Shown here: piece after piece, positions 1 to 34,056 of the stretch
Layout: each line of letters starts with the position of its first letter
How positions within the stretch are numbered: the first letter of the stretch is position 1
Assembly (NCBI GenBank): GCA_937891735.1
Contig: CALAGR010000127.1
Coordinates: forward strand, 1 to 34,056
Length of the DNA: 34,056 bases
Reading direction: 5' to 3'
Origin: an uncultured Pseudomonadota bacterium
GTDB taxonomy: Bacteria > Myxococcota_A > UBA796 > UBA9615
Position numbers and translations under genes: made by a program
The notes under the pieces: model-generated
What the model saw: only the letters and a program-made list of their open reading frames with translations
What the model was told of the DNA's origin: nothing
Database searches by the model: none

Positions 1-164
1 GGTCCCAGCAGCGCAGCGTCCTGGCGGGCCCCGCCCTGCCCCCAGGCCGCGCACGCCCCGACGCCGAACGCCGCCAGGAGCAGCCCCGATCCGACGTCCG
101 CGCCGCACGCGATCATCGCCGCAGTGCTCCAGATGGCGCCCAACGGGGTCAGCCACCACGTCAT
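1..164 (-). CDS. hydrophobic protein, N-terminal fragment cut by window edge
   Basis: This is the first 54 codons of a minus-strand gene that continues past the left edge. The ATG at 164-162 overlaps the TGA of the upstream glycosyltransferase gene (163-161) as ATGA, the usual sign of translational coupling. The visible peptide starts MTWWLTPLGAIWSTA and is rich in Ala, Gly, Leu and Val, compatible with one or two membrane segments. No family can be recognised from so little sequence. As the last visible gene of the 6004-to-1 operon it may be another envelope or membrane protein. The start is well supported by the overlap and continuous frame; the function is unknown. Confidence 0.6.
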   Translation of the reverse strand, partial: MTWWLTPLGAIWSTAAMIACGADVGSGLLLAAFGVGACAAWGQGGARQDAALLG

Positions 165-1156
165 CGTCGGGTGCCCGTGCCCAGCGGCGCGCTCAGCGCG
201 GCGGCCCCGATCACCGCGGACAGCGCGTAGTGCACCCCGGCGGAGTAGACCGCGAACCGCAGCCCGTCCTCGCGCCGCACATACCTCAGGAAGCCGCCCG
301 TGCTGGCCAGCCAGACCGCGTCGCAGGCCAGCGCCGGCAGAAGGAGCGGCGGGAACAGCAGGCTCCCGGCGTGGCTGGCCACTCCCCCCAGGGCCGCGAC
401 CGCCGCGGCGCCGGAGCGGGAGTTCGCCTGGCCCGACGAGAACCCGCGCTGCTCCGGGGCGAGGCGCACCCACATCCTGGTGCGGCCCCAGTAGTTGCGG
501 GCCACCGTCGACAACCCCGGGAAGTGGTGCCGGCCCGACAGCCGGTCATCGAAGCGGATCACGATCCCCTGGGCGCGGAGCCTGCCGGACAGCTCGTAGT
601 CCTCGACGTTGCCGCCGTCGTACCCCTCATCGAAGCCTCCGGAGGCGTGAAAGGCGCCCCGTCGGACCGCGGCCAGGGCCCCCTGCAGGTGGGTGCTGTG
701 CCCGCTCCGGGCGCCCGTGATCTCCCAGCAGTGCCAGGTCCACCGCGCCTTGTAGCGGGCGAACGCGCCGGGGTTGGCGGGCTCTGCGGTGTAGCGCCCG
801 GTGGCGGCCTGGACCGAGGGATCTGCGAAGAGCGCCGCGGCCCCGGCCACCAGCCCGGGCTCGGGGATCACGTCCGAGTCGAGAAACAGCAGCACCTCCG
901 CCGCGCTGTGTTCGGCCCCGGTGTTGCGCGCCGCCGCCGCTCCCCGGTTGGTGGCGTGCCGCACGACCCGCGCACCTGCGGCCTCCGCGATCTGCCCGGT
1001 GGTGTCGGGGGAGGCGTCGTCGACCACGAGGATCTCGAAGGCCGGCGCCCCGACCTGACGCTCCAGCCCCTGCAGGCAGGCGGGCAGGTGTCGCGCCGCC
1101 CGCCAGGCGGGGATGATCACCGACACGGCGGGAGGCTGACTGGTCCGAGGCGGCAT
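161..1156 (-). CDS. GT2-family glycosyltransferase with C-terminal membrane segments
   Basis: The 331-residue protein begins with a GT-A fold of family GT2: VSVIIPAW near residue 11, the nucleotide-binding VVDDAS at about 44-49, and FLDSD at about 91-95, whose DSD is the expected metal-binding DxD motif. A later GGFDEGYDGGNVEDYELS segment matches the acceptor/catalytic-base ED region. The last about 100 residues contain hydrophobic stretches that would anchor it in the inner membrane. It should transfer a sugar from a nucleotide-sugar at the cytoplasmic face; donor and acceptor cannot be read. It starts at ATG 1156, 39 bases after the upstream radical SAM gene, and its stop overlaps the next gene. 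An extracellular polysaccharide, LPS or glycolipid role is possible. Confidence 0.85.
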   Translation of the reverse strand: MPPRTSQPPAVSVIIPAWRAARHLPACLQGLERQVGAPAFEILVVDDASPDTTGQIAEAAGARVVRHATNRGAAAARNTGAEHSAAEVLLFLDSDVIPEPGLVAGAAALFADPSVQAATGRYTAEPANPGAFARYKARWTWHCWEITGARSGHSTHLQGALAAVRRGAFHASGGFDEGYDGGNVEDYELSGRLRAQGIVIRFDDRLSGRHHFPGLSTVARNYWGRTRMWVRLAPEQRGFSSGQANSRSGAAAVAALGGVASHAGSLLFPPLLLPALACDAVWLASTGGFLRYVRREDGLRFAVYSAGVHYALSAVIGAAALSAPLGTGTRR

Positions 1157-1195
1157 CGGCGCATTCTGCCGCTCGTGGGGCCGCGCGCCCAGCAG

Positions 1196-2653
1196 CTACA
1201 TGGTTCCGGGGTCGAGCGTGCCGCCGCGATTCGTCCAGTAGTTCGTAGTCAGCGGGATCAGGCGAGCCATGTCGCGCAGGTCGATCTGCCCGGTCCGCAC
1301 GAGGCCTGCGGCGTAGTGCGCCTTGAAGATCAGCTCGAAACCGACGTTCGGGGGCAGCTTGATCGCCTGACGGACCACCGGGCGCAGCCACGGGAAGGTC
1401 ACGAGCACCGGCAGGAGCTTCTGGAAGTTGCACAGCTCCTCCTTCCGGTCGAGCTTCAATGGCGTGTCGATGAAGTAGCTGTACTGGAAGTCCTTGTCGC
1501 CGCCGTCCGCCCCCAGGTAGCCGTTCTCGATGCTCCAGGACTCCAGCGTGGTGCCCGGGTAGGGCTGGCAGATCGACGCCCACGCGTGGTCCGAGCCCAT
1601 GGCGATGTTCAGGTCCGCCGTCTGGAACGCCATGTCCACCGTCTCGCCCGGGATCCCGACGATGTTGAAGGTGTACAGCTTGATGCCGGCCTCCTTGATC
1701 AGCCGGCCCGCGATCCGCATGCCTTCGTTGTCCAGGCGCCCCTTCTTGAGCACGCCCACCCGCAGTTCCTCCACGCCGCTCTCGAGGCCCACCTTGATGA
1801 GCTTGCAGTTCGCCTCCTTGAGGGACTGCACGACCTCCTTGGTGACGAGGTCGGGCCGCAGCAGGCAGGAGAACGGCAGCCCGATCTCGGCGGCGTACCG
1901 CGTCAGGAACTCCTTGCCCCACTTGCGGTAGTTGAGGACGAAGATGTCGTCGGCGAAGCCGATCTGACGGACCCAGGGGTAGTTCGCCTGGATCTCCTTG
2001 ATCTCCTCGATCATGGAGGCCACGGGCTTCTGGCGCACGTACTTGCCCTTGCCGCGGTACATCTCCTGCATCGTGACGTTGAAGCAGAACGTGCACTTGT
2101 AGGGGCAGCCCCGGGCGCTCATCACCGACACCGTGCGTCGCTTGCGCACGAAGTCGTAGTGGTCGTAGACCGAGCGGTCCGGGAAGGGCCACTGCTCCGG
2201 CTCCTGCTCCAGGACCCGCAGCGGGTTGTAGATCGGCGTGCCGTCGTCGTCCCGCCAGCCCAGGTTGGGGATCCCGCTGGGATCGGTGCCGTCCCGCAGG
2301 GCCCGCGCCAGCTCCACCAGGCAGTCCTCGCCCTCGCCGACGCAGATGTAGTCCAGGCAGTCGTTCTCTTCGAGCACCCGCGGATAGAAGGTGGGATGGG
2401 GGCCCCCCATCACCACGGTGGTGCTCCACCGGGCCTTGACCTGCCGGGCGAGGGCGAGCTGCCACACGTGCTGGCCGGTCGTCGCCGACAGGCACAGCAC
2501 ATCGGGCTGCTGCCGCCGCAGCGCCTTGAGCATGTCGCGCTCGGCGGGATCGATCAGGACATGGGTGGTGTGGCCGTCCGCCTTGAGCACCGCGGACAGG
2601 CACATCGTGGCGAGGTTGGGGATCGGGTCCTTCTGGACGAAGACGAAGTGCAC
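1196..2653 (-). CDS. cobalamin-binding-type radical SAM protein (B12-rSAM)
   Basis: This 485-residue protein has an N-terminal Rossmann-like region of the B12-binding type (about 1-130, with VVMGGPHPTFYP and VGEGED signatures) followed by a radical SAM core. The RGCPYKCTFC segment gives the CX3CX2C cluster ligands at about C183, C187 and C190. LESGVEELR and IPGE follow, with a late PYPGTTLES segment common in this class. The classical DxHxxG cobalamin motif is absent, as in many class B members. Such enzymes methylate unactivated carbon or phosphorus, or rearrange or cyclise substrates. The start is GTG 2653, only 4 bases after the stop of the SPASM gene. Neighbouring glycosyltransferases suggest a lipid or glycan substrate, but this is inference. 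Confidence 0.88.
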   Translation of the reverse strand: MHFVFVQKDPIPNLATMCLSAVLKADGHTTHVLIDPAERDMLKALRRQQPDVLCLSATTGQHVWQLALARQVKARWSTTVVMGGPHPTFYPRVLEENDCLDYICVGEGEDCLVELARALRDGTDPSGIPNLGWRDDDGTPIYNPLRVLEQEPEQWPFPDRSVYDHYDFVRKRRTVSVMSARGCPYKCTFCFNVTMQEMYRGKGKYVRQKPVASMIEEIKEIQANYPWVRQIGFADDIFVLNYRKWGKEFLTRYAAEIGLPFSCLLRPDLVTKEVVQSLKEANCKLIKVGLESGVEELRVGVLKKGRLDNEGMRIAGRLIKEAGIKLYTFNIVGIPGETVDMAFQTADLNIAMGSDHAWASICQPYPGTTLESWSIENGYLGADGGDKDFQYSYFIDTPLKLDRKEELCNFQKLLPVLVTFPWLRPVVRQAIKLPPNVGFELIFKAHYAAGLVRTGQIDLRDMARLIPLTTNYWTNRGGTLDPGTM

Positions 2654-2657
2654 GCGC

Positions 2658-3689
2658 TCAGTCCCACAACAGCCGGCCGCGGGCCAGGTTCGACGCTGCG
2701 CGCATCGCCTGTCGCGGCCGCAGGCCGAGCAGCAGGTTCAACTCCTGGGGACCCTTGAACCAGCACGCCTGGCATCCGGACCGGTCGGGCAGGGCCCCGA
2801 AGGCGCGCTCCCAGCCGACGGTGGGGCCGTGGCGATCCGCGGCCACGTACTCCTCCTCGGAGCAGCAGGGCACCACGTACCCCTCGGGCGTCACCTCGCA
2901 GAACAGGCGTCCAGCCCAGCACTTCAGGCCGAAGGGCTTGCCGGGCCAGGTCTGACGGATCGCCTCGAGGTAGTCGGCGCTGCACGACACCGGTCGACCC
3001 GCCATCTTCTCGCCGATCAGCCAGTCCACGGCCTCCGCCATCGCCTGCTGGCGCGGCACCAGGCCGTCGGCGATCTCCGCTCCGCCCAGGCGCGTCTCGA
3101 TGACCGGCTGGAACGCCACGCCCGCGCCCAGCTGCTCGCCGAGCTGGAGCAGATCATCCATCATCGACCGGTTGCGCTCGTTGAGCACGCACAGCAGGCA
3201 CACCGCGACGTCGTGGCTGCGCAGCAGCTCCAGCCCCCGGATCGCCGCCTCGTAGCTCCCCTGTCGCCCGACCACCCGGTCGTGTTCGACGCGATCCCCG
3301 TGGATCGAGCAGATCACCAGATCCAGATCGCGCAGCTCGTCGATCCGCTCGCTGATGCGGGTGCCGTTGGTCACCATCGACCGGTGGAAGCCCAGGCGCC
3401 GTCCCGCGGCGATGTATTCGCCCAGGCTCTTGACCAGGGTCGGCTCGCCGCCGTTGAAGACCCACCACCGCGTGCCCATGCGGGCGAAGGACTCCATCAT
3501 GCCCACCACCTGCTCGGAGGCCATGTGCCCCGACTCGGCGTGGATCCGCGTGCAGAAGCCGCACTCCACGTTGCAGTGGTAGGTGAGCAGGTGGGTCACC
3601 TTGAGCGGCACGGAGCGGCCCACTCGCGCGGAGGCCAGAGAACCGACGATCTGGAGTGGGCGCGCCGGGAGCGGCATGCCGGGCAGCAT
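2658..3689 (-). CDS. radical SAM protein with SPASM-like C-terminus
   Basis: The 343-residue protein carries the radical SAM triad in YHCNVECGFC (C39, C43, C46) and the SAM-contacting NGGEP at about 79-83. The C-terminal third has further cysteines (about C257, C264, C275, C276, C306, C309) in a pattern typical of SPASM or twitch domains that hold auxiliary Fe-S clusters. Family members modify peptides, sugars or small molecules; no precursor peptide gene is visible here. I chose ATG 3689 because a longer in-frame reading to 4274 lies wholly inside the GtrB-like gene in another frame. A second Met at 3677 is an alternative start. It lies 32 bases downstream of the glycosyltransferase gene and 4 bases upstream of the B12-rSAM gene. 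Confidence 0.85.
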   Translation of the reverse strand: MLPGMPLPARPLQIVGSLASARVGRSVPLKVTHLLTYHCNVECGFCTRIHAESGHMASEQVVGMMESFARMGTRWWVFNGGEPTLVKSLGEYIAAGRRLGFHRSMVTNGTRISERIDELRDLDLVICSIHGDRVEHDRVVGRQGSYEAAIRGLELLRSHDVAVCLLCVLNERNRSMMDDLLQLGEQLGAGVAFQPVIETRLGGAEIADGLVPRQQAMAEAVDWLIGEKMAGRPVSCSADYLEAIRQTWPGKPFGLKCWAGRLFCEVTPEGYVVPCCSEEEYVAADRHGPTVGWERAFGALPDRSGCQACWFKGPQELNLLLGLRPRQAMRAASNLARGRLLWD

Positions 3690-3721
3690 AGCCACCAAAC
3701 CCGGGGGTCGCGGCTGCTCCC

Positions 3722-4738
3722 TCAGCGGGCGTCGGCGCCCGTTTCTGACCGCGCCGGGTCGCCCTCGATGGACTCGCCCAGCACGAAGGTGCGCGTCCGG
3801 CTCTGGCCGTCCACCGACGCCCGCAGACGCTCCAGGGTGCTCAGGGCCAGGCACAGCAGCCCGAAGCCCGCGAGCCCCAGGGTGCTCAGGCCGAGCTCCC
3901 ACAGCTGTCCGGTGCGCTGTTGGACCACGTGCACCAGCAGGATCGCGCCCGCCCCCGTGCCCAGGAGCAGGGCGAGCAGCCCCACCGGGGTCAGGAGCGG
4001 CGCCACGGTCTTCAGGATCCGGGGGAGCAGCACGGCGCCCACGAGGTCGTTGAGCCCCTGCAGGTACCGAAACGCCCCGTAGCGGGACCGGCCAAAAGCC
4101 CGCCGGGCGTGTCGGACCCGCACCTCGCCCACCCGGAACCCGCAGCGCCACGCCTGCACGGGGATGAAGCGGTGCATGCCTTCGGCGAGGACCAGCCGGG
4201 CTGCCACCTCCCTGCGCATGGCCTTGAAGCCGCAGTTCACGTCGTGCACCCGCAGCCCCGAGAACGCGGAGCACAGGCCGTTGAAGACGCGCGACACGGC
4301 CACCTTCAGGGCGGCGTCCTGCCGCTCGATGCGCCAGGCCTGGGCCAGATCGAGCTCGTCCCGGAGCACGGGTCCGAGCAGCACCGGCAGTTCCTCGGGC
4401 AGGTCCTGCAGATCCGCGTCCATCAGCACGACGTACCGGCCCCGCGCCGCCTGGATCCCACAGGCCAGGGCCGCGGACTTGCCCTGGTGACCGGCCAGGA
4501 TCCGGCCCCGCACCCGGGGCTCCTGCGCGCTGAGGGCGCGGATCACCGCGGCCGTGTCGTCGGTGCTGCCGTCGTCGATGACGATCAGCTCCCAGCTCAG
4601 CCCCTGTGCGTTGAGCGCCTCGCGCACCCGGAGGGCGAGCACGTCCAGGGAGCTCGCCTCGTTCCGCGCGGGCACGAGCACGGATACGTCCGGTCCATCG
4701 GTCCGCCCGCCGGCCAGGACGCGGGGGGGCGAGGCCAC
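3722..4738 (-). CDS. GtrB/DPM1-like GT2 glycosyltransferase (polyprenyl-phosphate type)
   Basis: The 338-residue protein has the layout of polyprenyl-phosphate glycosyltransferases: VSVLVPARNEASS near residue 18, IDDGSTDDT at about 54-62, and LMDADLQDLPEE at about 105-116 (catalytic DxD). Two hydrophobic segments near 245-270 and 278-302 follow. DPM1/GtrB enzymes load a sugar from UDP or GDP onto undecaprenyl or dolichyl phosphate on the cytoplasmic face for later transfer outside. The GTG start at 4738 lies one base after the DUF2752 stop. Its neighbours suggest it supplies an activated sugar for the same envelope product. Annotation as a general GT2 protein is the safer fallback. Confidence 0.85.
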   Translation of the reverse strand: MASPPRVLAGGRTDGPDVSVLVPARNEASSLDVLALRVREALNAQGLSWELIVIDDGSTDDTAAVIRALSAQEPRVRGRILAGHQGKSAALACGIQAARGRYVVLMDADLQDLPEELPVLLGPVLRDELDLAQAWRIERQDAALKVAVSRVFNGLCSAFSGLRVHDVNCGFKAMRREVAARLVLAEGMHRFIPVQAWRCGFRVGEVRVRHARRAFGRSRYGAFRYLQGLNDLVGAVLLPRILKTVAPLLTPVGLLALLLGTGAGAILLVHVVQQRTGQLWELGLSTLGLAGFGLLCLALSTLERLRASVDGQSRTRTFVLGESIEGDPARSETGADAR

Positions 4739-4739
4739 C

Positions 4740-5153
4740 TCAGACCCTCCCGGCGGTGAACACGAACGCCCAGTTCGCCGCCACGCCCAGCACGAGCCCG
4801 ATGCGCATGCCGCGCCGCTCGGCGGCCGAGGTGTCCAGGCGCAATGCAGGTCCGCCCGCCATGCGCACCAGCAGGTAGGCCGTGCCCACCACCGTGATGG
4901 CGCACAGCGCCGCGCCGGCGGGGTTCCAGGCCAGCGCCTGCCGCAGCTCTCCGTGCACCAGCGACACCCAGGACCGAGTCATCCCGCACGTCAGGCAGGG
5001 CAGCCCCGTCAGGTGCTTGAACGTGCACAGGGGCGGCAGCCGGCCGAACGGGAAGAAGCGTGCGAGGCACAGCAGCAGCACGCCGGACAGGGTGAGCCCG
5101 GACGAGACGAACGGCTCCAGCCGCCGCGCCGAGGGGTCCAGCCGCAGCAGCAT
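4740..5153 (-). CDS. DUF2752 family membrane protein
   Basis: The 137-residue protein carries the DUF2752 signature: a Cys in CTFKHLTG followed by GLPCLTCGMTRS, then WNPAG. It has about three membrane segments (approximately residues 12-30, 75-98 and 115-132). Its role is unknown across the family. I chose ATG 5153, which overlaps the TGA of the upstream gene as TGATG; a longer reading to 5237 would lie inside that upstream gene. The stop is one base before the GtrB-like gene. The paired cysteines could bind metal or take part in thiol chemistry, but no biochemical role is established. Confidence 0.82.
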   Translation of the reverse strand: MLLRLDPSARRLEPFVSSGLTLSGVLLLCLARFFPFGRLPPLCTFKHLTGLPCLTCGMTRSWVSLVHGELRQALAWNPAGAALCAITVVGTAYLLVRMAGGPALRLDTSAAERRGMRIGLVLGVAANWAFVFTAGRV

Positions 5154-6004
5154 CAGGCGCCTGCCATCGCCCCGAGGAAGCCCACCGCGAACGCCGCCAC
5201 GAACCCGCAGCAGCAGCAGCCCAGGGCCGGCCCCCAAGCCGCCACCGCGCCCCTCCAGCCGTCGGTCTCATGCACCGCCGCGAGGCCGACGGACTGCACG
5301 CCGAGCAGCCAGGGCAGCGCGACCCAGTTCACGAGCGGGACGATCTCCCAGAACCGGATCCCGCCCGCGTACAGGCAGGCCTTCAAGGTGGTCTCCAGGG
5401 GGTACTTCGCGCCCCCCACCAGGGACAGGATCGCGTGCTGGACCACCCCGAAGGTCATCGTCATGAGGATCCAGATCGCCGGCCCGAACAGCAGGTTCAG
5501 TCCGATGCCCTTGACGGCCTTGGCGACGCTGGGCTGAAGGCCCTCGCGCAGCTCGTCCAGCGCGTCGGCGGGGATCTGGCTGCCGAACTGGCCGAGCAGC
5601 GCGATGAACGAGTCCCCGAACGCCGCGAGCATCAGCTGGCCGTAGATGGCACCCATGGCCACCGCCGGCACGAGCACGAGGGCCTGGAACATCGCGGCCT
5701 CCGAGACGGTGCCGCCGTTGCCGAGCGAGGCGAAGAACTGGCCCGGGCGCGCAGACACCTCCAGCACCGTCTGCCAGGCGGCGGGCAGGATCCCCAGCTC
5801 GTTCCTGCGTTCCCACGGGTTGCTCCCGATCTGGACCCGCTGCTCCCGGATGCACGTGGCGCAGATCTGCTGATCCCCATTGAGCGTGACGCACTCGGGG
5901 CAGGCGAAGGTGCCGCAGTGATCGCAGGTGGCCACCGCGCCCCGTTCGGGATGCACCGCGCAGAAGGCGCCCGTAGGGGAGTAGTCGATGGTCTGAGCAG
6001 TCAC
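5153..6004 (-). CDS. zinc-finger (B-box-like) plus YIP1-domain membrane protein
   Basis: The 283-residue protein starts with a compact Cys/His cluster (C15, H18, C27, C30, C35, C38, C48, C51), consistent with two bound zinc ions in a B-box-like fold. The remainder has about four or five hydrophobic segments in the arrangement of YIP1-family proteins. The last membrane segment contains four consecutive cysteines (GCCCCGF), which is unusual. The function of bacterial zinc-finger/YIP1 proteins is not established. It is the first gene of the minus-strand operon, starting at GTG 6004 with a GGAG sequence about 9 bases upstream. The gene downstream overlaps its stop by one base. Confidence 0.78.
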   Translation of the reverse strand: MTAQTIDYSPTGAFCAVHPERGAVATCDHCGTFACPECVTLNGDQQICATCIREQRVQIGSNPWERRNELGILPAAWQTVLEVSARPGQFFASLGNGGTVSEAAMFQALVLVPAVAMGAIYGQLMLAAFGDSFIALLGQFGSQIPADALDELREGLQPSVAKAVKGIGLNLLFGPAIWILMTMTFGVVQHAILSLVGGAKYPLETTLKACLYAGGIRFWEIVPLVNWVALPWLLGVQSVGLAAVHETDGWRGAVAAWGPALGCCCCGFVAAFAVGFLGAMAGA

Positions 6005-6111
6005 TGGGCACGTCTCCGGAGGAGGCCGCGGCGCGCGGCGCCATCAAGGGTAGCGATCTGGCACCGCAGGGCGCCAGCGATCGACCTGGACCGCTGCTAA
6101 CCTGCCGCGCA

Positions 6112-7527
6112 ATGAGGATCCTCCTGATCAATCCCGCGATGAACCTCGAGACCCTTGGCAAGTTCAAGGGGCTCCTGGAACCCATGCCCGTCATCGGGCT
6201 CGCCTACATCGCGGCCGTGCTCGAGCAGGAGGGCCACCGCGTACAGGCGATCGATCAGTTCACCTACGGGATGTCCGTCGCGGAGATGATGGAGCAGGTC
6301 AAGGCCTTCCGGCCGGACGTGCTCGGCATCGGCATGCTGACGCCGTCCGCGCCGGTGTCGCTGCACATCTCCAACGAGACCAAGGCGGCCCTGCCGGACT
6401 GCAAGGTCGTCGTGGGCAACGTGCACGCCGACATCTTCTACAAGGAGATCCTGACCACCTCGGCGGTGGACTTCGTGGTGCACGGGGAGGGCGAGTACAC
6501 CATCAAGGAGCTGGTCCAGGCCTTCGAGCGCGGCCAGACGGACTACGCCCGGATCCAGGGCATCAGCTACATCGACGAGGCCACCGGCGAGGTCGTCAAG
6601 ACCGCGGCCCGCCCCGTGATCGAGGACCTGGACGCGCTGCCCTACCCGGCGTGGCACCTGTTCCCCTACACGCGCTACGGCCTGCTGCCCTTCGCCGACG
6701 TGGCCCGGCCGGTGCTGTCGATGACCGGCAGCCGCGGCTGTCCGTACCGCTGCGAGTTCTGCTCGCTGCTGTACACCGGCTCGAACTACCGCAAGCGCGA
6801 CCCCATCAAGATCGTGGACGAGTACGAGTACCTGCACGAGCGCTACGGCGTGAAGCAGATCGGCTTCGTCGATCCGATCTTCCCGCTCAACAAGAAGATC
6901 CTGTTCCAGTTCTGCGAGGAACTGATGCGGCGGGGCCTGCACAAGAAGCTCGTGTGGCTGTCCGAGACCCGGGTGGACCGGCTGGATCGCGAGTCCCTTC
7001 GCATCATGCGGGCCTCGGGCTGCCGCCGGATCCTGCTGGGGGTGGAGTCCGGCGTCGATCTGCTGCTCGAGAACGTCAACAAGACCTTCACGACCGAGAC
7101 CACGCGCCGCGCCGTCCGGCTGATGCGCGAGGAGAAGATCGAGTCCGTGGGTCTCTTCATGATCGGCCTGCCCGGCGAGACGGAGGAGATGACCCGTCAG
7201 ACCATCGACTTCGCCAAGTCCCTCGACCTGGACTTCGCGAAGTTCGCGATCACCGTCCCGTTCCCGGGCAGCCAGATGTTCGAGGACCTGCGGCGCGAGG
7301 GACGCCTGGACCGGGACGACTGGGAGAACTGGACCACGTTCCAGCCCGATCCCGCGAAGATGGTGTTCGTGCCCCGGGACACGTCCCCGGAGTTCCTGAT
7401 CGAGATGCAGCGGGTGGCTCTTCGGGAGTTCTTCCTGCGCCCGAAGATGATCTACCGGCACCTGTTCGAGATCCGGACCATCAACGCGCGCCAGCTCTGG
7501 CACGGCGTGAAGGGCATGTTCCTGTAG
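6112..7527 (+). CDS. cobalamin-binding-type radical SAM protein (B12-rSAM)
   Basis: This 471-residue protein opens with a B12-binding-like domain (MRILLINPAM, then HGEGEYT near 124-130) and continues with a radical SAM core whose ligands sit in SRGCPYRCEFC (C210, C214, C217). LGVESGVD, IGLPGETEE and VPFPGSQMFEDL follow in the order usual for the class. No DxHxxG motif is present. The gene is transcribed away from the envelope-glycan operon, separated by 107 bases, and is probably functionally linked to it. No Shine-Dalgarno sequence precedes the ATG; instead TAACCT lies 8 bases upstream, compatible with a leaderless transcript. The reaction and substrate are unknown. Confidence 0.88.
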   Translation: MRILLINPAMNLETLGKFKGLLEPMPVIGLAYIAAVLEQEGHRVQAIDQFTYGMSVAEMMEQVKAFRPDVLGIGMLTPSAPVSLHISNETKAALPDCKVVVGNVHADIFYKEILTTSAVDFVVHGEGEYTIKELVQAFERGQTDYARIQGISYIDEATGEVVKTAARPVIEDLDALPYPAWHLFPYTRYGLLPFADVARPVLSMTGSRGCPYRCEFCSLLYTGSNYRKRDPIKIVDEYEYLHERYGVKQIGFVDPIFPLNKKILFQFCEELMRRGLHKKLVWLSETRVDRLDRESLRIMRASGCRRILLGVESGVDLLLENVNKTFTTETTRRAVRLMREEKIESVGLFMIGLPGETEEMTRQTIDFAKSLDLDFAKFAITVPFPGSQMFEDLRREGRLDRDDWENWTTFQPDPAKMVFVPRDTSPEFLIEMQRVALREFFLRPKMIYRHLFEIRTINARQLWHGVKGMFL

Positions 7528-7566
7528 CCCACCGGCTCACGGGTTGAGGCTGTCCCTCTTTACACT

Positions 7567-9207
7567 GTGGCTCCGGATCACCGCGTGTACCTGACCCTCC
7601 CCGCGCCGGCACGAGCCCTGTTCGTCGCCGCCTGCTTCGTCTGCCTGGGGGGCTGCTCCGCGGGCGTGGCGACCGTCGTGGCGCAGGTGCAGGACCCCGG
7701 CGGCGGGGTGCTCCTGAGCTTTGAGACGGAGGGGCGCAACACCTTCACCACGACGGGCCAGAGCTGCGAGGCCGGCAAGGACGGCGGCTGCAGCCTGGTT
7801 CTGCCCGCCGCCGACCTGATCCCGGGCTGGAACCTGCTCGCCATTCAGACCGAGCGCCGCACCGGGCAGCCTCTGGTGGCCCGCTTCTTCGTGCCCGACG
7901 CGTTCTTCGGCCGGGAGTGCACCGTCAAGCCCCGGGGCCTGACCGGCGATCCCGACGAGCTGAGCTTCGACGTGGAGTGCACCTTCGCCGAGGGCTTCAA
8001 GGGGGTCATCGACGACGTCCCGATGACCGGCGGCAAGGCGACCGTGTCGGCCATGCGGTGCCTGGGGGACCTGGCGTCCCTGGACGTGGATCTGGAGCGG
8101 CCCCTGCTGCAGGGCATGGTGCCGCTGGACGTGGTGGGACGTCGCGGACGGCTGCGCCGCGGGATCCCCGTCGCCGTGCCCGCGCCGGTGGTGCAGGTGA
8201 GCCTGCAGGGGTGGGCGAGCCCGTGGTTCGAGGAGAGCATGCCGCTGCAGGTCGAGGCGGAGCCCGACTCCACGGTCACGGTGAACGGCAGGCAGGAGAC
8301 CCCCTCGGGGGACGGCGGCGTGGTCACCGTGCAGATCCCGATCACCATCGGGGCCAACGAGGTCGTGGTCGAGGTCAACAAGGCCGGCCACGCCACCGCG
8401 CGCCACGCGCTCGCCATCGAAGGGCGGTATCCGAGCACGCCGCTGTTCCTCGATCAGCAGTACGAGTCGCCGCTGACCACGGACCGGGAGCTGCTGCCGC
8501 TGTCCGGTCGCACCCACCCGGACGCGAAGCTGTACCTCAGCGGCCGCCCGGTGGACCACCACAAGGGACGGTTTGAGCTCGACGCGTACCTCGAGGAGGG
8601 CAAGAACGACGTGCAGCTGCTCGCCGTGGTGCAAGCGCAGCAGGGGCGCCGCGCGAGGCCCCTGACCCGCGTGGACTTCGAGGTCCATCGCACCCTCGCC
8701 GTGCCCCCCACCTTCGCACCGTCGGCCGACGTCGCGGGGCCGGACGCGGGGCCGCCCCTGGTGGAGGTCGCCCGCGACCCCTGGGCCCACGTCGGCTCGA
8801 ACATCAGCTTTCCGATGCGCATCGAGGGGATCGCCGAGAACCTGTCGCTCGCGGGGGAGTGCAGCGCGCGCATCGAGGGCCTGGCCTGCTCGGAGCGGGT
8901 CGGCGGGCCGGTGATGCTCGGCTGGTCGGTGGTGGAAGGCTGGGTCTGCATCGGCGAGGAGATCCCCGTCGTGGTCCAGGCCGCGGTCTGCCCCCGCGCG
9001 GTGGTGGGTGACGACGTGCAGATCCAGGGAGTGATCCGCGGCGCCCTCGGGGGCCGGCACCACGGAATGACCACGGACCGGCCGAGTATCGACGCCAGCG
9101 CCGCCCATCGCCTGCCCGCGACCCGGCTGCTGCCGCCCGAGCGGCGTGACCGGTTCCAGCCGGACCTGCTCGTGGAGAAGAAGCGCTCCGGGGGGCGGCG
9201 TCGATGA
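7567..9207 (+). CDS. predicted lipoprotein with Ig-like domains
   Basis: The 546-residue protein has a signal peptide ending in CLGGC, a good lipobox (Leu-Gly-Gly-Cys). Mature sequence is rich in beta-strand-type segments. Two central stretches resemble bacterial Ig-like or glucodextranase-B-like folds, for example STVTVNGRQETPSGDGG followed by IGANEVVVEVNKAGH, and SGRTHPDAKLYLSGRPVD followed by EEGKNDVQLLAVV. No catalytic motif is visible. The GTG at 7567 is the first start; GTG 7585 gives a shorter, more conventional signal peptide and is equally possible. Its TGA overlaps the ATG of the next gene, so the two products are probably made together. A surface binding or sensing role beside the kinase-like protein is inferred. 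Confidence 0.72.
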   Translation: MAPDHRVYLTLPAPARALFVAACFVCLGGCSAGVATVVAQVQDPGGGVLLSFETEGRNTFTTTGQSCEAGKDGGCSLVLPAADLIPGWNLLAIQTERRTGQPLVARFFVPDAFFGRECTVKPRGLTGDPDELSFDVECTFAEGFKGVIDDVPMTGGKATVSAMRCLGDLASLDVDLERPLLQGMVPLDVVGRRGRLRRGIPVAVPAPVVQVSLQGWASPWFEESMPLQVEAEPDSTVTVNGRQETPSGDGGVVTVQIPITIGANEVVVEVNKAGHATARHALAIEGRYPSTPLFLDQQYESPLTTDRELLPLSGRTHPDAKLYLSGRPVDHHKGRFELDAYLEEGKNDVQLLAVVQAQQGRRARPLTRVDFEVHRTLAVPPTFAPSADVAGPDAGPPLVEVARDPWAHVGSNISFPMRIEGIAENLSLAGECSARIEGLACSERVGGPVMLGWSVVEGWVCIGEEIPVVVQAAVCPRAVVGDDVQIQGVIRGALGGRHHGMTTDRPSIDASAAHRLPATRLLPPERRDRFQPDLLVEKKRSGGRRR

Positions 9208-10910
9208 ACCTCACGGTGCCGGGCTACGCAGTCGAGCGGCCGCTGGGTGAAGGGCGCACCGGCGAGGTCTTCCTCGCGCTGCGGGAGAGCGACGCCGTCC
9301 AGGTCGCGCTGCGCAGGGTCTCACCCGCGCTGGCCAGCAAGCCCGGCGTCCGGACCGCCTTGAGGGCCTTGAAGGCGGAGTGCGGCGTGCTGCGGGCGCC
9401 GACCCTGGTGCCGATCCTCGATGTGTTCGAGCACCAGCAGGACGTCTTCGTGGTCGAGCAGTTCGTCGAAGGCGTGGCCCTGTCCGACCGGCTCGCCCTC
9501 GGCGCGCTCCCCCCGGAAGACGTGCACGCCCTGGCCATGGACCTGATGGACGCGCTGTCCGACCTGCACCGGCAGGGGGTGGTGCACGGCGACGTGCGGC
9601 CGTCCAACATCCTGATGACCTCCCGGGGCGCACGCCTCGTGGGGATCGGGGTCGCCGCCCGCACCCGGCGCCGGGACCACGCCGCGGGCTTCCTGCTGCG
9701 GGACCCGTACGACGCACCCGAGATGGACCAGGGCGTCGTGAGCCCCCTGACCGACATCTATGCCCTGGGCGCCGTGTTGATGCACGCCGTCACGGGCGAC
9801 GAGGGCCCGTACGACTTCTTCGCCGACGCCGACGCAGTCGTGGACGAGCTGCTCGAGGCGATCTCGGCCGCCCCCGAGAGTCGCCCCACGACCGTGGACG
9901 GCTTGCGCCTGGCGTTCATCGACGCCGAGAAGACCCGGGGCGCGGTGCCCGCCAGGGAGCAGCCGCTCCCTTCGCCCAAGGCGCCGGCCGAGGCGGACGT
10001 GCCGGCCCCCGCGGCCCAGGCCGAGTCGCCCCGCCCCGCCGCCCCGCCGCGCACCACACCTCTCCCGCCGAAGCCGACGAAGGCCGTGTCGGCCCGCAAG
10101 GACGGCACCGTCGCGCCCGGGGAGCGCTTCGAGGAACTCCTGGACCGGGCCCGCCCGATGATCCCCGCCGCCGGGGCCGCCGTGGGGCTGCTGGTGCTCG
10201 CGGTGCTGGTGCTGCTCCTGCTGCCCGAACGACCCGACGGCATGATCCTGGTGGAGCCGGCCCCGGGGCTGCTGGGAGATCCGGCCGGCCAGCGCGACGA
10301 ACGGCCGGGCTTCCAGGCTTCGCTGTCCCCGTTCTGGCTCGATCGGGTGGAGGTGACGGCCGCCGCGTACCGGACCTGCGTGGACGCGGGGCTCTGCACC
10401 CCGCCGGGGTTGGACTGGCCCGCCGCCGACCGCCTGCCCATGACCGGCGTGACCTGGCTCCAGGCCCAGGCGTACTGCGTATCCAGGGACAAGCGGCTTC
10501 CCACCGAGAACGAGTGGGAGACCGCGGCCCGGCTGCCCGGGCGGTATCCCTGGGGCGACGCGGAGCCCGGGTGCCAGCTCGCGCGCTACGGCGTCCTGCC
10601 GGGCGGGCCCTGCGCCTCGGCGGATGGGGGCTCTGGAGCCGCTCCCGTGCCCGATCTGGACGCGCTGGAGGAGGGCGCCTTCGCGGACCTCGCGGGCAAC
10701 GTCTGGGAGCTCGTGGACGCGGATCACCAGCCCCAGCGCGGGCCCGGCTCCGGCGAGGCCACGGTCGCGGGCCAGAGCACGCTGCGGGTGATCAAGGGCG
10801 GGGCCTGGAGCGCGGGGCCCGAGCACCTGCGGCCGGCGGCGCGCATCGGCGTGCGCATCGACTACGCGGCGGAGGACGTCGGCTTCCGTTGCGGCCGCTC
10901 CGAGGAGTAG
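9204..10910 (+). CDS. membrane pseudokinase fused to SUMF1/FGE-like domain
   Basis: The 568-residue protein has an N-terminal protein-kinase fold (about 7-245), a Pro/Ala-rich linker, one membrane segment (about 320-340) and a C-terminal FGE-sulfatase (SUMF1) domain (about 347-565, with RLPTENEWETAAR, GNVWELV, GGAWS and GFRCG). Kinase landmarks are degenerate: the Gly loop GEGRTGEV is kept, the VAIK lysine is Arg37, the HRD motif is HGD (128-130) with Asp kept, and DFG is GIG (147-149), so the metal-binding Asp is lost. APE (171-173) and TDIYALG remain. The SUMF1 domain lacks the paired cysteines that follow GGS in true formylglycine oxidases. Topology places the kinase fold inside and the SUMF1 domain outside. 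It is likely a signalling scaffold rather than an enzyme. Confidence 0.85.
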   Translation: MNLTVPGYAVERPLGEGRTGEVFLALRESDAVQVALRRVSPALASKPGVRTALRALKAECGVLRAPTLVPILDVFEHQQDVFVVEQFVEGVALSDRLALGALPPEDVHALAMDLMDALSDLHRQGVVHGDVRPSNILMTSRGARLVGIGVAARTRRRDHAAGFLLRDPYDAPEMDQGVVSPLTDIYALGAVLMHAVTGDEGPYDFFADADAVVDELLEAISAAPESRPTTVDGLRLAFIDAEKTRGAVPAREQPLPSPKAPAEADVPAPAAQAESPRPAAPPRTTPLPPKPTKAVSARKDGTVAPGERFEELLDRARPMIPAAGAAVGLLVLAVLVLLLLPERPDGMILVEPAPGLLGDPAGQRDERPGFQASLSPFWLDRVEVTAAAYRTCVDAGLCTPPGLDWPAADRLPMTGVTWLQAQAYCVSRDKRLPTENEWETAARLPGRYPWGDAEPGCQLARYGVLPGGPCASADGGSGAAPVPDLDALEEGAFADLAGNVWELVDADHQPQRGPGSGEATVAGQSTLRVIKGGAWSAGPEHLRPAARIGVRIDYAAEDVGFRCGRSEE

Positions 10911-10919
10911 GCCCCGGGA

Positions 10920-12458
10920 TCAGGTGTCGTACCACTCCGGCTTGACCAGGTTGGTGTACGACTGCTCCTTGATGGGGTTGATCCGCTGCTTGACGGCGTC
11001 CCAGGTCACGCCGAGCGCCACCTTGAGCCACCACTGGTACATCTGCCGCTTGTAGCGATTGCCCGAGGACAGGCCCTTGAGCAGCCACTTCGGGTTCACG
11101 AACTGGCGGTTGATGTCGTACAGCGCGCGGCTGATCTCCTCGCGGGTCATGTAGTCGCTGTCCATCATCGGAGTCATCCAGTCGAACTCCGTGAAGTCGT
11201 CCAGGCTGATCCAGCCCTCCTGCATGGCCTCGTCGAACAGGGGCGTGCCCGGGACCGGCGTGATCGGGTGGAACGCCGGGTAGTCCACGTTGAGCTCCTT
11301 GGCCAGCTCGGCCTGGCGGAACATGGACTCGCGGGTCTCGTACTTGGTGCCCACGATGAAGGTGGCCTGCTTGAAGATCTGGGGGTACTTGTCGAGGATC
11401 CGGAAGGTCTCGCGGAGCTGGTCGTTGTTGTAGAAGCCCTTGTTGAACTCCTTGAGGCGCTCGTCCTCGGCCCGCTCCACGCCGATACACAGGTGGCGCA
11501 GCCCGGCCGCCACGAGCTTCTCGAAGATGCCGCGCTTCTCGTCCCGGATGATGCAGTCGCTGCGCATGAACGCGAACCAGGTGATGTCCATACCGGTCCG
11601 CAGGATCTCGTCGGCGAACTGGTCGTTCCACCGCGCGTCGATGTTCCAGGACTCGTCCACCCAGACGTAGCAGCGCTTGTCGTACTTGTAATAGAGCTCC
11701 TGGATCTCCTCGATGGTCTTGCCCACCGACTTCGTGCGCCAGCGCGGCCGCAGGTGGATCAGCCCGTCTTCGTCCTCGTCCCGATGGGCCATCTGCGTCC
11801 ACCAGACACAGAAGCTGCACGACGCGGTGCAGCCGCGGCTGTGGTGGATCGTGCTCCCGCCGGGCGAGAACGACAGCTTGCTGGTGCCGTACAGGTGCAT
11901 CGGCATGAGGTCGTAGGCGGGCATGGCGAGGGAGTCCAGGTCCTCGATCAGGTGCCGCGGCGCCGTCTTGATGAGCTCGGCGTCCGGGCCGTCCCCCTCG
12001 CGGTACACGATGCCGGGGACCTGGGACAGGTCCGGCTTGTCCTGTCCGAGTTCCTCGAGCAGCGAAACCAGCGTGGCCTCGCCCTCGGCGCGCACGACGA
12101 AGTCGATGGGGTGTTCGCGCATGTACTTGTCGTACAGGTTGGTGAAGTGGGCGCCCCCTACGAGCCGCTTGGCCCGGGGGATCACGTCCGCCGCCATCTC
12201 CACCACCCGCATGGCCTCGTGGGCGTACAGGGCGTGGTTCTCGCCGATGCAGAGCACGTCAGGGTCCTCGTCCCGCATCGTCTGCTCGAGGGACTGCCAC
12301 CCCATCTTCAGGGGCATGCAGTCGTACACGCTGACCTCGTGACCAGCCTTTCGGGCGGCCGCCGCGAGGTAGGCCAGCGACTGCGGCACGAGGTAGTTGT
12401 CGCCCTCACTGACGAAGGGCCAGTAGTAGCGCGGGCTGAACACGAACATCACGCGCAT
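10920..12458 (-). CDS. cobalamin-binding-type radical SAM protein (B12-rSAM)
   Basis: The 512-residue protein has a B12-binding-like N-terminus (MRVMFVFSPRYYWPF; VGGAHFTNLYD; AEGEATL) and a radical SAM core with ligands in SRGCTASCSFC (C210, C214, C217). The TPVPGTPLFDEAMQEG segment matches the other two B12-type proteins in this window. No DxHxxG motif is seen. The last about 70 residues are basic and aromatic and match no domain I recognise. The ATG at 12458 has GAGGAG 8 bases upstream. It follows a SAM methyltransferase gene by 41 bases and may be the last gene of the yebC-ruvCAB series. It converges on the pseudokinase gene with 9 bases between stops. The substrate is unknown. Confidence 0.87.
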   Translation of the reverse strand: MRVMFVFSPRYYWPFVSEGDNYLVPQSLAYLAAAARKAGHEVSVYDCMPLKMGWQSLEQTMRDEDPDVLCIGENHALYAHEAMRVVEMAADVIPRAKRLVGGAHFTNLYDKYMREHPIDFVVRAEGEATLVSLLEELGQDKPDLSQVPGIVYREGDGPDAELIKTAPRHLIEDLDSLAMPAYDLMPMHLYGTSKLSFSPGGSTIHHSRGCTASCSFCVWWTQMAHRDEDEDGLIHLRPRWRTKSVGKTIEEIQELYYKYDKRCYVWVDESWNIDARWNDQFADEILRTGMDITWFAFMRSDCIIRDEKRGIFEKLVAAGLRHLCIGVERAEDERLKEFNKGFYNNDQLRETFRILDKYPQIFKQATFIVGTKYETRESMFRQAELAKELNVDYPAFHPITPVPGTPLFDEAMQEGWISLDDFTEFDWMTPMMDSDYMTREEISRALYDINRQFVNPKWLLKGLSSGNRYKRQMYQWWLKVALGVTWDAVKQRINPIKEQSYTNLVKPEWYDT

Positions 12459-12499
12459 CTGTCACTCTCCTCGGGGCTGGGAGGCACGATAGCCGCGAG

Positions 12500-13360
12500 T
12501 CAGCGAGCCCGCGCGACAGCGAGCCAGGCCCGGGGCAGAACGCCGAGGTCCGGGTGCTGCCGCAGCTGGGCTTCCAGGGCGAGCAGGCTCTCGTCGTAGA
12601 CCGCGCCGTCGAGGCGCCCGGGATCCGCCAGCGCGCCCAGGGGTCCGTCCAGGACGTAGTGGCTGCCCTCGATCAGCACCGGGTGAAACCCGCCGACCAC
12701 CAGCAGATCGTGCAGCTCCTGGCGGGTGTAGCAGCGCACGTGGCGCGCCCCCGGTTCGACGAGCTCGTGCCGCTGCAGGGCACGCTCCACCGCCTCGGGC
12801 GGCCCGGGGTCGCTCAGGAACGCTCCGGGCCAGGCCTCCACCGACACGATCAAGGGCGCTCCGGGGGTCATGCGCTCCGCCAGCGCGGCGAGGACCCGCC
12901 CCGGATCCGGCAGGTAGCAGAGCAGCTCGATGGCGAGGGCCGCGTCCACCGGTTGATCGACGAAGTCCTGCAGGTCGCAGACGTCGCCCCAGATCAGCTT
13001 CGCACCCGGGACGTGGCGGGCCGCGGCCTCGAGCGACGGACGGGTCGCGTCCACGCCCACCACCTCGTAGCCCTCGGCGGTCAGGGGGGCCATGAAGCGG
13101 CCGGAGCCGCAGGCCAGATCGAGGATCCGCGCGGGCGCCGGGGGGAGGAACCGGTCGAACCGGGCGCGGTACAGGCGGGTCATCAACGCCTTCCAGCCGT
13201 GGTTCGGGGAGTCCGGGCGCAGGAAGTCCATGGCCTCGGGCCAGGCAGCCCACCCCTGCAGCATTCCACCCAGGTTGTGCAGCAGCTGCTCGTGGACGTC
13301 TGGCGATTCGCCGTCGTGCAGGCCACGAAGCCAGCTGGGGGCGTGGTCCTGCACGGTCAC
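12500..13360 (-). CDS. class I SAM-dependent methyltransferase
   Basis: The 286-residue protein has a Rossmann-type methyltransferase core: motif I ILDLACGSGRF at about 79-89, the acidic end of strand beta-2 in VVGVDATRPSLE, GDVCDL, and ALAIELLCYLPDPGRVLAAL for motifs III and IV. The first 60 residues are helical and may form the substrate lid; the substrate cannot be named. It starts at GTG 13360, overlapping the TGA of the LpxC-like gene as GTGA. The same operon continues 41 bases downstream with a B12-type radical SAM gene, so the two could act on one metabolite. This is inference from position only. Confidence 0.82.
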   Translation of the reverse strand: MTVQDHAPSWLRGLHDGESPDVHEQLLHNLGGMLQGWAAWPEAMDFLRPDSPNHGWKALMTRLYRARFDRFLPPAPARILDLACGSGRFMAPLTAEGYEVVGVDATRPSLEAAARHVPGAKLIWGDVCDLQDFVDQPVDAALAIELLCYLPDPGRVLAALAERMTPGAPLIVSVEAWPGAFLSDPGPPEAVERALQRHELVEPGARHVRCYTRQELHDLLVVGGFHPVLIEGSHYVLDGPLGALADPGRLDGAVYDESLLALEAQLRQHPDLGVLPRAWLAVARAR

Positions 13361-14097
13361 GCCGCGCGGTCCAGGGGGCGCCGGAGCGTGCCGCGGTGCA
13401 GGGCCGCCTCGATCAGCGCTGGGTTGCGGTCATGGCTGGGATCGTGCGCCGACAGGGTCCCCTCGAAGGGCCCGAGGGCGCGGTAGGCACCGAGATCACC
13501 GAGCAGATCCAGCAGCTTGTGCCAGGCCGGCTCCGAAGGGAGGCGCCGGCCTCGTCCCCCCAGCAGGCGGGTCTGGCCGTCCAGCACGAGCGCCGAACGG
13601 GGCCGGGCTCCGGGGAACAGCCCTGCGTCGCGGGCGGCTCGGGCGGCGGGTCCTGCGATGAAGGTGCGGGCGCGGGCGGGGCCGAAGCCGCCGGCCCACG
13701 CCACGGTCTGGCCCTGCCAGGTGACCTCGACCCGCAAGCGACCGGGGGCCGCATCGAGCCCCGCGTGGATCAGCGCCCGGACGAAGGGCAGCGCCGAGCC
13801 GTCGAGCAGCGGGACCTCACCGTCGGGGGCGTCGACGTCCACATCGTCCACGTCGGCCATCACCAGGGCGCCCAGCAGGTGCTCGGGCAGCACGAGCGCG
13901 TCCGCCCCGGCGACGAGGCGCGAGCGGCGGGGCAGGGGAGCCAGCTGCTCTGGACCCAGGCGGTGCCAGGCGCCGCCCACCCGCCAGCGCCACCCCGCGC
14001 CAGGGGACCCGGGCCCCAGACGCACCGAACAGGCCACGCCGCTGAAGAGGCCCACCCCCCGCAGCGCCACGGGGCGGAGCAGGGTCCGGCGGCTCAC
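13357..14097 (-). CDS. short, divergent LpxC-like deacetylase
   Basis: At 246 residues this is about 55 shorter than typical LpxC, which removes the acetyl group from UDP-3-O-acyl-GlcNAc in lipid A synthesis using zinc. LpxC landmarks occur in order: GVGLFSG (15-21), PEHLLGALVMADVDDV (71-86, catalytic Glu72 and zinc ligand His73), VPLLDGSALPF, ARTF (143-146), WHKLLDLLGDL (192-202, zinc ligands His193 and Asp197) and SAHDPSHDRN (216-225, His218 as the catalytic histidine). All expected active-site residues seem present, so it may be active. The start is GTG 14097, overlapping the DUF192 TGA as GTGA. It could be the main LpxC or a paralogue with another sugar-nucleotide substrate; the window cannot decide. 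Confidence 0.78.
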   Translation of the reverse strand: MSRRTLLRPVALRGVGLFSGVACSVRLGPGSPGAGWRWRVGGAWHRLGPEQLAPLPRRSRLVAGADALVLPEHLLGALVMADVDDVDVDAPDGEVPLLDGSALPFVRALIHAGLDAAPGRLRVEVTWQGQTVAWAGGFGPARARTFIAGPAARAARDAGLFPGARPRSALVLDGQTRLLGGRGRRLPSEPAWHKLLDLLGDLGAYRALGPFEGTLSAHDPSHDRNPALIEAALHRGTLRRPLDRAA

Positions 14098-14591
14098 CGT
14101 GCCTCCGGTTGGAGCTCCGGCGGCAGCTCGATGGTCACCTTGGCGCCCACCTCGATGCCCTTGGCGGCGAACCAGCCCTGGTTCATCTCCAGCGCGTAGG
14201 GCACGGCCTTGGGCGACGGGTGCGAGGTCGTGGTCAGGGGCTGCATGTCTTCGAGGTGCACGATCACCCCCGCCTTGTCGATGAACGCGATGGTCAGCGG
14301 CAGGTAGGTGTTCTTCATCCAGAAGGACAGCGGCTCCGGGTCCTCGTAGACGAACAGCATCCCGCTGTTCTTCGCCATCGTGCGGCGGTACATCAGGCCC
14401 CGGGCCCGGGTGGCCACGGTGCCTGCGACCTCGGCGCGCACGGAGTGGCCGTCCACCGACATCGAGATGACGGGCAACCCGCTGTCCGACCCGGAGCAGC
14501 CGGCGGCGCGCACCGAGAACAGCGTCAGGGCGAGCAGACCCAGGACCGAGAGCAGCCCGGGCATCGCGACAGAGCCACGTTGAAGCGTCAT
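14094..14591 (-). CDS. DUF192 family exported protein
   Basis: The 165-residue protein has an N-terminal hydrophobic export signal ending near AAGC, which could act as a weak lipobox, followed by a DUF192 domain (about 42-160). Typical segments are ARGLMYRRTM, MLFVYEDPEPLSFWMKNT, PLTIAFIDKAG and ALEMNQGWFAAKGI. The function of DUF192 proteins is not established. ATG 14591 overlaps the ruvB TGA as TGATG, and its own TGA overlaps the LpxC-like GTG. It is therefore firmly placed in the ruvCAB series, although nothing in it suggests a recombination role. Confidence 0.85.
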   Translation of the reverse strand: MTLQRGSVAMPGLLSVLGLLALTLFSVRAAGCSGSDSGLPVISMSVDGHSVRAEVAGTVATRARGLMYRRTMAKNSGMLFVYEDPEPLSFWMKNTYLPLTIAFIDKAGVIVHLEDMQPLTTTSHPSPKAVPYALEMNQGWFAAKGIEVGAKVTIELPPELQPEAR

Positions 14592-15619
14592 CAGAACAGT
14601 CCTGCCTGACCCGACGGCAGGGGTCTGCCGAGGTGCGTGTACGCCAGCCGCGTGGCGATGCGGCCCTGGCGGGTGCGCACCAGGAAGCCCTGCTGCAGCA
14701 GGTAGGGCTCATAGACGTCTTCGAGCGTGCTGCGCTCCTCTGAGATGGCCGCCGCCAGCGCGTCGATGCCCACAGGCCCGCCGTTGAAGCGCTCGACCAG
14801 GGTCCCCAGGATCCGCCGGTCCATCTTGTCCAGACCGCGGGCATCGACATCGAGCCGGCGCAGCGCGGCGTCCACGCCGATGACTGTGACCCGCCCGTCG
14901 CCTTCGACCTCCGCGAAGTCCCGGACCCGGCGCAGCAGCCGGTTGGCGATGCGCGGCGTGCCGCGGGACCGGCTGGCGAGCATCAGGGCCGCGTCGTCGT
15001 CCAGCTCGACCCCCAGCACGGTCGCGGAGCGGCGCACGATCGCGGCCAGCTCCTCGGGGCTGTAGAAATCGAGCACGGCGACGTACCCGAAGCGTCCGCG
15101 GAACGGCGCGCTGAGCAGGCCCTCTCGGGTGGTCGCTCCGACCAGGGTGAACTGCGGCAGGTTGAACTTCAGGGCGCGCGCGGCGGGCCCCTGGCCCAGC
15201 ACGATGTCGATCTCGTAGTCCTCCATGGCGGGATACAGGATCTCCTGCACCGCCCGGTTGAGCCGGTGGATCTCGTCGATGAAGAGGACGTCGCCCTCCT
15301 CCAGGTTCGACACGATCGCCGCAAGATCGCCGCCCCGCTCGATCACGGGCCCGCTCGTGGACTTCAGGCTGACCCCCATCTCGCGGGCGATCACGTGGGC
15401 CAGGGTGGTCTTGCCGAGCCCCGGCGGACCGGCGAACAGCACGTGATCCAGGGCCTCTTCGCGGTTCTTGGCGGCCTGGATGAACACCCGCAGGTTCGAC
15501 AGGATCGCGCCCTGGCCGATGTACTCGTCCAGCGTCGCCGGGCGCAGCTTCAGCTCGTCGGACACCTCCTCGATGTCTTCCATCAGCTCGGGGCTGACCT
15601 CTCGGTCGTCGAACTCCAC
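14591..15619 (-). CDS. ruvB: Holliday junction branch-migration ATPase RuvB
   Basis: RuvB is the hexameric AAA+ motor that works with RuvA to drive branch migration of Holliday junctions. The 342-residue length is normal. It shows [11 protein letters not shown], Walker A GPPGLGKT (64-71), Walker [11 protein letters not shown] near 112, sensor 1 GATTREG, the arginine-finger region APFRGRFG, and the C-terminal winged helix with [21 protein letters not shown] quoted only in part. The start is GTG 15619, 8 bases after the ruvA stop. The order yebC-ruvC-ruvA-ruvB is widespread in bacteria, so the identification is secure. Downstream genes overlap it but are not recombination genes. Confidence 0.98.
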
Positions 15620-15627
15620 GCCTCTCC

Positions 15628-16254
15628 TCAGCTCGGGCCCAGCGTCTTCAAGGTACGACGGAGCAGGCTCTGCACCGTGTCGTCGTCCTGGGGCGCGGCC
15701 CCCTTGAGGGCGCGGGCGATCTCGCGGTCGTTATATCCGAGCGCCGCGAGGGCGGCCCGCGTGTCCTGGATGGCCGGCGGCTCCGTGGGGGGCCTGACGA
15801 GCGCGCCCGCAGCGGTCTCGGCGAACTCGTGGCCCGACGCGATCAGCAGCGTGTCGAGCTTGTCCTTCAGCTCGAGCACCAGCCGGCTGGCGGTCTTCGT
15901 GCCCAGGCCCGGCACGCGGGTCAGCGCCGCCACGTCTGCGCGGGCGATGGCGCTGGCCAGGGCCTCGGGCTCGGTGGTGCCGACCAGCGCCATGGCGAGC
16001 TTCGGGCCGATCCCCTGCACGTTCATCACCAGCCGGAACACCGCGCGATCCACGCGGTTGAGGAACCCGAACAGCGTGATGTCGTCTTCCCGAACCTGGG
16101 TGTGCACGTACAGCGTCACCTCCACCCCGTTCGGGGGCAGCTCCAGCAGCAGGCGCGGCGCGATCCGGACCTCGTAGCCCACCCCGCCGGCGGTCTCGAC
16201 CAGCACGCGATCCGGCTCCCGCTCGATCACCAACCCGCGGATCCGTCCGATCAT
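15628..16254 (-). CDS. ruvA: Holliday junction-binding protein RuvA
   Basis: RuvA binds four-way DNA junctions as a tetramer and loads RuvB. The 208-residue protein begins [11 protein letters not shown] and has the OB-fold domain, two helix-hairpin-helix motifs ([12 protein letters not shown] near 79 and [16 protein letters not shown] near 114), an Ala/Pro-rich linker and a C-terminal domain ([16 protein letters not shown]) that contacts RuvB. The acidic-pin region is present in the N-terminal domain. ATG 16254 follows the ruvC stop by one base and the ruvB gene begins 8 bases after its stop. Confidence 0.98.
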
Positions 16255-16255
16255 C

Positions 16256-16843
16256 TCAGCTCCCCTTCTGGGTCAGGCGGAGCGCGGGGTGTCGCCGGTT
16301 GCCTCGTCCGGCCCGCTTCTGCTCGCGGTGCAGCTCGGCCAGCTTGCCCGCGAACTGCCCCACCTGCGCGTGGCAGATGGCGACCGCGAGGGCGTCGGTG
16401 CGGTCGGCGGGCCCATCGAACTGGGCCCCCAGGAGCAGCTGCACCATCTTGCGGATCTGCTCCTTGTCCGACCGGCCGTCCCCGCTGACGGCCTTCTTGA
16501 CCGCCGCCGGCGCGTATTCGTAGATGGGCAGCTCCCGCTGCGCTGCAGCGAGCAGCAGCACACCTCGGGCGTGGCCGAGGACCAGGGCGGATCGGGCGTG
16601 CCGCGCCCCGTAGACCGCCTCGACGGCCACCGCATCGACGGCGTGCGCATCGAGCACGAGGCACAGGTCCCGATGCAGCTGCTTGAGGCGCTCGGGGAGC
16701 TCCCCGCCGGCCTTCGGACGAAGGACCCCGCTGCCGATGTGGGACAAGCGGTTGCCCTCCTGGGACACGACGCCCCACCCCGCGATGATGCTGCCGGGGT
16801 CGATTCCGAGGACGACGTGAGGGGCTGGAGGGGGCTTCGGCAG
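16256..16843 (-). CDS. ruvC: Holliday junction resolvase RuvC, probable CTG start
   Basis: RuvC cuts Holliday junctions symmetrically using metal ions. The frame encodes VVLGIDPGS with the first catalytic Asp, VAVEAVYGARHARSAL with the catalytic Glu, SGDGRSDKEQIRKMVQ, and ADRTDALAVAICHA with the last two Asp residues. The only GTG in frame (16768) would remove the GIDPG motif. Between the in-frame TGA at 16937-16939 and that GTG I find no ATG, GTG or TTG. A CTG at 16843-16841, one base after the yebC stop, gives 195 residues starting MPKPPPAPHVVLGID. It has no good Shine-Dalgarno sequence, so coupling to yebC is likely. A sequence error upstream is the alternative. Confidence 0.88.
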   Translation of the reverse strand: MPKPPPAPHVVLGIDPGSIIAGWGVVSQEGNRLSHIGSGVLRPKAGGELPERLKQLHRDLCLVLDAHAVDAVAVEAVYGARHARSALVLGHARGVLLLAAAQRELPIYEYAPAAVKKAVSGDGRSDKEQIRKMVQLLLGAQFDGPADRTDALAVAICHAQVGQFAGKLAELHREQKRAGRGNRRHPALRLTQKGS

Positions 16844-16844
16844 C

Positions 16845-17612
16845 TCAGTCGCCGGCGATGCGTTCCATCTCCTCGTCGGAGATGTCGTAGTTGGAGTACA
16901 CGCAGCGCGCGTCGTCGAGCTCTTCGAGCGCCTCGATCAGCGCCAGGAGCCGCGTCGCGTCGTCGCCCTCGACCGGCATCCCGATCGTGGGCAGCCAGGT
17001 GAGCCCGTAGTTGTCCACCGTCAGGCCCTCGCCCTCGATCCCCTCGCGGAGCGTCTCGAGCTCGCCGACCTCGCAGATCACCTGGAACATGGGGTTGTCG
17101 TCTTCGTCGGTGGTGGGGATCACGTCGTCCCCTCCGTGCTCCAGAGCGGCGAGCATGACCGTGTCCTCGTCGATGCCCTCGCCGTTGACGATCACCTCGC
17201 CGCGCCGATTGAAGGTGTGGGCGGCGGACCCGCTGGCCCCCAGGGAGAAGCCGCGCTTGCTGAACACCCAGCGCACCTCTGAGGCCGTCCGGTTCCGGTT
17301 GTCCGTCAGGCACTCCACGAGGATGCCCACGCCCGCCGGTCCGTACGCCTCGTACATCACCTCTTCGTAGTTGGCTCCCTCGAGCTCACCGGCGCCCTTC
17401 TTGATGGCCCGGTCGAGGTTCTCTCGAGGCAAGCTCACGGCCTTGGCCTTCGCCACCGCCAGACGCAGCCGGGGGTTGGCATCCACGTCGCTTCCGCCCA
17501 TGCGAGCGGCGACCATGATGTCCTTGACCACCTTGCTGAAGGCCTTGCCCCGCTTCATGTCCTGGGCGCCCTTGCGGTGCTTGATGTTGGCCCATTTGCT
17601 ATGGCCCGCCAT
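16845..17612 (-). CDS. yebC: YebC/PmpR family protein
   Basis: The 255-residue protein starts MAGHSKWANIKHRKGAQD, the hallmark of the YebC/TACO1 family, and keeps ARMGGSDVDANPRLRLA, YEAYGPAGVGILVE and the LEELDDARCVYSNYD C-terminus. Members have been described as transcription regulators and, more recently, as factors that help ribosomes through proline-rich stretches. I chose ATG 17612, which has AGGA 5 bases upstream; longer readings into the intergenic region lack the family start. It is the first gene of the ruvCAB series and its stop lies one base before the proposed ruvC CTG start. Confidence 0.97.
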   Translation of the reverse strand: MAGHSKWANIKHRKGAQDMKRGKAFSKVVKDIMVAARMGGSDVDANPRLRLAVAKAKAVSLPRENLDRAIKKGAGELEGANYEEVMYEAYGPAGVGILVECLTDNRNRTASEVRWVFSKRGFSLGASGSAAHTFNRRGEVIVNGEGIDEDTVMLAALEHGGDDVIPTTDEDDNPMFQVICEVGELETLREGIEGEGLTVDNYGLTWLPTIGMPVEGDDATRLLALIEALEELDDARCVYSNYDISDEEMERIAGD

Positions 17613-17671
17613 GTCTGTCCTATCGGTGGTGTGCGGCTCGCCGGTCGATTGACTGCGGGAGCATCGCCACG

Positions 17672-17701
17672 TTGACGCGCCCCATCGATCCGTTGTTTGA
17701 T
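17672..17701 (+). promoter_or_regulatory. candidate sigma70-type promoter for the PilZ gene pair
   Basis: TTGACG at 17672-17677 and TTTGAT at 17696-17701 are separated by 18 bases, upstream of the PilZ gene and divergent from yebC. Matches to the consensus hexamers are 5/6 and 4/6. A transcript would begin near 17708, giving a leader of about 90 bases. There is no experimental support. Confidence 0.4.
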
Positions 17702-17796
17702 GGGTCTTCGCGAGGCGACCCGTGGATACCACGCGAGCGTCTGCCGATCAAGAACCCGGCGCCCCGCGAACCTCCGGTGCCCGACGAGGAGCCGCC

Positions 17797-18135
17797 GTGA
17801 GCGATGAACAGGTCAAGCGCGCGGCCACCCGACGGTCCCTGTTCGTCGAGGTGCGGGTCGAGGATGACGAGGGCGTCTACGTCTACAAGGCCCGCAACCT
17901 GTCTGCGGGCGGGATGTTCATCGACGCCCCCGTGCCTGCCGCCCCCGGCACGCGGCTTCGCTTCGGATTCGTGGTCCCCGGGATCGGTCGCGTCGAGTGC
18001 AGCGGTCTGGTCCGGTGGAACACCGACGTCGCCGGCGGCCGCGCGCGCCACCCCGGGATGGGCGTGGCGTTCGACGGGCTCGATGCGGCGGCCCGCGGTG
18101 TGATCGCCGCGTACACGGCGGGTGGCGGGTCATGA
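17797..18135 (+). CDS. PilZ domain c-di-GMP-binding protein
   Basis: The 112-residue protein is essentially one PilZ domain. RAATR (R8-R12) gives the RxxxR motif and NLSAGG (N34-G39) the D/NxSxxG motif, so it should bind cyclic di-GMP. GMGVAF near the end is also typical. I chose GTG 17797 because GAGGAG (17786-17791) lies 5 bases upstream; an in-frame GTG at 17722 would add a 25-residue low-complexity tail. Its TGA overlaps the ATG of the next gene. A diguanylate cyclase gene faces this pair, which makes a local c-di-GMP circuit plausible. Confidence 0.85.
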   Translation: MSDEQVKRAATRRSLFVEVRVEDDEGVYVYKARNLSAGGMFIDAPVPAAPGTRLRFGFVVPGIGRVECSGLVRWNTDVAGGRARHPGMGVAFDGLDAAARGVIAAYTAGGGS

Positions 18136-18419
18136 ACCTGCCCACCACTCACTGCCCCGCCTGCCGGCGCGACGTGCTGGTCTACCGCGACGTGGCCCGG
18201 GGCGCGGATCCCGCCACCGCGCCGCTGCAGACGCGCTGTATCGAGTGCGATGTGCGGCTCGACCGGTTCGGGCTGGACCCGGTGCTGATGGATCGCCCCC
18301 TGCTCGAGCTCAAGGGCATGGGGTATCTGGAGCTGCACAAGCCCGCGCCCATCGGCGAGGGCGGCTGCTTCACCAGGGGATGCCAGGGCTGCGACAAGAT
18401 CGACAGCCGGCCCTGGTAA
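18132..18419 (+). CDS. small Cys-rich (zinc-ribbon-like) protein
   Basis: The 95-residue protein has CPAC (C8, C11) and CIEC (C36, C39), which together would make a zinc ribbon. Near the C-terminus CFTRGCQGC (C79, C84, C87) forms a separate CX4CX2C cluster. I do not recognise the family. ATG 18132 overlaps the PilZ TGA as ATGA, so both proteins are probably made from one message. A longer in-frame reading from 17997 lies inside the PilZ gene and is not needed. The second Cys group might bind another metal or a small Fe-S cluster; this cannot be told from sequence alone. Confidence 0.75.
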   Translation: MNLPTTHCPACRRDVLVYRDVARGADPATAPLQTRCIECDVRLDRFGLDPVLMDRPLLELKGMGYLELHKPAPIGEGGCFTRGCQGCDKIDSRPW

Positions 18420-18420
18420 G

Positions 18421-18447
18421 GGCTACTTCGGCTACTTCGGCTTCTTC
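18421..18447. repeat. 9-bp tandem repeat at convergent gene ends
   Basis: Three near-identical 9-base units (GGCTACTTC, GGCTACTTC, GGCTTCTTC) lie between the Cys-rich protein gene and the end of the diguanylate cyclase gene. On the minus strand they encode the Lys/Pro-rich tail and two in-frame TAG stops 9 bases apart. Unit loss or gain would move the stop by three codons. Confidence 0.8.
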
Positions 18448-19502
18448 GGGTCGCCCTCGTGCCGCAGCTCGTATTCGGCCTGCAGCTCGGGGTCGGGCGG
18501 GATGCGGTCCCGGGTCGCGGCGTTGGACTCCAGGGGCGCCATCGCCAGGCGGACCTGGTCGCGCCCGCCGGACTTGGCGGCGTACAGCGCCCGGTCGGCC
18601 CGCTCGATCCACTCGGGGATGGTCTCGTCCCGGCCGATGGTGGCGACGCCGACGCTGACCGTCACGGTGTATCCGGGCTCCAGGCTCGCCGAGAAGTCCC
18701 GCTCGCGGACCGCCACGCGGATCCGCTCACCGATGCGCTGGGCGACCCGCTGGGGAGCGCCGGGCAGGATCACGCAGAACTCCTCCCCGCCGTAGCGCAC
18801 CGCGATGTCCGCGCCCCGGATGCAGGAGCGGACCGCCTCGGCCACCGCGTAGAGCACGCCGTCGCCCTGCACGTGCCCGAAGGTGTCGTTGACCCGCTTG
18901 AAGCGGTCGATGTCCAGCAGCGCGATGGACAGGGCCACCCGGTTCCGTCCGTGGCCCTGTACGAGCCCAGGCAGTCGGTCGGTGATGTACCGGCGGCTGT
19001 ACAGCCCGGTGAGGGCGTCGCGCTGGGCCGCCTCCATCTCCTTCTGCATGCCGCTCTGGAAGCGGATGTCGTCCGAGTCCATGAGCTTGAAGCGCATCTC
19101 GACGTCGCCGATCCAGACCTTGTCGCCGTCCTTCAGAGCGACGGGCTCCCTGACGGCGACGTTGCTGACCTGGGTGCCGTTCGTGGAGCCGAGATCCTCG
19201 ACGAACACCCGCAGCTCGCCGTCGTCCGCGTTCATTGTGAAGCGGGCGTGGCGGCGGGACACGGAGGGGTCGTTCAGGGGGAACTCGCAGGTCTCCGAGC
19301 GCCCCACCACGGCCATCACCCGATCCTCGGGGAAGGCGTACAGGGTGCCGAAGTCGGCGCCGCCGACCACCTGGAGCGCCGGGCGAACGCGCCCCCGCTC
19401 GGCGGTGATCAGGGCCTCCAACATCCCCCTGTCCGTGACCAGGGTTCGGGGCACCGTCTTGGCGTCTCCCAGGGGGTCCAGCTTGAAGCCCGGATCGGTC
19501 AT
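18432..19502 (-). CDS. FHA-GGDEF diguanylate cyclase
   Basis: The 356-residue protein makes cyclic di-GMP from two GTP. An FHA domain (about 45-140) shows VVGRSE, SVSRRHARF and GSTNGT, the phosphothreonine-binding residues. A GGDEF domain follows (about 162-330) with DALTGLYSRRY, DIDRFKRVND and the active-site GGEEF at 238-242. RGAD at 229-232 is a product-inhibition I-site in the right position. No membrane segment is present. The FHA domain suggests control by binding a phosphorylated protein. ATG 19502 is used; AGGAGG lies 13 bases upstream, rather far. The tail ends in Lys/Pro with tandem TAG codons. The gene converges on the PilZ pair. Confidence 0.93.
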   Translation of the reverse strand: MTDPGFKLDPLGDAKTVPRTLVTDRGMLEALITAERGRVRPALQVVGGADFGTLYAFPEDRVMAVVGRSETCEFPLNDPSVSRRHARFTMNADDGELRVFVEDLGSTNGTQVSNVAVREPVALKDGDKVWIGDVEMRFKLMDSDDIRFQSGMQKEMEAAQRDALTGLYSRRYITDRLPGLVQGHGRNRVALSIALLDIDRFKRVNDTFGHVQGDGVLYAVAEAVRSCIRGADIAVRYGGEEFCVILPGAPQRVAQRIGERIRVAVRERDFSASLEPGYTVTVSVGVATIGRDETIPEWIERADRALYAAKSGGRDQVRLAMAPLESNAATRDRIPPDPELQAEYELRHEGDPKKPK

Positions 19503-19581
19503 GTGAACTCTGCGGCCTCCTCGCACACCTATCGGAGTGGCGGGCGAGGACTTGAGCGCAGCCGACCTGCAGCGCAGCGAA

Positions 19582-22233
<2,652 letters not shown>

Positions 22234-22242
22234 CGGGGCGCC

Positions 22243-22536
22243 TCACTTTCCAGCAGCAGCGGAGGCCTGCACGAAGCGCAGGCGAAGATCGCGCAGGAGA
22301 TTGCGCAGCAGGCTCGTCTCGGCGTCGGTGCAGTTGCCGCGGGTCTTCGTCTCGAGCATCCCCAGGATGTCGATGGTCTGTCGCGCGCCTTCCATGTCGA
22401 GCTCGACCTCGCCGAGCCCGGGAACGGGCGCATCCCCCATCTGGACCAGCGCCGAGGTGCCCAGGGAGAGCAGGAAGGTGCTGAAGTCCAGGGGTCGCGT
22501 GGGGCCAGAATGGCCGGAATCACCGCCGCTCATCAT
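22243..22536 (-). CDS. DUF1844 family protein
   Basis: The 97-residue protein has the DUF1844 pattern: FSTFLLSLGTSALVQMG, then LEVELD-type sequence (EVELDMEGARQTIDILGML), TKTRGNCT and LLRDLRLRFV. The function is unknown. I chose ATG 22536 because AGGAGG lies 4 bases upstream; further upstream in-frame codons lack a ribosome site. It is the first gene of a two-gene unit with clpB. Confidence 0.83.
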   Translation of the reverse strand: MMSGGDSGHSGPTRPLDFSTFLLSLGTSALVQMGDAPVPGLGEVELDMEGARQTIDILGMLETKTRGNCTDAETSLLRNLLRDLRLRFVQASAAAGK

Positions 22537-22575
22537 GTGTCCTCCTGTGGCACCCAGTCCGGCGCCGGTCGGCGC

Positions 22576-22603
22576 AACCTGGGCACGCACGCAATTCTGT
22601 CAA
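22576..22603 (-). promoter_or_regulatory. candidate heat-shock-type promoter for DUF1844-clpB
   Basis: On the minus strand a perfect TTGACA (22603-22598) is followed, 14 bases on, by CCCAGGTT (22583-22576). This partly resembles the RpoH pattern (CTTGAAA, then CCCCATNT). No sigma70 -10 hexamer lies at the right spacing. The link to clpB makes a heat-shock promoter reasonable but the -10 match is weak. Confidence 0.3.
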
Positions 22604-22665
22604 ACTTCGGCCCCTTGCGAGGGAGCCGCCGGGTCTGCAACAGTGCGCCGCTTCGGAGGACCCTG

Positions 22666-23478
22666 GTGGCTAGACGACTTCCCCTGCTGATCCTGGCCCT
22701 GCTCTTTTTCGCGTGGCTCCCCATGCGCGGCGTCGCTGTGGCCGCCGAGCCCGAGGATCCCGAGCAGCTGTACGAGCAGGGGCTTCGCCAGATGAAGCGC
22801 GGGTACTACGACGAGGCGATCCTGAGCTTCGAGAAGGTCCGAAACCACTTCCCGTTCAACAAGTACTCGGTGCTGTCCGAGCTGCGGGTGGCCGACTGCC
22901 TGTTCGAGAAGGCCGCCTACCTGGAGGCCGTGGACGCCTACCGCGGCTTCGCCCGTCTGCATCCCCGGCACGCCGAGATCGACTACGCCGTCTATCGCAC
23001 GGCGCGCTCCGAGTTCAAGCTGGCCCCCACCGTGGCCCAGCGCGATCAGGCCCACACCCGGCTGGGACTGCGCCACCTCGGCGACTTCGAGGGGCGGTTC
23101 CCGCAGTCGGAGTACCTCGATGAGGTCGATCGACTCCGGTTCAAGGCCAATCGACGCCTGGGCGCGGCGGCGACCCAGGTCGGCAACTTCTACTGGAAGC
23201 AGAAAAAGTGGAGCGCCGCAGAGCGTCGCTACCGGCTGTCCAGCGTGACGTACCCCGACGCCCCGACCGCCGGCAAGGCCCGGTACCGGCATGGGCTCTC
23301 CTTGTGGAAGCTGGATCGTCAGGCCGACGCCCGCGCCGCCCTGGGCGCGCTCGTAGCGGCCGACGGCGAGAGCCGGTGGGCAGGCAAGGCGCTGCAGTTC
23401 CTGGACACTCACCCGCTCTCCGAGGTGGCCCCGGAGCCCTCCCAGCCCGCGGTTCCGGACCCCGCTCCGGCGGAGTGA
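22666..23478 (+). CDS. bamD: BamD/YfiO-like TPR outer-membrane assembly protein
   Basis: The 270-residue protein begins with a signal peptide (MARRLPLLILALLFFAW, cleavage probably near VAVAAEP) and continues with BamD-type TPR repeats: YEQGLRQMKRGYYDEAILSF, FNKYSVLSELRVADCLFEKA, YLEAVDAYRGFARLHP and so on. BamD helps BamA fold outer-membrane beta-barrels. Unlike classic BamD, no lipobox cysteine lies at the end of the signal peptide, so lipid anchoring is not predicted. The GTG at 22666 has GGAGG (22655-22659) 6 bases upstream. It ends 4 bases from the convergent lipid-kinase gene. A BamD paralogue or a YbgF/CpoB-like TPR protein is an alternative. Confidence 0.8.
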   Translation: MARRLPLLILALLFFAWLPMRGVAVAAEPEDPEQLYEQGLRQMKRGYYDEAILSFEKVRNHFPFNKYSVLSELRVADCLFEKAAYLEAVDAYRGFARLHPRHAEIDYAVYRTARSEFKLAPTVAQRDQAHTRLGLRHLGDFEGRFPQSEYLDEVDRLRFKANRRLGAAATQVGNFYWKQKKWSAAERRYRLSSVTYPDAPTAGKARYRHGLSLWKLDRQADARAALGALVAADGESRWAGKALQFLDTHPLSEVAPEPSQPAVPDPAPAE

Positions 23479-23482
23479 GTGT

Positions 23483-24496
23483 TCACCGGAAGGTGACCAC
23501 GGGCATCGCGACCTGCGCGACCGCGAGCTCGAGTCGGTCGCGGACCCCCCGGGCGTCCCCGCCCACCTGGTAGGGCATGGGCCGGTCGAACGCGATGTCC
23601 ACCTCCTGCACCAGGAAGTCGTAGAGCTTCTCGTGCTCCAGCTCGCCGGTCCACATCCGGTGGATCTCGTTGACCACGGTGCCTACGTCCATGGCCGAGA
23701 CCCGAAGCTGCATGTGACTCGCGACGGACGTGGCGTGGGGGAACATGTGGATCGCGTAGCCGTAGTAGGGCGTCGTCGCGAACGCGAGCATGTGGGCGGG
23801 CCCTGCGTACAGGATCGATCCGGCGGGGATGCGCTCGCCGATGGGGGTGCCGTCCGCGCGCACCCGCCAGGCCTGCCCCCGGAGCACTCGGATCTCCACG
23901 TTCGGGGGGCTGCGTTCGATAGCCAGCCGCGGCACGGTCCTGCCGAAGATCGCCGCGAGGTAGACCCACAGCTGCTGGGACAGCGACCGCAGGGCCGTGG
24001 CCTCCATGCGCTCCTTGAGCTGCTTGTAGTCGTTCAGGGCCGCCGCGTCCCATCCCAGTCCGCCAAACGGAAACCGCTCCGTGCCGGCCTCCACCAGCCG
24101 CATGGAGGTCTCCCGGAGGGCGTCCCCCCGGGCCCACGCCGCCAGGTCCTCGGCCATGGATCGCGCGCCGACCCAGGTGGCCAGGGCGTTGCCGGTGCCC
24201 AGCCGCAGCACGCCCAGGCGGGGTGTGTGTTCGTAGCGGAGCAGGCGGTTGGCGAGGTCGATGATCGTGCCGTCTCCGCCCCCCGCGAACACCGTCTCGA
24301 CGCCGGACTCGAGCAAGGCCTCGACCCCGTCGTTGGCCTCCTCCAGGGACCGCGTCCACAGGAGCAGCGCGTCCGGCAGGATCCGCTGGACCAGGGCCGC
24401 GTGGCGCCTTCGCACCCGCCCGGCGTTGGCGTTGAGCATCACCGCGACCTTGCCCGCAGGGACCAGGTGGCGCGTCGCCGGGGGGCCGCCGCTCAC
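23483..24496 (-). CDS. diacylglycerol/sphingosine kinase-like lipid kinase (DAGK family)
   Basis: The 337-residue protein has the DAGK catalytic fold: VAVMLNANAGR near 17-27, the nucleotide-binding GGDGT at 73-77, and RLGTGNALATW near 98-107. Later GLGWDAAA and GIHMFPHA-like segments belong to the C-terminal beta domain. Members of this family phosphorylate lipids such as diacylglycerol, using ATP. I chose GTG 24496, which overlaps the hybrid kinase TGA as GTGA; longer in-frame readings lie in the histidine kinase gene. Sphingolipid or other membrane lipid substrates are possible, but the specificity cannot be read. Confidence 0.85.
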   Translation of the reverse strand: MSGGPPATRHLVPAGKVAVMLNANAGRVRRRHAALVQRILPDALLLWTRSLEEANDGVEALLESGVETVFAGGGDGTIIDLANRLLRYEHTPRLGVLRLGTGNALATWVGARSMAEDLAAWARGDALRETSMRLVEAGTERFPFGGLGWDAAALNDYKQLKERMEATALRSLSQQLWVYLAAIFGRTVPRLAIERSPPNVEIRVLRGQAWRVRADGTPIGERIPAGSILYAGPAHMLAFATTPYYGYAIHMFPHATSVASHMQLRVSAMDVGTVVNEIHRMWTGELEHEKLYDFLVQEVDIAFDRPMPYQVGGDARGVRDRLELAVAQVAMPVVTFR

Positions 24497-26043
24497 AGGG
24501 ACAGGATCGCCTCGACGGCGTCGCTCAGCGCGAACGGCTTGCCCAGGAACCTCACCCCCAGGCTGCGCAGCTCTTCGGCGTCTTCCAGGCTCGGGTCCAG
24601 GCCCGAGCTGGCGATGAGGGTCAGCTCGGGTGCGCGACCGCGCAGCGCGGTCAACAGATCGATGCCATGCAGCCCCGGCATGCGCATGTCGATGAGCCCG
24701 GCGTGGAACACGGTGCCTTCCTCGATCGAGGCCTGGAGCGCCGCGAGGGCCGCCGGGCCGTCCTGCACCGCGGTCACCTCGGCGCCGCGGAGGGTCAGCG
24801 CCTGGCGGAGCATCAGACGGAGGGCCTCCTCGTCGTCCGCCACGAGCACCCGGCGCCCTTGAAGGGGCGGGCCCTCGGCTCGCAGCGGGGCCGGGAAGGT
24901 GAACGTGCGCGTGGGCTCGTCGTCTTCCACGGGGCCGGTGTACAGCGGCAGCTCGATCTGGAACGTCGCGCCCGTCTGGGATGGGACCAGGGCGACGGTG
25001 CCGCTGTGGTCGAGGACCGCGCGGTGCACGATCGCCAGACCCATGCCGGTGCCCTGATCGCCCTTGGTCGTGAAGAAGGGCTCGAAGACGCGCTCGGCCT
25101 TGTCGGCGGGGATCCCGGGCCCGGCGTCCCGGAAGATCAGCCGCGCGTACCGGCGCCCGGGCCAGCCTCGCCGTGCACATTCACCACGGTCTCGAACGAC
25201 GGTCAGCGTCATCCTGATCTGGCCGGCGCCTCCCATGGCGTCCCGCGCGTTCGTGCCCAGGTTGAACAGGCACTGCAGCAGCATCGTGCGGTTGCACAGG
25301 GCTGGGACCTGGTGCTGGGGAAGGTCAACCTCGACCTGGATGGCGGGGCCGAGCCCGTTGCGCATGAGGTCGGCGGCCTGACGGACCGGGGTGCGCAGGT
25401 CCATGGGCTCGTGCTCGGTGTCGCCGGGGCGAGCCACCTCGAGGAGCCGCCCCGCGATGTCCTGGGAGCGTCGCACCATCCCATCGAGCGCGGTCACGAG
25501 GTCCGGGCCGGCCTGCTGGCCTCCGCGCACCAGCTCCAACGTGCCGCTGAGAGCGGTCAGGATGTTGTTGAGATCGTGGATGACCCCCGTGACCGCGAGA
25601 CCCAGGATCTCCATGCGCTGCACCGCGATCATCCTGCCGGCCTGGGGTGAGTCGGCGTCGGCGGCCTCGTGGCCGATCAGCCAGAACCCCTCGATCGTCC
25701 CGTCGTCCCCGCGCATGGGGCCCGCGTCGAAGGACAGGCTCACGTTCCGCCCGGTCAGGGTCTCGAACTCGAGCAGCAGGTTCTTCAGCCGCCCACCTTC
25801 GAGCAGCCGGTCGAACAGCTCGGCCGCGCCGGCGGCCTGGATGTTCGGGAGATCCCGGACCCGGGCGCCCAGGGCGGGCGACGGCTGACCGGGCTCGATG
25901 GCGAGCATGGCCCGCAGGGAGTCGTTCTCCCACGCGATGCGACCCTCGGCGTCCAGGACCATCACCCCGAACGGAGCGTGCTCCGCCATCGAGATGATCG
26001 TGCCCCAGTGCGGCGACGGTGCGCTGTTGTCGAAGGTCCCCAC
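24493..26043 (-). CDS. soluble PAS hybrid histidine kinase with receiver domain
   Basis: The 516-residue protein has an N-terminal PAS-like region (about 15-130, GVMVLDAEGRIAWEN), an H-box in GVIHDLNNILTAL (His156), an N-box in NLGTNARDAM (Asn265), G1 DAGPGIP, G2 GTGMGLAIVH, and a C-terminal receiver domain (about 397-515) with Asp452 in LIDMRMPG and Lys502 in LGKPF. No membrane segment is seen, so it should sense an internal signal. It lacks a transfer domain and no partner regulator is nearby; the receiver may pass the phosphate on or act as a brake. GTG 26043 has GGAGG 3 bases upstream. Its TGA overlaps the lipid kinase start. Confidence 0.92.
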   Translation of the reverse strand: MGTFDNSAPSPHWGTIISMAEHAPFGVMVLDAEGRIAWENDSLRAMLAIEPGQPSPALGARVRDLPNIQAAGAAELFDRLLEGGRLKNLLLEFETLTGRNVSLSFDAGPMRGDDGTIEGFWLIGHEAADADSPQAGRMIAVQRMEILGLAVTGVIHDLNNILTALSGTLELVRGGQQAGPDLVTALDGMVRRSQDIAGRLLEVARPGDTEHEPMDLRTPVRQAADLMRNGLGPAIQVEVDLPQHQVPALCNRTMLLQCLFNLGTNARDAMGGAGQIRMTLTVVRDRGECARRGWPGRRYARLIFRDAGPGIPADKAERVFEPFFTTKGDQGTGMGLAIVHRAVLDHSGTVALVPSQTGATFQIELPLYTGPVEDDEPTRTFTFPAPLRAEGPPLQGRRVLVADDEEALRLMLRQALTLRGAEVTAVQDGPAALAALQASIEEGTVFHAGLIDMRMPGLHGIDLLTALRGRAPELTLIASSGLDPSLEDAEELRSLGVRFLGKPFALSDAVEAILSL

Positions 26044-26086
26044 GCGCCTCCCACAGCCTCCCCAGACTGCCCGGGGCGAGACTACC

Positions 26087-28741
<2,655 letters not shown>

Positions 28742-28814
28742 GTCGGTGCTTTCCCGGGACCCCGCGGGGGCCCCGACGGGCGCGCGGCGACGTTGCCAGC
28801 CCGTGGGTCGGGGG

Positions 28815-28842
28815 ATTCTAGTGCCCGCCGCGGCGCACTCAA
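28815..28842 (-). promoter_or_regulatory. candidate sigma70-type alaS promoter
   Basis: On the minus strand TTGAGT (28842-28837) and TAGAAT (28820-28815) are spaced by 16 bases. They lie between the pilT stop and the alaS ATG and would give a leader of about 65 bases. A short GCACT/AGTGC inverted repeat overlaps the -35 element. Confidence 0.5.
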
Positions 28843-28873
28843 GTGCGGCGGACGCGGCGGAGGGCCCAGGCCG

Positions 28874-29962
28874 TCAGTACATGTCGGAGGCGGACACCAC
28901 CCCGGAGGCGCGCAGCGCGAAGTCGTCGGGGTTCGATGCGTACTTGAGCGCGTCCTCGTAGGTGATGAGCCCCTGCTTGTAGGACCCGTACAGGCTCTGA
29001 TCGAACGTCTGGCTGCCGTAGGTGGCTTTGCCCTTGGCGATGACGTCGCTGAGCTCCTTGATGCGCTTGGGGTTCTCGATGTACTCGCGAACCTGACCGG
29101 TGTTGATCATGATCTCGATGGCCGGCACGCGCCCCTTGCCGTCGGACTTGGGGACCAGTCGCTGGCTCACCACGGCCCGCAGGATGCCCGCGAGCTGCAG
29201 CCGCACGCCGTCCTGCTGGTGCGGCGGGAACAAGGACACCATGCGAATGATGGTCTCGGTCGCGTCCATCGTATGCAGCGTGGACATGACGAGGTGCCCG
29301 GTCTCGGCCGCCTCGAGAGCGATCTCCACGGTCTCGAGATCCCGCATCTCGCCCACGAGGATCACGTCCGGGTCCTGGCGAAGCGCGGACTTCAGCGCGT
29401 CCTTGTAGCAAACGGTGTCGGTGCCGACTTCGCGCTGGGTGATCACCGAGCGCTTGTCCCGATGCATGAACTCGATCGGGTCCTCGATGGTGAGGATGTG
29501 GGTGCTGCGGGTGTTGTTGATGTAGTCGATGATCGCGGCGAGCGTGGTGGACTTGCCCGACCCCGTGGTGCCGGTCACGAGGACCAGTCCCCGGTGTTCG
29601 TCCGCGACCTTCTTCAACACGGCCGGCAGGTTCAGATCCTCGAAGCTGAGGATCTTGCTCGAGATCGTGCGGAACACGAGACCGAGGGTCATGCGCTGCC
29701 TGAAGACGTTCACGCGGTACCGACCGAGCCCTCGGACGCCGTAGGCCAGGTCGAGCTCCATCGTCCGCGCGAACTTCTCCTTCTGGGCCTTGGTCATGAT
29801 CTGCGCCGCGAAGGACGCAGTCTGTTCAGGGCTCAGCCGGGGATAGTCCCGGAGGGGCACGAACGTCCCCTGGATCCGCAGCATCGGTGGAATGCCGACG
29901 CGAAGGTGGATGTCGCTGGCGCCGTTGGCGGTGCCGATCCGGAGGATGTCGTTCAGTTCCAC
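28874..29962 (-). CDS. pilT: PilT/PilU-type retraction ATPase
   Basis: The 362-residue protein is a secretion-type ATPase that powers type IV pilus retraction. It shows SDIHLRVG near the N-terminus, Walker A GTTGSGKST (about 130-138), the Asp box region, Walker B LRQDPDVILVGEMRD, the His box GHLVMSTLHT, and the C-terminal LSDVIAKG and TFDQSLYGSYKQGLI. The usual AIRNLIRE motif of PilT reads QVREYIEN, so it may be a PilT paralogue. GTG 29962 is used. The gene lies 55 bases after recA in the same direction. No other pilus genes are visible, as is common for pilT. Confidence 0.93.
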   Translation of the reverse strand: MELNDILRIGTANGASDIHLRVGIPPMLRIQGTFVPLRDYPRLSPEQTASFAAQIMTKAQKEKFARTMELDLAYGVRGLGRYRVNVFRQRMTLGLVFRTISSKILSFEDLNLPAVLKKVADEHRGLVLVTGTTGSGKSTTLAAIIDYINNTRSTHILTIEDPIEFMHRDKRSVITQREVGTDTVCYKDALKSALRQDPDVILVGEMRDLETVEIALEAAETGHLVMSTLHTMDATETIIRMVSLFPPHQQDGVRLQLAGILRAVVSQRLVPKSDGKGRVPAIEIMINTGQVREYIENPKRIKELSDVIAKGKATYGSQTFDQSLYGSYKQGLITYEDALKYASNPDDFALRASGVVSASDMY

Positions 29963-30017
29963 GGGAGTCCTCGCCTCAACGCTCTACCGCTTCAGCGAGG
30001 CTCCGAGGATGAGGCGA

Positions 30018-31103
30018 TCAGGCCTCTGCCACCGGGGTCGCTGCGACCATCGCTTCCTCGCCGATGGCGTGCTCGGCCAGGATCTTCGCCTGCATGGAGT
30101 CCATCGTCTCGGGATTCTCGATCAGGTAGAGCCGCGCCTGCTCACGGCCCTGTCCCATCCGCTGATCATCCAAGGAATACCACGACCCGGATTTCTGGAT
30201 GAGGCCCATGTCCACGGCCATGTCCACGATCTCGCCGCTCTTGGACACTCCCTGGCCGAAGAGGATGTCGAACTCGACCTGCTGGAACGGCGGAGCCATC
30301 TTGTTCTTGGCGATCTTCACGCGCGTGCGGTTGCCGATGATCGTCTCGCCCTGCTTGATGGAGCCGATCCGACGGATGTCGATGCGCACGGAGCAGTAGA
30401 ACTTCAGGGCGTTGCCGCCGGTCGTCGTCTCCGGGCTGCCGAACATCACGCCGATCTTGTGACGGATCTGGTTGATGAAGATGACGATGGTGTCGCTCTT
30501 GCTGACGACGGCCGTGAGCTTGCGCAGGGCCTGACTCATGAGCCGGGCCTGAAGGCCGGGCAGGGAGTCGCCCATGGCCCCTTCGAGCTCCGCCTTCGGG
30601 ACCAGCGCGGCCACCGAGTCGATGACGATGACGTCCAGGGCGCCGCTGCGGACCAGGGTCTCGACGATCTCGAGCGCCTGCTCACCGGTGTCCGGCTGGG
30701 AGATGAGGAGGTCGTCCGTGCGGACCCCGAGCTTGCGCGAGTAGCCCACATCCAGGGCGTGCTCGGCGTCGATGAAGGCCGCGAGCCCCCCCGCCTTCTG
30801 CGCTTCGGCGATGCACTGGAGCGCGAGGGTGGTCTTGCCCGAGCTCTCGGGGCCATAGATCTCGACGACGCGGCCCCGGGGCAGGCCACCGATGCCCAGG
30901 GCGATGTCTACGCCGATGGAGCCGGTGGAGATCGTGCGGATGCCTTCGCCGAGTCGCTGGTCTTCGCCCAGCCGCATGATGGAGCCCTTGCCCCACTGCT
31001 GTTCGATGGAGGCGACGGCCAGGTCGAGAGCGCGCCGCCGGGCGCCGTCCTCCGTCTGACGGTCGTTGGAGGTCTTGCTTGTCGACGAGTTCTTCCTGGC
31101 CAT
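30018..31103 (-). CDS. recA: recombinase RecA
   Basis: RecA forms filaments on single-stranded DNA, drives strand exchange, and triggers LexA self-cleavage. The 361-residue protein has Walker [10 protein letters not shown], the DAEHALD segment, Walker [11 protein letters not shown], loop 1 and loop 2 regions including [15 protein letters not shown], and QGKGE-type C-terminal sequence replaced by an Ala/Glu/Val-rich tail. I chose ATG 31103 because GGAG lies 5 bases upstream; an in-frame start at 31136 lacks a site and overlaps the probable leader. A LexA-type operator lies upstream. Confidence 0.98.
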
Positions 31104-31152
31104 GTCTTCTCCGGGGTGGTGACGCGGGCGAGTCACGCGCTACGGTCCCGAC

Positions 31153-31179
31153 ACTATACTGAACGAACGTTCAGGTCAA
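31153..31179 (-). promoter_or_regulatory. recA promoter with LexA-type operator
   Basis: On the minus strand TTGACC (31179-31174) and TATAGT (31158-31153) form promoter hexamers 15 bases apart. CTGAACGAACGTTCAG (31159-31174 on the plus strand) is an inverted repeat (CTGAAC, 4 bases, GTTCAG) filling the spacer. It matches the Gram-positive-type GAAC-N4-GTTC core and most of the recalled Myxococcus LexA consensus. Bound repressor would block RNA polymerase, so SOS induction of recA is expected. The transcript would start near 31146. Confidence 0.75.
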
Positions 31180-31287
31180 GTGCGATTGGTTGCATCCCCC
31201 AAGTGATTCGGGAGACCGGGGTATAGCATGCACTTCCTGCGGATCGAGCACCGTTTTGAGTGCCTTGATGAGAGGAGCCTGACAGCG

Positions 31288-32571
31288 CTACGGGACAGTT
31301 TCTGGCCCGGGTTGGGGAGCCTCGGGAACCGGCGTCCTGAGGAGCTGCCGTCGGAGCATCTCCAGGGCGAGCCAGGTGGAGAATCGGCGGTTCATCGTCC
31401 GGTCCCGGGCGCCGAGCTGAAGCTGGCGATCCCGCGTGCCCGTCGGCCCCGCGATGGCCACCCACACCGTGCCCACGGGCTTGTCCGGGCTCCCCCCGTC
31501 GGGACCGGCGACGCCCGTCACCGACACGCCCCAGTCGGCGCCCGCGGCGGCCCTGGCTCCGTCGGCCATGGCCCGCGCGGTCTCCTGTGACACGGCTCCG
31601 TGTTCCTCCAGGACCGCGGCGGGCACCCCGACCTCCTCCCGCTTGGAGCGATTCGAGTAGGTCACCCAGCCCCGCTCGAACCAGGCCGAGCTGCCCGGCA
31701 CGCTCACGATGAGGTGGGCAACCCAGCCCCCGGTGCAGCTCTCCGCGGTGGCCAGGGTGTGGCCCCGGGCCAGGAGCAGGCGACCGATCACCGCCGCGAG
31801 TTCCTCGGTCGGGTCCTCCGTGAAGCAGTCGCGACCCAGCCGCTCGCGGACCAGGGCGACGGCATCGTCCCAGCCGGGGGTCGCGGGCTCCGCCACGAGC
31901 TTGACGTGGTTCTCGGGCATCTGGGCCCGGAAGCCGAGAGTGACGCCGGGGAACCGCTCCGGCACGTCCCCCAGCAGGCCCTGGAGCTGCGACTCCCCCT
32001 GGCCCATGACCCGGAAGGTGTGACGCAGCGGCGGATCGATGGCCACGAACGCGCGCACGTCGGGGCTGACGATCTCGGCGAACATCGACTTCATCTCGGA
32101 CGGCACGCCGGGCAGGCAGTACAGCCGGCCCTGGCCGACATCGATGGAGAAGCCCGGCGCGGTGCCCTGTCGGTTGACCAGGAGCGCGGCGCCCGTCGGC
32201 ATCGATGCCTGCTTTCGGTTGGACGGGGCCATGGCTCGACCCACTGCGTCGTAGCGCGCCTGCACCTGGGCCATCGCTTCGTCGTCGTGGACGAGGGGTC
32301 GCCCGAAGGCCCGGGCCGCGGCCTCGGAGGTCAGGTCGTCGGTGGTCGGACCGAGCCCGCCGGTGCACACCACGACGTCCGCCCCGGTGGTGGCGCGGAG
32401 CAGGGCGCCTTCGATCTCTTCGAGCCGATCACCGGCCGTGATCACGCCACGCACGACAAGCCCCATCTCGGTCAGGGAGCGGCACAGGAACCAGGCGTTG
32501 GTGTCCAGCGTGAGGCCGGTCAGGAGCTCTTCGCCCTGGCTGACGACGTAGGCGGTGGGTGCAGAAGCCAT
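31288..32571 (-). CDS. cinA: CinA: MoCF-like domain plus NMN deamidase
   Basis: The 427-residue protein has an N-terminal MoCF/COG1058 domain (about 5-175, GEELLTGLTLDTN, CTGGLGPTTDD, LPGVPSEM), known in homologues as an ADP-ribose or nucleotide pyrophosphatase. The C-terminal PncC domain (about 260-410, TAESCTGGWVAHL and TGVAGPDGGSPDKPVGTV) deamidates nicotinamide mononucleotide in pyridine nucleotide salvage. cinA upstream of recA is a known arrangement, for example in Streptococcus pneumoniae. Here 184 bases with a recA promoter separate them. The ATG at 32571 has no Shine-Dalgarno sequence; TAACAT lies 8 bases upstream, compatible with a leaderless message. Confidence 0.95.
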   Translation of the reverse strand: MASAPTAYVVSQGEELLTGLTLDTNAWFLCRSLTEMGLVVRGVITAGDRLEEIEGALLRATTGADVVVCTGGLGPTTDDLTSEAAARAFGRPLVHDDEAMAQVQARYDAVGRAMAPSNRKQASMPTGAALLVNRQGTAPGFSIDVGQGRLYCLPGVPSEMKSMFAEIVSPDVRAFVAIDPPLRHTFRVMGQGESQLQGLLGDVPERFPGVTLGFRAQMPENHVKLVAEPATPGWDDAVALVRERLGRDCFTEDPTEELAAVIGRLLLARGHTLATAESCTGGWVAHLIVSVPGSSAWFERGWVTYSNRSKREEVGVPAAVLEEHGAVSQETARAMADGARAAAGADWGVSVTGVAGPDGGSPDKPVGTVWVAIAGPTGTRDRQLQLGARDRTMNRRFSTWLALEMLRRQLLRTPVPEAPQPGPETVP

Positions 32572-32579
32572 GGCGGCGG

Positions 32580-32608
32580 ATGTTAGCGGGCTCGTGTCGC
32601 GGTATCAT
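32580..32608. promoter_or_regulatory. overlapping divergent -10 elements, cinA and MopE-repeat lipoprotein
   Basis: In the 44 bases between cinA and the lipoprotein gene, minus-strand TAACAT (32585-32580) sits 8 bases before the cinA ATG and plus-strand TATCAT (32603-32608) sits 7 bases before the lipoprotein GTG. Neither start has a Shine-Dalgarno sequence. Transcription would begin at or beside the start codons. No good -35 elements are seen, and the two promoters would overlap. Confidence 0.4.
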
Positions 32609-32615
32609 CGCCCCC

Positions 32616-34056
32616 GTGTTGACGACATCGCCGGAATCCTCCTCGTCCCGCGCGGGACTCGCCCTTCTTCTGCTCCTGGGCGCCCTGCTCGGAGCGGGCT
32701 GCGGCCCCGCGCTCCTCATCCAGACGGACGTGAGCGAGCTCCGGTTCCCGGACACCGCGGTGGGCGAGTCGGTCAGCGCGACGATCACCATCGAGGTGCT
32801 CGCGGGTGCCCGCGCGGACTTCGCCCCCATCTTCGAGCCGCCGGGCGGCGGGACCTTCCGGATCGAGCCCGGAGTGCCGTCGGTGATCGAGCCGGGGAAG
32901 CCCGTCACGGTCACCGTCTGGTACGTGCCGAGCGCCGCCGGGGAGTCCGCGGTCGTGCTCGGGTTCCTCGCGTCGAACGTGCAGGGACGGTCACGGCAGG
33001 ACGTGAGCCTGATCGGGCGCGGACTCGGTGTCGTCATCGACGGGGACCGGGACGGAGCGCCCATCGACGTGGACTGTGACGACGCCGATCCGGCCGTGCG
33101 GCCCGGGGCCGACGAGCTGTGCGACGGGGTGGACAACGACTGCGACGACGTCGTGCCCGCGGACGAAGCGGACGCGGACGGCGATGGGGTCCTGATCTGC
33201 GCCGGTGATTGCGACGACGCGGACGCCGGCACGCTGCCCGGGGCCGACGAGGTCTGTGACGGGGTGGACAACGACTGCGACGGCACCGTCAACGAGGACG
33301 ACGCCGACGCGGACGGGGTGCGGGTCTGCGCCGGTGACTGCGACGACGCGGATCCGACCACGCTCCCGGGTGCGGTCGAGCTGTGCGACGGGCTGGACAA
33401 CAACTGCGACGGCGTGGTGTTCCCCGAGGAACTCGATGGCGACGCGGACGGCTACCGGGGCTGCGGCGGCGACTGCGATGACGCGGACGGCACCACCTGG
33501 CCCGGGGCGCCGGAGCTGTGCGACGGGCTGGACAACGACTGCGACGGGTCTCCCGGGGCGGACGAGCCGGACGGCGACGGCGACGGCGTGCCGGGCTGCG
33601 CGGGCGACTGCGACGACGCCGACCCCACGCGCTACCCGGGGAACCTCGAGGCGTGCGACGGGGTGGACAACGACTGCGACACCGTGGTGCCGGCGGACGA
33701 GGTGGACGGCGACTCGGACACCTTCCTCGCCTGCGCGGACTGCGACGACGCCGACGCCACGAGCTATCCGTCGGCCCCGGAGCTGTGCGACACCCTGGAC
33801 AACGACTGCGACACCTTCGTGCCGGCGGACGAGGTCGATGGGGACGCCGACGGCTTCCTGGCCTGCGCCGAGTGCGACGACGGGGCGATCACCACCTACC
33901 CCGGCGCCCCCGAGCTGTGTGACGGGATCGACAACGACTGCGACACCGTGGTGCCGGCCGACGAAGTGGACGCCGACGGCGACACGTACCTCGCCTGCGT
34001 GGACTGCGACGACACGAACACCGACGTGTACAACGGCGCCTCCGAGATCTGCGACG
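32616..34056 (+). CDS. lipoprotein with ASH-like domain and MopE-type Cys/Asp repeats, C-terminus cut by window edge
   Basis: The visible 480 residues start at GTG 32616 with a signal peptide ending in LLGAGC, a clear lipobox. Residues about 35-140 look like an ASH/HYDIN-type Ig fold (LRFPDTAVGESVSATITI, VTVWYVPSAAGE). From 33075 there are seven complete and one cut-off repeats of about 43-45 residues, each with CDDADP, PGA-ELCDGVDNDCD and DADGDG-like segments. These match the putative metal-binding (MopE, Put_metal-bind) repeats of myxobacterial and methanotroph surface proteins. Copper or calcium binding is known or suspected for relatives; it is not shown here. The gene continues past the right edge. 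Confidence 0.88.
   Translation, partial: MLTTSPESSSSRAGLALLLLLGALLGAGCGPALLIQTDVSELRFPDTAVGESVSATITIEVLAGARADFAPIFEPPGGGTFRIEPGVPSVIEPGKPVTVTVWYVPSAAGESAVVLGFLASNVQGRSRQDVSLIGRGLGVVIDGDRDGAPIDVDCDDADPAVRPGADELCDGVDNDCDDVVPADEADADGDGVLICAGDCDDADAGTLPGADEVCDGVDNDCDGTVNEDDADADGVRVCAGDCDDADPTTLPGAVELCDGLDNNCDGVVFPEELDGDADGYRGCGGDCDDADGTTWPGAPELCDGLDNDCDGSPGADEPDGDGDGVPGCAGDCDDADPTRYPGNLEACDGVDNDCDTVVPADEVDGDSDTFLACADCDDADATSYPSAPELCDTLDNDCDTFVPADEVDGDADGFLACAECDDGAITTYPGAPELCDGIDNDCDTVVPADEVDADGDTYLACVDCDDTNTDVYNGASEICD
33075..34056 (+). repeat. eight tandem MopE-type coding repeats (129-135 bp)
   Basis: Repeat units begin at the Cys codon of CDD at 33075, 33210, 33339, 33474, 33609, 33741, 33873 and 34005. 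Unit lengths are 135, 129, 135, 135, 132, 132 and 132 bases. Units 5 to 8 share VPADEV and a shorter C-terminal part (LACAD or LACAE instead of CAGD), so they are probably the more recent copies. Confidence 0.9.

What the first reader, a model, noticed from the sequence alone, without database searches (positions are those of the whole stretch)
1..7527. Possible undescribed envelope pathway: two glycosyltransferases, SPASM and two B12-type radical SAM enzymes, DUF2752 and YIP1 proteins
Six complete minus-strand genes and a seventh at the edge lie from 6004 to 1 with gaps of -4 to 39 bases. A polyprenyl-phosphate-type glycosyltransferase, a SPASM radical SAM protein, a B12-type radical SAM protein and another GT2 enzyme are interleaved with small membrane proteins, and a second B12-type radical SAM gene is divergent. 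The combination suggests a lipid-linked glycan or lipid whose carbon skeleton is modified by radical chemistry. I do not recognise it as a named pathway.
Basis: partly seen in the sequence, partly recalled or inferred. Interest (0 to 1): 0.7.

Follow-up and report, generated by a model that had tools for sequence, protein, structure and literature searches.

The report
Radical-SAM glycan operon before GldFG-type transporter
A myxobacterial relative carries a small conserved operon in which two sugar-transferring enzymes flank two radical-chemistry enzymes, and in sister genera it runs straight into a GldF/GldG-type ABC transporter; it probably builds, chemically edits and exports an unknown lipid-carried sugar, but no product is known.

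Summary
In detail: seven minus-strand genes (3-6004) with gaps of -4 to 39 bases, plus a divergent B12-type radical SAM gene. Comparison with 74 relatives trims and extends it. The core is GT2a-SPASM-B12a-GT2b (4738 down to 161). It keeps its order in a same-genus genome and in a second genus; its right half is seen in a third. The relatives' contigs run past the window's left edge into a GldF/GldG-like ABC-2 transporter and a DUF4340 gene. A 95%-complete sister genome lacks the searched core genes. The divergent B12 gene (6112-7527) is a class-wide gene that sits elsewhere in the sister genera; YIP1 and DUF2752 stay with a neighbouring locus when the core is absent. GldF-GldG-DUF4340 also follows radical SAM genes in two other families, there with a DegT aminotransferase. 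No named pathway model is met and no RiPP precursor fits in the operon. Best reading: a polyprenyl- or lipid-linked sugar is edited by two radical SAM enzymes and handed to the transporter. The substrate, the reactions and, in this genome, the transporter genes are inferred, not shown.

The parts
3..164 (-). First 54 codons of a gene cut by the contig end; hydrophobic. Relatives have a GldF or a membrane-fused GldG-like gene at this position.
   Evidence: no sequence similarity to the relatives' genes was detected in the 54 codons
161..1156 (-). GT2b: family 2 glycosyltransferase (DSD motif), one C-terminal hydrophobic segment; core gene
   Evidence: Pfam Glycos_transf_2 94.8 bits; orthologues 53-64% only in G001, G003, G005
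1196..2653 (-). B12a: B12-binding-domain radical SAM enzyme (CPYKCTFC); core gene
   Evidence: orthologues 84%, 72%, 82% in G001, G003, G005; nearest named family HpnJ 124 bits against a cut-off of 578; fold like TsrM, MgmA, AprD4
2658..3689 (-). SPASM/twitch-type radical SAM enzyme (CNVECGFC; C-terminal C-x6-C-x10-C and C-x2-C); core gene
   Evidence: orthologues 79% and 68%; fold nearest SkfB, PqqE, BlsE
3722..4738 (-). GT2a: ArnC/GtrB-type (polyprenyl-phosphate) glycosyltransferase with DAD motif and C-terminal membrane segments; core gene
   Evidence: Pfam 106.5 bits; ArnC model 121 bits, below its cut-off of 529; hydropathy
4740..5153 (-). DUF2752 membrane protein; probably co-transcribed, but also present without the core in G002
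5153..6004 (-). YIP1-like membrane protein with N-terminal Cys/His (B-box-like) motif; not found in the G003 stretch, present without the core in G002
   Evidence: Yip1 18.7 bits, sub-threshold; 51% in G001; 32% in G002 beside DUF2752
6112..7527 (+). B12b: BchE-like B12/radical SAM gene, divergent; class-wide gene, judged NOT part of the pathway
   Evidence: 82-91% in all five other family genomes, on other contigs outside the genus
10920..12458 (-). B12c: another class-wide B12/radical SAM gene at the neighbouring locus (MT-B12c), directly upstream of DUF2752 in G003 and of YIP1 in G002; neighbour, probably not part of the pathway

Best explanation
The operon makes and exports a modified lipid-carried sugar. 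GT2a, an ArnC/GtrB-type enzyme at the membrane, is proposed to load a sugar onto polyprenyl phosphate or another lipid. GT2b adds a second sugar. The cytoplasmic radical SAM enzymes (SPASM type and B12 type) change that sugar or its lipid carrier at unactivated carbons, for example by C-methylation, deoxygenation or ring contraction. A GldF/GldG/DUF4340 ABC-2 system encoded directly downstream in relatives then moves or handles the product at the cell envelope. Shown: gene order, its conservation, joint absence in a sister genome, family assignments, and the transporter genes downstream in G001 and G003. Inferred: substrate, reactions, direction of transport, and that this genome carries the same transporter past its contig end.
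For: The core keeps order and strand in G001 and G003, with B12a-GT2b-GldF in G005. Identity is high for the radical enzymes (B12a 72-84%, SPASM 68-79%). SPASM, B12a and GT2b are absent from the 95%-complete sister G002. Downstream in G003: GldF (TIGR03518 199 bits), GldG (PF09822 136 bits, TIGR03521 147 bits), DUF4340 (123 bits); in G001: a divergent GldG-like fusion (hhalign E 4e-5) and DUF4340 (84 bits). 10 of 37 fetched GldG modules of this clade have radical SAM genes upstream in the same strand run, in families f1, f5 and f7; nine of the ten also have a DegT sugar-aminotransferase-type gene. GT2a resembles ArnC, with C-terminal membrane segments. B12a's closest named family is HpnJ, which acts on the sugar of a glycosylated hopanoid (PMC12583986), and its closest solved sequence is AprD4, which acts on an aminoglycoside. 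Only 183 of the first 6200 bases are non-coding, leaving no room for a peptide precursor.
Against: All family scores are far below equivalog cut-offs, so no substrate can be read off. No GT-C transferase, ABC ATPase, flippase or lipid-synthesis gene lies in the operon. G000 shows no copy of G001's GldG-like gene on any contig, and the 54-codon edge fragment does not resemble it. The tree does not place this SPASM protein inside the clade linked to GldFG in f7, so the two linkages may be independent. Most fetched GldG modules (27 of 37) have no radical SAM gene in the same upstream run, a few of them because the contig ends.
Confidence: 0.42

Rival explanations
1. A hopanoid-like or membrane-lipid pathway: the radical SAM enzymes modify the lipid tail or head group and the GT2 enzymes add a sugar head group; the product is a structural membrane glycolipid rather than an exported glycan.
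For: Nearest named family of B12a is HpnJ, and weaker hits to HpnH (SPASM protein) and HpnI (GT2b) occur in the same operon. B12a relatives in G068 and G065 sit next to LPG_synthase_TM membrane proteins.
Against: HpnJ 124/578, HpnH 46/225, HpnI 28/310 bits against cut-offs. No cyclase or HpnK deacetylase in the operon. The transporter linkage is unexplained.
Confidence: 0.22
2. A RiPP or peptide-derived cofactor system (mycofactocin-like): the SPASM and B12 enzymes mature a peptide that GT2b glycosylates and the transporter exports.
For: SPASM and B12 radical SAM enzymes are often RiPP maturases; nearest solved folds include SkfB, PqqE, SuiB. GT2b's top hit is MftF (117 bits) and the SPASM protein hits MftC (70 bits).
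Against: Cut-offs not met (280 and 265). No precursor ORF or RiPP recognition protein in the operon; 183 non-coding bases. The ArnC-like GT2a is unexplained.
Confidence: 0.13
3. No single pathway: the core enzymes and the GldFG-type transporter are neighbours only, and GldFG-DUF4340 is a housekeeping envelope system that happens to follow them.
For: GldG homologues occur in all 74 genomes searched, usually without radical SAM neighbours.
Against: Same order in G003 and, with a divergent GldG, in G001; B12a-GT2b-GldF in G005; radical SAM plus DegT genes directly upstream in two other families.
Confidence: 0.23

Closest known systems
Hopanoid side-chain genes hpnI-hpnK-hpnJ
   Same: A GT2 enzyme and a radical SAM enzyme act in turn on a lipid-borne sugar (PMC12583986); B12a's best named match is HpnJ
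   Different: Scores far below cut-offs; no deacetylase or hopanoid genes in the operon; two GT2s, an extra SPASM enzyme, and a transporter downstream
ArnC/GtrB polyprenyl-phosphate glycosyltransferases
   Same: GT2 domain, DAD motif, C-terminal membrane segments in GT2a
   Different: ArnC model 121 of 529 bits; no Arn pathway genes or GT-C partner in the operon
GldA-GldF-GldG ABC transporter of Flavobacterium
   Same: GldF permease and GldG subunit families in G003; ATPase not encoded beside them (GldA Fjoh_1516, GldF/GldG Fjoh_2722/2721; PMC9127263)
   Different: Accompanied by DUF4340 and radical SAM/sugar enzymes; below NCBIfam GldF/GldG cut-offs; membrane-fused divergent form in G001
Mycofactocin MftC/MftF
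   Same: SPASM radical SAM plus GT2 enzyme in one operon
   Different: No MftA/MftB; scores below cut-offs; B12 radical SAM and second GT2 present
DegT-rSAM-rSAM-GldF-GldG-DUF4340 operons of the same class (L081, L077, L076, L080, L082, L063, L100; shorter in L087, L092)
   Same: Radical SAM and sugar-type enzymes directly upstream of the same transporter module; SPASM proteins are reciprocal best hits
   Different: Aminotransferase in place of GT2 and B12 enzymes; tree does not support one clade for the SPASM proteins

Membership tests
Hopanoid cyclitol-ether genes (HpnH/HpnI/HpnJ) | NCBIfam equivalog cut-offs for HpnJ, HpnI, HpnH | tested here: not met
   124.2/577.6, 28.0/310, 45.8/225.05 bits
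Hopanoid cyclitol-ether genes (HpnH/HpnI/HpnJ) | HpnK deacetylase or squalene-hopene cyclase beside them | tested here: not met
   None among operon genes in the window, G001 or G003; rest of genome not searched
ArnC-type polyprenyl-phosphate glycosyltransferase (GT2a) | GT2 fold with DXD and C-terminal membrane segments | tested here: met
   Pfam 106.5 bits, DAD at 107, segments at about 241-300
ArnC-type polyprenyl-phosphate glycosyltransferase (GT2a) | ArnC equivalog score | tested here: not met
   121.1 of 529 bits
ArnC-type polyprenyl-phosphate glycosyltransferase (GT2a) | Activity on polyprenyl phosphate | not testable with these tools
   Needs an enzyme assay
SPASM/twitch radical SAM enzymes | CxxxCxxC motif | tested here: met
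   CNVECGFC; the three cysteines are invariant in six sequences
SPASM/twitch radical SAM enzymes | C-terminal auxiliary-cluster cysteines | tested here: met
   C257, C264, C275, C306, C309 invariant; Pfam SPASM model itself 16.1 of 21.5 bits
B12-binding radical SAM enzymes (B12a) | B12-binding domain plus radical SAM domain | tested here: met
   64.3 and 71.6 bits; fold like TsrM, MgmA, AprD4
B12-binding radical SAM enzymes (B12a) | Cobalamin actually used | not testable with these tools
   Similar folds are found in enzymes of several kinds; needs purified protein
GldF/GldG transporter (downstream genes of relatives) | ABC-2 permease and PF09822 domains | tested here: met
   G003: PF12679 49.6/27.2, PF09822 136.4/34.7 bits; G001 GldG only by profile comparison, E 4e-5
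GldF/GldG transporter (downstream genes of relatives) | NCBIfam GldF/GldG equivalog cut-offs | tested here: not met
   198.9/288.5 and 146.7/389.85 bits
GldF/GldG transporter (downstream genes of relatives) | Present next to the core in the window's own genome | tested here: inconclusive
   Contig ends after 54 codons; no copy of the G001 gene found elsewhere in G000
Mycofactocin / RiPP cluster | Precursor peptide gene in the operon | tested here: not met
   183 non-coding bases in 1-6200; gaps in G001 and G003 are also short, apart from one 651-base gap upstream of DUF2752 in G001 that holds an opposite-strand gene call
Mycofactocin / RiPP cluster | MftC and MftF cut-offs | tested here: not met
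   70.1/265 and 117.3/280 bits

The most novel reading that the evidence does not exclude
GldF-GldG-DUF4340 transporters in this class act on envelope sugars or glycolipids that radical SAM enzymes have edited, and different families pair the same transporter with different editing sets (GT2 + SPASM + B12 here; DegT + one or two radical SAM enzymes elsewhere). That would give the GldFG family a substrate class.
Probability: 0.22. Interest if true: 0.68.

Novelty: new variant of a known kind. Interest (0 to 1): 0.45.

Why it matters
The papers read here give no substrate for GldF/GldG-type transporters. If operons that place sugar-loading and radical SAM enzymes directly in front of such a transporter make its cargo, the substrate question becomes a lipid and glycan comparison of core and transporter mutants. 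It would also point to envelope sugars with radical-edited carbon skeletons in an uncultured myxobacterial group.

Tried and rejected
Treating B12b (6112-7527) as part of the pathway: rejected, class-wide and on other contigs in the sister genera. Treating YIP1 and DUF2752 as core: rejected, both remain beside MT-B12c in G002 without the core. Orthology of the SPASM protein with the GldFG-linked radical SAM of f7: reciprocal best hits, but the tree keeps it apart on a long branch; left open. Using the B12a paralogues (41-43%) to infer function: they sit beside an HU-type gene, without glycosyltransferases. Continuing the operon in G000: GldG-like search empty, and the other DUF4340-bearing contigs fetched (C283, C491, C496) show no end fragment that would continue it. 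Relatives in the genome collection: only two loci, both of this family. Plasmids: only distant B12 radical SAM proteins at 29-31%; the one locus read lies among transposase genes. Papers: none of the held texts joined radical SAM, gliding motility, ABC transporter and aminotransferase, or GldG and DUF4340.
Full report
What is there. The window is the whole of contig C127 of a 7.9 Mb, 542-contig genome, so its left edge is a contig end. B12b (6112-7527) is divergent. Pfam gives clear GT2, radical SAM, B12-binding and DUF2752 matches; SPASM (16.1 of 21.5 bits) and Yip1 (18.7 of 28.6) are below threshold. Aligned relatives conserve the three cysteines of the CxxxCxxC motif and five C-terminal cysteines of the SPASM protein.

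Conservation. SPASM, B12a and GT2b were searched in 74 relatives. Close orthologues are found only in the window's family: G001 (same genus; SPASM 79%, B12a 84%, GT2b 64%), G003 (68%, 72%, 53%) and, on a short contig, G005 (B12a 82% over its C-terminal half, GT2b 63%). DUF2752-GT2a-SPASM-B12a-GT2b keep order and strand in G001 (L012) and G003 (L014). G002, of the same family and 95% complete, has no close orthologue of the three searched core genes. It keeps MT-B12c-YIP1-DUF2752 in one run beside ruvAB (L123). So YIP1 and DUF2752 belong at least partly to that neighbouring locus, and the pathway proper is GT2a-SPASM-B12a-GT2b. A scan of 379 genomes of the phylum found no further close orthologue of the SPASM protein, and the genome-contig collection gave only two loci, both of this family.

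The divergent gene. B12b has matches at E <= 1e-90 in 47 of 74 genomes, at 82-91% identity in all five other family genomes; in G002, G003, G004 and G005 it lies on other contigs than the operon or its neighbouring locus. B12c (10920-12458) is likewise near-universal outside family f3, and the two lie a few kilobases apart in several genomes. Both are BchE-like but below that model's cut-off (263 and 203 of 481 bits). They look like class-level core genes with their own role.

Past the left edge. In G003, GT2b is followed by a GldF permease (TIGR03518, 199 bits), GldG (PF09822 136 bits; TIGR03521 147 bits) and DUF4340 (123 bits). In G005 a GldF-like gene follows GT2b. In G001 a 556-aa protein with an N-terminal bundle of hydrophobic segments follows, then DUF4340 (84 bits). 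The 556-aa protein has no Pfam match, but it aligns to a GldG profile over 350 columns (hhalign E 4e-5, probability 69%). No ABC ATPase is adjacent. In Flavobacterium the gldA locus number is also far from gldFG (PMC9127263). In the window's own genome the gene is cut after 54 codons, which show no detectable similarity to the relatives' genes, and no other contig carries the G001 GldG-like gene. The transporter is therefore inferred for this genome.

A wider link. Every one of the 74 genomes has a PF09822 match. Of 37 fetched GldG genes of the relevant clade, 10 have radical SAM genes upstream in the same strand run: seven in f7 with the pattern DegT-rSAM-rSAM-GldF-GldG-DUF4340, two in f5 with DegT-rSAM before GldF (one with a further gene between), and G003. 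Some of these loci were fetched because of SPASM hits and the genomes are related, so this is not a formal test, but it covers three families. The f7 SPASM protein and the window's are reciprocal best hits, with nothing at E <= 1e-12 in G002; yet the tree puts the window's clade on a long branch outside the class clade. Independent recruitment is possible.

How it probably works. GT2a resembles ArnC/GtrB enzymes, which load sugars on polyprenyl phosphate (established knowledge of the family). B12a has the class-B radical SAM fold; its closest solved sequence is AprD4, an aminoglycoside-modifying enzyme, and its closest named family is HpnJ, which forms the cyclitol ether from a hopanoid-borne glucosamine (PMC12583986). 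The SPASM protein is closest in fold to SkfB, PqqE and BlsE. The simplest reading is a lipid-carried sugar that is extended by GT2b, edited by the two radical enzymes and passed to the transporter. None of the chemistry is shown. Rivals are a membrane glycolipid, a peptide product (no room for a precursor) and mere proximity of core and transporter.

Verdict. A real, narrowly distributed, conserved operon of unknown product. The distance from known systems is moderate: every part belongs to a known superfamily, and the combination matches no named pathway tested here.

Noticed in passing
window 6112-7527, 10920-12458, 12500-16254: Two BchE-like B12/radical SAM genes (B12b, B12c) are class-wide and close to each other in several genomes; B12c follows ruvAB-DUF192-LpxC-methyltransferase, and B12b sits near enolase in f7. 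Both are missing from family f3. Function unknown.
   Followed up: partly
window 13357-14097: The LpxC here is shortened (246 aa): about 75 model positions in the middle are missing, also in G005, while some conserved His/Asp positions remain. Not checked whether the genome has another LpxC.
   Followed up: partly
L067 (G006:C165) 735-11610: A same-order genome has five B12-type radical SAM genes, a SPASM radical SAM and a second radical SAM gene in one minus-strand run.
   Followed up: no
L063, L076, L077, L080, L081, L082, L100; L087, L092: Operons DegT-rSAM(-rSAM)-GldF-GldG-DUF4340 in families f7 and f5; the same radical SAM pair lies away from the transporter in other genomes.
   Followed up: partly
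L022, L023, L024, L025: A second, more diverged B12a paralogue (41-43%) occurs in G000, G001, G002 and G003 next to an HU-type gene.
   Followed up: partly
window 7567-10910: A lipoprotein-like gene and a protein-kinase/FGE-like gene follow B12b; both are next to B12b in G001, and a fragment of the kinase/FGE-like gene lies beside B12c in G005.
   Followed up: no
window 32580-34055: Protein with seven MopE-type putative metal-binding stretches at the right contig end.
   Followed up: no
L012 6161-6622: A NUDIX-like gene call on the opposite strand lies between YIP1 and DUF2752 in G001, so YIP1 is not tightly joined to the operon there.
   Followed up: no

Follow-up and report, generated by a model that had tools for sequence, protein, structure and literature searches.

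A putative pseudokinase fused to a SUMF1-like domain and co-encoded with a lipoprotein in an uncultured bacterium of the Myxococcota_A

The Locus and Its Genes

The window, a stretch of 34,056 nucleotides, carries two overlapping genes that are flanked on either side by a gene for a B12-binding radical SAM protein:

6112..7527, + strand: B12-binding radical SAM gene, 39 bp upstream of the lipoprotein gene, 91% identical in the sister species
7567..9207, + strand: lipoprotein gene, 546 aa, GTG start; the orthologue in the sister species is 50% identical
9204..9207, + strand: ATGA stop/start overlap of 4 bp that joins both genes, the same in the sister species
9204..10910, + strand: gene of the putative pseudokinase-TM-SUMF1 protein, 568 aa (open reading frame, Pfam and motif alignment)
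10920..12458, - strand: B12-binding radical SAM gene, convergent, downstream of the pair; it identifies the corresponding locus in G005, a genome of another genus

For both genes of the pair, the coordinates, strand, start codons and 4-bp overlap given in the initial annotation are all exact. The upstream radical SAM gene lies on the same strand as the pair in both species, and the three genes possibly form one operon. Part of the open reading frames in the window is annotated, and these neighbors encode radical SAM proteins, a glycosyltransferase, a methyltransferase, LpxC and RuvAB; no T7SS genes are found among them.

A Kinase Domain Without Two Catalytic Motifs

Residues 8-200 of the 568-aa protein match the Pfam model Pkinase (E 9.3e-24), and the motifs of the domain can be read from its alignment to intact kinases:

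9225..9941, + strand: putative pseudokinase domain, residues 8-246, with about 20 residues absent between alphaF and alphaH (alphaG region)
9246..9263, + strand: glycine-rich loop GEGRTG, intact
9312..9314, + strand: R37, which replaces the VAIK beta3 Lys; the orthologue also has R
9585..9608, + strand: catalytic-loop motif HGDVRPSN; HGDIRPSN in the orthologue
9642..9650, + strand: GIG (G147-I148-G149), which replaces DFG; GVG in the orthologue

The alignment bears out what had been noted from the letters of the DNA, namely an Arg at the VAIK Lys and GIG at the DFG position, next to a preserved glycine loop and catalytic Asp. It further shows that H128, G129, D130 and N135 of the catalytic loop are retained while Arg (R132) replaces the catalytic-loop Lys, that Leu occupies the alphaC Glu column, and that the APE Glu and the alphaF Asp are kept. 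Measured against active Hanks-type Ser/Thr kinases, the domain has the HRD Asp and the Asn but lacks the beta3 Lys and the DFG Asp; with a kinase fold recognized by Pfam and two of the three residues Lys, HRD Asp and DFG Asp lost, its sequence places it among bacterial pseudokinases. From D184 (the alphaF Asp) to R227 (the Arg of alphaH-alphaI) it spans 43 residues, as does its orthologue, a distance counted by hand, the automatic alignment having ended early in the window protein and misplaced the Arg in the orthologue. The corresponding span in 63 kinases of the same genome has a median of 64 and a minimum of 50, which indicates that the alphaG region, the substrate-docking site, is missing.

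The only orthologue with a readable kinase half, that of the sister species G001 (~50% identity), carries the same substitutions, as would be expected of a conserved pseudokinase. This single comparison gave no orthologue in which VAIK and DFG are intact, one of the findings that the initial annotation had named as counting against it. Because the substitutions, the gene overlap and the neighboring genes all recur in the sister species, the loss of the motifs is fixed and not an error. Three independent marks, together with an alphaG-region deletion common to one orthologue, thus support a conserved pseudokinase, and we infer that the domain would not carry out ordinary phosphate transfer.

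A pseudokinase as such is unremarkable, since pseudokinase shares of 0 to 67% have been reported for kinomes (PMC12599244). The genome of the window yields 124 kinase matches and 30 SUMF1 matches, and seven of its 74 kinase domains with three readable motif columns are degenerate, the window one included, although this count overstates the degenerate share because low-scoring kinases were fetched preferentially.

A SUMF1-Like Domain Without the Catalytic Cysteines

The second half of the protein is occupied by another enzyme-like fold:

10236..10892, + strand: FGE/SUMF1-like domain, residues 345-563 (Pfam FGE-sulfatase, E 4.8e-33)

Its membership of the FGE/SUMF1 superfamily (PF03781) is clear at 115 bits against a curated cut-off of 23.3. 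The C-x4-C pair of FGE is absent, KGGAWSAGPEHLRPAAR having no Cys at either site of the C-terminal FGE motif, and while all six cysteines on the SUMF1 side are conserved in the orthologue, none of them belongs to the FGE pair. The domain is therefore not a formylglycine-generating enzyme as defined by the active-site cysteine pair. Its best match among solved structures is SUMF2 (pFGE), an FGE paralogue (E 9.6e-17), which is an animal endoplasmic-reticulum protein with no kinase fusion. SUMF2 itself is known to have no catalytic cysteine.

The lack of catalytic cysteines had been recognized in the initial annotation, which described the protein as double-degenerate and as built from two former enzymes. 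This goes too far for the SUMF1 half. Among the roughly 30 SUMF1 domains read in this genome, fusions to intact kinases included, none has the FGE cysteine pair, and several of the intact-kinase fusions retain the second Cys alone. Cysteine loss is the rule across these domains, so that we reject it as a special second degeneration, and descent of this half from an enzyme is unsupported. Since the fusions with intact kinases also lack the pair, the SUMF1 branch was probably no FGE already before the kinase motifs were lost. The case shows that a cysteine-less SUMF1 domain should by default be taken for a docking fold.

Membrane Topology and the Lipoprotein Partner

Between the two folds lies a hydrophobic segment, and the partner protein is likewise predicted to belong to the cell envelope:

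10167..10223, + strand: single transmembrane helix, residues 322-340, mean hydropathy 2.9
8212..8694, + strand: two tandem probable Ig-like domains of the lipoprotein, residues ~216-290 and 291-376 (sub-cut-off Pfam and profile match)
8749..9111, + strand: C-terminal domain of the lipoprotein, residues ~395-515, presumed OB-like (part of the profile match over residues 222-511)

Three K/R residues lie within the 15 residues before the helix and one within the 15 after it. This excess of positive charge on the N-terminal side points to a kinase domain inside and a SUMF1 domain outside, and together with the single helix it supports the earlier suggestion that the two folds lie on opposite sides of the membrane.

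The partner has a lipobox, LGGC with Cys30 (LVGC in the orthologue), which identifies it as a lipoprotein; the Ser that follows this Cys suggests an outer-membrane location by analogy with sorting in E. coli. Its signal peptide precedes an N-terminal region without an assigned fold, the two probable Ig-like domains and the presumed OB-like C-terminal domain. Pfam matches of the Ig-like region stay below the cut-offs (Glucodextran_B 1.8e-5 over a sub-region, Cadherin-like 3.8e-4), and of the original label "Ig-like lipoprotein" the second word holds, while the first is probable rather than certain. Besides the lipobox Cys, nine of nine lipoprotein cysteines are conserved in the orthologue. Cysteines are thus all conserved in the lipoprotein and the SUMF1 side, compared with one at a conserved position in the kinase half, a distribution that fits external, oxidized SUMF1 and lipoprotein domains.

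Distribution and Divergence of the Pair

The sister species G001, the only other member of the genus that was sampled, carries both genes in the same order; they again overlap by 4 bp and follow the same radical SAM gene (L065: lipoprotein 122-2086, kinase-SUMF1 2083-3684, overlap 2083-2086). The proposed pairing of the lipoprotein with the kinase-SUMF1 gene is accordingly borne out as co-inherited. In G005, a third genome of the family, a SUMF1 half (50% identical) at a contig edge adjoins the same downstream radical SAM gene; the kinase half and the lipoprotein are absent from the assembly searched, in which the SUMF1 half ends at that edge. The two radical SAM genes that flank the pair are also present in G002 and G003; there they lie on separate contigs, and the pair is not beside them. 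No other full-length match to the lipoprotein occurs among 71 genomes of the class, where two extra matches are short and weak (E ~0.005), and none at all was found in viral contigs and plasmids. A search for the kinase-SUMF1 fusion in named genomes returned only relatives of the SUMF1 domain, in a Nitrospina and in a Chloroflexi bin.

Between the window and G001, each of the two pair proteins is ~50% identical, compared with 91% and 83% for the radical SAM neighbors and 82% for one intact kinase-SUMF1 orthologue of the same two species. The ratio pN/pS is 0.73 for the kinase domain (95% 0.60-0.87), 0.53 for SUMF1, 0.73 for the lipoprotein and 0.64 for the whole kinase-SUMF1 gene, values that are rough through saturation and yet below 1, against 0.16 and 0.25 for neighboring genes. 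The pair diverges fast, in step and under weak purifying selection. This equal divergence of both genes, seen in one orthologous pair, is consistent with co-evolving partners; fast evolution and a range of one genus (with the SUMF1 half in another) would also fit relaxed constraint.

Relation to Other Kinase-SUMF1 Fusions

The fusions of kinase and SUMF1 domains in the same genome and class share the order kinase, helix, SUMF1 with the window protein (as read in L067 and L068), but differ from it in that, with one further exception, the kinases of those examined are intact. The exception, L088 from the same genome, has E, HSG and TFE in the motif positions. No lipoprotein partner was seen beside the other fusions that were read (L067, L068, L088). 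In the kinase tree, the window protein and its orthologue stand together on a long branch of their own (100/100), apart from the clade of most active kinase-SUMF1 fusions, and in the SUMF1 tree the sequences of the window, G001 and G005 group together (100/99), likewise apart from the main kinase-SUMF1 clade. Descent from that main clade of the genome is supported by neither tree. As both placements lie outside it, the window fusion looks like one of separate origin, with the caution that long branches demand.

A Phylum-Wide Family of Ig-Ig-OB-Like Proteins

A profile search with the lipoprotein across the phylum gave weak matches, one of which, in G206, is a membrane-anchored protein of 494 aa that has Ig-like domains, ends in an OB-like part and is encoded directly upstream of an intact kinase. 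Of 284 genomes sampled from the phylum, 41 encode the Ig-Ig-OB-like family that it represents, and at 13 of 20 of its loci a kinase gene lies in the fetched flank. When profiles are compared, residues 222-511 of the lipoprotein match the family with a probability of 97% (E 3e-11); reversed controls reach E 0.03-0.08 and generic Ig-repeat proteins E ~3e-4 over ~80 columns. Comparisons of single domains are weaker, the C-terminal part alone giving a probability of 14-18%. The C-terminal half of the lipoprotein is thus probably a remote homologue of the family.

These operons resemble the window in the domain order of the lipoprotein's C-terminal half and in the adjoining kinase gene; they differ in that the protein is anchored by a helix (as read in G206) and in that the kinase has kept its motifs and falls in a different clade. 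A single clade (100/100) unites the kinases that accompany the family. Descent of the pseudokinase from them was considered and discarded, as the AU test rejects a joint clade (p-AU 6e-6, with a long-branch caveat). On the strength of this test, the partnership of kinase and Ig-like protein looks parallel and not inherited, unless long branches mislead. The operon of Ig-Ig-OB-like protein and kinase presents a second, broader lead.

A Possible Trans-Envelope Scaffold or Relay

We propose, as a reading that we hold to be about evenly balanced between right and wrong, that the pair acts as a non-catalytic trans-envelope scaffold or relay. The cytoplasmic kinase fold would work without the usual phosphate transfer as a docking or conformational relay domain, and one helix of the pseudokinase-SUMF1 protein would cross the inner membrane. 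In the periplasm, the SUMF1-like domain would act as a protein-docking fold and not as FGE, most likely docking the co-translated Ig-like lipoprotein, whose anchor could sit in the outer membrane, opposite the helix, or in the periplasmic leaflet. Events at the lipoprotein might then be relayed inward to a cytoplasmic partner without phosphorylation by the pseudokinase-SUMF1 protein. Structure models from single sequences or SUMF1-only alignments reached a mean pLDDT of 33 and 38, too poor to use.

Both halves of this proposal have precedents. EssB/YukC of type VIIb secretion is a membrane pseudokinase that acts as a scaffold, and like the window protein it combines a degenerate kinase fold in the cytoplasm with a single membrane helix and a domain outside (PMC12599244). 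EssB, however, has neither a glycine loop nor any of the three motifs and is part of the T7SSb of Firmicutes, whereas the window protein carries an FGE-like domain outside and, judged on annotated neighbors, does not lie among T7SSb genes. In the T9SS, PorK acts as a periplasmic docking hub with an FGE-like fold that likewise has no cysteine pair (PMC12421860). PorK/GldK is also among the solved-structure matches of the window SUMF1 domain (E 5.6e-11), which is nevertheless no GldK (44 bits in the NCBIfam model against a cut-off of 350); moreover, PorK is itself the lipoprotein and builds a ring with PorN, while here the FGE-like domain sits on the pseudokinase and the lipoprotein is separate. 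Defence models of PADLOC match via the generic kinase domain only.

The retained Asp, Asn and glycine loop could possibly permit nucleotide binding or unusual chemistry. The main alternative, which we regard as rather unlikely, is a nucleotide-binding, non-phosphorylating switch in which ATP is held metal-free by Arg37 and Arg132 and docking depends on the bound state. It draws on the arginines that both orthologues carry in beta3 and in their catalytic loop, on the intact glycine loop, and on the DLHK family, which keeps the catalytic Asp, has lost the beta3 Lys and the DFG Asp, carries a catalytic-loop Arg and has been proposed from models to bind ATP by arginines without metal (PMC12599244), as has been proposed for ULK4. 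The DLHK mechanism is itself a proposal, though, and DLHK proteins, most of them helicase/nuclease fusions, are without membrane helices; the helix 322-340 and the SUMF1 domain place the window protein outside that family. It is distinctly unlikely that the fold performs other chemistry, such as AMPylation or glutamylation, or keeps weak kinase activity: SelO and SidJ do catalyze despite lost motifs (PMC12599244) and the catalytic Asp130 and Asn135 are kept here, but the beta3 Lys and the DFG Asp that SidJ has repurposed are both absent, as is the substrate-docking alphaG region.

Two further readings concern the pair as a unit. Quick divergence, weak constraint (pN/pS 0.64 over the whole gene) and a narrow distribution might indicate a kinase gene in decay that is briefly retained by chance; this we consider very unlikely in view of the open frames, the common overlap and synteny, pN/pS below 1, the identical specific substitutions and the conserved cysteines. 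It is also unlikely, if less so, that lipoprotein and pseudokinase share one transcript but act separately. An overlap of 4 bp speaks for translational coupling and not for contact, and the radical SAM gene 39 bp upstream is on the same strand; the joint conservation and equal rates of the two genes, and the kinases that adjoin relatives of the Ig-like lipoprotein elsewhere in the phylum, argue against separate action.

Significance

The dead kinase and the dead FGE domain are both known by themselves, and bacterial pseudokinases are mostly uncharacterized (PMC12599244). We found no description of the kinase-SUMF1 fusion architecture in the open-access literature, nor of the combination with a co-encoded Ig-like lipoprotein. 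It is a doubtful idea that the scaffold or relay proposed here would be built only from enzyme folds that do not catalyze, together with a type of Ig-like partner found beside intact kinases elsewhere in the phylum; if true, it would be a parallel, phosphorylation-free counterpart of a kinase signaling pair. A membrane pseudokinase whose external docking domain can be defined and whose partner is encoded alongside it offers a tractable system, which could show whether a kinase fold relays a signal across the membrane without phosphotransfer.

Degenerate kinases elsewhere in the genome

The genome of the window encodes another kinase-SUMF1 fusion (contig C11, locus L088, 2952-4619) in which degeneration is further advanced: the VAIK lysine is replaced by glutamate, HRD reads HSG and DFG reads TFE. 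No obvious lipoprotein partner was found for this fusion. Five more degenerate kinase domains occur in the same genome (L142, L143, L145, L146 and L150), several of which carry Arg-Pro behind the HxD-type motif (HGGVRP, HRGLRP, HRNLRP).

Neighboring genes and tandem SUMF1 genes

Four radical SAM genes lie inside 12 kb of the window (161-7527 and 10920-12458); three are B12-binding, and most are syntenic with the sister species. The window also encodes:

18432-19664, FHA-GGDEF protein (Pfam FHA 1.9e-18, GGDEF 3.9e-42)

In the sister species G001, two additional genes (L176, 943-4044) separate the downstream radical SAM gene from the methyltransferase:

SUMF1 lipoprotein with acidic DDDDAT repeats
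transporter-like membrane protein, 689 aa

Tandem SUMF1-like genes, at least five, were also seen on a single contig of the IMG/VR viral collection (L181, 2225-6133).

A phylum-wide Ig-Ig-OB-like family

The locus L191 4899-8362 of G206, a genome of the same phylum, belongs together with loci L194-L213 to a phylum-wide family of Ig-Ig-OB-like proteins, which, as far as we could tell, has no existing name. A membrane anchor was read in the G206 member. The family is present in 41 of 284 genomes, and 13 of 20 loci encode an intact PknB-type kinase within the fetched flank.
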